Part shown: in pieces, positions 1 to 41,597 of the stretch
Layout: each line of letters opens with the position of its first letter
Position numbering within the stretch: position 1 is the first letter of the stretch
Virus record (IMG/VR): IMGVR_UViG_3300020438_000084
Location: 1-41,597 of that record
Reading direction: 5' to 3' (one strand)
Source: a virus
DNA: 41,597 nucleotides
Position numbers and translations under genes: made by a program
Notes under the pieces: model-generated
Seen by the model: the letters and a program-made list of their open reading frames with translations, nothing else
The model's database searches: none
Told to the model about the DNA's origin: nothing

Positions 1-13
1 TTTAATTTGTTTT

Positions 14-3000
14 TTATGAATCTGTAATTAAACCTCTTTCTGAAAGGAGAAGAGTAAAGGACTCTGCATCTTTTTGGAGAGGTGTTGTTACAAATTGAGG
101 TTTAATAATTGAAGTACCTGAAGAACCCGCGGGTTTATTAGAGTCAAATATTATAAAAGAACCATCTTCTACATATCTTCGGTGTAAGAAATGATCTAAA
201 TTAATAGAAGCTGTAGCTATTGGTTCTTGGAATTTTATTTCTAATGTTCCTGATGGGTGATCATAAGGTGGAATTACAGATTGAACTTCATAAACATTTG
301 TTTCAATATCTTCAAATCTAAACTCATCTCCAGGTATAACAGAAAATACTAATGAAGTTTTATTAAAACCTGAATCTGGGATTTGAACTTGAGAAACTCT
401 TTCATAAGAACGATTTAAAACATTACTAGAACAAGTTATAACAGATAAATCTGTGGATGGGTAACCCCAAACTAAATCAGTTCCTACAGTAATAGTACCT
501 CCTGAAGATATTGGGTCTTGGGTAACTCTCCAATAAGATGGGTTACGGTAAGTCCCTAACAGACTATTTAGAAATTCTAAGTCTTGGTTTGCTGTTTGGT
601 TTAGAAAAAATCTTGGGGTTGGGTTAGTTGGTAAATTATCCCAATTTAACTCATTTTCTGTTACAACATAAAGACCACTATCGCCTTTAATTCTAACATC
701 ATACACATCCCCAGTTGAAAGTTCATTTGGTGGGATTGTAACTTTAAGATAAACTACACCCTCAATTCCGGCAGTTCCAGATGCACCTCCAGTATCAAAT
801 ATTTCTACTGCCCCTGGAAGAGTAGAAGGGTCTCCATTTTTATGTAGAGTTATATTAACATTTCTATTAACTGCATTTAAACTTACTAATTGTACTGCAA
901 CTGAAAATTGTAAATAAATTCCATCTTGAACTGCTGAGGAAGGGATTATATATGAGAAGGTACCAGTATTAAAATTATTACCACTATCATAAATTTCAGG
1001 TTTAAAAAATATTTTTTCAAATGTTGAAGTAACTTCCTGAGAGTTGTCTAAGGGGAAAAGAGTAGGTGGAAATAATTCTGATCCTGAATGGTAAATTAAA
1101 GCTGTTTGATCATCTATTGAATTTACACCATCAGAAAGGGATGCTGAGACTGTAAAATTGGTAAAATAAACAGAACCATTAGATAATGAACCTGATTGGG
1201 AATATAATACAGGTTCTACTCTATACCCACCTCTAATAATATCTTTAGTTCCTTGTAGAACTTCCATTCCTGTGCCCGGTTGTGAATTTAATAGTTCAAC
1301 TATACATTTTTCACCATTAGGGAAAGCATTTTGAATGTCTCTAATAGCTCCTTCTGTTAAGTTTGGTTCCCTAATTAAATCATCTTCATTAATTATAAAC
1401 TTAATTTTAGCAACCGATTTACCTGTTAATTCTGGGGTAGTACCTCCTATCCACTCACAATAAGTAATTAAAGCGTTTTCATTAGAAATTGAAGGTTCTT
1501 TACCATAAGTTCCTATGTTATCAATTGGAGTCCATTCATTTAATTTTTCACTTTGGTTTTTACTTCCTAAATATCTTGAATTGATTTGAGCCTCAGATGT
1601 GTAATATGATTCAGGTACTGTTGCTTTAACAGCACTTTCACTTACTACTGCTTGATAATTCACAGGTACAGTTTGTGAGGTTTGATAATCTAAATCTTGT
1701 ATAAATGGGTTTTCTCTTTCAGTTAGTACATTATTTAATAATGGTTGACAATCTAATGCTCTTGAAAAATCTCTTGAAAAATAAGGTTCAAATATTGTGT
1801 CAATACTAGAGGTAGCTGAAGCTGCAGAGGAAGTAACAAAAAATCTGGTTCCAGCATCAAAACTAGCAGTAGCTTTGACTGAAACAGGGAAAAGATCAAA
1901 TTTTGAAATAGCAACACCATACTTATCTCCAGGAAGAGATGAAGTAAGATTAAATACAAGATCAAAATTCCTATTAGAACCAATAGCAAGTTCCGCGGAT
2001 TGGGTTAAATAGTTTATTGTTGAGGACCCAGCAAATTGTTGGTATATTCCTACTTTTAAGGAAGCAGAAGTAACACTTACACTTCCACTTGCTCTTAAAT
2101 ATAAATCTTTTTGAGCATAGGTATTAAAAGTATAATCTTGGTCTGTTTGAGAATAAAAATTATAAGAATCATTAGAACCTGTTATTATAGGAATATTTGT
2201 AGACAACGCAGGTACTATAAATGTTGCATAGTCATTTTTATCATCAATTGATCCAGTAAACGTATAATTTAAAGTACCAAATAAATTTGGGGATTGAGTA
2301 TTAGGTACAAGTTGATATAAATAAAATGTTAGTTTTTCAGTTACAGAAATAATTTTATAATTTACATTAGTACCCGTTGTATTTGGGATTATTATTTGAT
2401 TTAGTGATTCTAAATTAGTAGATTGATCTACCCCAGTATTATCAATTTTGGGAATTTTTATATATAAAGCTCCTGCTTCAGGCATTCCTACTTTTGTTGG
2501 GGGAACATTGTTATAATATATAGAAATGTTTCCATCTAATGGTAAATTATTATCACTTATCCAATTAGTTAATTGTAAATTATAATCATCTCCACTTACA
2601 GCAACTACATAAAGTCTAACAAAATAAGGAACTGATGTTGTTGATACATTTTTAAACTCATCACATTCGCTATTTAATTCACCATCTGTAACAAGTATTG
2701 TTGATCCACTAAATTCACCATTATAAAATTCCGCTTGTGAATCGTGTATTGTTGTTATTGAACCTGAAAGTGAAGTGTTAGTTTCTGACCAACTTTGAGT
2801 TATGTTAAATCTATTATCAGGACCTGTTCCTAAAACACCATAGGGGGAAGTAGATAAACCATTAAATCTATTTACCATTCCACCGGCACCACCACTAAAT
2901 GATTCTATTTTTGAAGATGAAATATATTTTACTTGGTTTACAGGATCCCATGATTGATGTGATGTAACAGAACCTGTTAAATATTCATTTGTATAACTTA

Positions 3001-6000
3001 CTTGAGGTTGAGGGTATTTGTTTCTTTCTAATAAATGTTGTTTAATTACGATTCCAGATGCTAAACTTGTTCTTGCAGGGATAAAATCCTTAATCATTGT
3101 GAATAATGAATTATCAAAGAATTTTATTAACCTAACAAAGTCTACTAAATCATAATTTTTAATATATTTTTCAAAGTAATCTTCACTTAAATTATTTAAT
3201 TCAGGGTAATATTCTAAAGATGAAGATCTTTGTCTTGGATCACCTATATAGTCCCCTATATTAAAATAACCTAATTGTGATACAATATCATCATTTATTT
3301 CATTTTGGGGTGAGAATGCTACCTCTAAATAATTAATACTATCTGTATATGAAGCACTTGCCTCAGTAGCTTGAGTTACTCTTCTAAAAGCAGATAAAGT
3401 ATCTCCAGAAGGCACTACATTATCTTCATATCTAATTTTATCTGTAATTCTGTTTTTTATACCTGCTGGGAATTGATCTAAAAAGTAGTATTCTGTGTTA
3501 GGTGTGTATGCAGGAGATGAATTAAATACATAATTACTATTAGAAACAAAAGATGAAGAAATCTCCCAAGACCCAGTGATTTTTGGATGTATAGATGTTT
3601 GTGTAGCATCTGTTGAAGTATCTAATTCACTTCCTAAACCTGCCCTAAATAATAATTCATTTGGTGAAGAGTTTATTGAATTACCCTCAATAGATAAAGG
3701 ATTCATTATATAGTCCTTAAATATACTTTCACTTATTAAAGGAGAATAATATCTTATTTCTTGTATTGATCCTGAAAAATTAGTATAACCTGTACCTGAG
3801 AGTCCTGTTCTTGCAAAATATGACTGACCTCCTATAGCATCTAACCACCCAGCAGCTGGAGCTGAAGATTGGGTGAAATAACCAATAGAAGTTCCATCTT
3901 TACCATTATAAATTTTATTTCCAGCATATAAAGAAGCAGTTAAATCTGAATCAACTGTTATCATTGTTGACCACCAACCACCATCAAAGAAAGGTAAATA
4001 CACACTAGCTGATACCCCAGCAGCATTTATATATTTTAATGTACCATATTGGTAATATGGATCTTTAATAGAACCACTATAGGAACCACTAGAATTAACT
4101 AGTGAACCTGAATCTATTCCTGAGCCTGTATACTCTAATACAAGAGATCCTGATGTAGCCCCACTAGTACCTCTTAAATACCATAAAGATTGAGATACAC
4201 TTGATAATCCAAAAGGAGAAGTACTGCCTGTTATTTGTTCAGGTTTAAATCTAAGTTGAATTGTATTTGGGTTTTTTCCTGCAGGGTTGAAATCAAGCCA
4301 ATTGTTGGTGTTGATTACCCAATTAGTTCTAAAGAAATTATCACCCTCAGTATCCCAAGCATAATTAAATTTATTAAAATAATAATCATAATCATTAGCA
4401 TCTACCTGGTCTTTTCCACCAAATTCAGATATTTTAAGTATAGTATCAGGTATACCATATGAAGTTATTAATGCTCGTAATCCAGCAATAGTTCCCTTTG
4501 ATTTAAGTAAATAAGGTATGTTATGATAAATTCTTTTATATAATGATTTATTAACATCATCTAATGGAATTATATCATTTGAAGCAGATATTAAGGTATC
4601 AACATATTCAAACCCTGTAGGAGTTGGTACAGAACCTGTAATTTCTGGGAATGGAAATAATGAACCACTAGGTGTTAATCCTAAAAAAGCTGTATATAAT
4701 TCATCATTTGAAAAATTGTTTTGGTATAATTTAACACCAAAATCTCTTATAGCATCTGCTACTAAATCTTTAGATACACCAAAATCTAATCTATTATCGG
4801 CATTGTACTTTTGAGTAATATCTTTAGTATATAACCAAACATTATCATAGTATTGAGCAACCATATCAACAAAAAGATCATATTGTTGGTTGTTTGGGTC
4901 TTCTTTTAAGTATTCTGGGATAGATTTAGTTAATTCATCTGGGTTTGAATCATCAAAATTAGAAGCAGATAATAACATACCTCCAAAATAAGCATTTGAT
5001 TCATTAGCACTACCCAACCAAGTTAAAGCTGCTGCACTGGTAGTTTTAGCTAATAAATAAGGAGGTTCTGTGGTTGTTTTGGGCCATGAATAAGAAGAAC
5101 CACTATTGTAGTATAAAAAATATTCATACTTATCAAAATTAGTAATTAAATCACTTATTTTTTTCTGGATAATTAAGTTACTAGTGGCAGAACTTGTTAC
5201 ATTAGTTAAATTTGATAAAGAAGATGAATATTCTTCTATTAATTGAACTTTATAAGAAAAATTTTCTAAACGAGTTTGAGCAGAACTAAAATGAATAAAA
5301 TCCGTAAAATCATTATAATCAACACTGATTGATAATGAACTTGAGTCTAATAAACTATTTAATTGATCTAATGAACTTGTTGGTGCTCCTGAAAGTAAAT
5401 CTGTATAAGATAAATTTTGGGTAGAGTTATTTATTTCACTTTTAAGTGGAATATTAAAATTAGGTCCTGAAATTAAAGTAGAATCTTGAAATACGATAGG
5501 TTCAGGAGGGAAATTTACATTAAAAGCCTCTGGTTCATTTAATGTAGTAACAACCCATAATTCATTTTTGGTTTGAAATTGAGAGGGTAAAGGTTCATAT
5601 AATTTAACTACTATAGTAGGGTTATTAGTAGTTTCATTAGATAATTTAATATTATTTGCTATAATTAAATCATTAGAACCAAAATTTAAATAAAAATCTA
5701 CAAAATAAGTACTATCTTCTCTAAATTGAATAAATTTATTAGTTTGTTCTACTATATCTAAATCAGATAAAATATTACTATCTAACCTTATTTCAGTTCT
5801 ATCTGAAGATATTTCTGATATGAAAAGGTTAGTGTTAGAATCTCCTATTTGTTTAGTTAAAAAGTTATAATAAGCAACATATTCTCCTTGATTAAATCCT
5901 TGATTTTCAGTATCTGTTCCCGGGGATATTATAAAGGTTGAAATATCATTATCATTTCCAGCAGATTGGCCATCGTTTTGAACTGTATAAGATGTATAGT

Positions 6001-6169
6001 TATAGGTTGTATATAATAAATTTTGATTATTATCATAAACAAAAAATTCCACACAACTAGACCCTGTTAAAGAAGTATCAACATCAAAATTTGATATTAA
6101 ATTTTCATCTTGGGGTTCATACAATTGAAATGAAAAATTATTAGGATCTATTTGAGTTATAATTGCCAT
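14..6169 (-). CDS. Giant fibre-like virion structural protein with a LamG-like region
   Basis: A 2051-residue protein rich in Ser, Thr, Asn, Tyr and Gly with very little Cys, typical of a tail fibre or baseplate-attached adhesin. Residues roughly 640-830 look like a concanavalin/laminin-G fold: a WW-containing strand (GGWWSTMITV, near residue 731), then GKDGTSIGYF, then SGSIQEIRYYSPLISESIF near 803, the usual ending of phage LamG modules. The rest is beta-rich without a recognised catalytic motif. It is the last gene of the baseplate operon visible here, 8 bp after the coiled-coil gene at 6178-6567, which fits a receptor-binding or fibre role. The structural call is confident; the receptor is unknown. 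Confidence 0.72.
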   Translation of the reverse strand: MAIITQIDPNNFSFQLYEPQDENLISNFDVDTSLTGSSCVEFFVYDNNQNLLYTTYNYTSYTVQNDGQSAGNDNDISTFIISPGTDTENQGFNQGEYVAYYNFLTKQIGDSNTNLFISEISSDRTEIRLDSNILSDLDIVEQTNKFIQFREDSTYFVDFYLNFGSNDLIIANNIKLSNETTNNPTIVVKLYEPLPSQFQTKNELWVVTTLNEPEAFNVNFPPEPIVFQDSTLISGPNFNIPLKSEINNSTQNLSYTDLLSGAPTSSLDQLNSLLDSSSLSISVDYNDFTDFIHFSSAQTRLENFSYKVQLIEEYSSSLSNLTNVTSSATSNLIIQKKISDLITNFDKYEYFLYYNSGSSYSWPKTTTEPPYLLAKTTSAAALTWLGSANESNAYFGGMLLSASNFDDSNPDELTKSIPEYLKEDPNNQQYDLFVDMVAQYYDNVWLYTKDITQKYNADNRLDFGVSKDLVADAIRDFGVKLYQNNFSNDELYTAFLGLTPSGSLFPFPEITGSVPTPTGFEYVDTLISASNDIIPLDDVNKSLYKRIYHNIPYLLKSKGTIAGLRALITSYGIPDTILKISEFGGKDQVDANDYDYYFNKFNYAWDTEGDNFFRTNWVINTNNWLDFNPAGKNPNTIQLRFKPEQITGSTSPFGLSSVSQSLWYLRGTSGATSGSLVLEYTGSGIDSGSLVNSSGSYSGSIKDPYYQYGTLKYINAAGVSASVYLPFFDGGWWSTMITVDSDLTASLYAGNKIYNGKDGTSIGYFTQSSAPAAGWLDAIGGQSYFARTGLSGTGYTNFSGSIQEIRYYSPLISESIFKDYIMNPLSIEGNSINSSPNELLFRAGLGSELDTSTDATQTSIHPKITGSWEISSSFVSNSNYVFNSSPAYTPNTEYYFLDQFPAGIKNRITDKIRYEDNVVPSGDTLSAFRRVTQATEASASYTDSINYLEVAFSPQNEINDDIVSQLGYFNIGDYIGDPRQRSSSLEYYPELNNLSEDYFEKYIKNYDLVDFVRLIKFFDNSLFTMIKDFIPARTSLASGIVIKQHLLERNKYPQPQVSYTNEYLTGSVTSHQSWDPVNQVKYISSSKIESFSGGAGGMVNRFNGLSTSPYGVLGTGPDNRFNITQSWSETNTSLSGSITTIHDSQAEFYNGEFSGSTILVTDGELNSECDEFKNVSTTSVPYFVRLYVVAVSGDDYNLQLTNWISDNNLPLDGNISIYYNNVPPTKVGMPEAGALYIKIPKIDNTGVDQSTNLESLNQIIIPNTTGTNVNYKIISVTEKLTFYLYQLVPNTQSPNLFGTLNYTFTGSIDDKNDYATFIVPALSTNIPIITGSNDSYNFYSQTDQDYTFNTYAQKDLYLRASGSVSVTSASLKVGIYQQFAGSSTINYLTQSAELAIGSNRNFDLVFNLTSSLPGDKYGVAISKFDLFPVSVKATASFDAGTRFFVTSSAASATSSIDTIFEPYFSRDFSRALDCQPLLNNVLTERENPFIQDLDYQTSQTVPVNYQAVVSESAVKATVPESYYTSEAQINSRYLGSKNQSEKLNEWTPIDNIGTYGKEPSISNENALITYCEWIGGTTPELTGKSVAKIKFIINEDDLIREPNLTEGAIRDIQNAFPNGEKCIVELLNSQPGTGMEVLQGTKDIIRGGYRVEPVLYSQSGSLSNGSVYFTNFTVSASLSDGVNSIDDQTALIYHSGSELFPPTLFPLDNSQEVTSTFEKIFFKPEIYDSGNNFNTGTFSYIIPSSAVQDGIYLQFSVAVQLVSLNAVNRNVNITLHKNGDPSTLPGAVEIFDTGGASGTAGIEGVVYLKVTIPPNELSTGDVYDVRIKGDSGLYVVTENELNWDNLPTNPTPRFFLNQTANQDLEFLNSLLGTYRNPSYWRVTQDPISSGGTITVGTDLVWGYPSTDLSVITCSSNVLNRSYERVSQVQIPDSGFNKTSLVFSVIPGDEFRFEDIETNVYEVQSVIPPYDHPSGTLEIKFQEPIATASINLDHFLHRRYVEDGSFIIFDSNKPAGSSGTSIIKPQFVTTPLQKDAESFTLLLSERGLITDS

Positions 6170-6177
6170 ACTATTTT

Positions 6178-6567
6178 TTATAAAGTATTGTTGTTTTGGA
6201 TATTATTAGTTATTTGATCTCTTATTGAGTTTGTTGTATTTTCTGCTTCTTGTTTTTGAATTTCTAATAATTCTTCTCTTAATTCAGCTATTTCTCTTTG
6301 TAATGCTTCTACTAATTCATCATTTTTTGTAAAATCTATATATTGGGAACTTGTTTTAATTAAATATTCATGGGAATTAGTTTCACCTAATTCATTAATT
6401 TCATAAAATAATTCATTATACAAATTAAAAAATTCTTGAACTGTTGGTTGTTCATCTATTTGTTCTTGAACAGTTTTAACATCAAGTTGTGTAAAAGAGG
6501 TGTTGATTGTCTTTTCGTAATCCCTTTTATTAAAAACTTTTTTATTTAGGTTTATGTTTTCGGCCAT
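6178..6567 (-). CDS. Small coiled-coil protein of the baseplate operon
   Basis: A 129-aa protein with a heptad-like, Glu/Gln-rich stretch (residues about 84-125, beginning LQREIAELREELLEIQKQEA) predicting a coiled coil. No signal peptide or catalytic motif. Its ATG shares one base with the stop codon of the upstream 389-aa gene (TAATG), so the two are probably translationally coupled. Lying between two structural genes, it may be a minor fibre or baseplate linker or an assembly chaperone; the sequence does not decide this. Confidence 0.6.
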   Translation of the reverse strand: MAENINLNKKVFNKRDYEKTINTSFTQLDVKTVQEQIDEQPTVQEFFNLYNELFYEINELGETNSHEYLIKTSSQYIDFTKNDELVEALQREIAELREELLEIQKQEAENTTNSIRDQITNNIQNNNTL

Positions 6568-7736
6568 TATAATCCATTTACAACTTTAAAATAATAATTA
6601 TCATCTAAAACTAAAGTTGAACCATTAATTTCTGTTTTAACTAAAATTTTATAATATCTTTCTGGTTCTAACCCATTCATATAAACATCAAAATAATTTC
6701 CATTTGCGTCAGAACTTAATTGGGTATATGTAGTATCGTAATCTACAACAAATTCGTTGGTATCCAAATCTTTTATAGCATAATATGAAGCAGTTGGTAA
6801 ATAATTTACTCCTGTAAATTGTGAAGCTGTGGTCCAAACCCTAAGTGGGTATTTATCTGCTACATTAAATCTAAATCTATTTACACTTTGTGGAGTAAAT
6901 AAACCAGGATTTTCATTAAGTGAAGAAACTAAATTAGTTGTATCAACTATGCTTGATGTAGCAGATCCAGTTAATACACTTGAATAATCCTTCCATTTAA
7001 ATTCTAATTGTGGTGGGTATATAGTATTAGTATCAACACTATAAAATTGCATTACTGGTTGGATTTGAAAATTAGTATTAAATTCAACTGAATTTTCCCA
7101 TTTTGTTATAAACCCATAATTAGGTAATGAGGCTGATGTATCTACTGATAATGAACTACTATACCATAATGAAACTACTGGTTTTGCTCCTATTCTTAAA
7201 TCTTTTTCACTTCTTGTATCAAATGATTGAGTTACAGCATATTTCGTACCATCTGATCCACTATAATACCAAGAACCTCCACCACCTAAGGAAAAAGTAG
7301 GATTAAATGAACTTGTAACATAATGATTAGTTGAATCAGTTCCACTAGAAGACCATGCTATTGATCCTGAAAAATTAGGAGAAACCCAAGAACACCCATC
7401 TGTTGTTAATGGAATATCCAAATAAGTTCCTGTTCCATTATACCAATATTGAGCTACTGGGTGGACTGAAATATCCGTAGATTCTACTACACCCTCAGCA
7501 GTTGCTATGAAACACCTAAAATCAACATCCCATTGTGCCCCTGATATTTTATTGTTAATAACGTCTTCAATTTCAGATTGAACAAATTCAGTTAAAAATC
7601 TTGCTACTTGAGGGTTTGTATCTACAGCAAAATTTAAATTTGAGATAGTCATAATAGGGTCTATCCCAGTATTCATATTAGGGTAAAATGAATATAATGT
7701 TGCGTCTTTATATGGGAATAATTTATATATAGCCAT
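6567..7736 (-). CDS. Virion structural protein, probably baseplate or fibre connector
   Basis: A 389-aa beta-rich protein with aromatic residues and Gly/Ser. The N-terminus (MAIYKLFPYKDATLYSFYPN) resembles the opening of DNRLRE-type beta-sandwich modules, which start with a strand followed by D-x-T-I/L-Y and a Pro-Asn turn; I treat this only as a resemblance. Several repeated-looking segments contain a Trp-Tyr pair followed by Ser or Gly (WYNGTG, WYYSGSDG, WYSSSLS). It follows the gp6-like gene by 9 bp and its stop overlaps the start of the coiled-coil gene, so it belongs to the late structural operon. No enzymatic signature is visible. Confidence 0.62.
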   Translation of the reverse strand: MAIYKLFPYKDATLYSFYPNMNTGIDPIMTISNLNFAVDTNPQVARFLTEFVQSEIEDVINNKISGAQWDVDFRCFIATAEGVVESTDISVHPVAQYWYNGTGTYLDIPLTTDGCSWVSPNFSGSIAWSSSGTDSTNHYVTSSFNPTFSLGGGGSWYYSGSDGTKYAVTQSFDTRSEKDLRIGAKPVVSLWYSSSLSVDTSASLPNYGFITKWENSVEFNTNFQIQPVMQFYSVDTNTIYPPQLEFKWKDYSSVLTGSATSSIVDTTNLVSSLNENPGLFTPQSVNRFRFNVADKYPLRVWTTASQFTGVNYLPTASYYAIKDLDTNEFVVDYDTTYTQLSSDANGNYFDVYMNGLEPERYYKILVKTEINGSTLVLDDNYYFKVVNGL

Positions 7737-7745
7737 GTTTTAATT

Positions 7746-9605
7746 TTATAATGGTACTACTCTACCTTTAATATCAGAATTTGGGTATTTAACTTCAAAA
7801 ATACTTGGATCTAAAGATGGATATATTACTTGGTTTTGTGTAGCAGAACTTATATCATAAGCATATTGAGAATATCCTGAAGTAGTTCCTGCTTTATTAG
7901 TTATTTTAATATCTTTAACAATTTGTACTCCTGTTATTTTATCTAGTCTTACAAATAAATCTCTTAATAAAATTGGTTGATTAATTTGCCAATTATCTCT
8001 AGCAAAGTAATTTTTTAAAGAATTTATACAAGCTAATATAACATCATTGTTGTTAAAATTAGGTAGTACTATAATTTCAAAATCTACAGCTATGTTTATA
8101 ACAAAGGCATCTCTTATTTCAATGTTATCTCCTATTATTCTATATTGAGACAAATAAGTTCTTAGATTTTTCTTTAGTGTTTGGGTAGGAATTGAAAATT
8201 GACCTAAAGAATTTTGAGATAAAGCAAATAAATTTAAAGTTTCAATTGTAGAAACTTGTTCATCAGTTAATTTTGGTTTTTCAATATATGCTTTAGCTAT
8301 AGTACCAAACTCAGAAGGCATACTTAAAGCTCTAACTATATAATCATCTAATGTAACTGATCTTTGTTGGGCAGAAATAGATGATATAGTGTTTTGTCTT
8401 ATTTCTTCTGTAGTATCTCCTGCTTGACCTCCATCAGCTGCATCTGGGTTGTTTACGGCAATTGAACTAAAAATATAATTTGCTGTAGTAGCATTTAAGT
8501 TTATATTATTAAATTTTAAATTTGATGTATCTAAAGTAGTTAAATCCCCTGATGGTTGGTTTGATTCTACTCCCCCTCCAGTTAAATACCTTACTGTTAA
8601 AGTTGTATTAGAAGGAGCTATACCATAAGTATTTGTGAATAGAAAATTAGTTGGAGAATATGCTGTAGTTAATTTATTTTTTTCAAAGGGTAAACCTATA
8701 CCTACATTATTAGGGTTTGGAGTAATTGCTTCATCCGTATCATTTGGGTTACCTGCACCAAATTGAATTTGTAAATTATTATCTGAGGTGAATCTTGTAG
8801 CAAAACGTCTTTGAACTTTTTTTAATTGTAGTAAATAAGGAACATCTCCAACATCAGCTACATTATTTGGATCATTTGTATTAGTATTTTTAATATTATC
8901 ATAGATCATTTCTTGAGCTAAATAATCTACTTCATACCAAGTATTACCATCTGAATCTGTTATATCTAATATCCCTATAATATTTTCAGCACTTATATCA
9001 ACTGTTGGAAATTGTTCAGGTGCACCAAATGAAAAGGTTTGAGAATTAATTGTAGCTGAGATGGCTTTTCTTATTTTCTTTAATAAAAAATATTGAGGAT
9101 CAGCTCCTGCGATTTGATAAATGGAAATTTCAGTTGGATCTAAAGAACTTGAAAAAGAAAAATCACATTGATCTTCCATTAGAAAATTAATATTAGTATT
9201 CAAAGAAGAAGCTATTGTACTATTTTCTCCTACTGTCATAGCATAATCCATATCGGGGACATACTCAGTACCTACTAATTTTGAAGGAACTTGTTGAAAT
9301 AATTCTATAGTAGCTTGAGCTGCTCCTGTTGTTTTTGGTTTATAACCAAACATATAAGCTAATTCATATAAATTGTTTGTCTGTCTAGCTAATTGGGTGA
9401 AAGTTTCTTGTAATTGGTTATCTAAATAAAAAGACATTACATCACCTACATAAGCAGCTTGTTCTATAAACATCATACCCGGGGAGGTAGGAGAAAAATC
9501 ATTATAGGTATTAGGGAAATAAGTCCTAGAGAAATCTATTAACTTAGCTCTAATATCAGAAAAATCTCTATTTAAATATTTTACGTCTTTATTTTCTGTA
9601 GCCAT
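7746..9605 (-). CDS. Baseplate wedge protein, gp6 / baseplate-J-like
   Basis: A 619-aa protein of the size and position of the T4 gp6-type wedge subunit. The N-terminus (NRDFSDIRAKLIDFSRTYFP, then FSPTSPGMMFIEQAAYVGDVMSFYLDNQLQE) is the characteristic gp6/baseplate-J opening, in which a helix precedes an 'A-Y-V-G-D-x-x-x-x-Y-x-D' segment. The C-terminal half (DDYIVRALSMPSEFGTIAKA and FVRLDKITGVQIVKDI) also fits this family. The protein forms the inner ring of the contractile-tail baseplate with gp25. Its start overlaps the stop of the gp25-like gene by one base (TAATG). Confidence 0.88.
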   Translation of the reverse strand: MATENKDVKYLNRDFSDIRAKLIDFSRTYFPNTYNDFSPTSPGMMFIEQAAYVGDVMSFYLDNQLQETFTQLARQTNNLYELAYMFGYKPKTTGAAQATIELFQQVPSKLVGTEYVPDMDYAMTVGENSTIASSLNTNINFLMEDQCDFSFSSSLDPTEISIYQIAGADPQYFLLKKIRKAISATINSQTFSFGAPEQFPTVDISAENIIGILDITDSDGNTWYEVDYLAQEMIYDNIKNTNTNDPNNVADVGDVPYLLQLKKVQRRFATRFTSDNNLQIQFGAGNPNDTDEAITPNPNNVGIGLPFEKNKLTTAYSPTNFLFTNTYGIAPSNTTLTVRYLTGGGVESNQPSGDLTTLDTSNLKFNNINLNATTANYIFSSIAVNNPDAADGGQAGDTTEEIRQNTISSISAQQRSVTLDDYIVRALSMPSEFGTIAKAYIEKPKLTDEQVSTIETLNLFALSQNSLGQFSIPTQTLKKNLRTYLSQYRIIGDNIEIRDAFVINIAVDFEIIVLPNFNNNDVILACINSLKNYFARDNWQINQPILLRDLFVRLDKITGVQIVKDIKITNKAGTTSGYSQYAYDISSATQNQVIYPSLDPSIFEVKYPNSDIKGRVVPL

Positions 9606-10012
9606 TATGTAAAGTCTATTTCTAATGTATCACTAATGTTAGTGTTTACAACACTATAAGTTAATGATACAGTTATTGTGTTTGTATCTTCTTGTTTTAA
9701 TATTTCTAAATTACCTATGGCAACATTTGGAAAAAATGTACCTAAATCATTAGATATTCTTTCTTCTAAAAAATCTAAATTATTAGTTGTAATTTGTTGA
9801 AAAATAAACACCCTTAAACCCCCACCAAAACTAGGATTAAGTGGTCTTTCTCCAGGTTCTGTTAAAAAATAATTAATTAAATTGTTTTTAATAGCTGCGG
9901 CTGTTGTGTAATTAGGTCTAAATACACCAGGGGAAGAAAAAGGAAGATCTACTCCTACAGCGGCACTTTTATTAAAGTCAATTGGAAATATTTGTTGAGC
10001 GTCAAATGCCAT
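9605..10012 (-). CDS. gp25-like baseplate wedge protein (GPW/gp25 family)
   Basis: A 135-aa protein carrying the gp25/GpW hallmark around residues 40-66: AIKNNLINYFLTEPGERPLN followed by PSFGGGL, the conserved 'L-T-x-P-G-E-R-x-x-x-P-x-F-G' motif. The remainder gives the alpha/beta fold with a C-terminal strand pair (VSLTYSVVNTNISDTLEID). In contractile injection machines it joins the baseplate wedge to the tube and sheath and is nearly universal. Its position beside the gp6-like gene and the TAATG overlaps at both ends support the assignment. Confidence 0.92.
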   Translation of the reverse strand: MAFDAQQIFPIDFNKSAAVGVDLPFSSPGVFRPNYTTAAAIKNNLINYFLTEPGERPLNPSFGGGLRVFIFQQITTNNLDFLEERISNDLGTFFPNVAIGNLEILKQEDTNTITVSLTYSVVNTNISDTLEIDFT

Positions 10013-10386
10013 TATCTATTTGTCATTAATCCCATTATTTGATCCATTCCAACTTCTCCAGAAGGCAATTGACCATTTGGTGAGGTTGTATCTATTGAGC
10101 CTTGAGGATTGAAAGGTTTATTACCAAATCCTTGAGCATCTCCACTTTTCATATTTAGCCCAGTTTCACCTATAATATCTAAATATGATTTTCTTTTATC
10201 TGCTAAAGATACTGGAGATGGTTGGTTTATAGGAGCTGCTACACCTTGTGGGGGTGTTACTGATTTGCTTTCATTAACCATTTGTTTTGGTGTCTTTACT
10301 GCTTCTAATAGAATTTCCTTAAGCTCTTCTTGAATAGCTTCTTTTACAGATTCTTTAATTATTTTTTTTAATATTGTTGTTTTCAT
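10012..10386 (-). CDS. Small late protein with a basic/acidic amphipathic N-terminus
   Basis: A 124-aa protein. Residues 1-31 (starting MKTTILKKIIKESVKEAIQE) form a charged amphipathic helix; the rest is Pro/Gly/Asn-rich and probably disordered. The helix resembles the C-terminal tail of the large late protein at 39152 (FKKMIKEAL), a short motif possibly used for docking between structural or assembly proteins. It lies between the 580-aa gene and the gp25-like gene, with a TAATG overlap onto the latter. Function unknown; a minor virion or assembly factor is the best guess. Confidence 0.55.
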   Translation of the reverse strand: MKTTILKKIIKESVKEAIQEELKEILLEAVKTPKQMVNESKSVTPPQGVAAPINQPSPVSLADKRKSYLDIIGETGLNMKSGDAQGFGNKPFNPQGSIDTTSPNGQLPSGEVGMDQIMGLMTNR

Positions 10387-10410
10387 GTGGTGTTTTTAAT
10401 AAATATTGTA

Positions 10411-12153
10411 CTAGTCTGCTTTTAAATCATTTTGTTGGATATAGAATACTAATTCGTCAATTAAAATTTGATCATTAGAACTATATGAAGGTTCACCTTG
10501 TAACATTATAACTCCTTGGGCATTTCGAGCTACTGCTCTTCTTCTTTTTAATTCTTCATTAGTATCACCATCTACTGTTATAACACTCATTTCAAAACCG
10601 TTTACATTTGTTACAACAGGAGATAATTGGTTGGATTGTTTCTCGGTTGAAACTAATAAATCATCTGTAAGTTGTTCTTGTGGTAATGCCCCTTCTATAG
10701 CACATTTTCCTATAACTTGATCTAGTAAAGCTAAATAAGCTAAGATTCTTTCTAATATTTGAATTAATATAACTACAACCATTAATGTAACTGAGGAGAT
10801 TAGTTTATATTTTTTTAATTCTCTTTCTATTTTTTCAACCCCAGTTGCAGTTGATCCAGGGATTGGAGTTACTGAAGTTGAAGGGATAAGGGTTAAAGCT
10901 TTTAAAACCTCTAAGGTAATTTGGGCTGCTGTTAGTGTTACATCTAAAATTTGGACTCCAATTTTAACCCCATTTAAAAAATTATATATATTATTTAGTG
11001 ATTTAACTAATCTATTCTTTTTTTCAATTAACCTATTTAATTCATCTAAATCAGTAGGACAAGTTACATTAAGATCTCCAAATTTTTTATTTAATGCATC
11101 TGAAGCTTTAGCTATTCCAAAGGCAGCTAATTGTGCCAAAACAGCAGGTAACAAAACAGTTTTAGCTGTTGTTATTACTTGATTCAGAGCTTGTTGTTGA
11201 ACCATTTCAAAATTAGTTTTGGAGGCTTTCATAGAAGTAACCTGGGGGGAGGTAAGCGGAAGTTCAGCAGCTTGAGCTTCTTTTAAATCTGTTTGAGTAG
11301 GTTGTAACTTTATTATACCTAAATTATTTTTAATAGTATTATCGGGGGGACCATTAAAAGGTGTAATATTAGATTTAGTACCATAACCCTGAGCAGATAC
11401 ACTAATATCAAACAAACTACCACTAACATAATCACCATCTAAAGTAAAATCCCCCGTAGTTTCTGAAGTTGTTTGATTTTCTAAAGTATCTTTTATAGTA
11501 GCCCCAGCAATAGGATTATCTTCATCATCAACAACTTTCCCACTAGTTTTATAATCTATAAATTTTGTTGCAGATTCATCTGCAGAAGATACTATTTTAA
11601 GAGTACCAAAATCAACATCATCTGTTTTTAGAGTATCCAAATATTCTTGTCCTAATTTTAAAGCTTCTACTTTTAAGGTTTCATAGTTAGCCTCTACAAT
11701 AGGTGGTGTACCTAAAGTAGAGGTTTTTATATATCCTTCAGGAAAATTAGTTAATACTATTTCTCCATAATAACCATCATCTCTAGCAAAAAAAGATATA
11801 GTACCTTTTACTTCACTTTTATCAGCAGCTACTTGATACGTTGGTGTGTTTTCAGATTCATCTATTGGAGTTGGTTCTTTTTCAATTAATTTAAAAGTTA
11901 AATTGCCCTCTATTCCATAGGTACCTTCTAATTGATTATTAATTTCAATTATAGCTTCGTCTGCTAAAATTTTTGGGGATGCTGATACGTTAGGTTGGCC
12001 TGTATAATTTATATCTATTAATACACCATTATCACTAGTATCTTTAAAATTAGCTACGGCTCTTCTATCAAATCCTAAATCCTCAATAGTAATAGTACCA
12101 TTTAATTCTACACCACCAGCAGATATAATTTTATATGTAGGTAAATCTGCCAT
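10411..12153 (-). CDS. Structural protein with carboxypeptidase-regulatory-like domain
   Basis: A 580-aa protein. Residues about 199-265 (SGKVVDDEDNPIAGATIKDT then DGDYVSGSLFDISVSAQGYG) match the carboxypeptidase-D regulatory-like beta-sandwich, common in Bacteroidota surface proteins and occasionally in phage tails. The N-terminal 190 residues contain two similar beta-type modules (GTITIEDLGFDRRAVANF and GTISFFARDDGYYGEIVLTN). Residues 310-480 are helical with a hydrophobic run near 451-478 (LISSVTLMVVVILIQILERI), which could be a membrane-active or buried helix. Between the spike-like and gp25-like genes, a baseplate hub or membrane-contacting role is plausible but unproven. Confidence 0.6.
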   Translation of the reverse strand: MADLPTYKIISAGGVELNGTITIEDLGFDRRAVANFKDTSDNGVLIDINYTGQPNVSASPKILADEAIIEINNQLEGTYGIEGNLTFKLIEKEPTPIDESENTPTYQVAADKSEVKGTISFFARDDGYYGEIVLTNFPEGYIKTSTLGTPPIVEANYETLKVEALKLGQEYLDTLKTDDVDFGTLKIVSSADESATKFIDYKTSGKVVDDEDNPIAGATIKDTLENQTTSETTGDFTLDGDYVSGSLFDISVSAQGYGTKSNITPFNGPPDNTIKNNLGIIKLQPTQTDLKEAQAAELPLTSPQVTSMKASKTNFEMVQQQALNQVITTAKTVLLPAVLAQLAAFGIAKASDALNKKFGDLNVTCPTDLDELNRLIEKKNRLVKSLNNIYNFLNGVKIGVQILDVTLTAAQITLEVLKALTLIPSTSVTPIPGSTATGVEKIERELKKYKLISSVTLMVVVILIQILERILAYLALLDQVIGKCAIEGALPQEQLTDDLLVSTEKQSNQLSPVVTNVNGFEMSVITVDGDTNEELKRRRAVARNAQGVIMLQGEPSYSSNDQILIDELVFYIQQNDLKAD

Positions 12154-13418
12154 TATATAGTTTTACTTACTTTTGATTTAATATTTACTAAATCTTTTTT
12201 AACATTATTTAAAATATCCTTAGTAGCTCTTGCTGTTACTGAAGTAGCACCATCAGGAGTAGCAACACCACCTGGCCATAGTTGTTGTACTTCCATTACA
12301 TCCACTAAAGTTATTAAAGCATTTACTACTTGGGTTAAATTTTTATATAAAGTTTCTCCTTTAACTAAGGGTTCTTTAGCTCCTTGACCTCCAAGTTTTA
12401 TATTTCCCGCGTCTACAATATAATTTTTTGAATTAAAATTTAAAGAATCATTTGAAGATAATCCAACTGATTTTTCAGCACTTAGTAAAACACTATCTGT
12501 TTTAGCATTAAAAACTAACCTATCAGAATTAATTATAACTTGAGGTTTGGTATATTGAGATGGTATTTCTGGGGGTGTTTTATATGAATTGTAATTTTCA
12601 CTAGCTACTTGAATTGGTATTTTTTGAGTAGATGTTTGATAAATTGAAGATAAATCAGTGTTAATATTTTCTGTTATTGGAACCCAACCTTGAGGGGATA
12701 CATCTGTTGGTTGCCCATTTCTAATAATAGTAATAGGATCACCATTTTTTCCAGTTGAAGACCAACTATTTAAAGCACTTGAATTAGTAGGTTTAGCAGT
12801 ACTTCCAAATCTTATACTATTACCCCATCTTCCTTGATACATAATATCTCCCGCAAAAGGTAGTAAAGGGTGAATATTTCCTCTTTCAATAAAAGTATCT
12901 TGAAGTGATGGATATTTAGTATAATTTAAATTAAGTCCTGTTCCATCTTCATCTATTTGTCTTACGGGGGAACCTGCTTGGGTTTGAGAATAATCTTTTT
13001 GTCTAGCCGCAGGAGTATCAGGAAGAACAGGATTAGGATAAGCATTATGATGAGGACTACTCCAAATACCTATCATATTAATATAATAATAACTTTCATT
13101 TGAGGTATTAGATCCTATATTTTTATTGGGTAATGCAAAGAGTAATACTAATTCATTAACTAAGGGAAATGCTGAAGTTTGTGGGTAAAAAGGTTTTGCT
13201 ATTGTATTATTATTAGAACCTTGTAAATCATTTTCTTCATAAAATATAGTACCTATACTAGACCAGCCTCCTTGAATATTAAATTGTGGGTGATTACTAT
13301 TAAGGATAATGTCTGTTACCCTAACAATTAACATTTTAGATTTTATCTTATCTACAACAGAATTTAACCCCCCAGGGTAATTTACTTTTTTAGATCTCCC
13401 ATTTAATACACCAGCCAT
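12153..13418 (-). CDS. Baseplate hub/spike-like protein (gp5/gpV-type)
   Basis: A 421-aa protein. The N-terminal 130 residues (KSKMLIVRVTDIILNSNHPQ, then FPLVNELVLLFALPNK) look like the OB-fold of gp5/gpV spike proteins, in which strands carry a P-L-V-x-E-L-V-L-L sequence. The C-terminal part (VLLSAEKSVGLSSNDSLNFN, then NIKLGGQGAKEPLVKGETLY) matches the short beta-helix ending of spike proteins, where 'I-x-L-G-G-x-x-A-x-E-P-x-V-x-G' is typical. No lysozyme motif is seen between them, unlike T4 gp5. It probably forms the membrane-piercing tip of the tail tube. Confidence 0.72.
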   Translation of the reverse strand: MAGVLNGRSKKVNYPGGLNSVVDKIKSKMLIVRVTDIILNSNHPQFNIQGGWSSIGTIFYEENDLQGSNNNTIAKPFYPQTSAFPLVNELVLLFALPNKNIGSNTSNESYYYINMIGIWSSPHHNAYPNPVLPDTPAARQKDYSQTQAGSPVRQIDEDGTGLNLNYTKYPSLQDTFIERGNIHPLLPFAGDIMYQGRWGNSIRFGSTAKPTNSSALNSWSSTGKNGDPITIIRNGQPTDVSPQGWVPITENINTDLSSIYQTSTQKIPIQVASENYNSYKTPPEIPSQYTKPQVIINSDRLVFNAKTDSVLLSAEKSVGLSSNDSLNFNSKNYIVDAGNIKLGGQGAKEPLVKGETLYKNLTQVVNALITLVDVMEVQQLWPGGVATPDGATSVTARATKDILNNVKKDLVNIKSKVSKTI

Positions 13419-13768
13419 TAATCTTCTTTTTTAGGGGGTAATTGTAAATTATTTATTTCTTTAAGTAATTGTTCTTTTTCCTCTTCAGAAATACCAAACC
13501 CATTATCTTCATTACCTTCGTTTGCAAATATACGTTGGAAAATTGTAGCAACTTTAATAAGTGCTTCATCATTTTTAAGGCCTAATTCCATGTATTCTTT
13601 AATAAGTGGCACAATCATTGTAGCATCACCTATATCGCTGATTAAGGGCTTTAATTCGTTGATTAATGCCGAAATTTGATCTTCTTTCTTCTTTTGATTA
13701 TCGTATATCTCTTTGAGTAAGTCTGAGTAGGATTTTTTACCGAATATTTTTTTATCTAAGTGACTCAT
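13418..13768 (-). CDS. Small acidic coiled-coil protein
   Basis: A 116-aa helical protein rich in Lys and Glu (SDLLKEIYDNQKKKEDQISA and SEEEKEQLLKEINNLQLPPK). No known family. Its stop overlaps the start of the spike-like gene, and a class-2 element (TATATTTATAA on the sense strand) lies 18-27 bases upstream of its ATG, so it may be the first gene of a late transcript covering the baseplate block. Candidate roles are scaffold, chaperone or minor tail protein. Confidence 0.58.
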   Translation of the reverse strand: MSHLDKKIFGKKSYSDLLKEIYDNQKKKEDQISALINELKPLISDIGDATMIVPLIKEYMELGLKNDEALIKVATIFQRIFANEGNEDNGFGISEEEKEQLLKEINNLQLPPKKED

Positions 13769-13785
13769 ATTTATAAGTTTGTTGG

Positions 13786-13795
13786 TTATAAATAT
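13786..13795 (-). promoter_or_regulatory. Class-2 (late-type) promoter candidate ATATTTATAA
   Basis: The minus strand reads ATATTTATAA ahead of the 116-aa gene at the head of the baseplate operon. No TTTG box lies 20 bp upstream, unlike the class-1 promoters. The same element precedes 16356, 17611, 33753 (corrected start), 35387 and 38887. It is the reverse complement of the T4 late sequence TATAAATA plus flanks. Confidence 0.5.
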
Positions 13796-13801
13796 AAAAA
13801 A

Positions 13802-14527
13802 TTACACTTTTTCAAATTCTATATACCCTTTTTCAAGAAATGTAATGTAATTTTCTCTAAATAAATCATACAACCTTCCTGCAATTTTAGTAATTTTTGG
13901 GGTTTTAACCTCTAACCCATTAGTAGCCATTATTTCTCTAATATAGATGTAGAGAGCTTTTTTATTAAATATTTCAATATTTTCTCTTTTTCTAAATAGT
14001 TCTAATATAGCATCTGCTACTTGGGAATCTTTTCCTTTTGGGAAAAATTTATCAAAGTTGTCTTCAACATAAGAAATGTATTCATCGATAAAAAAAGAAA
14101 GCTTATCTACAGTTCTATCATCCTCTAAATTATAAGAATAAGTTTCATCTTTATATAATTCATCTACTGGAGCTTTATCAATACGTTTTTTGTAATTTTT
14201 AGTATTATATAATATAAGCCAACGTTTTACTATAGTACCAAAATATGAATAGGCTTTAGCCCCTTTACTGGGGTCAAATAAGTGAATTTTAGATAAAAGA
14301 AACGTTATGATTTCATGTTGTAAGTGTTCTATTTTATCTACTTCTGTATAGTAAAATTTAAATGTGTGAATTATGTTTTCTGTAAGTTTAAAAAAGGCAT
14401 AATGGATTTCTTCTCCATAGATTTTACTTTTCTTTTCAGTACACGTAGTATTATTATACAATACAATAGCGTCTTCTGTATCTTGAGTAAAATAATTCCT
14501 CGAGTTTTTTTTTCTACGTCTAGGCAT
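13802..14527 (-). CDS. T4 gp55-like late sigma factor
   Basis: A 241-aa protein with a basic N-terminus (MPRRRKKNSRNYFTQDTEDA) followed by the region typical of T4-type late sigma factors: FTQDTEDAIVLYNNT, then HLFDPSKGAKAYSYFGTIVK with RWLI, corresponding to sigma region 2 (core binding and -10 melting; the aromatic Y-S-Y-F-G and R-W pair are characteristic). It is much shorter than a full sigma-70 and no region 4 is visible, as in gp55, which recognises a single -10-like element. Its position directly before the baseplate genes fits. The probable target is the ATATTTATAA element found upstream of several genes here (inference). Confidence 0.82.
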   Translation of the reverse strand: MPRRRKKNSRNYFTQDTEDAIVLYNNTTCTEKKSKIYGEEIHYAFFKLTENIIHTFKFYYTEVDKIEHLQHEIITFLLSKIHLFDPSKGAKAYSYFGTIVKRWLILYNTKNYKKRIDKAPVDELYKDETYSYNLEDDRTVDKLSFFIDEYISYVEDNFDKFFPKGKDSQVADAILELFRKRENIEIFNKKALYIYIREIMATNGLEVKTPKITKIAGRLYDLFRENYITFLEKGYIEFEKV

Positions 14528-14529
14528 TT

Positions 14530-14814
14530 TTACTTAATTTCTTTAACCTTGAATTCGTTAAGAATTTTTTGGATTTGTTTAATTGATTTAAAAAAGTATC
14601 CCACTTCATCATCTGATTTGAATGTACCTTTATTATCAATTTCATTAAGTTTTTTATCTGAAATTTCTATTGTTTTGGAAATGTTTTCTAAATAAGTCAA
14701 ATATTCTACAAGAATATCTTCTTGTTTTTCATTCTTTTTTAATAAATTGAAAGAAATAAAACCTAAAACTACTACTAAAACAGATAAGATTGATATGGAA
14801 ATTATTTCTATCAT
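14530..14814 (-). CDS. Small membrane-anchored coiled-coil protein
   Basis: A 94-aa protein with one N-terminal hydrophobic helix (residues 3-25, IEIISISILSVLVVVLGFIS) followed by a charged coiled-coil tail. Its ATG overlaps the stop of the upstream HD gene (ATGA), and it sits 2 bp before the sigma-factor gene. The topology would suit a spanin-like or membrane-tether protein, but there is no lysis cassette beside it. Function unknown. Confidence 0.55.
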   Translation of the reverse strand: MIEIISISILSVLVVVLGFISFNLLKKNEKQEDILVEYLTYLENISKTIEISDKKLNEIDNKGTFKSDDEVGYFFKSIKQIQKILNEFKVKEIK

Positions 14815-15566
14815 AAACTATTTAACATATTTTTCAAACCTTCACTTTTAATTGATCCTAATGTTTTGGTTTTTATGTTAACATTAGTCTTCTTTTCTGA
14901 CTTTGGTTTCTGGGTTTTGTATAATTTAGGCATCCACTCTTTTTCAAATTCAATTCTAGCAGCCATTAGGTCTGCTTGATGAACAATATAAATCAAAGAA
15001 GTACGAGGTTTTAACTCTGGCATCCATGATTTTAAATAAGGTTCATTTGCAGGATCATATAAACCATCGTGTAAACGAATAGCTAACCATTCATTTTCTG
15101 TAGGGGTAATACCCGCATCTACTAATAATTTTATTGATCTTTCTGGAACGGACATGAATGAAAGTTTTTTATTAAATTCATACATTTCTCCTAAATTCTT
15201 TTTTCTCCATTCATCCTGAGATGGTTTATGAGCGTATTCTTTTCCATCACCCATCTTACCCAGATCATGATTTAAAGCAGAAAATACAAGTTCTTCAACT
15301 GTATAATTTTCTTCCACTCCAAACATTAACCATGTTTTATTGAATTCTAAAGCGGCTTCAATTACACGATTAACATGATCTACATAACCACCTGGGAAGG
15401 CATTATGGTAAGCCTTTTTATGAGAAGCAGGCATTAACATAATCTCTTCTTCATGTTTTGTATAAAACTCAATTAATTTTTCTCTACGTGGATCTGAGAT
15501 GTAGGTATTAATGTAACCTAACATTTTCTCCCAATTTGATTGGATTTGTTCTGCTGTTAAACTCAT
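14811..15566 (-). CDS. HD-domain phosphohydrolase
   Basis: A 251-aa HD-superfamily protein. The metal ligands are visible in order: H64 (GGYVDHV), H100-D101 (ALNHDLGK), H166 (AIRLHDGLYD) and D199 (IVHQADLMA). This is the arrangement of metal-dependent phosphohydrolases acting on nucleotides or cyclic nucleotides. Marine T4-type phages often carry such a protein near late regulators, though its substrate is not established. It is followed by a coupled membrane protein and the late sigma gene. Separate in sequence from the SpoT-like HD protein at 29241. Confidence 0.8.
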   Translation of the reverse strand: MSLTAEQIQSNWEKMLGYINTYISDPRREKLIEFYTKHEEEIMLMPASHKKAYHNAFPGGYVDHVNRVIEAALEFNKTWLMFGVEENYTVEELVFSALNHDLGKMGDGKEYAHKPSQDEWRKKNLGEMYEFNKKLSFMSVPERSIKLLVDAGITPTENEWLAIRLHDGLYDPANEPYLKSWMPELKPRTSLIYIVHQADLMAARIEFEKEWMPKLYKTQKPKSEKKTNVNIKTKTLGSIKSEGLKNMLNSL

Positions 15567-15567
15567 A

Positions 15568-15741
15568 TTAATTGTTTTCCCTTTCTATAATATCAATTAA
15601 ATCCTGGATTGTTTCATTTATTTCTCTTTGAACTTCATTAATAGAAGTTTTATTTCCTCCTCTATGAATTTGCATGTCAAGTTTTTTTAATTGACCTTGA
15701 ACAGTTCTAAGTCGATTTTGTGCTAATTGTTTTTGTCTCAT
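15568..15741 (-). CDS. Small coiled-coil protein, 57 aa
   Basis: A 57-codon frame starting MRQKQLAQNRLRTVQGQLKK and ending IDIIERENN. It is a charged amphipathic helix from end to end with no Cys or Trp. The stop codon lies one base before the ATG of the HD gene, giving tight operon packing. No family recognised; start chosen as the only ATG giving an uninterrupted frame up to the HD gene. Confidence 0.6.
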   Translation of the reverse strand: MRQKQLAQNRLRTVQGQLKKLDMQIHRGGNKTSINEVQREINETIQDLIDIIERENN

Positions 15742-15861
15742 AACTTTATTTAAGTTTGTTTTTGGGGGTATTCTTTATATCCACCTGGTCACCTTAGTCA
15801 CCATTTTTTCCAATCACGTTTTCTTTCAAACCCGTAATTCCAATGTAATAACTAAAGGGTA

Positions 15862-16317
15862 CTAATCCAAATTATTTTCAAGAAAATTTATGATTTTTTT
15901 TAAGAAAGAACATTTTTCATATTCTTCTAAGCTTTCAAAAAACTTTATTGACATATTTAATGCACTTAATAACATTTCAGGTTCTTGGATTTTTAAACAA
16001 TCTTCCCAATTTTCATCTTCTAATTGTACTTTACTTATATAATCCCACCCTCTATAATAGGCCATATGTTCACCTGCTTCTTCTAAATCCCCAAAATCCC
16101 CCAATTCAGGGTCACTATTTTTAAAAAGGTTAACCAATTTTTTTTGGAAGTTAAAATGGTTTAGAATAATTTTTTGAAACATTTTGATTTGATAAGTTGG
16201 AGTAATTTTAAATTCTTCATACCCTAATATATCTTTTACTTCTTTCCCAGAAGGTTCAGGAAAATTATCATTGGATTCTTCGTTTCCAAATAAATCAAAT
16301 ATTTTGTTAATGTCCAT
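15862..16317 (-). CDS. Acidic helical protein, 151 aa
   Basis: A helical, acidic protein, MDINKIFDLFGNEESNDNFP at the start. The C-terminal third (LLSALNMSIKFFESLEEYEK followed by CSFLKKI) resembles a segment seen in small phage proteins in which a helical E-Y-E-x-C-x-x-L motif closes the chain. Function unknown. It has its own promoter (16324-16355) of the Bacteroidota type without the class-1 spacer sequence. About 120 bp of gene-free DNA separates it from the 57-aa gene. Confidence 0.6.
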   Translation of the reverse strand: MDINKIFDLFGNEESNDNFPEPSGKEVKDILGYEEFKITPTYQIKMFQKIILNHFNFQKKLVNLFKNSDPELGDFGDLEEAGEHMAYYRGWDYISKVQLEDENWEDCLKIQEPEMLLSALNMSIKFFESLEEYEKCSFLKKIINFLENNLD

Positions 16318-16323
16318 TTAGTA

Positions 16324-16355
16324 TAAATATATTAAAATGAAATAAGGAAATCAAA
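16324..16355 (-). promoter_or_regulatory. Bacteroidota-type promoter (TTTG-N20-TATATTTA)
   Basis: On the minus strand TTTG (16352-16355) is followed by exactly 20 bp and TATATTTA (16324-16331), six bases before the ATG of the 151-aa gene. The spacer lacks the GATACC and TTCG blocks of the class-1 promoters, so it may be a generic host-type promoter. The untranslated leader would be very short. Confidence 0.6.
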
Positions 16356-16562
16356 TTAATTTAAGTTAAATTTATACAATTTTGAATATTTAATAGAATT
16401 TACTTTTTCTTCATTTATTAAATCTTCTCTAATATCTTTTAAAGCTTGGGTATATCCTTTCATCCATACAATCTCAGTTGTTGTATATTCACTAGTGGGA
16501 TTTTCTAATTCTTTTTCATTATCGTTAATAACCTTTTTTAGTATATTAATATAATTTTCCAT
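16356..16562 (-). CDS. Small helical protein, 68 aa
   Basis: An acidic/basic helical protein (MENYINILKKVINDNEKELE; then WMKGYTQALKDIREDLI). The segment W-x-x-G-Y-x-x-A-x-x-x-I is common in small phage proteins of unknown role. It is preceded by a class-2 promoter element at 16577-16586, so late expression is likely. No other motif. Confidence 0.58.
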   Translation of the reverse strand: MENYINILKKVINDNEKELENPTSEYTTTEIVWMKGYTQALKDIREDLINEEKVNSIKYSKLYKFNLN

Positions 16563-16576
16563 TAACGTATGTTTAA

Positions 16577-16586
16577 TTATAAATAT
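16577..16586 (-). promoter_or_regulatory. Class-2 (late-type) promoter candidate ATATTTATAA
   Basis: Minus-strand ATATTTATAA 14 bases upstream of the ATG of the 68-aa gene. No TTTG lies 20 bp further upstream. Matches the copies at 13786, 19150, 34231 and 39057. Confidence 0.5.
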
Positions 16587-16616
16587 TTAAAAATTTTTAA
16601 AAAATGTCATATGTAA

Positions 16617-16648
16617 TTTGTCTATTACGTTAATATTACGTATATTTA
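16617..16648 (+). promoter_or_regulatory. Bacteroidota-type promoter, nearly leaderless
   Basis: Plus strand TTTG (16617-16620), 20 bp, TATATTTA (16641-16648). The chosen ATG of the MORN-like gene begins at 16654, only five bases after the -7 element, so transcription would begin at or almost at the start codon. Spacer sequence does not match class 1. Confidence 0.5.
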
Positions 16649-16653
16649 TTGAT

Positions 16654-17019
16654 ATGAAACATTTAATTACAATATTATCTATATTTTTATCAACTTCTCT
16701 ATATTCTCAAAATGTATTTTTTGATTATGGTACAAATCTTAAAGAACCAACAAAGATATTTTACGCAAATAGTCAATTAAAAGAAATAGGTTTACTAGAA
16801 GGTAATAAAAGAATTGGGAATTGGTTGTTTTATTCTGAAAAAGGAACCAAATTAGCCCAATGTAAGTTTAATTCTATAGGACAAAAACATGGGGAATGGT
16901 TAGTCTGGGATAATAACTCCCAACTCAAAGCAAAGATGTTCTATAATAACGGAATCCGTAAGGGAAAATGGGAAATCTATGGCCAACATGGTAAATTACT
17001 TATTCGTAGATATTATTAA
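16654..17019 (+). CDS. Secreted MORN-repeat-like protein (YwqK-type)
   Basis: A 121-aa protein with a cleavable signal peptide (MKHLITILSIFLSTSLYSQ). The mature part has MORN-like repeats of the YwqK type: GNWLFYSEKGTKLAQCKF, GEWLVWDNNSQLKAKMFYNN, GKWEIYGQHGKLLIRRYY, each with G-x-W followed by a Y/W-G/N turn. Such proteins are common in Bacteroidota genomes. The frame is open 36 bases further to a TTG, but the ATG at 16654 places the signal peptide at the N-terminus and follows a good promoter. It is the only plus-strand gene in this part and ends in a convergent overlap with the lipoprotein gene at 17000. Role in the phage unknown. Confidence 0.72.
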   Translation: MKHLITILSIFLSTSLYSQNVFFDYGTNLKEPTKIFYANSQLKEIGLLEGNKRIGNWLFYSEKGTKLAQCKFNSIGQKHGEWLVWDNNSQLKAKMFYNNGIRKGKWEIYGQHGKLLIRRYY

Positions 17020-17167
17020 TTCCTTCCCATTCTTTAACATCTTCTAAATAATTAAAACTAGTATCAATAGAACTTTGATATTCAGAATAATCTAAATCTT
17101 CAGAAACTTTCTCATATTCAAAACAAGAATTAAATATTAAAGGTAATAACATTATAATTTTTTTCAT
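17000..17167 (-). CDS. Small lipoprotein, 55 aa
   Basis: A 55-codon frame beginning MKKIIMLLPLIFNSC, a short leader ending in a lipobox-like NSC, so the mature protein would be lipid-anchored at Cys15. The mature part is acidic (YEKVSEDLDYSEYQSSIDTS). It overlaps the MORN-like gene tail to tail by 20 bases. Upstream, TTACAAATAT (17179-17188, sense ATATTTGTAA) is a one-base variant of the class-2 element. One of several exported proteins in this cluster. Confidence 0.55.
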   Translation of the reverse strand: MKKIIMLLPLIFNSCFEYEKVSEDLDYSEYQSSIDTSFNYLEDVKEWEGINNIYE

Positions 17168-17220
17168 TTTATATTTTGTTACAAATATGTAACTATTATA
17201 TAAAAATTTTAATTTAAATA

Positions 17221-17610
17221 TTACTTAGATATGTCTTTGTGAGTATTAGTAGCGTCATCATTTATTGAATTTAAACAATGATTTTCATCAATTTGGTCCA
17301 ACACCCATCTTAACATAGTTCCCGCGGTAGATAACGTTTTATCCCGCTGATTTTTGCCCAATACCGATGATATGGTTTCCTTGGGGTTTCCAAATTTATA
17401 TCCTCCATCTCTAATAAAAATGGCACTGAAAAATTCAGCACCATTAACATTAGCAAATATATCTATTTCACGAGCAGTTCTATAAAACCACACTGAAAGC
17501 ATTCTTTTATTTCCTGTAAAAATATATTTTATGACCATGAAAGCGGCTACAATAGGGAGTAAAAGGTATAATAAAACAATTGCAACAATTAAAATAACTA
17601 ACTCTATCAT
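17221..17610 (-). CDS. Small membrane protein, 129 aa
   Basis: One long N-terminal hydrophobic segment (residues 3-32, starting ELVILIVAIVLLYLLLPIVA, may cross the membrane once or as a hairpin) followed by a soluble domain with GAEFFSAIFIRDGGYKFGNP and TISSVLGKNQRDKTLSTAGT. The G-x-N-P-x-E-T-I-S-S-V-L-G-K-N segment looks well conserved, but I do not recognise the family. It directly follows the T9SS gene, whose stop abuts its start, so the two are co-transcribed. Possible envelope-modifying or lysis-related role; undecided. Confidence 0.6.
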   Translation of the reverse strand: MIELVILIVAIVLLYLLLPIVAAFMVIKYIFTGNKRMLSVWFYRTAREIDIFANVNGAEFFSAIFIRDGGYKFGNPKETISSVLGKNQRDKTLSTAGTMLRWVLDQIDENHCLNSINDDATNTHKDISK

Positions 17611-19134
17611 TTACTCTTTTACAAATTTTAAAGTTCCTTTTCTTTGATTATGGTCTATTTCTAACAAATAGTACCCTTTTTTATAATCCCCAACATCTAA
17701 ATGAAGAACTTTATATTCCCCAATAAATGATTTTTTATAAACCTTTTGACCTTTTGTGTTAAGAATTGTTAGATTAGTAGTACCTCTTAAAGTTTCTTCT
17801 AAATATAAATGTAATTCTTCTCTTACTGGGTTGGGATTAATACTTAGTATAATGGGTTTATCATAAATTACACTAATAGGAGAAAAAGTTTCACTTTCCC
17901 CATCATAATCTGTTTGAGTTAATTTATAATAAGAAACCCCATCATAAGGATTTTCATCATATATAGTATAATCCATTTCAGTATTTGAATTCCCAGCTCC
18001 AGGAATTACAGATACTTCTTCCCACTGTTCACAATCAATACTTTTTTTAATAGTAAAATAATCATTATTAACTTGAGAAGCAACAGCCCAATTTAATTCA
18101 ACATTATTCCCTACAATCTCTCCATTAAATGAAATCAAATCAATAGGTAATGCACTCCCACCATGATTAAATCTCATATTTGGTTTGTAAGAATTAATAT
18201 ATCCTGTAGTAGGAGGAACAACACCATCATTATAATTATATACAACTGTGTTAGATCTTGAAGTATACCTAAATGATGGATAACTAGAAGACCAACTACC
18301 ATCATTATTAACCCATTTAATTATTATTCCTCTATTTCCATCATAATAAAAACTCTGATCTAATGTTATTTCATTCCACCCATACTCCCAAGTAACATCT
18401 CCTTCAAACACCTTAATCCAATTATCCCAAGGCCCATTTCCATCTTCAGGTGAATTAGCAGAAATAAATTCTAATTCATCAGTATAAGCCATAAAAATTG
18501 ATTGATTACTCATAGTAGTAGATATTCCATTAGTAACATCATATGATACTTTATCAATTATAATAGGAGTAGGACCTAAATCATCCACCCCATATATTGA
18601 GGCTGACCATGAATAATCATAATAACCATAAGTTGGAACCCTACTATCATTTGTAGTAGAAGCAGAATTACCCACTTGAGTATAATCTAATGACCCCGCA
18701 GCAGCAGCAGTCCTTAATATCATCACTTCAGTACAAGTTTGATTTGTTGCACAATTATATTGATTTAAATGTATATATAATACCCCGGTATACCCAGCAG
18801 TCCACTTAATATAAGAAGTATACCCACTACACCCTGTATAATCATCATTAAATCCAACTACTATTCCTCCTTCATCAAATAAAGTTAATTGGGTATCGTA
18901 AGAAGCATTAACTCCCCCATTTCCAGAACATGTTGAAATTTCATATTCATCTCCAGAAATTATATTTACTCTAATTACTTCACCAGCCCAATTACAAGTT
19001 GTAGCAGACCCCCAAACTCCATCAGTTGGATCGTATATAGATGAAGGGTAATAATTAGTTCCATTGTTACATTGTGTATTTCCTGTTAGATTAACAAAAA
19101 ACACTACTAAAAGTGTTAAAATTAATTTTTTCAT
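17611..19134 (-). CDS. Secreted protein with a T9SS type A C-terminal sorting domain
   Basis: A 507-aa protein with a signal peptide (MKKLILTLLVVFFVNLTGNT). Residues about 25-145 resemble a PPC/CUB-like beta domain (YDTQLTLFDEGGIVVGFNDD, then TGVLYIHLNQYNC). A central beta region follows, and the C-terminal 81 residues (from 427: ILSINPNPVREELHLYL, then LTILNTKGQKVYKKSF, GYYLLEIDHNQRKGTLKFVK) form a Por-secretion-system type A sorting domain, with the INPNP opening and KFVK ending. Such domains direct export across the outer membrane by the T9SS, present only in Bacteroidota. The protein would act on the host surface or outside the cell. A class-2 promoter element lies 15 bases upstream. Confidence 0.85.
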   Translation of the reverse strand: MKKLILTLLVVFFVNLTGNTQCNNGTNYYPSSIYDPTDGVWGSATTCNWAGEVIRVNIISGDEYEISTCSGNGGVNASYDTQLTLFDEGGIVVGFNDDYTGCSGYTSYIKWTAGYTGVLYIHLNQYNCATNQTCTEVMILRTAAAAGSLDYTQVGNSASTTNDSRVPTYGYYDYSWSASIYGVDDLGPTPIIIDKVSYDVTNGISTTMSNQSIFMAYTDELEFISANSPEDGNGPWDNWIKVFEGDVTWEYGWNEITLDQSFYYDGNRGIIIKWVNNDGSWSSSYPSFRYTSRSNTVVYNYNDGVVPPTTGYINSYKPNMRFNHGGSALPIDLISFNGEIVGNNVELNWAVASQVNNDYFTIKKSIDCEQWEEVSVIPGAGNSNTEMDYTIYDENPYDGVSYYKLTQTDYDGESETFSPISVIYDKPIILSINPNPVREELHLYLEETLRGTTNLTILNTKGQKVYKKSFIGEYKVLHLDVGDYKKGYYLLEIDHNQRKGTLKFVKE

Positions 19135-19149
19135 AGTTTGTGTGTTTTA

Positions 19150-19159
19150 TTATAAATAT
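19150..19159 (-). promoter_or_regulatory. Class-2 (late-type) promoter candidate ATATTTATAA
   Basis: Minus-strand TATATATTTATAA just upstream of the T9SS-protein gene (ATG at 19134). There is no TTTG 20 bp upstream of the overlapping TATATTTA. If the assignment is right, the T9SS protein is made late in infection. Confidence 0.5.
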
Positions 19160-19183
19160 ATACAATACATAAACAATAGGGGA

Positions 19184-19324
19184 TTATTTATTGCTTTTTA
19201 CATTTTTCCCCAATTCTTCCATTATTTTTTTATATTGTATTTTTTCGTATTTAGTTAAAGAGTCATACCATTTAGGAAAGTCACCACCTTTAACTTTAAA
19301 TAATTCTTTTTTAATATCTTTCAT
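19184..19324 (-). CDS. Small basic protein, 46 aa
   Basis: A 46-codon frame beginning MKDIKKELFKVKGGDFPKWY and ending ELGKNVKSNK. Strongly basic, helical, with an F-P-K-W-Y segment. It overlaps the 3' end of the MUG113-like gene by 14 bases, which suggests co-translation. No family recognised. Confidence 0.5.
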   Translation of the reverse strand: MKDIKKELFKVKGGDFPKWYDSLTKYEKIQYKKIMEELGKNVKSNK

Positions 19325-19799
19325 TTGTATAAGTTTTACCTAGTTTTAATATAGTATTTTTAGCTTCTTCAACTGTTATTTCAAAATGTTCTCTATCTGA
19401 ACTAATCCTACAATAATCTAATTCTTTATGAACTTCTCTTTCTAAATTATGTCCATCGTGGCATTTAAAAGCCCATACTACCTTGTAAGGTGAAGGTACC
19501 CCTGTACTTCTAGATATTTCTTTAGCTCGTATTTCTGGGTGTTTACCTGTAAATCCAATTTTTAATATGTTAGGTATAGTTGAGTTTGAAAGAATATAAA
19601 CATAATAATTCCCTTCTCCTTGAAAATAAGTTTTTTTCTTTCTTCTTGTAATATAGGTAAGATTTTCCCAACCATTACCATCTGGGGTTAGGGTATAACC
19701 TAAAATTTTCTTCCAATCTTTTTTTATATTTACAAGATCTAAATTTTGTTCTTTACTTGTAAAATAATTGGATGCTTCTTCAACAGTTAGTTTTTTCAT
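19311..19799 (-). CDS. MUG113/T5orf172-type GIY-YIG-related protein
   Basis: A 162-aa protein whose residues about 57-150 match the MUG113/T5orf172 relative of GIY-YIG nucleases: YYVYILSNSTIPNILKIGFT (the Y-V-Y-I-L then K-I-G-F-T pair replaces GIY...YIG), then RAKEISRSTGVPSPYKVVWA, LEREVHKELDYCRISSDREH, with the usual R, H and E-H-F-E positions. Related domains are frequent in phages and may cut DNA, but activity here is unproven. The ~50-residue N-terminal extension is unassigned. ATGA overlap with the upstream 91-aa gene. Confidence 0.72.
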   Translation of the reverse strand: MKKLTVEEASNYFTSKEQNLDLVNIKKDWKKILGYTLTPDGNGWENLTYITRRKKKTYFQGEGNYYVYILSNSTIPNILKIGFTGKHPEIRAKEISRSTGVPSPYKVVWAFKCHDGHNLEREVHKELDYCRISSDREHFEITVEEAKNTILKLGKTYTNERY

Positions 19800-20071
19800 A
19801 TTCCTCTTCTTTTTGAAATTAATTTTCTTTCATTTAATATTTCACTAGGTATAATAATTGAAGTATTGTTAAAATGAGTTAATCGATTAGTACCATAAAC
19901 ATATAAAGGACCCTCATACTTTTCTCCATTTATTCTTCTTTTCCCATCAAATGACCTAAAATCTTTACAAGTAACTCTATACCAATTATCTAATTTAGGT
20001 AAATATACCTCTAAGTTTTTAGAATCATCAAAATCATTCTTTAATTTTTCTAATTCACCCGTTTTTTCCAT
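19796..20071 (-). CDS. Hypothetical protein, 91 aa
   Basis: A soluble protein, MEKTGELEKLKNDFDDSKNL at the start, with a central beta-rich stretch (VYLPKLDNWYRVTCKDFRSF and GEKYEGPLYVYGTNRLTHFN). No recognised family. It is coupled on both sides: TAATG with the lipoprotein gene upstream and ATGA with the MUG113-like gene downstream. Confidence 0.55.
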   Translation of the reverse strand: MEKTGELEKLKNDFDDSKNLEVYLPKLDNWYRVTCKDFRSFDGKRRINGEKYEGPLYVYGTNRLTHFNNTSIIIPSEILNERKLISKRRGI

Positions 20072-20763
20072 TATATAACAATTATTTTTATTTGATTATC
20101 AATTATTTCTTTAGGGGATGGGGTATTATGTCCATGATACACAACTCCACCCTCTGTATTAAAAATAGTTTCTATAAATACATTAATAGTATCCCCAATC
20201 ATTTCATCATCTAACATAAAATTTTGTTTAGGTTTATAATTATATTTTGAATGCGACCCTATAATTGTTTCAGCATATGGACATTCAGTACAAAAATGTT
20301 TAGGTATCTGATACCCAGCAATATTAGTTGGTGGATGTAAATCAATTAAATCATTTATAGTATAGGTATATGAACCAAAAGGTATAGGGGTATTTAATGT
20401 GTTATCATTAAACCATCCTAAATATGAGTACATAGGTGTTTGAAATCTTAATGTATCAAATATAACCCAATAATCAGAATCAAAGTTAGCTTCAATTAAA
20501 GGTACACCATTGATAACATATTGATCATTTAATGGGGTTAAATTACCTTCTATTTGAAAATAATTTAATCCATTCCAATCTATCTCATAATAACCATTAG
20601 CGTTTGGGAAAATAGGTACCCCTTGATAAATAACTGTATAATTACCATCACAATTACCATTACAAGGTGATTGGTGGATTGTTTGTTTTGTACAAGATGA
20701 TAAAATTACCAATAAATAAAACACAAATACAAACACAAAAAATGTTTTTGTTGATTTTTTCAT
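20071..20763 (-). CDS. Lipoprotein, 230 aa
   Basis: An N-terminal leader MKKSTKTFFVFVFVFYLLVI followed by LSSC gives a clear lipobox with Cys24 as the lipidated residue. The mature protein is rich in Asn, Tyr and Pro, with a possible metal or disulphide cluster (HFCTECPYAETIIGSHSKYN) and paired Cys near the N-terminus (SPCNGNCDG). It is presumably exported to the outer membrane. No family recognised. Possible uses are superinfection exclusion or surface modification, by position only. Confidence 0.62.
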   Translation of the reverse strand: MKKSTKTFFVFVFVFYLLVILSSCTKQTIHQSPCNGNCDGNYTVIYQGVPIFPNANGYYEIDWNGLNYFQIEGNLTPLNDQYVINGVPLIEANFDSDYWVIFDTLRFQTPMYSYLGWFNDNTLNTPIPFGSYTYTINDLIDLHPPTNIAGYQIPKHFCTECPYAETIIGSHSKYNYKPKQNFMLDDEMIGDTINVFIETIFNTEGGVVYHGHNTPSPKEIIDNQIKIIVI

Positions 20764-20768
20764 AACTT

Positions 20769-20963
20769 TTATTTTAATAAACTTTTAATATATACTAAAA
20801 CAATAAAGGGCCATAACAATATCCCAAATATTCTCTCTCCCATACTAAATTTGGGAGCATTTTCACCCATAAATTCTAATTGATTCTCATAAGCATGAAT
20901 AATACATTCAATAAAGAACATTAAACAAACTCCCATTCCTAAATATACCATAATAACCTTCAT
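20769..20963 (-). CDS. Small membrane protein, 64 aa
   Basis: Two hydrophobic segments (MKVIMVYLGMGVCLMFFIEC and ERIFGILLWPFIVLVYIKSL) separated by a short polar loop, so it probably spans the membrane twice. First gene of the leftward envelope cluster, following the class-1 promoter at 20979-21010. Function unknown. Confidence 0.55.
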   Translation of the reverse strand: MKVIMVYLGMGVCLMFFIECIIHAYENQLEFMGENAPKFSMGERIFGILLWPFIVLVYIKSLLK

Positions 20964-20978
20964 TTTTTTATTTATACA

Positions 20979-21010
20979 TAAATATACGAACCTTCCCTTG
21001 GGATTCCAAA
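20979..21010 (-). promoter_or_regulatory. Class-1 promoter for the leftward envelope cluster
   Basis: Minus strand: TTTG, 20-bp spacer GAATCCCAAGGGAAGGTTCG, TATATTTA. Shares TTGGA, CC and TTCGTATATTTA with the other copies. It points away from the plus-strand copy at 21086, so this 150-bp interval is a divergent control region. Confidence 0.75.
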
Positions 21011-21085
21011 TATTTCAGCGGGAAAATTCAAACCTCTATACACACCCCCCAATTTAAATACGTATATACTCATATGTAAAATAAC

Positions 21086-21116
21086 TTGGAAATCCCATAT
21101 TTTTTTCGTATATTAA
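21086..21116 (+). promoter_or_regulatory. Class-1-like promoter for the rightward operon
   Basis: Plus strand: TTG (21086-21088), 20-bp spacer GAAATCCCATATTTTTTTCG, TATATTAA. It keeps the TTGGA and TTCGTATATT blocks. The first ATG of the rightward operon follows 13 bases later. Confidence 0.68.
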
Positions 21117-21129
21117 CACCAAAATAAAG

Positions 21130-21330
21130 ATGAGAGCTAAAGAAATAATATTACAATTATTGAGCCCAACTGGTATTATAGAAGGTGAAATAAAAATGAA
21201 AACATCCACAATAAATCAAATTGGTAGGAATAGATTAGTGATGTTGGATGATGGAAAACCAATAGGTCATATGAAAGTTATTGATGATGGTAAAGGAAAT
21301 GTTATAGATATTGAATTAAACAAATATTAA
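21130..21330 (+). CDS. Hypothetical protein, 66 aa
   Basis: First gene of the only rightward operon. MRAKEIILQLLSPTGIIEGE, then NRLVMLDDGKPIGHMKVIDD suggests a small beta-rich fold. No family recognised. Start chosen as the first ATG after the plus-strand promoter, with AAAATAAAG just upstream. Confidence 0.6.
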   Translation: MRAKEIILQLLSPTGIIEGEIKMKTSTINQIGRNRLVMLDDGKPIGHMKVIDDGKGNVIDIELNKY

Positions 21331-21342
21331 ACCAAAACAAAG

Positions 21343-21513
21343 ATGATGAAGAAATACAAATTAGAATTAATTAATTATGATTTAAATAATAATCCTATAA
21401 GTGGGGTATCTAGAACTATAGGAAAAATGAGTTTTAAAAAACTTAGAAAATTCCAAAGTGATTACCCAGGTAGGGTAGATTTAGTTAGAAAATTAAACAT
21501 TAAAGAAATATAG
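21343..21513 (+). CDS. Small basic protein, 56 aa
   Basis: A 56-codon frame starting with two Met codons (MMKKYKLELINYDLNNNPIS) and ending DLVRKLNIKEI. The second half is basic (GKMSFKKLRKFQSDYPGRVD). It sits 12 bp after the 66-aa gene and 2 bp before the 193-aa gene, so it belongs to the same operon. Function unknown. Confidence 0.58.
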   Translation: MMKKYKLELINYDLNNNPISGVSRTIGKMSFKKLRKFQSDYPGRVDLVRKLNIKEI

Positions 21514-21515
21514 TT

Positions 21516-22097
21516 ATGGCAAACCATTTAACAAGTTGGATTAAAGTTAAAGCAAATGAAGATGCTTTAAAATATGTTGATTCATTAATAGATAAAACTG
21601 AAGAAAAATATGAAAATGATACTCATGGTATAATAGCATTTGCTAAAGCATTTTATAAAAATGTTGATTGTGGAGATGGTGGGGGTGTAATGTATGGTTG
21701 GGCAACTGATAATATAGGTCCTAAATGGACTTATTTAGTTGAAGTTGAAGATGAAGGAGAGTTTTCCATTACATCAGCTTGGTATCCTCCAAAACAATTT
21801 TTCATTCATTTATATAAACTATGTGCTGAATTGGATGAAAATGTAGAAATTGAAGTAAAATATGAAGATGAATCATATGATCCAATAGGTGCTATGGTTG
21901 TGAAAAAAGATAAAGATGGTACTCCTTGTATATGGGAAGAAGAAGATTATGTAGAAAACCCAACTGATGATATGGATTGGGAAGATGAAGGTTATTATGA
22001 AGCAAAACAAGAGTTTTATGATGAAGTTTATGAAACTAAACAAGAACTTTTAAAAGAATGTCACTCATTAGTACTTACTGATGGTGAACCAATTTAA
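21516..22097 (+). CDS. Acidic protein, possibly Api92/DUF1281-like
   Basis: A very acidic 193-aa protein. The start MANHLTSWIKVKANEDALKY, followed by an aromatic segment (MYGWATDNIGPKWTYLVEVE, then SITSAWYPPKQFFIHLYKLC), resembles phage/plasmid Api92/DUF1281 proteins, which begin with 'M-x-N-H' and carry a W-x-P-P-x-x-F motif; this is resemblance only. The C-terminal 60 residues are a run of Glu/Asp/Tyr (EEEDYVENPTDDMDWEDEGY), as in DNA-mimic-like proteins. Translation start context is TATAGTTATGGCA, repeated at the next gene. Confidence 0.6.
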   Translation: MANHLTSWIKVKANEDALKYVDSLIDKTEEKYENDTHGIIAFAKAFYKNVDCGDGGGVMYGWATDNIGPKWTYLVEVEDEGEFSITSAWYPPKQFFIHLYKLCAELDENVEIEVKYEDESYDPIGAMVVKKDKDGTPCIWEEEDYVENPTDDMDWEDEGYYEAKQEFYDEVYETKQELLKECHSLVLTDGEPI

Positions 22098-22112
22098 TAA
22101 TAAAATATAGTT

Positions 22113-22313
22113 ATGGCAAAATTAAGAAAAATGGTTACTTACACAGATTATAGATGGGAAGTAACCGAGGACTTAACTCCTGAACAAATTAAAAAATGGA
22201 AATCCGGTGATGAGAATCTACAAGAAGAAGTATTAGATGAAGTTGAATTTGACTTATCACATGATAAAGTTTTAGAAGATCATGATTACCCTGAATTAAT
22301 AGAAGATGAATAA
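22113..22313 (+). CDS. Small acidic protein, 66 aa
   Basis: Acidic protein (MAKLRKMVTYTDYRWEVTED, then WKSGDENLQEEVLDEVEFDL). It shares the TATAGTTATGGCA start context with its upstream neighbour and overlaps the next gene by 8 bases. No family recognised. Confidence 0.58.
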   Translation: MAKLRKMVTYTDYRWEVTEDLTPEQIKKWKSGDENLQEEVLDEVEFDLSHDKVLEDHDYPELIEDE

Positions 22314-22668
22314 ATTATTAAAATCAAATAAATACTTACGTAGGAGATTCCTACAAAGACGTACTAGAATATTTACACGGTGGCTTAAGATTAATTTTGA
22401 AAAACCATACACAATATTTTTAGCTGCGTTTTTCCCTTTTTCACAAGCATTTTTTGCATCGGTGATCGTGTTGTTTACCTCTCCTGATAAAAATGAGTTG
22501 AGTGATAATCTGAATTTGTTTGGGGTAGCAGCTATGTACTATTTAGCATTTGCAATGAATAGTAAACGAGCAACTAAAGGTTCTTGGTTAGGATTACTTA
22601 TGTTGGTTGGATTTGGTGCTCTGGGAATAATATGTGGAAAAATGTTTACAATAATTTATATAAAATGA
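22306..22668 (+). CDS. Membrane protein, 120 aa
   Basis: A strongly basic N-terminus (MNKLLKSNKYLRRRFLQRRT) followed by three hydrophobic segments: TIFLAAFFPFSQAFFASVIV, LNLFGVAAMYYLAFAM and LGLLMLVGFGALGIICGKMF. By the positive-inside rule the N-terminus would face the cytoplasm. Coupled to both neighbours (8-base overlap upstream, ATGA downstream). Function unknown; a holin is possible on topology alone but there is no lysis gene next to it. Confidence 0.6.
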   Translation: MNKLLKSNKYLRRRFLQRRTRIFTRWLKINFEKPYTIFLAAFFPFSQAFFASVIVLFTSPDKNELSDNLNLFGVAAMYYLAFAMNSKRATKGSWLGLLMLVGFGALGIICGKMFTIIYIK

Positions 22669-22802
22669 AAAAGATAAAAACACCTGTAGATTGGCTTGAA
22701 GAAAATAGAAAAAAATACCCTAATGGAACTATTTCTAGTAAAATAATGGAGGGTTATGCTAAATATTACTATCAACAAAAAATAAAAAATGATAATACTT
22801 GA
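22665..22802 (+). CDS. Small basic protein, 45 aa
   Basis: Frame MKKIKTPVDWLEENRKKYPN ... IKNDNT. The frame is open further upstream, but the ATG at 22665 overlaps the stop of the membrane-protein gene as ATGA, so this start is preferred. The P-V-D-W-L-E segment is common in small phage proteins. Function unknown. Confidence 0.58.
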   Translation: MKKIKTPVDWLEENRKKYPNGTISSKIMEGYAKYYYQQKIKNDNT

Positions 22803-22980
22803 ATTTACCCAATGGGGAGTAATAGTCTATATGGGGTGGGTCTTATACCAATGTTATAAAACACTGAAGGCAATGTTAGAATTTCAAAGGGCTTCAATAA
22901 AACAATTTGATGTTGAAGTTAGGAAAATTTATAAGATTTTAAATGATATAGATGAGCAAAGTACAACAAGAAATAGTTAA
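22789..22980 (+). CDS. Small membrane protein, 63 aa
   Basis: One N-terminal hydrophobic helix (LEFTQWGVIVYMGWVLYQCY) followed by an amphipathic helical tail. It overlaps the 45-aa gene by 14 bases and its own 3' end is overlapped by the next small frame at 22952. Function unknown. Confidence 0.55.
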   Translation: MIILEFTQWGVIVYMGWVLYQCYKTLKAMLEFQRASIKQFDVEVRKIYKILNDIDEQSTTRNS

Positions 22981-23157
22981 GTTATTTGAAATTTTATTAA
23001 AAAGCTAGTATATACTTTTGTCGATACAAAAAGATTTGTTAAAAAAAGAGATTTGATATCTTTGGATTTTACATTAGTTGGGTTAAATGGGTTTTCATAC
23101 CATGGTTTGGATATAGGTATATACAACATCGATGGTGAAAAGGTGTACTTCTGCTAA
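22952..23157 (+). pseudogene. Frameshifted small gene (possible -1 frameshift)
   Basis: An ATG at 22952 opens MSKVQQEIVKLFEILLKS and stops at TAG 23006-23008. In the -1 frame the sequence continues from the same place as KKLVYTFVDTKRFVKKRDLI, then SLDFTLVGLNGFSYHGLDIG and IYNIDGEKVYFC with a stop at 23155-23157. The two halves read as one 68-residue protein if the ribosome slips, or a base has been lost or gained, at the AAAAAG run (about 22998-23003). The second half has no ATG of its own. Either a broken gene, programmed frameshifting or a sequencing error. Confidence 0.5.
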
Positions 23158-23502
23158 ACATACATCTACTTCCTTTTACCGCATATCCACGCGTATATGG
23201 ACATCAGCATACATGGGTATTATCGCGGTATATGCGCGTACGTACGCCGGCTAAACGTAAGTATACAACATGCAATGCTATAATGCCATGGTATAACAAC
23301 ATAAGATGTATTGTGTAATTAAGTATATATAAGGTAAGCAGGGTGTATCCCACATCGCTTAATGCAATGCAGGATACTTGGTTATGAATAACGGTAGATC
23401 CCTATTCTACCTATGTATGAGGTACGGTTTACTTATGTTACCCGTTATCCCCACCGGTATTATCCTCACCACATTACATGGCAAGGTGTGTAAATAATGC
23501 GT
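23158..23502. other. Gene-free, structured, higher-GC interval
   Basis: No convincing reading frame in 345 bp between convergent operons. GC is visibly higher than in the genes. Inverted repeats: GCATAT/ATATGC (23181-23186 with 23230-23235) enclosing CGCG/CGCG (23190-23193 with 23224-23227); GTATCC/GGATAC (23345-23350 with 23372-23377); GTTA/TAAC (23381-23392); GGTAGA/TCTACC (23393-23398 with 23406-23411); GAGG/CCTC (23419-23422 with 23464-23467). It could be a structured RNA, a bidirectional termination zone or part of an origin. No T-run terminator is visible. Confidence 0.45.
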
Positions 23503-23805
23503 TTATGCTATAAATCTAACATCTGAATATTTAATTTTTCCAATTGCTCTTTTACCTAGCATATCATATGTGAAAAGTGTAACACATGTTGGACCCCATT
23601 TAGTAACATTCATACCGTTGTAGCTACTATGGATCCCATCCGATTCATTTTTAATGTGAGAGAATGATGTACGGAATACTTTAGGTATTCTACCAAATTC
23701 CCCATTCTCTTTTTTACCATATTCAGTAATACCATTGATAGTGAAACTTGTTTTTTCTTCACTCATTAAAATTTCTCTTACTTTTTTAACATCTTTTTTA
23801 TTCAT
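23503..23805 (-). CDS. Hypothetical protein, 100 aa
   Basis: A basic soluble protein, MNKKDVKKVREILMSEEKTS, then FRTSFSHIKNESDGIHSSYN and GPTCVTLFTYDMLGKRAIGK. No recognised family. It has its own class-1 promoter (23832-23863) and the AAAGGTTATG start context, but stands alone between two gene-free stretches, so it may be linked to whatever those do. Confidence 0.58.
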   Translation of the reverse strand: MNKKDVKKVREILMSEEKTSFTINGITEYGKKENGEFGRIPKVFRTSFSHIKNESDGIHSSYNGMNVTKWGPTCVTLFTYDMLGKRAIGKIKYSDVRFIA

Positions 23806-23831
23806 AACCTTTATTTTTCTTATTTACCCCG

Positions 23832-23863
23832 TAAATATACGAACCCCCCCTCGGGTATCCAAG
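23832..23863 (-). promoter_or_regulatory. Class-1 promoter for the 100-aa gene
   Basis: CTTG, spacer GATACCCGAGGGGGGGTTCG (20 bp), TATATTTA on the minus strand. The downstream flank gives an imperfect form of the palindrome (TTTAC-GGG-GTAAA). Confidence 0.75.
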
Positions 23864-23924
23864 CCTCCCCACATATGTCTTTCACTAGTGTTTGCTAGTT
23901 GTCACTTACTATCGCGTAATTTGT

Positions 23925-23960
23925 TGCTTAATCCTTTGCTTAATGCCCTGCTTAATGCTA
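23925..23960 (+). repeat. Three tandem 12-bp TGCTTAATNCNN repeats
   Basis: TGCTTAATCCTT, TGCTTAATGCCC and TGCTTAATGCTA follow each other without a gap (start 23925, 23937, 23949). A fixed 12-bp period would place the motif on nearly the same face of the helix. More copies lie at 24099-24122, and single relatives at 23358 (GCTTAATGC) and 24173. Confidence 0.7.
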
Positions 23961-24098
23961 GTAGCGCGCGAGGAGGCGTGAACCGCGAGTTGTTCATATA
24001 TACTTTGAAGGTAACTTGAGAGAGGTTGGCTTGCGATGTGAAGGGGTTAATGTTGGATGAATCCTAACTCACATACCATTACGTACCTTTTACACATA

Positions 24099-24122
24099 CG
24101 CTTAATTCTTTGCTTAATCCTT
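24099..24122 (+). repeat. Two further 12-bp GCTTAAT repeats
   Basis: CGCTTAATTCTT and TGCTTAATCCTT, again spaced exactly 12 bp, same orientation as the array at 23925. Confidence 0.6.
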
Positions 24123-24166
24123 ACATTGTTAACCACACATTGCATTAGGTTACTCACACGTTGTAT

Positions 24167-24247
24167 TTAATCATGCTTAAAATAACCCGCTATTGAAGCT
24201 AACACATACAATACAACAGCCACTATGCTTGAAATTAACTTTCTCAT
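24167..24247 (-). CDS. Possible 26-aa membrane peptide
   Basis: Frame MRKLISSIVAVVLYVLASIA then GYFKHD: basic start, one hydrophobic helix, charged end. It lies 3 bp after the stop of the 55-aa membrane protein. Too short to be sure; the clean single-helix design and operon position favour it. Confidence 0.35.
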   Translation of the reverse strand: MRKLISSIVAVVLYVLASIAGYFKHD

Positions 24248-24250
24248 TTA

Positions 24251-24418
24251 TTATTGTCTATCAACATTTTGTCCATTCACAAGAGCCAATATTCCCCAAA
24301 ATACCAATTGATTCAAATTATCACTCTCATTAACAAAACTCATATAATATTGATAACAAACCATCACCATACAAAATATGAACACTAAACTCATAAACAT
24401 TTTTCTTTTATTTTCCAT
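24251..24418 (-). CDS. Small membrane protein, 55 aa
   Basis: Frame MENKRKMFMSLVFIFCMVMV ... ILALVNGQNVDRQ with a hydrophobic N-terminal helix (residues 8-22) and a second, weaker one near residues 37-47. It directly follows the 71-aa gene. Function unknown. Confidence 0.5.
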   Translation of the reverse strand: MENKRKMFMSLVFIFCMVMVCYQYYMSFVNESDNLNQLVFWGILALVNGQNVDRQ

Positions 24419-24419
24419 A

Positions 24420-24635
24420 TTACTTACTTAAACGTTCCACATAATTAATAAACTCATTCAATACCGATTTAACACCCAAAATATCCTCATCCTCACCATA
24501 CATTTCCTTATCCAACAAATACAGCTTTTTAAAATGTTTTAACTTTTGAGTGTAATTAGATAATTTTTGAGTGTTATTTGTTTTTTGATTCTCGAGATTA
24601 TCTTTAATCTCCTTTTTTATTTTATTCATATCCAT
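24420..24635 (-). CDS. Small coiled-coil protein, 71 aa
   Basis: Charged helical protein (MDMNKIKKEIKDNLENQKTN, then KLSNYTQKLKHFKKLYLLDK), very likely a coiled coil. It sits between the repeat element at 24651 and the small membrane genes. No family recognised. Confidence 0.55.
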   Translation of the reverse strand: MDMNKIKKEIKDNLENQKTNNTQKLSNYTQKLKHFKKLYLLDKEMYGEDEDILGVKSVLNEFINYVERLSK

Positions 24636-24650
24636 TATAAAAATTTTTTA

Positions 24651-24690
24651 GTTGTTGCTTTATAATAACAACTTAATAGTTGTTGCTTTA
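24651..24690 (-). repeat. Three-segment inverted-repeat element, copy 1
   Basis: The minus strand reads CAACAACT - AGTTGTTA - GCAACAAC (24678-24685, 24666-24673, 24651-24658). The middle segment can pair with either outer one, so two hairpins exclude each other. It starts at the stop codon of the 196-aa gene. A near-identical copy lies at 25924-25966; here the T-run after the last segment is not preserved. Confidence 0.55.
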
Positions 24691-25278
24691 TAAATCCCAT
24701 GTTGTTGTTTTATTATTTATTTTCTCATCTATTTGCTCATCCAACATTACTTCAGTTTTTAAAAACGGATAACCACTTTTATTTTCAACAACACATTTAT
24801 CATAAGGTATATTATAAAACCTTAATAACGTTAAATCATTTGTTCTGCTCCATTCTTTTTTACCAAACATATAAATCGTTCGTGCTCTATCACCCTTAAG
24901 TGTAACCATTTTTTTAAACAAATAATAATGATTACCGTTTGAGCTCATATAAAATTCATCACCGTCTTTATCCGCATGAAAACATTGTGGTGTTAAATCA
25001 TCATTTTCTTCACTTGCATTAACTAACAAATCTTCACTTTCTCCATTCCATATTGGATCTGGATTATTATTATCTCCCCCATCGTTATCTTTCTCATTTA
25101 CCCATTCTTTAAATAAATTGCTAGTAACTAATTTATGATCACTTTTATCTAAAATAACCACATCATAATATTGCTTAATCAGCTGTTTTCTATACGAATC
25201 AGCGCTTGCTTTATCCTTACATAACTTGACGTTCAAACTACCTTCTACCTGTTTTTTACTCAATACTATATAACCCAT
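24688..25278 (-). CDS. Hypothetical protein, 196 aa
   Basis: Soluble, acidic in the middle (WVNEKDNDGGDNNNPDPIWN). The N-terminus (MGYIVLSKKQVEGSLNVKLC then SADSYRKQLIKQYYDVVILD) looks like a small alpha/beta domain; the second half (YYLFKKMVTLKGDRARTIYM then FGKKEWSRTNDLTLLRFYNI) has no recognised motif. Third gene of the cassette started by the promoter at 25873-25904. The stop codon runs into the repeat element at 24651. Confidence 0.58.
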   Translation of the reverse strand: MGYIVLSKKQVEGSLNVKLCKDKASADSYRKQLIKQYYDVVILDKSDHKLVTSNLFKEWVNEKDNDGGDNNNPDPIWNGESEDLLVNASEENDDLTPQCFHADKDGDEFYMSSNGNHYYLFKKMVTLKGDRARTIYMFGKKEWSRTNDLTLLRFYNIPYDKCVVENKSGYPFLKTEVMLDEQIDEKINNKTTTWDL

Positions 25279-25280
25279 TT

Positions 25281-25505
25281 TTATTTTGATTTTCGAATTT
25301 GAAATGTATTTACCTCAGTGTACTTATAAATTCCTCTATGTGTTTTGCTTTCAATTCCAAAGCTACCTCCTATCATATGATGAATAATCCCTTCGGTTAC
25401 CATTTCTGTAATTCTATTTATGTAGGAAACTTTATCACCACTCTGAATCATATTGCCATCGCAATCCTTAGTTGTCTCTAATTCCCTTATATCTGCTTTA
25501 CTCAT
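25281..25505 (-). CDS. Small protein with an SH3/KOW-like pattern, 74 aa
   Basis: MSKADIRELETTKDCDGNMI, then QSGDKVSYINRITEMVTEGI and GSFGIESKTHRGIYKYTEVN. The pattern of a G-D-x-V strand, a turn and repeated short strands is that of small SH3-like beta barrels. No assigned function. Start context AAGGGTTATG. Confidence 0.55.
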   Translation of the reverse strand: MSKADIRELETTKDCDGNMIQSGDKVSYINRITEMVTEGIIHHMIGGSFGIESKTHRGIYKYTEVNTFQIRKSK

Positions 25506-25510
25506 AACCC

Positions 25511-25849
25511 TTATTCCCCATATTTAGCAAATGAAACACTAGCTCTATGAAATCTATCTTCACCTTCCTCCATTTCACATGGTTCAAAATTAATAACTTC
25601 AAAACCATGTAAATTTAATATTTCGGTAATTGATTCTTGCTCCTCACTATCAAAACACTGATCATCACCTCTTTTGAAATAAAATCCATCTACACCATTG
25701 TATCTACCTGAACCTATTTTAGCGTAATCCTCTTCAATAATACCTCTTTTACCATAAACCTCACCAAAATTCCAATCCATCTCAAGATTAATACCTTCTT
25801 GAATAATTTCTCTACTTACTTGCTTTACTAATTCATTTCTATTTTTCAT
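25511..25849 (-). CDS. Hypothetical acidic protein, 112 aa
   Basis: Starts MKNRNELVKQVSREIIQEGI; the frame has a second ATG two codons upstream, but the GGTTATG context used across the region fits this one. Acidic and aromatic in the centre (GRYNGVDGFYFKRGDDQCFD). No recognised family. First gene of the cassette under the class-1 promoter at 25873-25904. Confidence 0.58.
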   Translation of the reverse strand: MKNRNELVKQVSREIIQEGINLEMDWNFGEVYGKRGIIEEDYAKIGSGRYNGVDGFYFKRGDDQCFDSEEQESITEILNLHGFEVINFEPCEMEEGEDRFHRASVSFAKYGE

Positions 25850-25872
25850 AACCATTATTTTTATTTACGCCG

Positions 25873-25904
25873 TAAATATACGAACCCTTCCTCGGGTATC
25901 CAAA
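25873..25904 (-). promoter_or_regulatory. Class-1 promoter with operator-like palindrome
   Basis: TTTG, spacer GATACCCGAGGAAGGGTTCG (20 bp, with ACCC/GGGT inverted repeat), TATATTTA. The -7 end is part of the palindrome ATTTACGGCGTAAAT (25864-25878). Upstream box TTTAAAGGCTTCC at 25914-25926. Confidence 0.82.
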
Positions 25905-25923
25905 CATTTACGCGGAAGCCTTT

Positions 25924-25966
25924 AAAAAAAGTTGTTACTTTTTAATAACAACTTAATAGTTGTTAC
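25924..25966 (-). terminator. Intrinsic terminator within three-segment element, copy 2
   Basis: Minus strand: GTAACAACT - AGTTGTTA - TAACAAC followed by seven T (25924-25930). The last two segments give a 7-bp stem plus T-run, a standard intrinsic terminator; the first two give a competing hairpin, as in attenuators. Same element as 24651-24690. Confidence 0.65.
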
Positions 25967-26025
25967 TTTTTGGAAGATAAAAATGCTAGTATTGCTAGAA
26001 TGATAAAAACTATGTATCCTTTCAT
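25963..26025 (-). CDS. Possible 20-aa membrane peptide
   Basis: Frame MKGYIVFIILAILAFLSSKK, a single hydrophobic helix with charged ends. Its stop codon falls in the first segment of the terminator element, the same relation seen at the 3' end of the 196-aa gene at copy 1. The frame is open 26 codons upstream without ATG. Short, so uncertain. Confidence 0.35.
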   Translation of the reverse strand: MKGYIVFIILAILAFLSSKK

Positions 26026-26037
26026 TTGTTGGTTTTT

Positions 26038-26115
26038 TACTTGTTTAATTAAAGCGTATAACTCCCCTTCGCGGAAGTCTTTAAAGTAGATTAAGCTAAG
26101 GAACCATTGTCTCTC
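26038..26115. repeat. Degenerate duplicate of the 26281-26385 segment
   Basis: ACTTGTTTAATTAAAGCGTATAACTCC here (26039-26064) corresponds to the segment starting 26281 with one base changed; both are followed by ATTAAGCT..AG (26090 and 26365), with different lengths between. It also holds an orphan promoter upstream box (GGAAGTCTTTAAAG, 26073-26086) without a promoter. A cassette-exchange scar is likely. Confidence 0.5.
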
Positions 26116-26259
26116 GTTTATACCTTATTTTCAAATTCAATCGGCAGGCTAATCTAAACCTGGGCGTCATCACGTTAAGTGGCTCATATGTCCATCACCC
26201 GTCTATCCACTATAGTTAACTACACTATTTCTCATCATGTGTGGCACACTAGTCAATAG
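26116..26259. other. Gene-free stretch with short hairpins
   Basis: Higher GC than the flanks. Inverted repeats include CAGG/CCTG (26146-26161), AGTGG/CCACT (26178-26182 with 26207-26211) and TGTG/CACA near 26239-26249. May be a structured RNA or the remains of one. No good reading frame. Confidence 0.35.
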
Positions 26260-26352
26260 TCATTTTGACTCGTATTTTTTAACTTGTTTTATTAAAGCGT
26301 ATAACTCCACATTGAAGTTATCCCAATATTGTTTGTATTTGTCTATGTTCAT
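26260..26352 (-). CDS. Possible 30-aa peptide
   Basis: Frame MNIDKYKQYWDNFNVELYAL, then IKQVKKYESK. The segment ELYALIKQVK is repeated in the degenerate duplicate at 26038, in frame with the 20-aa membrane peptide. This suggests a once longer gene split by rearrangement. Low certainty. Confidence 0.35.
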   Translation of the reverse strand: MNIDKYKQYWDNFNVELYALIKQVKKYESK

Positions 26353-26404
26353 TTTGTATATACGGATTAAGCTGAGTGGTATTGATAAAAAGAAAGCTAG
26401 AAGT

Positions 26405-26530
26405 TTATCTTCTTTTGTTTCTATTTCTGTTTCTCTCTGCTTGTTTTTGTTTTTTCTCCCTTATGTGAGGTAAAGAATTGTACCATTCATTTACTGTTTT
26501 AACTGTTTGTCTAATTGAATTTCTACTCAT
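26405..26530 (-). CDS. Small very basic protein, 41 aa
   Basis: Frame MSRNSIRQTVKTVNEWYNSL, then PHIREKKQKQAERNRNRNKR and R. The Arg/Asn/Lys-rich tail suggests nucleic-acid binding. It lies 4 bp after the 37-aa gene in the same cassette. Confidence 0.45.
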   Translation of the reverse strand: MSRNSIRQTVKTVNEWYNSLPHIREKKQKQAERNRNRNKRR

Positions 26531-26534
26531 TATT

Positions 26535-26648
26535 TTATTTTTTTAGGTTTGTTTTATTTTCGAATTCTTTTTGTGTTATTTTACCTTCTAGTAAGAGTAA
26601 AACATATTTTGTAATATCTATATTTGTTTTTTTATTAATTGCTTGCAT
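26535..26648 (-). CDS. Small protein, 37 aa
   Basis: Frame MQAINKKTNIDITKYVLLLL, then EGKITQKEFENKTNLKK. It starts 2 bp after the stop of the 249-aa coiled-coil gene. The pattern L-L-E-G-K-I-T-x-x-E-F is seen in short helical regulators, but no family is claimed. Confidence 0.45.
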   Translation of the reverse strand: MQAINKKTNIDITKYVLLLLEGKITQKEFENKTNLKK

Positions 26649-26650
26649 AA

Positions 26651-27400
26651 TTAAACGTGTCTTTCTAAATCATTAATTAAATGACTTACATTATCTAATC
26701 TTACTTTATCATGAATTGATTTTCTATCTTCAACAACCCATTTTCCATCAACCCAACTTCCACCAACAGATGTTAACTCAAGTGTAAGTGATTTTTTATT
26801 ATCATTAGTCCAACTTAAAAATTTAACATTTTTAACTTCAGTAACTCTATAATCATGTCTAACATAAACTGTTTGACGTTCAATATTAACACCTTTAAAT
26901 AATTTATTTAAATTTTCTAGTTTTTTAATTTCTCTATCTTCTTTTTCAAGTTGAGAAATTTCTTTTTCTAATTCCCAAGATTGTTTATTTAATTTCTTTA
27001 TTGAATTTTTATTTTTCATTGATAACGATCTAGTATATTCAATTATTTCTTTATAATCATTTTTAACTATTTTACTAACCATTCCTAACATGTTTAATCT
27101 ATCTAATTCAATAAGATTATCTGATTTAGTTTGTGATGAATAATAACCAATAAGAATATGAGTTGGTTTTGGATCTCTATAAGTATCACCTCTTAATGAT
27201 AATGTACAAATTTCATTCCCTTCTTTATCGTATAAACGAAAATAATCATCATGATCAAATGAAATTTTATTCGCAAATGGGAAATAATGTTTTTTAATGA
27301 AACTTGAAACTTCTGTTCTTGTTTCTTGTCTTAATTTATAAATTTTATCTTCTAATTTTGAATTTTCTAATTCTAACTTTTCAATTTTTTGATTTTTCAT
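26651..27400 (-). CDS. Coiled-coil protein, 249 aa
   Basis: Starts MKNQKIEKLELENSKLEDKI, a coiled coil, with a second one near residues 145-185 (SWELEKEISQLEKEDREIKK). The part between them and the C-terminal part (RHDYRVTEVKNVKFLSWTND, LTLELTSVGGSWVDGKWVVE) are globular. The frame is open 21 codons upstream, but that stretch (MLGYLREGSYIYDV) is the class-1 promoter and leader in translation, so the ATG after AAAGGTT is used. No family recognised. Confidence 0.62.
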   Translation of the reverse strand: MKNQKIEKLELENSKLEDKIYKLRQETRTEVSSFIKKHYFPFANKISFDHDDYFRLYDKEGNEICTLSLRGDTYRDPKPTHILIGYYSSQTKSDNLIELDRLNMLGMVSKIVKNDYKEIIEYTRSLSMKNKNSIKKLNKQSWELEKEISQLEKEDREIKKLENLNKLFKGVNIERQTVYVRHDYRVTEVKNVKFLSWTNDNKKSLTLELTSVGGSWVDGKWVVEDRKSIHDKVRLDNVSHLINDLERHV

Positions 27401-27428
27401 AACCTTTATTATTTTTTTATTTACGTCG

Positions 27429-27460
27429 TAAATATACGAACCCTCTCTCAGGTATCCAAG
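27429..27460 (-). promoter_or_regulatory. Class-1 promoter with operator-like palindrome
   Basis: CTTG, spacer GATACCTGAGAGAGGGTTCG (20 bp), TATATTTA; palindrome ATTTACGACGTAAAT at 27420-27434; upstream box AAAGGCTTCC at 27470-27479. Drives the 249-aa gene and the small genes after it. Confidence 0.82.
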
Positions 27461-27484
27461 CATTTTTATGGAAGCCTTTAAAAA

Positions 27485-27664
27485 CTAGTAACTGTCTATC
27501 TCCCAAGCTAAACCTGAAGCTCCTGTACTATCACTGTATGAATTGATTTTTAATATATTACCATCTGTGAATTTAATTATATATATTTCTTCATCAATTT
27601 CAATATCTTGATCAATACTTTCAATTGTTTTTCCTTCAAATATTTTTATTGTTGGTTCTGCCAT
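27485..27664 (-). CDS. Small acidic protein, 59 aa
   Basis: Frame MAEPTIKIFEGKTIESIDQD ... GASGLAWEIDSY with a beta-rich pattern (EEIYIIKFTDGNILKINSYS). It follows the 66-aa gene by 10 bp in the same cassette, with AAAAGTTATG before the start. No family recognised. Confidence 0.6.
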   Translation of the reverse strand: MAEPTIKIFEGKTIESIDQDIEIDEEIYIIKFTDGNILKINSYSDSTGASGLAWEIDSY

Positions 27665-27674
27665 AACTTTTATT

Positions 27675-27875
27675 TTATCTATTAAGGTGTTGTTGTTTTT
27701 CTATATTAACTTGTTTTTCAACTTCTCTTACACCATTAAAAAACTCATCATTGTGGCAAAAATAAGAATGGTATTCTTCTATTAAATCAACTAGCTTTTC
27801 TTGAAACTCATTAATTTTTTCCATTTTAATATACTCTAATCTTTTTTGAATTATTTCTTTTTCTTGTGTTCCCAT
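27675..27875 (-). CDS. Small coiled-coil protein, 66 aa
   Basis: MGTQEKEIIQKRLEYIKMEK, then INEFQEKLVDLIEEYHSYFC: charged, helical, probably coiled coil. First gene of a two-gene cassette under the promoter at 27916-27947; start context AAAGGTTATG. Confidence 0.57.
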   Translation of the reverse strand: MGTQEKEIIQKRLEYIKMEKINEFQEKLVDLIEEYHSYFCHNDEFFNGVREVEKQVNIEKQQHLNR

Positions 27876-27915
27876 AACCTTTATTTTTTAATTATACCTT
27901 AACTTTCTAACACCG

Positions 27916-27947
27916 TAAATATACGAATCCTCTCTGCGGTAGCCAAG
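27916..27947 (-). promoter_or_regulatory. Class-1 promoter
   Basis: CTTG, spacer GCTACCGCAGAGAGGATTCG (20 bp), TATATTTA. The start-side half of the palindrome is missing; the upstream box AAAGGCTTCC is present (27957-27966) and overlaps the stop of the preceding protease gene. Confidence 0.8.
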
Positions 27948-27964
27948 CATTCGCGTGGAAGCCT

Positions 27965-28474
27965 TTATTTTACTTTAAAGGCACTTTCCACAACTCTTCT
28001 ATAACCTTGAAATTGGTAATTTTGATTATCAATTATAATACCATCTTTTAAAGCAAATGCATGCTTGTTTACTAGTATTATGTAAGTTCCTTTATTGAAC
28101 TTTTGAGCAAACGCTTTAACTGTATAAGCAACTTTTTTATGCTTGTACTTTCTATTAACTAAATTACCACCTAATTTTGGCTGATCACCAATGTGTTCAA
28201 TATTAAATGATTGACCATCTTGATTAAATAAATCTAATTGACCTGATGGCTGAAAATTAATTGAATCTTTAGATAATTTCTTTAATATTGAATTAAAGGC
28301 TTTTGTACCTTTACCTTTTTTTCTATTAAATTTTTTCTCAACAAACACATGAGCCATATTGTAATTAACCTCAAACGCATTTGCTAATGCTCTAACTACA
28401 CAATCATTTGTTTCACTTTTTGCAATTTCACTTTTTGCACTTACTTCATAACCATTTTTAAAATTTTGTAACAT
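27965..28474 (-). CDS. Papain/C39-like cysteine protease, small phage type
   Basis: A 169-aa protein with the layout of small papain-like/C39-like phage proteins: Cys25 in ETNDCVVRALANAF, a following helix (NYNMAHVFVEKKF), a basic G-K-G-T loop, and His138 in GTYIILVNKHAFALKDGIII with Asp149/Asn150 (IDNQN) as third residue. Cys-His-Asp/Asn is the expected triad. No signal peptide, so cytoplasmic. The substrate is unknown; it might process phage or host proteins. Own promoter at 28521-28552. Confidence 0.66.
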   Translation of the reverse strand: MLQNFKNGYEVSAKSEIAKSETNDCVVRALANAFEVNYNMAHVFVEKKFNRKKGKGTKAFNSILKKLSKDSINFQPSGQLDLFNQDGQSFNIEHIGDQPKLGGNLVNRKYKHKKVAYTVKAFAQKFNKGTYIILVNKHAFALKDGIIIDNQNYQFQGYRRVVESAFKVK

Positions 28475-28520
28475 AACCTTTATTTTTTAAATTTAACTTG
28501 CTCGAACCATTCGAACACCG

Positions 28521-28552
28521 TAAATATACGAACAGGATCTCAGGTAGCCAAA
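28521..28552 (-). promoter_or_regulatory. Class-1 promoter
   Basis: TTTG, spacer GCTACCTGAGATCCTGTTCG (20 bp), TATATTTA, ahead of the protease gene. No palindrome. Confidence 0.8.
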
Positions 28553-28570
28553 TATTTCCACATAAGTCTT

Positions 28571-28596
28571 AAAAAAAAGAGTCAATTTCTTGACTC
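28571..28596 (-). terminator. Intrinsic terminator
   Basis: Minus strand: perfect 7-bp stem GAGTCAA / TTGACTC with a GAAA loop (28579-28596), followed by eight T (28571-28578). It lies just upstream of the protease promoter and closes the transcript that includes the RNA candidate at 28597-28814. Confidence 0.85.
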
Positions 28597-28814
28597 CCGT
28601 CTCGCGACTTACTTTCTGCTCTGCTACTCTAGCCTATCGATCTGCTGGTTTCACATAATGAACATTCGGTCTTGTCAACCACTTGTATCCTCTTACCTAT
28701 CAAACCTTTGTGTTAAGCATTGGGTTTCTGAATCTATCCCAATGGTGGTATAAACTTTAACACTGAATACCCGGCTACGGTTAATCGTGGTGCCACCTTA
28801 ATGATAGGTTGGTT
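28571..28814 (-). ncRNA. Candidate structured RNA ending in an intrinsic terminator
   Basis: About 240 bases without a good frame. Nested stems: ACCTATCA with TGATAGGT (28802-28809 with 28695-28702), inside it GTGTTAA with TTAACAC (28757-28763 with 28710-28716), and directly inside that CATTGGG with CCCAATG (28738-28744 with 28718-28724). A second arm GGC..GCC/ACG..CGT (28773-28795) fits into the outer stem. Downstream are GTC-GCGA-GAC, a GNRA tetraloop hairpin, and the terminator. Nesting, three long perfect stems and a terminator argue for an RNA. No class-1 promoter is seen upstream, so it may be processed from the 79-aa gene transcript. I do not recognise a known RNA family. Confidence 0.6.
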
Positions 28815-28829
28815 TTTTATTTTCTTTAC

Positions 28830-29069
28830 TTAAAATGGCAATTCATCTTTTTCAGTCCAAACTGTATCTCCATTTATTTTTGGCTCACTAAGATCTTCTA
28901 ATGGTCTAGTTTCTAAACTAGCAAATGGGCTTTCATCTATTTCAAGTATTCTAGTTTGTTCACCATTTACCTTTTTTCTAATATCATGAGCTATTTTTCT
29001 AGCTTCTTCATCTCCTTGAGCATAAACATATGTGTCTATTACTACTGTGTATCTATTTAATTTTTCCAT
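28830..29069 (-). CDS. Small acidic protein, 79 aa
   Basis: MEKLNRYTVVIDTYVYAQGD, then EEARKIAHDIRKKVNGEQTR: the start shows a beta-strand/helix pattern like a ferredoxin-like fold; the C-terminus (ETRPLEDLSEPKINGDTVWT) is disordered and acidic. Second gene of a cassette under the promoter at 29222-29253, followed by the RNA candidate. Function unknown. Confidence 0.58.
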   Translation of the reverse strand: MEKLNRYTVVIDTYVYAQGDEEARKIAHDIRKKVNGEQTRILEIDESPFASLETRPLEDLSEPKINGDTVWTEKDELPF

Positions 29070-29070
29070 C

Positions 29071-29196
29071 TTAAACTGCTAAATATATGATTAAACTTTT
29101 TACTATCTCACATGCTATAAACAGTGCTGCTACAAAAGCAAGACCTTTTAACATTTCAATAAGTGTTTCTTTGTTTTCTTTAATTGTTTTTAACAT
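29071..29196 (-). CDS. Small membrane protein, 41 aa
   Basis: Frame MLKTIKENKETLIEMLKGLA, then FVAALFIACEIVKSLIIYLA and V: amphipathic start and one hydrophobic helix. It begins with the TAAGGTTATG context behind the class-1 promoter at 29222-29253 and ends two bases before the 79-aa gene. Confidence 0.55.
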   Translation of the reverse strand: MLKTIKENKETLIEMLKGLAFVAALFIACEIVKSLIIYLAV

Positions 29197-29221
29197 AACC
29201 TTAATTTTTTATTTATTTACC

Positions 29222-29253
29222 TAAATATACGAACCCTATCTCAGGTAGCCAAA
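29222..29253 (-). promoter_or_regulatory. Class-1 promoter
   Basis: TTTG, spacer GCTACCTGAGATAGGGTTCG (20 bp), TATATTTA. Lies against the 3' end of the SpoT-like gene, whose stop codon (29241) falls inside the spacer. Confidence 0.82.
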
Positions 29254-29741
29254 TAGTTTAGTAAATGTTTTTTTTCTTCTAGAAATACTTTTGAAAAATT
29301 AGGATCATGTTTTAATATTGATTCTGAATTATGCTCTATGTCTACTAGTTTTATTTTTTTAGCTTCATCACTAACATAAGCTAACCTTAATGCTTCAAGT
29401 GATTTTCTTTCCTTTCTATTATAATCAGGGAAATTCTCTTTAGTATAAACATCAGTTAACTCAACAACTAATGATAATATTTTTTCAGCCATTTCTACAC
29501 TAAAAACATTATGGAGAAACACTCTTAATTCTGAATGAGTAACTTTAGTATCTTCTAGAACATCATGTAATAAAGCAGCTGCTATCATTGCGTTATTGTT
29601 GAATCTATCTTCAACTCTAAGTGCAACCTCAATTGGGTGGGTAATATAAGCTTTATCACTATATTTTCTCTTTTGATCTCCATGAGCATCAACTGCAAAT
29701 GATTCTACTTTTCTTATTGCCTTATTTTTAAATAATCTCAT
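29241..29741 (-). CDS. SpoT/Mesh1-like HD hydrolase
   Basis: A 166-aa HD_4-type domain of the RelA/SpoT hydrolase family. Visible residues: H20 (VDAHGDQKRKY), H35 (YITHPIEVA), H59-D60 (AALLHDVLEDT, with E63-D64), D134 and N138 (KIKLVDIEHNSESI), in the order of the Mn-dependent (p)ppGpp hydrolase site. No synthetase, TGS or ACT domain, so it has the size and layout of small alarmone hydrolases (Mesh1/SAH). It could remove host (p)ppGpp during infection, or act on another nucleotide. The N-terminus is basic (MRLFKNKAIRKVESFAVDAH). Own class-1 promoter. Confidence 0.78.
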   Translation of the reverse strand: MRLFKNKAIRKVESFAVDAHGDQKRKYSDKAYITHPIEVALRVEDRFNNNAMIAAALLHDVLEDTKVTHSELRVFLHNVFSVEMAEKILSLVVELTDVYTKENFPDYNRKERKSLEALRLAYVSDEAKKIKLVDIEHNSESILKHDPNFSKVFLEEKKHLLNYLAT

Positions 29742-29764
29742 AACCTTAATTTTTTTTATTTGCC

Positions 29765-29796
29765 TAAATATACGAACCCTATCTCAGGTATCCAAA
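29765..29796 (-). promoter_or_regulatory. Class-1 promoter for the SpoT-like gene
   Basis: TTTG, spacer GATACCTGAGATAGGGTTCG (20 bp), TATATTTA. Spacer identical to the copy at 33337-33368. Confidence 0.82.
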
Positions 29797-29807
29797 TATT
29801 TTGGCAA

Positions 29808-30014
29808 TTATTTTGGAAGAAAATCTTGTTTACACCAAACTATTTTTGATGCCCTATCTGATCTTCCAATTGCATCTTGCAATCTAAATCTTTTTTTATC
29901 GTTTTTTGGATCTTGTTTAAATTCTTTTCTAGCTTTATCAACTACTAGTTTTGCTAGCACTTCAGCTGCTTTAGAAGTTTCATAATCCGCATATGCTCTT
30001 TGATGATAATTCAT
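29808..30014 (-). CDS. Small basic protein, 68 aa
   Basis: MNYHQRAYADYETSKAAEVL, then AKLVVDKARKEFKQDPKNDK and RFRLQDAIGRSDRASKIVWC. Helical, basic, no known family. Second gene behind the promoter at 30332-30363; its stop lies 12 bases from the -33 box of the SpoT-like gene promoter. Confidence 0.57.
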   Translation of the reverse strand: MNYHQRAYADYETSKAAEVLAKLVVDKARKEFKQDPKNDKKRFRLQDAIGRSDRASKIVWCKQDFLPK

Positions 30015-30024
30015 AATTTTATTT

Positions 30025-30303
30025 TTAAATTAATTCAAAACCTTTTTTAGTGATACTATCTATATTATTTACATTATAATCATCTCTAACTATATAATGT
30101 AAGTAGATAGGATATTTAAAATTACTTAGTAAATCCTTTAACATCTGTTTACCATCATTAGTGTAATCACATTGATTAACATATTCTACAAAAATTTCAC
30201 CTTTATGATCATAAACATCATATGACTTAAACCTATGAATAGGATTTTTTTCATCAAATGCTTTAATTGTATTTATTACTAATTTTATTTCGTCTTTCAT
30301 CAT
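30025..30303 (-). CDS. Hypothetical protein, 92 aa
   Basis: Starts MMKDEIKLVINTIKAFDEKN; two adjacent ATGs follow AAAGGTT. The 23 codons open upstream are promoter and leader DNA and were removed. The chain (YDVYDHKGEIFVEYVNQCDY, then YPIYLHYIVRDDYNVNNIDS) alternates strands and helices. No family recognised. Confidence 0.57.
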   Translation of the reverse strand: MMKDEIKLVINTIKAFDEKNPIHRFKSYDVYDHKGEIFVEYVNQCDYTNDGKQMLKDLLSNFKYPIYLHYIVRDDYNVNNIDSITKKGFELI

Positions 30304-30331
30304 AACCTTTATTATTTTTTTATTTACGTCG

Positions 30332-30363
30332 TAAATATACGAACTCTCTCTGTGGTATCCAAA
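30332..30363 (-). promoter_or_regulatory. Class-1 promoter with operator-like palindrome
   Basis: TTTG, spacer GATACCACAGAGAGAGTTCG (20 bp), TATATTTA, palindrome ATTTACGACGTAAAT at 30323-30337. Confidence 0.82.
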
Positions 30364-30382
30364 TATTTCCATGGGAAAAGAT

Positions 30383-30430
30383 AAGAGGAGGCGCTTCAGA
30401 GTGTTAGAAAGTGCGCCTTGAAATCCTCTT
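30383..30430 (-). terminator. Long hairpin after the RecA-like gene
   Basis: AAGAGG/CCTCTT (30383-30388 with 30425-30430) and AGGCGC/GCGCCT (30389-30394 with 30413-30418), 12 paired bases with one internal loop on one side. On the minus strand it is followed by ATCTTTTCC, a weak T-run. It stands between the RecA-like gene and the next promoter, so termination is the simple reading. Confidence 0.6.
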
Positions 30431-30450
30431 TCGGTTATGTACCTTAATTA

Positions 30451-31251
30451 TTATTCAGCATTTTGTGCTTCAGTGTATAACCAACCTACGTTTTGGCTTT
30501 GATCTAAACTGTAAAACAATTTATCCATTTTACCACCTCTTCGGTTTTTACTAAATGAAATGTATCTTCCGCCATCTTGGAATCTCATTTCAGCCATACC
30601 TGTAAGCATGTGCTTGAATCTATTTGAACCTGCAAAATTACCTGTTTTAGTAACTTGCTGAATTATCATAAATGTTGTATTTTTCTTACTTTGATTTTCA
30701 GCTTTATTATGCTTTTCTAGTAAGTTTAATACTTTAGTTTCAGCATTTTTCATAGTACCACCATGAAAATCTACTATATTAACACAAACTTCAGCCATTG
30801 AATCAATCAATACTACATCCCAACCTTGAGCTAGAACACTTGTTAATACAATTACAGGATCTTTTTCAATGTAATCACCCATAAATAAAATATCTAATGA
30901 ACCAAATTTAGGGAATCTTTTTACATATCCATATAAATCAATACTAGTCATTTCACCTGAAATGAATAAACATTTTTGACCTTTTGCTTGTAAATCAGCT
31001 AACATATCTAATAATACTGTTGATTTACCAACTCCTGGATCACCTATAAAGGCAAAATTTGTACCTTTCATTAAACCACCTTCACCTGAAAGTAGTGAAT
31101 CAATTTTTTTACCTGTTCTCATTGGCACAAACAAATTATCATCAAATTTGATATTATCCATTTTTACCAATTCAGGCTTCCACCTTTTAACTTCTACATT
31201 TCCAATTACTTCATTTTTTCTTGGACGACCTCTTTTTACTTGTGTTTTCAT
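30451..31251 (-). CDS. RecA/RadA-like ATPase with AT-hook-like N-terminus
   Basis: A 266-aa P-loop ATPase of the RecA/DnaB/RadA class: Walker A GDPGVGKST (residues 70-78), a strand ending ISGEMTS near 98-103 in the place of the catalytic Glu region, Walker B VVLIDS (146-151), and a Gln after the next strand (MIIQQVTKTG). It lacks the Zn finger and protease-like domain of RadA, so it is a single ATPase core, as in many phage recombination or helicase proteins. The N-terminus (KRGRPRK) is an AT-hook, unusual for this family. Probable role in phage DNA recombination or replication. Confidence 0.78.
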   Translation of the reverse strand: MKTQVKRGRPRKNEVIGNVEVKRWKPELVKMDNIKFDDNLFVPMRTGKKIDSLLSGEGGLMKGTNFAFIGDPGVGKSTVLLDMLADLQAKGQKCLFISGEMTSIDLYGYVKRFPKFGSLDILFMGDYIEKDPVIVLTSVLAQGWDVVLIDSMAEVCVNIVDFHGGTMKNAETKVLNLLEKHNKAENQSKKNTTFMIIQQVTKTGNFAGSNRFKHMLTGMAEMRFQDGGRYISFSKNRRGGKMDKLFYSLDQSQNVGWLYTEAQNAE

Positions 31252-31289
31252 AACCTTATTTTTAATTTTACCTTAACTTTCTAACACCA

Positions 31290-31321
31290 TAAATATACGA
31301 ACAATATTTGCGGTATCCAAG
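31290..31321 (-). promoter_or_regulatory. Class-1 promoter for the RecA-like gene
   Basis: CTTG, spacer GATACCGCAAATATTGTTCG (20 bp), TATATTTA. No palindrome; upstream there is a diverged box (GAAGATTTCC) overlapping the end of the transglycosylase gene. Confidence 0.8.
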
Positions 31322-31324
31322 TAT

Positions 31325-31813
31325 TTACGCGGAAATCTTCAAGGCTTTTTGCACTTTTTTCCAATAATGTAATGTGGCTTTACGTTTATACCCTTTGGGT
31401 CCTCCATTCCAACAACGAGATATAATTTCATCACTATCATCTTTATGATGGAAATCTCTCCATATAATAAACATTTCAATTGATTTTTCTCTACTGTATC
31501 TGTCTTTATTTTTGTAGCGTTTATCTTTACCTAATATTGCTAGTATGCGATTAACTTCTCTAACCATTATAGGTCTAATTTGCAAAACACCTACTGAAGG
31601 AATTATTAAGTGTAAATCACCTAGACATTTTTCCTTACCTCTACTTTCAACTTGGATTAAGGCTTCTATTAATTTTTGTTTTTGATTTTCAATTACAGGT
31701 TGTTCTATAACTTCAATTTCAACAAGATCAGGTAAACAATCTTCTTCAATTGGTGCAGAACTATCAATTCCTAGCATTGCTAGGATGATAAATCCCCAAT
31801 ATAACTTTTCCAT
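31325..31813 (-). CDS. Lytic transglycosylase-like (lysozyme-fold) protein
   Basis: A 162-aa protein with an N-terminal hydrophobic segment (MEKLYWGFIILAMLGIDSSA), probably a signal peptide or anchor. The core shows Glu56 in ALIQVESRGK, then GVLQIRPIMVREVNRI near 75-90, and CWNGGPKGYKRKATLHYWKK near the end. The order E-S-x-G, G-x-x-Q-I, W-N-G-G is that of SLT-type transglycosylases that cut peptidoglycan glycan strands; the usual G-L-(M/F)-Q is replaced by G-V-L-Q-I. It would act in the periplasm, at lysis or entry. Confidence 0.68.
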   Translation of the reverse strand: MEKLYWGFIILAMLGIDSSAPIEEDCLPDLVEIEVIEQPVIENQKQKLIEALIQVESRGKEKCLGDLHLIIPSVGVLQIRPIMVREVNRILAILGKDKRYKNKDRYSREKSIEMFIIWRDFHHKDDSDEIISRCWNGGPKGYKRKATLHYWKKVQKALKISA

Positions 31814-31819
31814 TATTTT

Positions 31820-32224
31820 TTAATTTTGATTCTTTTTCCACTGCGGATATAGTGCTGGGTGTCCAAATTGGTTTTCTTTTAAATACTCAACACAATCTTC
31901 ATGATCAGCTTTAATCCATTCTGCTCTTTGAGTAATACCTTTAGCGAACAATTCAGCACCAAAATATCTATTCATTTCCTCTGCATTTTTTTGTTCTTCA
32001 ACCATGTAACTCATTTCTCCAGTTGTTCTAGAACTGAACATATCAATTGTTGTTTCATTCCATGTTGCTACCATATGTGGAACCATTTTACCTCTATCGT
32101 TCTCGATCTGTTCTACCATTATTGAAACAGGAAAATCAATACCCTTACCTGGTGTCATTAAACCATACTTAGTTAATTCATCTTGAACTATCTTTACTGC
32201 TTTTTTAATTTCTACTTTATTCAT
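31820..32224 (-). CDS. Hypothetical protein, 134 aa
   Basis: Starts MNKVEIKKAVKIVQDELTKY. The 33 codons open upstream are translated promoter and leader DNA and the tail of the previous unit. The chain includes PVSIMVEQIENDRGKMVPHM and MNRYFGAELFAKGITQRAEW. No family recognised. It precedes the transglycosylase-like gene by 6 bp. Confidence 0.6.
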   Translation of the reverse strand: MNKVEIKKAVKIVQDELTKYGLMTPGKGIDFPVSIMVEQIENDRGKMVPHMVATWNETTIDMFSSRTTGEMSYMVEEQKNAEEMNRYFGAELFAKGITQRAEWIKADHEDCVEYLKENQFGHPALYPQWKKNQN

Positions 32225-32252
32225 AACCTTTATTATTTTTTTATTTACGCCG

Positions 32253-32284
32253 TAAATATACGAACCCTTCCTGTGGTATCCAAG
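32253..32284 (-). promoter_or_regulatory. Class-1 promoter with operator-like palindrome
   Basis: CTTG, spacer GATACCACAGGAAGGGTTCG (20 bp), TATATTTA, palindrome ATTTACGGCGTAAAT (32244-32258), upstream box GAAGGCTTCC (32294-32303). Confidence 0.82.
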
Positions 32285-32309
32285 CATTTGAGTGGAAGCC
32301 TTCAAAATT

Positions 32310-32474
32310 TTATTCACTAGCATACTCGTGAGGATACGCTGTAAGTTTTATGTATTCTAATAATAAATAATCTTTGCTTAAATATTGTGGGGGATTTCTG
32401 TAGGATGTAATCTTCCTACTAGTATTGCAATTAGTGAAAAATAATGTTAATATTACTATTATCATTTTTTTCAT
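32310..32474 (-). CDS. Small lipoprotein, 54 aa
   Basis: Frame MKKMIIVILTLFFTNC, a lipoprotein leader with Cys16, then a short mature part (NTSRKITSYRNPPQYLSKDY ... YPHEYASE). It overlaps the 46-aa gene upstream as ATGA. Likely outer-membrane or periplasmic; function unknown. Confidence 0.55.
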   Translation of the reverse strand: MKKMIIVILTLFFTNCNTSRKITSYRNPPQYLSKDYLLLEYIKLTAYPHEYASE

Positions 32475-32611
32475 TTTTTCACATTAGAATTATTTTTTCT
32501 TTTACCTCGTTTATTTCCTTTAATTTCTTTACCTTCAAATCTGAATTTTTCAGCTACTATGGCTTGATAAATTGGACTCATATGTTCTTCACAATAATAT
32601 CTACCTTTCAT
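32471..32611 (-). CDS. Small basic protein, 46 aa
   Basis: Frame MKGRYYCEEHMSPIYQAIVA, then EKFRFEGKEIKGNKRGKRKN and NSNVKK. One Cys-x-x-His pair (C7, H10) and a very basic tail; nucleic-acid binding is plausible. ATGA overlaps at both ends show tight coupling with the SWIM-protein and lipoprotein genes. Confidence 0.52.
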   Translation of the reverse strand: MKGRYYCEEHMSPIYQAIVAEKFRFEGKEIKGNKRGKRKNNSNVKK

Positions 32612-33048
32612 TTTTTCATTTTTAGTTCCATTGCTTTAATGTGTTTACACCTTCTATCCTTTGATCTCCAAACCCCAGGACAAGTGCAATGGTACTTTCC
32701 TGAATCAGGATAATACTTAGTTGTATACTCAATATCTGAAGAACTACTAGTATTAATTTCTACTATTGGTTGTGATCTTTTTTTCTTTTTAGGTTTAATC
32801 CACCTTATATCATCAAATGTAGTTTCAGGATGAACTTTTTTCTCTCCTGGGATTATATATTTTTCACCATTTATAATTTGCATTGATGGTGCCATATAGG
32901 GATGATGGTATTCATACCTAAATCTTTGTACATTAACAAATGTACCTAATCCTCTACATAAAAATGAATATTGTGAAGTTGGACTATGAACTATTCTAGT
33001 TCTTGTAATCCCATATTTGTTTAAATTTTGAAATTTGAATAATGCCAT
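32608..33048 (-). CDS. SWIM-type zinc-finger protein, 146 aa
   Basis: The C-terminal segment SGKYHCTCPGVWRSKDRRCK then HIKAMELKMKK has C121-x-C123 ... C134-x-H136, the CxC-n-CxH pattern of SWIM zinc fingers. A Lys/Ser-rich linker (KKKKRSQPIVEINTSSSSDI) joins it to an aromatic N-terminal domain (FRYEYHHPYMAPSMQIINGE). SWIM motifs bind DNA or protein; a regulatory or DNA-binding role is inferred. Second gene of a four-gene cassette. Confidence 0.68.
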   Translation of the reverse strand: MALFKFQNLNKYGITRTRIVHSPTSQYSFLCRGLGTFVNVQRFRYEYHHPYMAPSMQIINGEKYIIPGEKKVHPETTFDDIRWIKPKKKKRSQPIVEINTSSSSDIEYTTKYYPDSGKYHCTCPGVWRSKDRRCKHIKAMELKMKK

Positions 33049-33054
33049 ATTAAT

Positions 33055-33297
33055 TTACTTACTAAATGTTCTATTTATTTCTATTATTGCCTTATCAATT
33101 GCTGCCCCATACCCTAAATAATATGATACTGCTTTTCCATTTTGGTAATCTGCCTGAGTAATATCATCTCCTAATCCTTTTAAAAGACGTGGATGTAAAT
33201 CAATTAACCCATCAGCCATATCAAGCATTGATTGTCTTTGTTTTTCTAAATGTTGTATTAATCTTCCTATTTGTGCACTCTTTTCAACTGAATTCAT
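33055..33297 (-). CDS. Small helical protein, 80 aa
   Basis: MNSVEKSAQIGRLIQHLEKQ, then GLIDLHPRLLKGLGDDITQA, with GAAIDKAIIEINRTF at the end. Helical; no recognised family. First gene of the cassette driven by 33337-33368. Confidence 0.57.
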   Translation of the reverse strand: MNSVEKSAQIGRLIQHLEKQRQSMLDMADGLIDLHPRLLKGLGDDITQADYQNGKAVSYYLGYGAAIDKAIIEINRTFSK

Positions 33298-33336
33298 AAC
33301 CTTTATTTTTTAATTATACCTTAATTTTTCAATACC

Positions 33337-33368
33337 TAAATATACGAACCCTATCTCAGGTATCCAAA
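33337..33368 (-). promoter_or_regulatory. Class-1 promoter
   Basis: TTTG, spacer GATACCTGAGATAGGGTTCG (20 bp), TATATTTA; identical spacer to 29765-29796. Confidence 0.82.
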
Positions 33369-33373
33369 TATTT

Positions 33374-33751
33374 TCATGCAAATCTCCACCATTCTTCTTC
33401 TGATTTTAATGCTTCTAGTTCAAGAGGACTATTTTGGTAAGTGTAACCTTGATCAATATATTTTTGAAATAATTCCTCAGGTTGTTTGTAATGAGTATAT
33501 TCATGAACTACATTTCTAATTACCTCTTCCATATTAGGAATGTAATCTGAGAATAATTGTATTTCATTACTTTCTCTATTATATCTACCAGTTGGCTCCT
33601 CTTCACCTTCTGCCTCTTCTTCTCCAGTTAGAGCAACATAAACATTTCTGTATACTTTTATTGTGGGAATTGATTGTTTACCTTTGCCAAAATATTTTAT
33701 TATTTTAGGATAGGCTTCATTTGCTATATCTAAAATTTGTTTTGGATCCAT
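33374..33751 (-). CDS. Small HExxH metallopeptidase-like protein
   Basis: A 125-aa protein with HEYTH (H83, E84, H87) after an R-N-V-V helix: VIRNVVHEYTHYKQPEELFQ, the zincin motif. A Glu in the next helix (PLELEALKSEEEWW, E111 or E113) could be the third zinc ligand. The N-terminal part (IKVYRNVYVALTGEEEAEGE) includes an acidic loop. No signal peptide. Might trim phage or host proteins. It follows the 152-aa gene by one base, so both come from the class-2 element at 34231. Confidence 0.66.
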   Translation of the reverse strand: MDPKQILDIANEAYPKIIKYFGKGKQSIPTIKVYRNVYVALTGEEEAEGEEEPTGRYNRESNEIQLFSDYIPNMEEVIRNVVHEYTHYKQPEELFQKYIDQGYTYQNSPLELEALKSEEEWWRFA

Positions 33752-33752
33752 T

Positions 33753-34211
33753 CTAGTATTTAGTCCAATCTAATTGGTTTATTTTATCTGTATGGTATCT
33801 CTGTGCTGCTGTATATTCTTCATCTGTGTATAACTCCTCATCTGTTTCTTCATCATACTCTTCAAAATTCATAGCACTTAATAAACCATCTACATCAGTT
33901 AAACCTGTAAAAAATGAACCACTACTTTGGTTAGGTAATTTATTATCTTCTTGGCTCTTAACCCAATCTATAAAATATTTAATATCAGATCCAGTAATTA
34001 TAGATTTTTTCTGTAATTGAATTAAATCATAAGTTAAATCTTCCCAATTTTGATTTGCAGGTGTTGATTTTTGATACGCTAATAATTCTTTAGCCATTTC
34101 AACATTTAAATCAAGCTCACGCTTCCACTCTTCTTCAGTGTATTTTTTCTTAGTGTAATCTTCTGTTAGCTTGTTTTCAGCTAAATATTTTTTTAAATCA
34201 AAATCTTCCAT
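33753..34211 (-). CDS. Acidic protein, 152 aa
   Basis: Starts MEDFDLKKYLAENKLTEDYT; an upstream ATG exists (21 codons earlier), but it lies beyond the class-2 element and the conserved M-E-D-F-D-L-K-K-Y-L-A-E-N-K-L opening is usual for T4-type late phage proteins. The C-terminal half (AMNFEEYDEETDEELYTDEE) is acidic. Many virion proteins of such phages begin with this 'F-x-L-K-K-x-L-x-E-N-K-L' helix; a late protein is likely. Confidence 0.62.
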   Translation of the reverse strand: MEDFDLKKYLAENKLTEDYTKKKYTEEEWKRELDLNVEMAKELLAYQKSTPANQNWEDLTYDLIQLQKKSIITGSDIKYFIDWVKSQEDNKLPNQSSGSFFTGLTDVDGLLSAMNFEEYDEETDEELYTDEEYTAAQRYHTDKINQLDWTKY

Positions 34212-34230
34212 TTTATTTTTTTTATTGTGT

Positions 34231-34240
34231 TTATAAATAT
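34231..34240 (-). promoter_or_regulatory. Class-2 (late-type) promoter candidate ATATTTATAA
   Basis: Minus-strand ATATTTATAA, 19 bases upstream of the corrected ATG at 34211. It would drive the acidic protein and the HExxH protein. Confidence 0.5.
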
Positions 34241-34242
34241 GG

Positions 34243-34407
34243 TTAAAAGTATACTCTACAATTTTCGTATGCATTTTTCGCAGCTTGCTCTTCAGCTAAT
34301 ATGTTATATGCTTCATCAGCTGTAATACAAATTTCTTCTGTACCATTCCAAGCAATTGCACATTCATCCCCTGTTAATTCATCTTTGAAAAATCTTAATA
34401 CTTGCAT
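34243..34407 (-). CDS. Small acidic protein, 54 aa
   Basis: Frame MQVLRFFKDELTGDECAIAW ... AYENCRVYF. Contains three Cys (C16, C27, C50). It begins with AAAGGTTATG behind the class-1 promoter at 34432-34463. No family recognised. Confidence 0.58.
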   Translation of the reverse strand: MQVLRFFKDELTGDECAIAWNGTEEICITADEAYNILAEEQAAKNAYENCRVYF

Positions 34408-34431
34408 AACCTTTATTTTTTTAATTATACC

Positions 34432-34463
34432 TAAATATACGAAAGGGCTTTCGCCCCTCCAAA
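34432..34463 (-). promoter_or_regulatory. Class-1 promoter with hairpin spacer
   Basis: TTTG, spacer GAGGGGCGAAAGCCCTTTCG (20 bp), TATATTTA. The spacer holds a perfect GGGC-GAAA-GCCC hairpin instead of the usual GATACC-core, while length and TTCG are kept. Confidence 0.8.
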
Positions 34464-34485
34464 TATTTGCGCAGAAGTCTTTAAA

Positions 34486-35292
34486 TTACTTTACGTACTC
34501 TAAAGCCAATTCAAACAAATCTTTATTGATTTTTTGATCTTGTTTGAAATTTTTAATTTGTCTAGCTTTTCTAGTTTTACCAGCAGCTATATATTCAAAA
34601 TCACCTTCAATGATTTTTTCTTGAACTACATTAAACACACTCCAAAGATCCTTACCATTATCTTCTTTACGAACAGGCTTTAAAAGATCTTTAAAATCAA
34701 TTTTAATTCTTTTTAGCTCCTTTTCTGGGAATCTAGTTGAAATTGCTTTTTTAGCAAAACTAACAGCTTCATTTTGACCAAGCTCAGTTGCTTGCATTTT
34801 ATTCATTGATTCAACTGTTAATGGTAATTTTGAAACCATTTCTTTAATTTTAACTTGAAGCTCTTCAAACGAATAACCCATATGTCTCATTTTAACATCT
34901 TCAAATGTTGAAGTTGAAACAACTAACCCATTTTCACAAATCATTCTAAATAATCCTGCAGTAAATGTAAATGCATTTTTACCATCATGGCTATTTGTTA
35001 ATAATACTTGTGGAAAAACTGTATCATCATTTTTACCATTAATGACAACATCAGGATTTCTAAATACTACTAAATGCTTTTGGTAACCTTTAGTACTATT
35101 TTTTCTAGCTTTAACCGCTTTAGCGTCAACAACTTTCCAACCTAATAATTCCATATCATCTATGACTTTACTAGTAGGAATATGTGTATAATGCTTTGAT
35201 ACTTCATTTGAAGCTTTGTCTGCAAAAATTACAGGACATACTTCTTTTAACTCACTTTTACTTAAATACTCACTTTTTTCGAAATCTAACAT
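34486..35292 (-). CDS. DUF932 family protein, 268 aa
   Basis: Typical DUF932 phage/plasmid-like protein: LLTNSHDGKNAFTFTAGLFR followed by MICENGLVV (residues 97-125) matches the family core 'S-H-D-G-S-x-A-F ... F-R-x-x-C-x-N-G-L-V'. DUF932 proteins are frequent in phages and plasmids, with unknown function. The upstream 21 codons of the open frame are promoter DNA; the ATG after AAAAGTTATG is used. Own class-1 promoter. Confidence 0.8.
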   Translation of the reverse strand: MLDFEKSEYLSKSELKEVCPVIFADKASNEVSKHYTHIPTSKVIDDMELLGWKVVDAKAVKARKNSTKGYQKHLVVFRNPDVVINGKNDDTVFPQVLLTNSHDGKNAFTFTAGLFRMICENGLVVSTSTFEDVKMRHMGYSFEELQVKIKEMVSKLPLTVESMNKMQATELGQNEAVSFAKKAISTRFPEKELKRIKIDFKDLLKPVRKEDNGKDLWSVFNVVQEKIIEGDFEYIAAGKTRKARQIKNFKQDQKINKDLFELALEYVK

Positions 35293-35320
35293 AACTTTTA
35301 TTATTTTTTTATTTACGCCG

Positions 35321-35352
35321 TAAATATACGAACCCTTCTTCAGGCATCCAAG
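35321..35352 (-). promoter_or_regulatory. Class-1 promoter with operator-like palindrome
   Basis: CTTG, spacer GATGCCTGAAGAAGGGTTCG (20 bp), TATATTTA, palindrome ATTTACGGCGTAAAT (35312-35326), upstream box AAAGGCTTCC (35362-35371). Confidence 0.82.
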
Positions 35353-35386
35353 CACTTCACCGGAAGCCTTTAAAGAAAGTTTATAA

Positions 35387-35599
35387 TTATTCTAAGTAAC
35401 CTGATTCTTTCATTTTATCTAAGAGTGAATTTTGGAATTTAGTAAAATCAGCTTTTTCTTCCATTATTCTAGATTGAGCTTCCATAAAACCATATTGGTA
35501 AGACCACATCATTAAATGTGTAAGCCTTTCTAATTCTAGAGCTGCTTCTTCTTTATTTACGTCAATTTTTCTAAGGTGGGGGTTTTTCTTTTCTTCCAT
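35387..35599 (-). CDS. Small protein, 70 aa
   Basis: MEEKKNPHLRKIDVNKEEAA, then LELERLTHLMMWSYQYGFME: helical, charged, with methionine- and aromatic-rich middle. A class-2 element (TTATTTATAA) lies just upstream. No family recognised. Confidence 0.57.
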   Translation of the reverse strand: MEEKKNPHLRKIDVNKEEAALELERLTHLMMWSYQYGFMEAQSRIMEEKADFTKFQNSLLDKMKESGYLE

Positions 35600-35611
35600 T
35601 TTGATTTTTGT

Positions 35612-35621
35612 TTATAAATAA
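35612..35621 (-). promoter_or_regulatory. Class-2 (late-type) promoter candidate, one mismatch
   Basis: Minus strand TTATTTATAA, 12 bases upstream of the ATG at 35599. One base differs from the ATATTTATAA form. Confidence 0.4.
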
Positions 35622-35629
35622 TAAAAAGA

Positions 35630-35965
35630 TTAATCTACATAACTTCTAGTAGGAAATTTTAATTTGTGGTGAGGTGGAATTAACAATTTAGCCATAGCAT
35701 TTGTTAATTTATTCATAGATTCTACATATTCTTTTAATGTATATGTTTCACCTTCTTTTCCTTGAGGTACGTGTTTTTCTCTTAAGATACTTCTCAATAA
35801 ATGGGGAACTGTTGTGTAATAACCATCTGTTTTTTGGTTTTCTGCTATTACTTTTAAAAAAGTACTAGTTGATGAATCAAAGTGGATTTCATAGGGTAAA
35901 ATTAATTCATCTTTAATTAAACAATATCTTGATTTTGATCCTGCGGGTCTTCCTTTTCTTGGCAT
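35630..35965 (-). CDS. Basic protein with AT-hook-like N-terminus, 111 aa
   Basis: MPRKGRPAGSKSRYCLIKDE has the K-G-R-P core of AT-hooks with basic flanks. The remainder (FDSSTSTFLKVIAENQKTDG and VESMNKLTNAMAKLLIPPHH) is not recognised. Last gene of the operon started by the promoter at 37458-37489. DNA binding is inferred from the N-terminus only. Confidence 0.58.
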   Translation of the reverse strand: MPRKGRPAGSKSRYCLIKDELILPYEIHFDSSTSTFLKVIAENQKTDGYYTTVPHLLRSILREKHVPQGKEGETYTLKEYVESMNKLTNAMAKLLIPPHHKLKFPTRSYVD

Positions 35966-35968
35966 AAC

Positions 35969-36313
35969 TTATTTGTTTTTATGGTTTTTTAATGTTTCGA
36001 TTTGATCTCTATATTTAACTGCTGCCTCATAATCTTCATTATAAATTGCATTTTTTAATAATTCTTCTAACTTTTCTAATTCTGGTTGTTGTGGTTGAGT
36101 TTCGTGGGTATTGTCTATAATGTAAAAATGGATAGTTTTTTCATCATTGATTTCTTCTTTAGGTTTATAATGATATTTATAGGACATTTCAGTTGAATTG
36201 TCTTTTAACCTTTTTAAAGTTTTCTTTAATTTGTATGCTGTAATTGCTTTTTCAAGGAAATACCCTGAAAGGATACTAATTAAGATAAGTGTAAGTATAA
36301 TTAAATTAAACAT
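35969..36313 (-). CDS. Membrane-anchored protein with a UVR-like motif, 114 aa
   Basis: N-terminal hydrophobic helix (MFNLIILTLILISILSGYFL), a basic coiled region, then C-terminal LEKLEELLKNAIYNEDYEAA and VKYRDQIETLKNH, which matches the UVR motif of UvrB/UvrC and McsA: L-x-x-x-L-x-x-A-I-x-x-E-D-Y-E-x-A-x-x-x-R-D-x-I. UVR motifs mediate protein-protein contact; anchoring one to the membrane is unusual. It might recruit a host repair or Clp-adaptor protein. Confidence 0.62.
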   Translation of the reverse strand: MFNLIILTLILISILSGYFLEKAITAYKLKKTLKRLKDNSTEMSYKYHYKPKEEINDEKTIHFYIIDNTHETQPQQPELEKLEELLKNAIYNEDYEAAVKYRDQIETLKNHKNK

Positions 36314-36316
36314 GTT

Positions 36317-36703
36317 TTATATCCATTTATTTTTTTTAAAATAAAAATACATTCCAATTGCTGTTCCTACTGTTAGAATAGTAAATATCCAAAACCCATG
36401 ATGGTTATTTAAAAATGGAACATCATCAAAGTTCATCCCAAAAATTCCGGTATAGAACGATAAGGGTAAAAATATGGTAGACCATATAGTAAGCAAATTT
36501 AAGCGCTTATTTAGCAAGTCATTATGTTGTTTATCCAACATTGCTTCTAATACTAAAAACAATTCTAGTAAGTCCTTTTGGAATGGTTTATTTTCAATTA
36601 ATTCTTTTTTCAATGTATAAAATTCCTTAACATCAACATCTTTACCTGCAAAAATTGTTGCCTCTATTTTTTCTATTTTTTTTATTAATTGCTCTCTTTC
36701 CAT
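36317..36703 (-). CDS. CorA-like protein lacking most of the cytoplasmic domain
   Basis: A 128-aa protein with two transmembrane helices at the C-terminus: LTIWSTIFLPLSFYTGIFGM then WIFTILTVGTAIGMYFYFKK, with the CorA signature GMN (residues 89-91) after the first helix and the K-x-K-x-K-W tail. Before it comes a coiled coil (LEAMLDKQHNDLLNKRLNLL), the stalk helix. Full CorA is about 300 aa, so the large N-terminal domain is absent. The frame is open 24 codons further, but that stretch overlaps the upstream gene. It could form a Mg channel or act on the host's CorA. Confidence 0.75.
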   Translation of the reverse strand: MEREQLIKKIEKIEATIFAGKDVDVKEFYTLKKELIENKPFQKDLLELFLVLEAMLDKQHNDLLNKRLNLLTIWSTIFLPLSFYTGIFGMNFDDVPFLNNHHGFWIFTILTVGTAIGMYFYFKKNKWI

Positions 36704-36999
36704 AAATCTAAAGTCCAAAGTAATGATTCTATAAAATATAAAATACCAACTAACATCATTCCATAATGAGTCCAAACACCTTGATGACCATAAGTTAAAT
36801 CTTGGTAGATTGAAGGTATAGCTGATCCCATTATTGAAATGCTAAATAGCAATTTAACCCACTTATTATTTAGTGTTCTTTGAAGTATAGTTTTTGGTTT
36901 TGGTTTTAACCTTTTAACTAACCATTTATAATCAGGGTGATTTTTGGTTGCTAGTAACCTAAAGGAAATTTCATCTGCTAATTTAATGATTTTTTTCAT
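36685..36999 (-). CDS. Membrane protein, 104 aa
   Basis: A basic N-terminus (YKWLVKRLKPKPKTILQRTL) and two hydrophobic segments (WVKLLFSISIMGSAIPSIYQ, HYGMMLVGILYFIESLLWTL). It overlaps the CorA-like gene by 19 bases and the 75-aa gene by 4 (ATGA-type). Function unknown; co-expression with the CorA-like protein suggests a membrane task. Confidence 0.6.
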   Translation of the reverse strand: MKKIIKLADEISFRLLATKNHPDYKWLVKRLKPKPKTILQRTLNNKWVKLLFSISIMGSAIPSIYQDLTYGHQGVWTHYGMMLVGILYFIESLLWTLDLWKESN

Positions 37000-37223
37000 A
37001 TGAACTGTTTATTTGCTTCAATACTATTTAATTGATACCTAATAAATTCACTATCACCATTTAAAATTTCTTCTAAATAGTCTCCAATTTCTTGTTTAAT
37101 TTCTTGTTTAGCAGTTTTAATTGCTCTTTCTAAATAACCATCATGGTATGGATCAACATTTGAATCTGAGTTTTGTAACCAATCTGATAATATTCTTAAT
37201 TTTTGATCTGTTGTATATTCCAT
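36996..37223 (-). CDS. Small acidic protein, 75 aa
   Basis: MEYTTDQKLRILSDWLQNSD, then PYHDGYLERAIKTAKQEIKQ and EIGDYLEEILNGDSEFIRYQ. Helical, no recognised family. In the operon from 37441 down to 35630. Confidence 0.57.
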   Translation of the reverse strand: MEYTTDQKLRILSDWLQNSDSNVDPYHDGYLERAIKTAKQEIKQEIGDYLEEILNGDSEFIRYQLNSIEANKQFI

Positions 37224-37225
37224 TT

Positions 37226-37441
37226 TTATCTTTCTAATATTACAAATGAACCAAAAGAATTATCAAACACTTCTAATAAATGTTCATAATCACCTGAAGT
37301 CATTTCATTAATGATTTTATTACTATCTAATCCTAATTGTTTAGCAAATTGTTTTGCATAACCCATTAATGCAAATGCATTACCATCTGGGCCTGTTAGG
37401 TCTATTATTATTTCTTTTGGGTGTTGTTTCTTTCTAATCAT
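37226..37441 (-). CDS. Small phage protein, 71 aa
   Basis: MIRKKQHPKEIIIDLTGPDG, then NAFALMGYAKQFAKQLGLDS, KIINEMTSGDYEHLLEVFDN. The 'I-I-I-D-L-T-G-P-D-G-N-A-F-x-L-M' opening recurs in small proteins of T4-type marine phages, with unknown function. First gene of a six-gene operon with the promoter at 37458-37489. Confidence 0.62.
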   Translation of the reverse strand: MIRKKQHPKEIIIDLTGPDGNAFALMGYAKQFAKQLGLDSNKIINEMTSGDYEHLLEVFDNSFGSFVILER

Positions 37442-37457
37442 AACCTTTAATTACGCG

Positions 37458-37489
37458 TAAATATACGAAAAATAGTTGGGGAATCCAAT
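37458..37489 (-). promoter_or_regulatory. Class-1 promoter (diverged)
   Basis: ATTG, spacer GATTCCCCAACTATTTTTCG (20 bp), TATATTTA. Retains TTGGAT-CC and TTCGTATATTTA; flank has a shorter palindrome TTACGCGTAA (37451-37460). Confidence 0.72.
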
Positions 37490-37504
37490 CTATTTATTAA
37501 TTAC

Positions 37505-37720
37505 TTAATATTTTTCTACTAATATTTCTTCTTCAATTACTAGTAATGTTTCGTATCCTGGGAAGCAAGTTCCATTGTAGTTATGGTGGGGAATTTTTAG
37601 TATAATAGTATCATTCACTATATAACTAAAATGAGGACAAGAACGACAAGGTTTTGCTTTCTTACTTGTGCTACAACTAGTTAAAATAATAAATAAAAAC
37701 CCATAAATTAATTTTTTCAT
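37505..37720 (-). CDS. Small lipoprotein, 71 aa
   Basis: MKKLIYGFLFIILTSC is a lipoprotein leader with Cys16. The mature part contains CRSCPHFSYI and a further Cys (NGTCFPGYET), so a disulphide or metal site is possible. Similar in style to the lipoprotein at 20071, which also has a Cys-rich start. Exported; function unknown. Confidence 0.58.
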   Translation of the reverse strand: MKKLIYGFLFIILTSCSTSKKAKPCRSCPHFSYIVNDTIILKIPHHNYNGTCFPGYETLLVIEEEILVEKY

Positions 37721-37743
37721 AATATTTTATTTTAAATATTTTT

Positions 37744-38064
37744 TTACCAATCAAATCTACTTATTTTAAACCCACAACCTGTTTTTTTAGCTGCTTTACT
37801 TACTTGTTCAGCAATATGACCTTCAGGTTCTGAGTCACAAATTTCTCTAAATTTTTTACTTTTATCAGAGTAAGCTTCATTTATTTTAAAAGATATAAAG
37901 TTGATTATTTTTTTGCGATTAATCTTTCCATCATAAAACATTTTATATAATGTTTCTGAGATGATTTCTTTTACTTTATTGTTACCCTCAGGGGTAAACA
38001 TGTCAAAATCAAATTCGGTATTATTGAATTTTTCTAAATATTCATCTCTACTTACTTCTCCCAT
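37744..38064 (-). CDS. Hypothetical protein, 106 aa
   Basis: MGEVSRDEYLEKFNNTEFDF, then DMFTPEGNNKVKEIISETLY and KINRKKIINFISFKINEAYS. Helical, mixed charge, with a basic C-terminus. It lies 2 bp after the 72-aa gene, in one cassette. No family recognised. Confidence 0.58.
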   Translation of the reverse strand: MGEVSRDEYLEKFNNTEFDFDMFTPEGNNKVKEIISETLYKMFYDGKINRKKIINFISFKINEAYSDKSKKFREICDSEPEGHIAEQVSKAAKKTGCGFKISRFDW

Positions 38065-38066
38065 CT

Positions 38067-38285
38067 TTAATTTAATTTAGCTCTAGTATGGATTACGATT
38101 TGTATCCAATCTAACTGGTTCTCAACATCCATTTCCAATCTAGAATCATAATTGTTTTCAGCAATTCCTAATTCTACTTCTTTTGTTTTTTCTAATTTAA
38201 GTAATTCAAAAGAATTTAATCTATGTAATTTACATAAATACTTTTCTTTTTTTAACAAATATTCGTAATTTAAATCTTCATCCAT
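38067..38285 (-). CDS. Small coiled-coil protein, 72 aa
   Basis: MDEDLNYEYLLKKEKYLCKL, then ELLKLEKTKEVELGIAENNY: charged, helical. First gene behind the promoter at 38302-38333 with AAAGGTTATG context. Confidence 0.57.
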   Translation of the reverse strand: MDEDLNYEYLLKKEKYLCKLHRLNSFELLKLEKTKEVELGIAENNYDSRLEMDVENQLDWIQIVIHTRAKLN

Positions 38286-38301
38286 AACCTTTTATTTGAC
38301 A

Positions 38302-38333
38302 TAAATATACGAACTTTATTTCGGGTATCCAAA
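38302..38333 (-). promoter_or_regulatory. Class-1 promoter
   Basis: TTTG, spacer GATACCCGAAATAAAGTTCG (20 bp), TATATTTA. Rightmost copy of the series. Confidence 0.8.
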
Positions 38334-38382
38334 TAATTTAATGGGAAAATAAATGAAAAAATGAAAAAAACATGGAATTATA

Positions 38383-38760
38383 TTACCATAAAATAGTAGG
38401 GCTGTTTTTCCAAAGTTCTTTACCTAAATTAACTTTTTCTTTTATTTTTGGGATAGAAAATCTTAAAACCATTTTCATTTCTTCAATTTCTTTTATTGAT
38501 GGGGGAGTGTTTTGTTTCCATCCTAACCCTCCTTCATCAAATACTAATTCATTTGTAGTTATAGATTCTTCAAAAGCTTCTATAAATTCTAAACAAATAG
38601 CCATTTCTTCATATAGTTTTTCAGTATGGAGTAAATAAGGTGAGAAATCTTTATTGTAAAAATTTCTTTCTATTTTTTGAAGGTAATCTAAAAGAATATA
38701 TTGTTTATATTCATAATCAATTGGATCATCCATCCACCATGTTAATTTCAATAGTTCCAT
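38383..38760 (-). CDS. Hypothetical acidic protein, 125 aa
   Basis: Starts MELLKLTWWMDDPIDYEYKQ; the frame is open 17 codons further to a TTG at 38811, but the ATG is preferred. The rest (YEEMAICLEFIEAFEESITT and DEGGLGWKQNTPPSIKEIEE) is acidic and aromatic. A CTATTTATAG sequence (38828-38837) upstream could be a weak class-2 element. No family recognised. Confidence 0.55.
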   Translation of the reverse strand: MELLKLTWWMDDPIDYEYKQYILLDYLQKIERNFYNKDFSPYLLHTEKLYEEMAICLEFIEAFEESITTNELVFDEGGLGWKQNTPPSIKEIEEMKMVLRFSIPKIKEKVNLGKELWKNSPTILW

Positions 38761-38886
38761 TTTTTCTTCTATTAAAAACAGGGGATATAGTTTGAGAGCT
38801 TTAATCTCCAAAGGCTTTCCAAAGTTCCTATAAATAGTGAGTTTTCACTTTCCCCCATTTTTAACAATTAAAATAGGGCACTATAT

Positions 38887-39042
38887 TTATTTCTTCTTTG
38901 GTGGTCTACCCCTGCGTTTTTTTACAGGCGTAACTTCAGGAGTTCTCTTTTGAGAGGTTGATTTTATTTTCTTGTCCTCTACTTTAGATTCACTCTTGAA
39001 TAATTTGAGAAAACAATTATGTATCGACTTGATCAATTTCAT
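38887..39042 (-). CDS. Small basic AT-hook peptide, 51 aa
   Basis: Frame MKLIKSIHNCFLKLFKSESK, then VEDKKIKSTSQKRTPEVTPV and KKRRGRPPKKK. The C-terminal R-R-G-R-P-P-K-K-K is a canonical AT-hook, which binds the minor groove of AT-rich DNA; the N-terminal helix is amphipathic. Preceded by a class-2 element at 39057-39066, so it may be a late DNA-compacting or regulatory peptide. Confidence 0.6.
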   Translation of the reverse strand: MKLIKSIHNCFLKLFKSESKVEDKKIKSTSQKRTPEVTPVKKRRGRPPKKK

Positions 39043-39056
39043 ATTGATGTGTTTGA

Positions 39057-39066
39057 TTATAAATAT
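39057..39066 (-). promoter_or_regulatory. Class-2 (late-type) promoter candidate ATATTTATAA
   Basis: Minus-strand ATATTTATAA, 14 bases upstream of the AT-hook peptide ATG and just after the stop of the cysteine-rich peptide gene. No TTTG at 20 bp upstream. Confidence 0.5.
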
Positions 39067-39083
39067 TAAAAAAATCTAAAAGA

Positions 39084-39152
39084 TTAACATTCACAACAAT
39101 CACAATTGCAAGATGTACCACATTGGCATTTTGTGCAGGGACAAAGTTTCAT
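39084..39152 (-). CDS. 22-aa cysteine-rich peptide
   Basis: A 22-codon frame starting MKLCPCTKCQC, with nine Cys at positions 4, 6, 9, 11, 15, 17, 19, 20 and 22, the last residue. Its ATG shares one base with the stop codon of the large late gene (TAATG), the same junction used in the baseplate operon. The Cys spacing (CxC, CxxC, CxC, CxCC) is like that of metallothioneins, so metal binding is a reasonable inference. No other frame explains this stretch. Confidence 0.55.
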   Translation of the reverse strand: MKLCPCTKCQCGTSCNCDCCEC

Positions 39153-41597
39153 TATTTCAGGTAATTTGGAGTTAAAGCCTCCTTAATCATTTTTTTAAAG
39201 TTGAATTCCTTAGATTCAGCATACCCCATTTTATTTACTTCACTATCTAAAGCAGCATCTGAAGCACCTTCATCATCAATATCAAGTCCAATTGCTTGTT
39301 TAGCTCCACCGCCTACATCAGTATCTGATTCTTCTTCAATGCCTAATTGTTTTTTATGACTATCTGTAGGGCCTAATTTTGCATAAATGTCATAAAATGG
39401 ATTTTTTATTGTTTTTTCAAAATTCCCTTCATCACCAAGAGCCATAATAAGTTCATCAGCTGAATCCCTCCAATCAGAAGGTGGTGTGTCACTTAAACCT
39501 TTGTTTGGGTATGCCTTTTTTAAAATATCCCAAACTTCCTGACCATAACGATCGTGCATTGCTTGAGGTATACCTGCTTTTTCTCTTTTATGTCTAGGAA
39601 TTCTAGCAATACCAAATTGATAATACTTAAGTAAATCATGATAGTTAGCTGTTTTATTAGACGATCTTTGTCTTGCAGCTTTGTTTTTTATATCTCTTGA
39701 GGAAGAAGAACCCATTGGGAATATTTCATCTACAGGGCCTGCTGGTTTTTTTCCTATTTTACCATCTTCTCCATAACCACAAGTGCCTTCATTAGTACCA
39801 AAATGTGATGATTGAGTACCACCTTGAGGTTTAATTAAATCATCAGCATAAGCCATAAGAGATTCTGGTTTTTCAAATACAGGTGTTCCTTTAAGTTCTC
39901 CACTTTCAATATCGATTACTCTGTATTTAGCTCTTCCTGGTTTGTCTTGATAAGTTGGTGAAACTTTTTCTAATTCAAATCTGTATTCATCGCTATATCT
40001 AGATGTGAGTTCTTTAGGCCATTCCCCCATGTTTTCATTTAACATAGCCGTACTTAATTCAGATTTTACGTCCATATCAATAAAATCATCTGATACAGCA
40101 AATAATTCAACTACACCATTTTCTAAATCAGTAATTTCTATATCTTCTAAATTGTAATTATATTCAAGGTCTTTAGCTATGTCTTCCATTTGTCTTACAG
40201 CTTCAGCTGAACTTAATCTTCTAATTTGACCCGCCATTGTTTCTTTACCTAAAGCAATGCTTACACCTGGTCCTGTATCGTAATTTATGTATCCAAATAA
40301 GAAATTAGGGTTGGTTGGATCTTTTCTGAATCTAGGTTCTGTTACTCTTATGTACGAGTCTTTATTCTTTTTGAATCTATCTTCTTTTATAATTTCATTT
40401 CCTTTAATTCTACTAAATAAAATACCATAAGAATCACCACCACCAAAATCAACTTGAGCCATATCATCTGATACTGAGGTTACTACACCTGTTTTATCAC
40501 GTACAGTACTTCCTTGGTAAGCCATTTTTAATTTATCCCCCACTTTTACAGGAGCTTCATTTTCATTTACTGATTCATACATTCTTAAATCATCAATATC
40601 TTTTTGAATTAATTCCATTCTAGCATCAATCTTATTAAGTCTAGAACCATATCTATCAGCTATTTCTCCACCTTCTGGTTCTGCTTCTTGTTCCATGTCA
40701 ATCATTAACATTTCCCTTTCATCTTTAAGATCTTGAAGTTCAGATTTTAAACCTATTTCTGCTTCTAATTTATCCATAAATGAAGAACCATATTTTTTAT
40801 TTAAATAGGTTTTTTTAAAGTCTTCTTTTTGTTTTAAATCAGCTTGTCTAGCTTTTTCTTTTTCAGCGGCCATTTGAGCTGCTCTTGCTTTCATTAAAGC
40901 AGGATCATTCATATCTATTTCATCAACTCTAGCTTCAGCTTCATCCATGAAATTTCTTTTCAATAGATTTTTTACATGCTCATGTTCTTCTTCAGGAGTC
41001 ATTTCATTATCTTCTTCCATTACTCCTCTATCCATATCTATTTTATCACGAACCCATTCTTTTTCTCTTTCAGATAATTCATCATAAGGTGCACCATATT
41101 CTCTCATTGCTACTTCATCATATGATGCTTCTTTAACTAGCCCTCTTTCTCTATTTAATTGTTCTTTATCTTGAGCTAATTGATCCCTCATTGCGTGTCT
41201 TAAATATTCCATTCTAGGATTATCTGGAAGGGTGTCTATTTCCCCGCTTTTTAATTTTTGGAGCCAATATATTTTAGCTTTATCATCTACAATATCTTCA
41301 TTTAACTCATCATCACCAAACATTCTTTTCCTTTCAGCTTCCCTTTCTTCAGGATCTTCAATAGATTGAATGTATTCTTTAGCTTTTCTATCTTCATTTA
41401 AATCCGCATCTATTTCAAACTTTTTAAATTTATCTATATCGTTAATGCTTTTTAATTCAACTCGTTTACCATCTTTATCTAAACCGTATACTTTAGATCC
41501 ATCATTGCTTGGATTTTTTAATGCTGCTTTAGCTCTGTTTTTAGATACTGATGATGTCATTCCTAGTTCTTGTCTAGTAGCTTCATTAACTGATTCC
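39152..41597 (-). CDS. Large late-type protein, 5' end outside the window
   Basis: An 802-codon frame from the ATG at 41560, but the frame stays open to the window edge (ESVNEATRQELG precedes that Met), so the gene probably starts further right. Highly charged, helical N-terminal half (Glu/Lys/Asp/Met-rich, RAAQMAAEKEKARQADLKQK); a central beta module near residues 340-390 (VKVGDKLKMAYQGSTVRDKT, then GVVTSVSDDMAQVDFGGGDS) of SH3/KOW type; a C-terminal part with RMARIPRHKREK-like basic stretch (IARIPRHKREKAGIPQAMHD). It ends in FNFKKMIKEAL, a short helix also seen at the start of the 124-aa baseplate gene product. Probably a virion or assembly protein. Confidence 0.55.
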   Translation of the reverse strand, partial: ESVNEATRQELGMTSSVSKNRAKAALKNPSNDGSKVYGLDKDGKRVELKSINDIDKFKKFEIDADLNEDRKAKEYIQSIEDPEEREAERKRMFGDDELNEDIVDDKAKIYWLQKLKSGEIDTLPDNPRMEYLRHAMRDQLAQDKEQLNRERGLVKEASYDEVAMREYGAPYDELSEREKEWVRDKIDMDRGVMEEDNEMTPEEEHEHVKNLLKRNFMDEAEARVDEIDMNDPALMKARAAQMAAEKEKARQADLKQKEDFKKTYLNKKYGSSFMDKLEAEIGLKSELQDLKDEREMLMIDMEQEAEPEGGEIADRYGSRLNKIDARMELIQKDIDDLRMYESVNENEAPVKVGDKLKMAYQGSTVRDKTGVVTSVSDDMAQVDFGGGDSYGILFSRIKGNEIIKEDRFKKNKDSYIRVTEPRFRKDPTNPNFLFGYINYDTGPGVSIALGKETMAGQIRRLSSAEAVRQMEDIAKDLEYNYNLEDIEITDLENGVVELFAVSDDFIDMDVKSELSTAMLNENMGEWPKELTSRYSDEYRFELEKVSPTYQDKPGRAKYRVIDIESGELKGTPVFEKPESLMAYADDLIKPQGGTQSSHFGTNEGTCGYGEDGKIGKKPAGPVDEIFPMGSSSSRDIKNKAARQRSSNKTANYHDLLKYYQFGIARIPRHKREKAGIPQAMHDRYGQEVWDILKKAYPNKGLSDTPPSDWRDSADELIMALGDEGNFEKTIKNPFYDIYAKLGPTDSHKKQLGIEEESDTDVGGGAKQAIGLDIDDEGASDAALDSEVNKMGYAESKEFNFKKMIKEALTPNYLK

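Follow-up and report, generated by a model that had tools for sequence, protein, structure and literature searches.

Phage proteins with T9SS type A sorting domains have been described before. In Cryophage they lie in variable islands, and the cargo comprises an endoglucanase, GH39 and PA14 (PMC7468147). Its authors propose that the phage hijacks the host T9SS, possibly for superinfection exclusion (PMC7468147). Likewise, crAss-like cluster 2 has T9SS sorting domains in ORFs that lie close to structural genes. This is a different phage group with a BACON-repeat context, and the passages of that paper that deal with these ORFs describe no cassette exchange (PMC6949934). The initial annotation of the DNA studied here had called a phage-encoded T9SS cargo unusual. 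This view is not supported: such cargo was published in 2019-2020 (PMC7468147, PMC6949934), two huge phages have similar proteins, and each of the seven clade contigs examined whole has at least one long- or short-tailed protein. The huge-phage proteins are Fn3-like and related to the one studied here; read by eye, that of LR756500 closes with a PNP-type tail and that of LR756504 with a stretch resembling a tail. As a concept, it is not new.

The window, which means the whole stretch of DNA analysed here, is the full source record of 41,597 bases, an IMG/VR virus entry. Compared with Cryophage (PMC7468147), the present case differs in the phages, which are marine and T4-like, and in the payloads, which are of adhesion type. 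It also differs in having one fixed site, a constant Fn3-like domain with its tail, and an alternation with short tails. The features of the window are the following.

7746-10012, minus strand: baseplate wedge genes (7746-9605 and 9605-10012; phrog_219 and phrog_261, TIGR02243 in part)
17221-17610, minus strand: gene for a 129-aa membrane protein, phrog_3342-like, the downstream border of the variable site (52 viral loci in the search)
17611-19134, minus strand: whole gene of the predicted T9SS cargo, an open frame of 507 aa (orthologues at L002 142-1683 and L003 1012-2556)
17614-17856, minus strand: long type A T9SS sorting domain, residues 427-507 (PF18962 and TIGR04183 above the curated cut-offs)
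17863-18153, minus strand: Fn3-like domain (residues 328-424), constant across the cassettes and alignable in all cargo at the site
18160-18687, minus strand: middle module, residues 150-325, optional (missing in L007, L008 and L009; behind a CUB domain in L066)
18709-19071, minus strand: N-module, residues 22-142, a PPC-like beta domain by sequence pattern, with conserved cysteines and homologous to N-termini of Flavobacteriales cargo
19072-19134, minus strand: predicted signal peptide, residues 1-21, MKKLILTLLVVFFVNLTGNTQ, read from the sequence
19150-19159, minus strand: class-2 promoter-like element ATATTTATAA, starting 25 nt upstream of the ATG
19311-19799, minus strand: T5orf172/MUG113-domain gene, the upstream border of the variable site (Pfam 62.4 bits; adjoins the site in many relatives, empty sites included)

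The cargo gene is one intact, complete ORF with an ATG start; it lies on the minus strand, which the initial annotation had left unstated. We consider it likely that it encodes a phage-borne, host-derived T9SS cargo that acts as an exchangeable surface-display cassette, probably made late, and alters the surface of the infected cell.

Both ends of the protein point to export. The N-terminus, MKKLILTLLVVFFVNLTGNTQ followed by a cysteine, shows K-K and then a hydrophobic core, which resembles a Sec signal peptide as read from the sequence. All homologues have a hydrophobic stretch at this end, and Q21-C22 is invariant. Because the residue preceding Cys22 is Q, there is no lipobox. At the other end, PF18962 (Por_Secre_tail) matches with 38.6 bits (cut-off 27, E 1.4e-9) and TIGR04183 with 28.9 bits (cut-off 23). 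The match covers residues 432-504 of 507 (window 17623-17841), the extreme C-terminus, and it is the single T9SS sorting domain in the whole record. It opens with INPNP, contains TKGQKV with its central G, and has the basic end GTLKFVKE. The initial annotation had read a signal peptide, beta domains and a C-terminus running from INPNP to KFVK, and had proposed a comparison with these two families. The start is indeed signal-peptide-like, the two motifs are in place, and both curated cut-offs are passed. Since CTDs can be species-specific (PMC11285876), a sorting-domain match is no proof of secretion by a particular host.

The AF2 model is all-beta, as that annotation expected, with a mean pLDDT of 67. 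Confidence is reasonable in the N-module, with block means mostly 68-87, and in the Fn3-like domain (64-89). The tail is modelled with seven strands at low confidence (pLDDT about 45-63), at residues 428-432, 442-447, 452-458, 464-471, 477-481, 488-494 and 499-506. No specific match to the modelled tail was found in the PDB. Foldseek against the PDB gave generic beta-sandwich matches only (TM about 0.2), because the packing of the domains is uncertain in the model. The BFVD structure search returned relatives from uncultured phages, one labelled CUB and one Fn3-like, and then generic Fn3 proteins. When alignment A3 was run as an HMM against solved structures, nothing meaningful came up. The N-module has no Pfam match and the cargo gene no matching PHROGs family. 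The L009 homologue shows a weak match, under the cut-off, to choice-of-anchor U.

The cysteines of the N-module also have a pattern. Cys22, Cys69, Cys102 and Cys128 are invariant across every complete homologue. In the per-row table of 27 sequences, Cys47 and Cys134 are both present in 10 and both missing in 17, with no mixed case. This joint gain or loss fits a disulfide that would be made outside the cytoplasm in an exported domain.

A search of 84,980 bacterial and archaeal genomes gave seven relatives, every one from a Flavobacteriales or marine Bacteroidetes MAG (L033-L039). In each of them, the N-module is the N-terminus of a secreted-type, cargo-like protein of 444-1231 aa. Homologues of the N-module occur in cellular genomes only in this position. 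These exoproteins are chromosomal, and their tail is mostly type B (CHU_C-like), as in L035 (TIGR04131). L034 has a type A tail (TIGR04183), and its alignment to the phage protein covers the N-module at one end and the Fn3-like domain with the tail at the other. The phage middle module was not found in any of the seven. Three of the relatives (L033, L035, L038) adjoin mnmE. In the N-module tree, six of the seven bacterial rows stand apart from the phages (99/98). The seventh, L034, sits on a long branch whose position is uncertain. The MAGs with the closest homologues encode SprA, PorV and 37-68 PF18962 matches each. Marine Flavobacteriales are therefore the likeliest host group. The best explanation for the cargo protein appears to be a host origin, with a build from host-like parts.

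The gene belongs to the phage. The baseplate wedge genes indicate that the contig is that of a contractile-tailed phage. L002 and L003, from other metagenomes, encode full-length orthologues with 67-69% identity to the window protein. In both, the cargo adjoins the same 129-aa membrane, 251-aa phosphohydrolase-like and sigma-like genes. L003 has a T5orf172-type gene on the other side of the cargo, and in L002 the gene order continues into the same hub-region protein as in the window. Two independent contigs thus agree with the window in the order of the baseplate-side genes around the cargo. Two larger clade relatives, G017 and G019 (160,544 and 65,222 bases), have a gene for gp23, the capsid protein of T4 type. 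The initial annotation had named host DNA misassembled into the phage contig as the finding that would speak against it. Host homologues do exist for the N-module and the tail. Nevertheless, L002 and L003 keep the gene order, and 19 further contigs have cargo at the same border gene. Misassembly is refuted by this synteny, and we give it practically no chance. Together with the sorting-domain match, this supports the central proposal of that annotation, a phage gene product that would be addressed to the host T9SS.

The family is also present in other surroundings (L004-L006 and L007/L008), which makes at least three genome contexts. L004-L006 differ in gene content; their cargo lies beside a protein of about 3,100 aa and a ribonucleotide-reductase-like gene, both named by eye. 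A megablast of window positions 1-25000 against 50,697 phage records gave no match. L007 encodes a second T9SS cargo (919-3975, 1018 aa, 51.7 bits). After it comes a 361-aa beta-rich protein of secreted type (3972-5057), which may be an outer-membrane barrel. We considered it as a T9SS partner barrel and set this aside, as it has no family match. Likewise, small membrane genes next to the cargo in other phages were considered as holins, and the matches are too weak to name them.

To survey the site, we went through all 52 loci found with the 129-aa neighbour and noted which genes lie upstream of it. The site is occupied by a protein with the Fn3-like domain and an export-type tail in 22 contigs, a count that includes the window, several fragments and some near copies (e.g. 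the L066/67/68/71/72 group). It is empty in nine contigs, in which the T5orf172 gene is directly followed by the 129-aa gene. All the proteins share only one part, the Fn3-like domain (in many cases together with the tail), and this domain has 42-68% identity to that of the window (BLAST among distinct proteins). The front ends are of several unrelated types, including the PPC-like module, CUB, MAM and P-domain. More precisely, Pfam finds CUB in L066, MAM in L063, L069 and L075, and P_proprotein in L063. L065 and L073 have a cysteine-rich front with no Pfam match. The tail is the long type A in 10 of the 22 occupied sites and short in the other 12. All seven clade contigs examined whole encode at least one long- or short-tailed protein; in three of them the site is empty and such proteins are found elsewhere.

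Three allelic genes, those of the window, L002 and L003, give a clean picture of module exchange. The window is 81-82% identical to L002 in the front modules (amino acids), 57% in the Fn3-like domain and 35% in the tail. With L003, the values are 49% in the middle module, 78% in the Fn3-like domain and 81% in the tail. In its middle module, L003 instead shares 80-82% identity with L004-L006, contigs of other phages. We read the locus as a variable site, in which the predicted export tag is kept and the part that would be displayed on the surface is swapped. The T9SS-addressed phage gene of the initial annotation is supported and its exceptional status is not; the architecture of the variable site and the short-tail alternative were missed. 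Within the literature searched, a site with a constant export unit and a variable payload is new for T4-like phages. The T5orf172/MUG113 gene (19311-19799) lies beside the site even when this is empty, and may have a role in exchanging the cassettes.

Sixteen distinct phage homologues whose C-terminus is complete have, in place of the long domain, about 39 residues of the form ...VNxMGQEVxxxYKGxVxExYxDGTxxKK... In their alignment (A2), G14, G23, G32 and K36 are invariant, and the proteins, which have a signal-peptide-like start, end with motifs B, D and E. Neither Pfam nor NCBIfam scores these tails. A profile made from them finds the same tail at the end of signal-peptide-like proteins in five of the seven Flavobacteriales MAGs. 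One of these proteins is PHA depolymerase-like (models of extracellular PHA depolymerases, below the cut-offs). In the profile-profile comparison (hhalign), short and long tails align with E 0.06-0.28, which is not significant, and the local mode aligns only motif B. For this reason we call the tails short-CTD-like and do not file them as members; the name draws on the order of their motifs, on their position, and on the fact that they take the place of the long domain at one and the same point of the protein.

Prevotella intermedia offers the closest comparison. It is described as the only species reported with both CTD forms, and its short CTDs are cleaved and glycosylated as the long ones are (PMC11969387). 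As in the phages, the C-terminal signal is shortened with motifs B, D and E kept, and short and long forms coexist as alternatives (PMC11969387). The lengths are counted differently: the phage tails have about 38-40 aa from the end of the Fn3-like domain, and those of P. intermedia 40-55 aa from the cleavage site (PMC11969387). Cleavage and surface glycosylation were seen there by mass spectrometry (PMC11969387). In HBP35 of P. gingivalis, the targeting signal was placed in the last 22 residues, according to the citation of that work in PMC11285876. The natural exchange of long and short tails in one protein family is independent evidence that tails of about 39 aa may be working T9SS signals in Flavobacteriales. 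If so, marine Bacteroidota would have further secreted proteins that have gone uncounted, as the tails are unscored in Pfam and NCBIfam. As far as we searched the literature, both the natural tail swap and the likely short tails in Flavobacteriales are new.

The class-2 element mentioned in the initial annotation is present, as ATATTTATAA, 25 nt before the ATG. Of the six minus-strand copies of its 9-mer ATATTTATA, five precede a gene start by 13-27 nt. These starts are 13768 (start of the baseplate-side cluster), 16317, 16562, 19134 (the cargo gene) and 34217. In L002, L066-L068, L072, L073 and L084, the cargo genes, whether their payload is the same or another, have a similar element 19-25 nt upstream. 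L063, L065, L075, L083 and L085 show only looser variants, L069 has a class-2-like element 52 nt upstream, and L003 has none upstream of its cargo. Late timing is deduced from the element common to the cargo and the baseplate-side genes, and we regard it as reasonably probable. Class 2 shares TATATTTA with class 1, so the word late rests on position only.

Class 1, likewise promoter-like, consists of TTGGATACC, a spacer and CGTATATTTA; the minus strand has 16 copies of the CGTATATTTA part. This class precedes genes between 20963 and 38285. A long conserved promoter-like repeat (TTGGATACC ... GTTCGTATATTTA) is seen at 20963-38351 (minus strand), about 25-70 nt upstream of many starts. Mechanical ORFs at several genes read through this repeat, which gives false N-termini such as MLGYxREGSYIYxVNKKIIKVM. 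A 241-aa protein (13802-14527, minus strand) has very weak matches to sigma-70 region 2 and RpoE-like families. It is a candidate late sigma factor and could serve late expression.

Signal peptide, periplasmic oxidation, T9SS export and anchoring are established steps of this pathway. The cargo would be made in the infected cell and carried across the inner membrane by its Sec signal peptide, and its disulfides would form in the periplasm. The host T9SS would then move it through the outer membrane by the C-terminal tail, and it would probably be anchored on the cell surface. We hold actual export to be very likely, and surface display somewhat less so, still with good confidence. The Fn3-like domain and the tail may be a reusable export and anchoring unit, and the front part an exchangeable, disulfide-bonded payload of adhesion type. 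To our knowledge, the use of T9SS by phages after entry is hardly known. A site with a constant export tag and a changing payload is a direct experimental handle on it.

The purpose, most likely, would be to change the infected-cell surface during infection. In F. columnare, mutations in T9SS and gliding genes give phage resistance, and in flavobacteria these genes are frequent sites of phage-resistance mutations (PMC9233685). In Cellulophaga baltica, gliding proteins have been linked to adsorption (PMC13288928). Surface proteins that depend on T9SS thus count in adsorption, and a phage that gives the T9SS-built surface a new coat would most simply block or shift the adsorption of its rivals. 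Our best guess is that the T9SS-delivered surface proteins used by other phages would be masked or competed with, resulting in superinfection exclusion. It leads the functional guesses, and we put it forward tentatively against the other surface roles taken together. For the clade as a whole, we suggest as a possibility, a little firmer than this guess, that marine T4-like phages keep a dedicated surface-display site. Its Fn3-like domain and T9SS tail (long or short) would be constant and its adhesive payloads exchanged between lineages, possibly with the aid of the adjacent T5orf172-domain gene. In effect, this would be a phage-encoded, switchable coat for the infected cell that the host T9SS delivers.

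The main rival is a surface adhesin or colonisation factor, whose displayed payload would make infected cells adhere to one another, to particles or to further hosts; the spread of the phage would benefit, or the survival of hosts in which infection is slow. The CUB, MAM, PPC-like and P-domain payloads are extracellular ligand-binding types, the nearest cellular relatives are ordinary host exoproteins, and variable ligands would fit the diversity of payloads. However, this candidate has no known ligand, and an adhesin made late in a lytic T4-like phage has a short time to act. We consider it rather unlikely, somewhat below superinfection exclusion. A T9SS decoy is improbable. Here, abundant phage cargo would saturate the translocon, host T9SS proteins that serve as phage receptors would not be renewed, and the payload would do little. 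It would agree with the export unit as the sole constant part and with the effect of T9SS and gliding proteins on phage sensitivity. Nevertheless, the payload modules are conserved too (the N-module has 59-93% identity across phages), so they are under selection.

Virion ornament, passive passenger and the misassembly treated above rank low. The gene lies near baseplate genes and has a promoter-like element in common with them, and phage particles commonly bear Ig-like domains. The protein could then be a tail or capsid ornament whose tail domain merely resembles a sorting signal. This is quite improbable, since virion proteins assembled in the cytoplasm need no signal peptide, and a signal-peptide-like N-terminus is present throughout. 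The perfect co-variation of the cysteine pair, the two curated family matches and the secreted type of the host homologues also speak against it. We give slightly less weight still to a passive passenger from the host with no role in infection. The nine contigs with an empty site and the host-like sequence would suit such a passenger. Conversely, every one of the seven whole contigs carries such a protein, including the three with an empty site, and the open frames, the conserved cysteines and the recurring upstream element speak against it. The reading we prefer is the exchangeable cargo displayed through the host T9SS.

Other genes were seen in the window. A plus-strand gene amid the minus-strand region (16618-17019) encodes a signal-peptide-like protein with a MORN_2 repeat. 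A similar protein comes directly after the cargo gene in L007 (10813-11190) and L008 (9437-9811), and L035 and L038 also have MORN_2 proteins in the vicinity of the bacterial homologues. On the minus strand, 20071-20763 encodes a 230-aa protein with a lipobox-like start (LVILSSC) and no family match; its relatives (230-236 aa) have the same place in many clade contigs. The HD_4-domain protein at 29241-29741 (minus strand; 39.0 bits, cut-off 27.2) has the domain type of (p)ppGpp hydrolases. Finally, 36317-36775 (minus strand) encodes the C-terminal domain of a CorA-like Mg2+ channel (PF01544, 69.6 bits), with the GMN motif.
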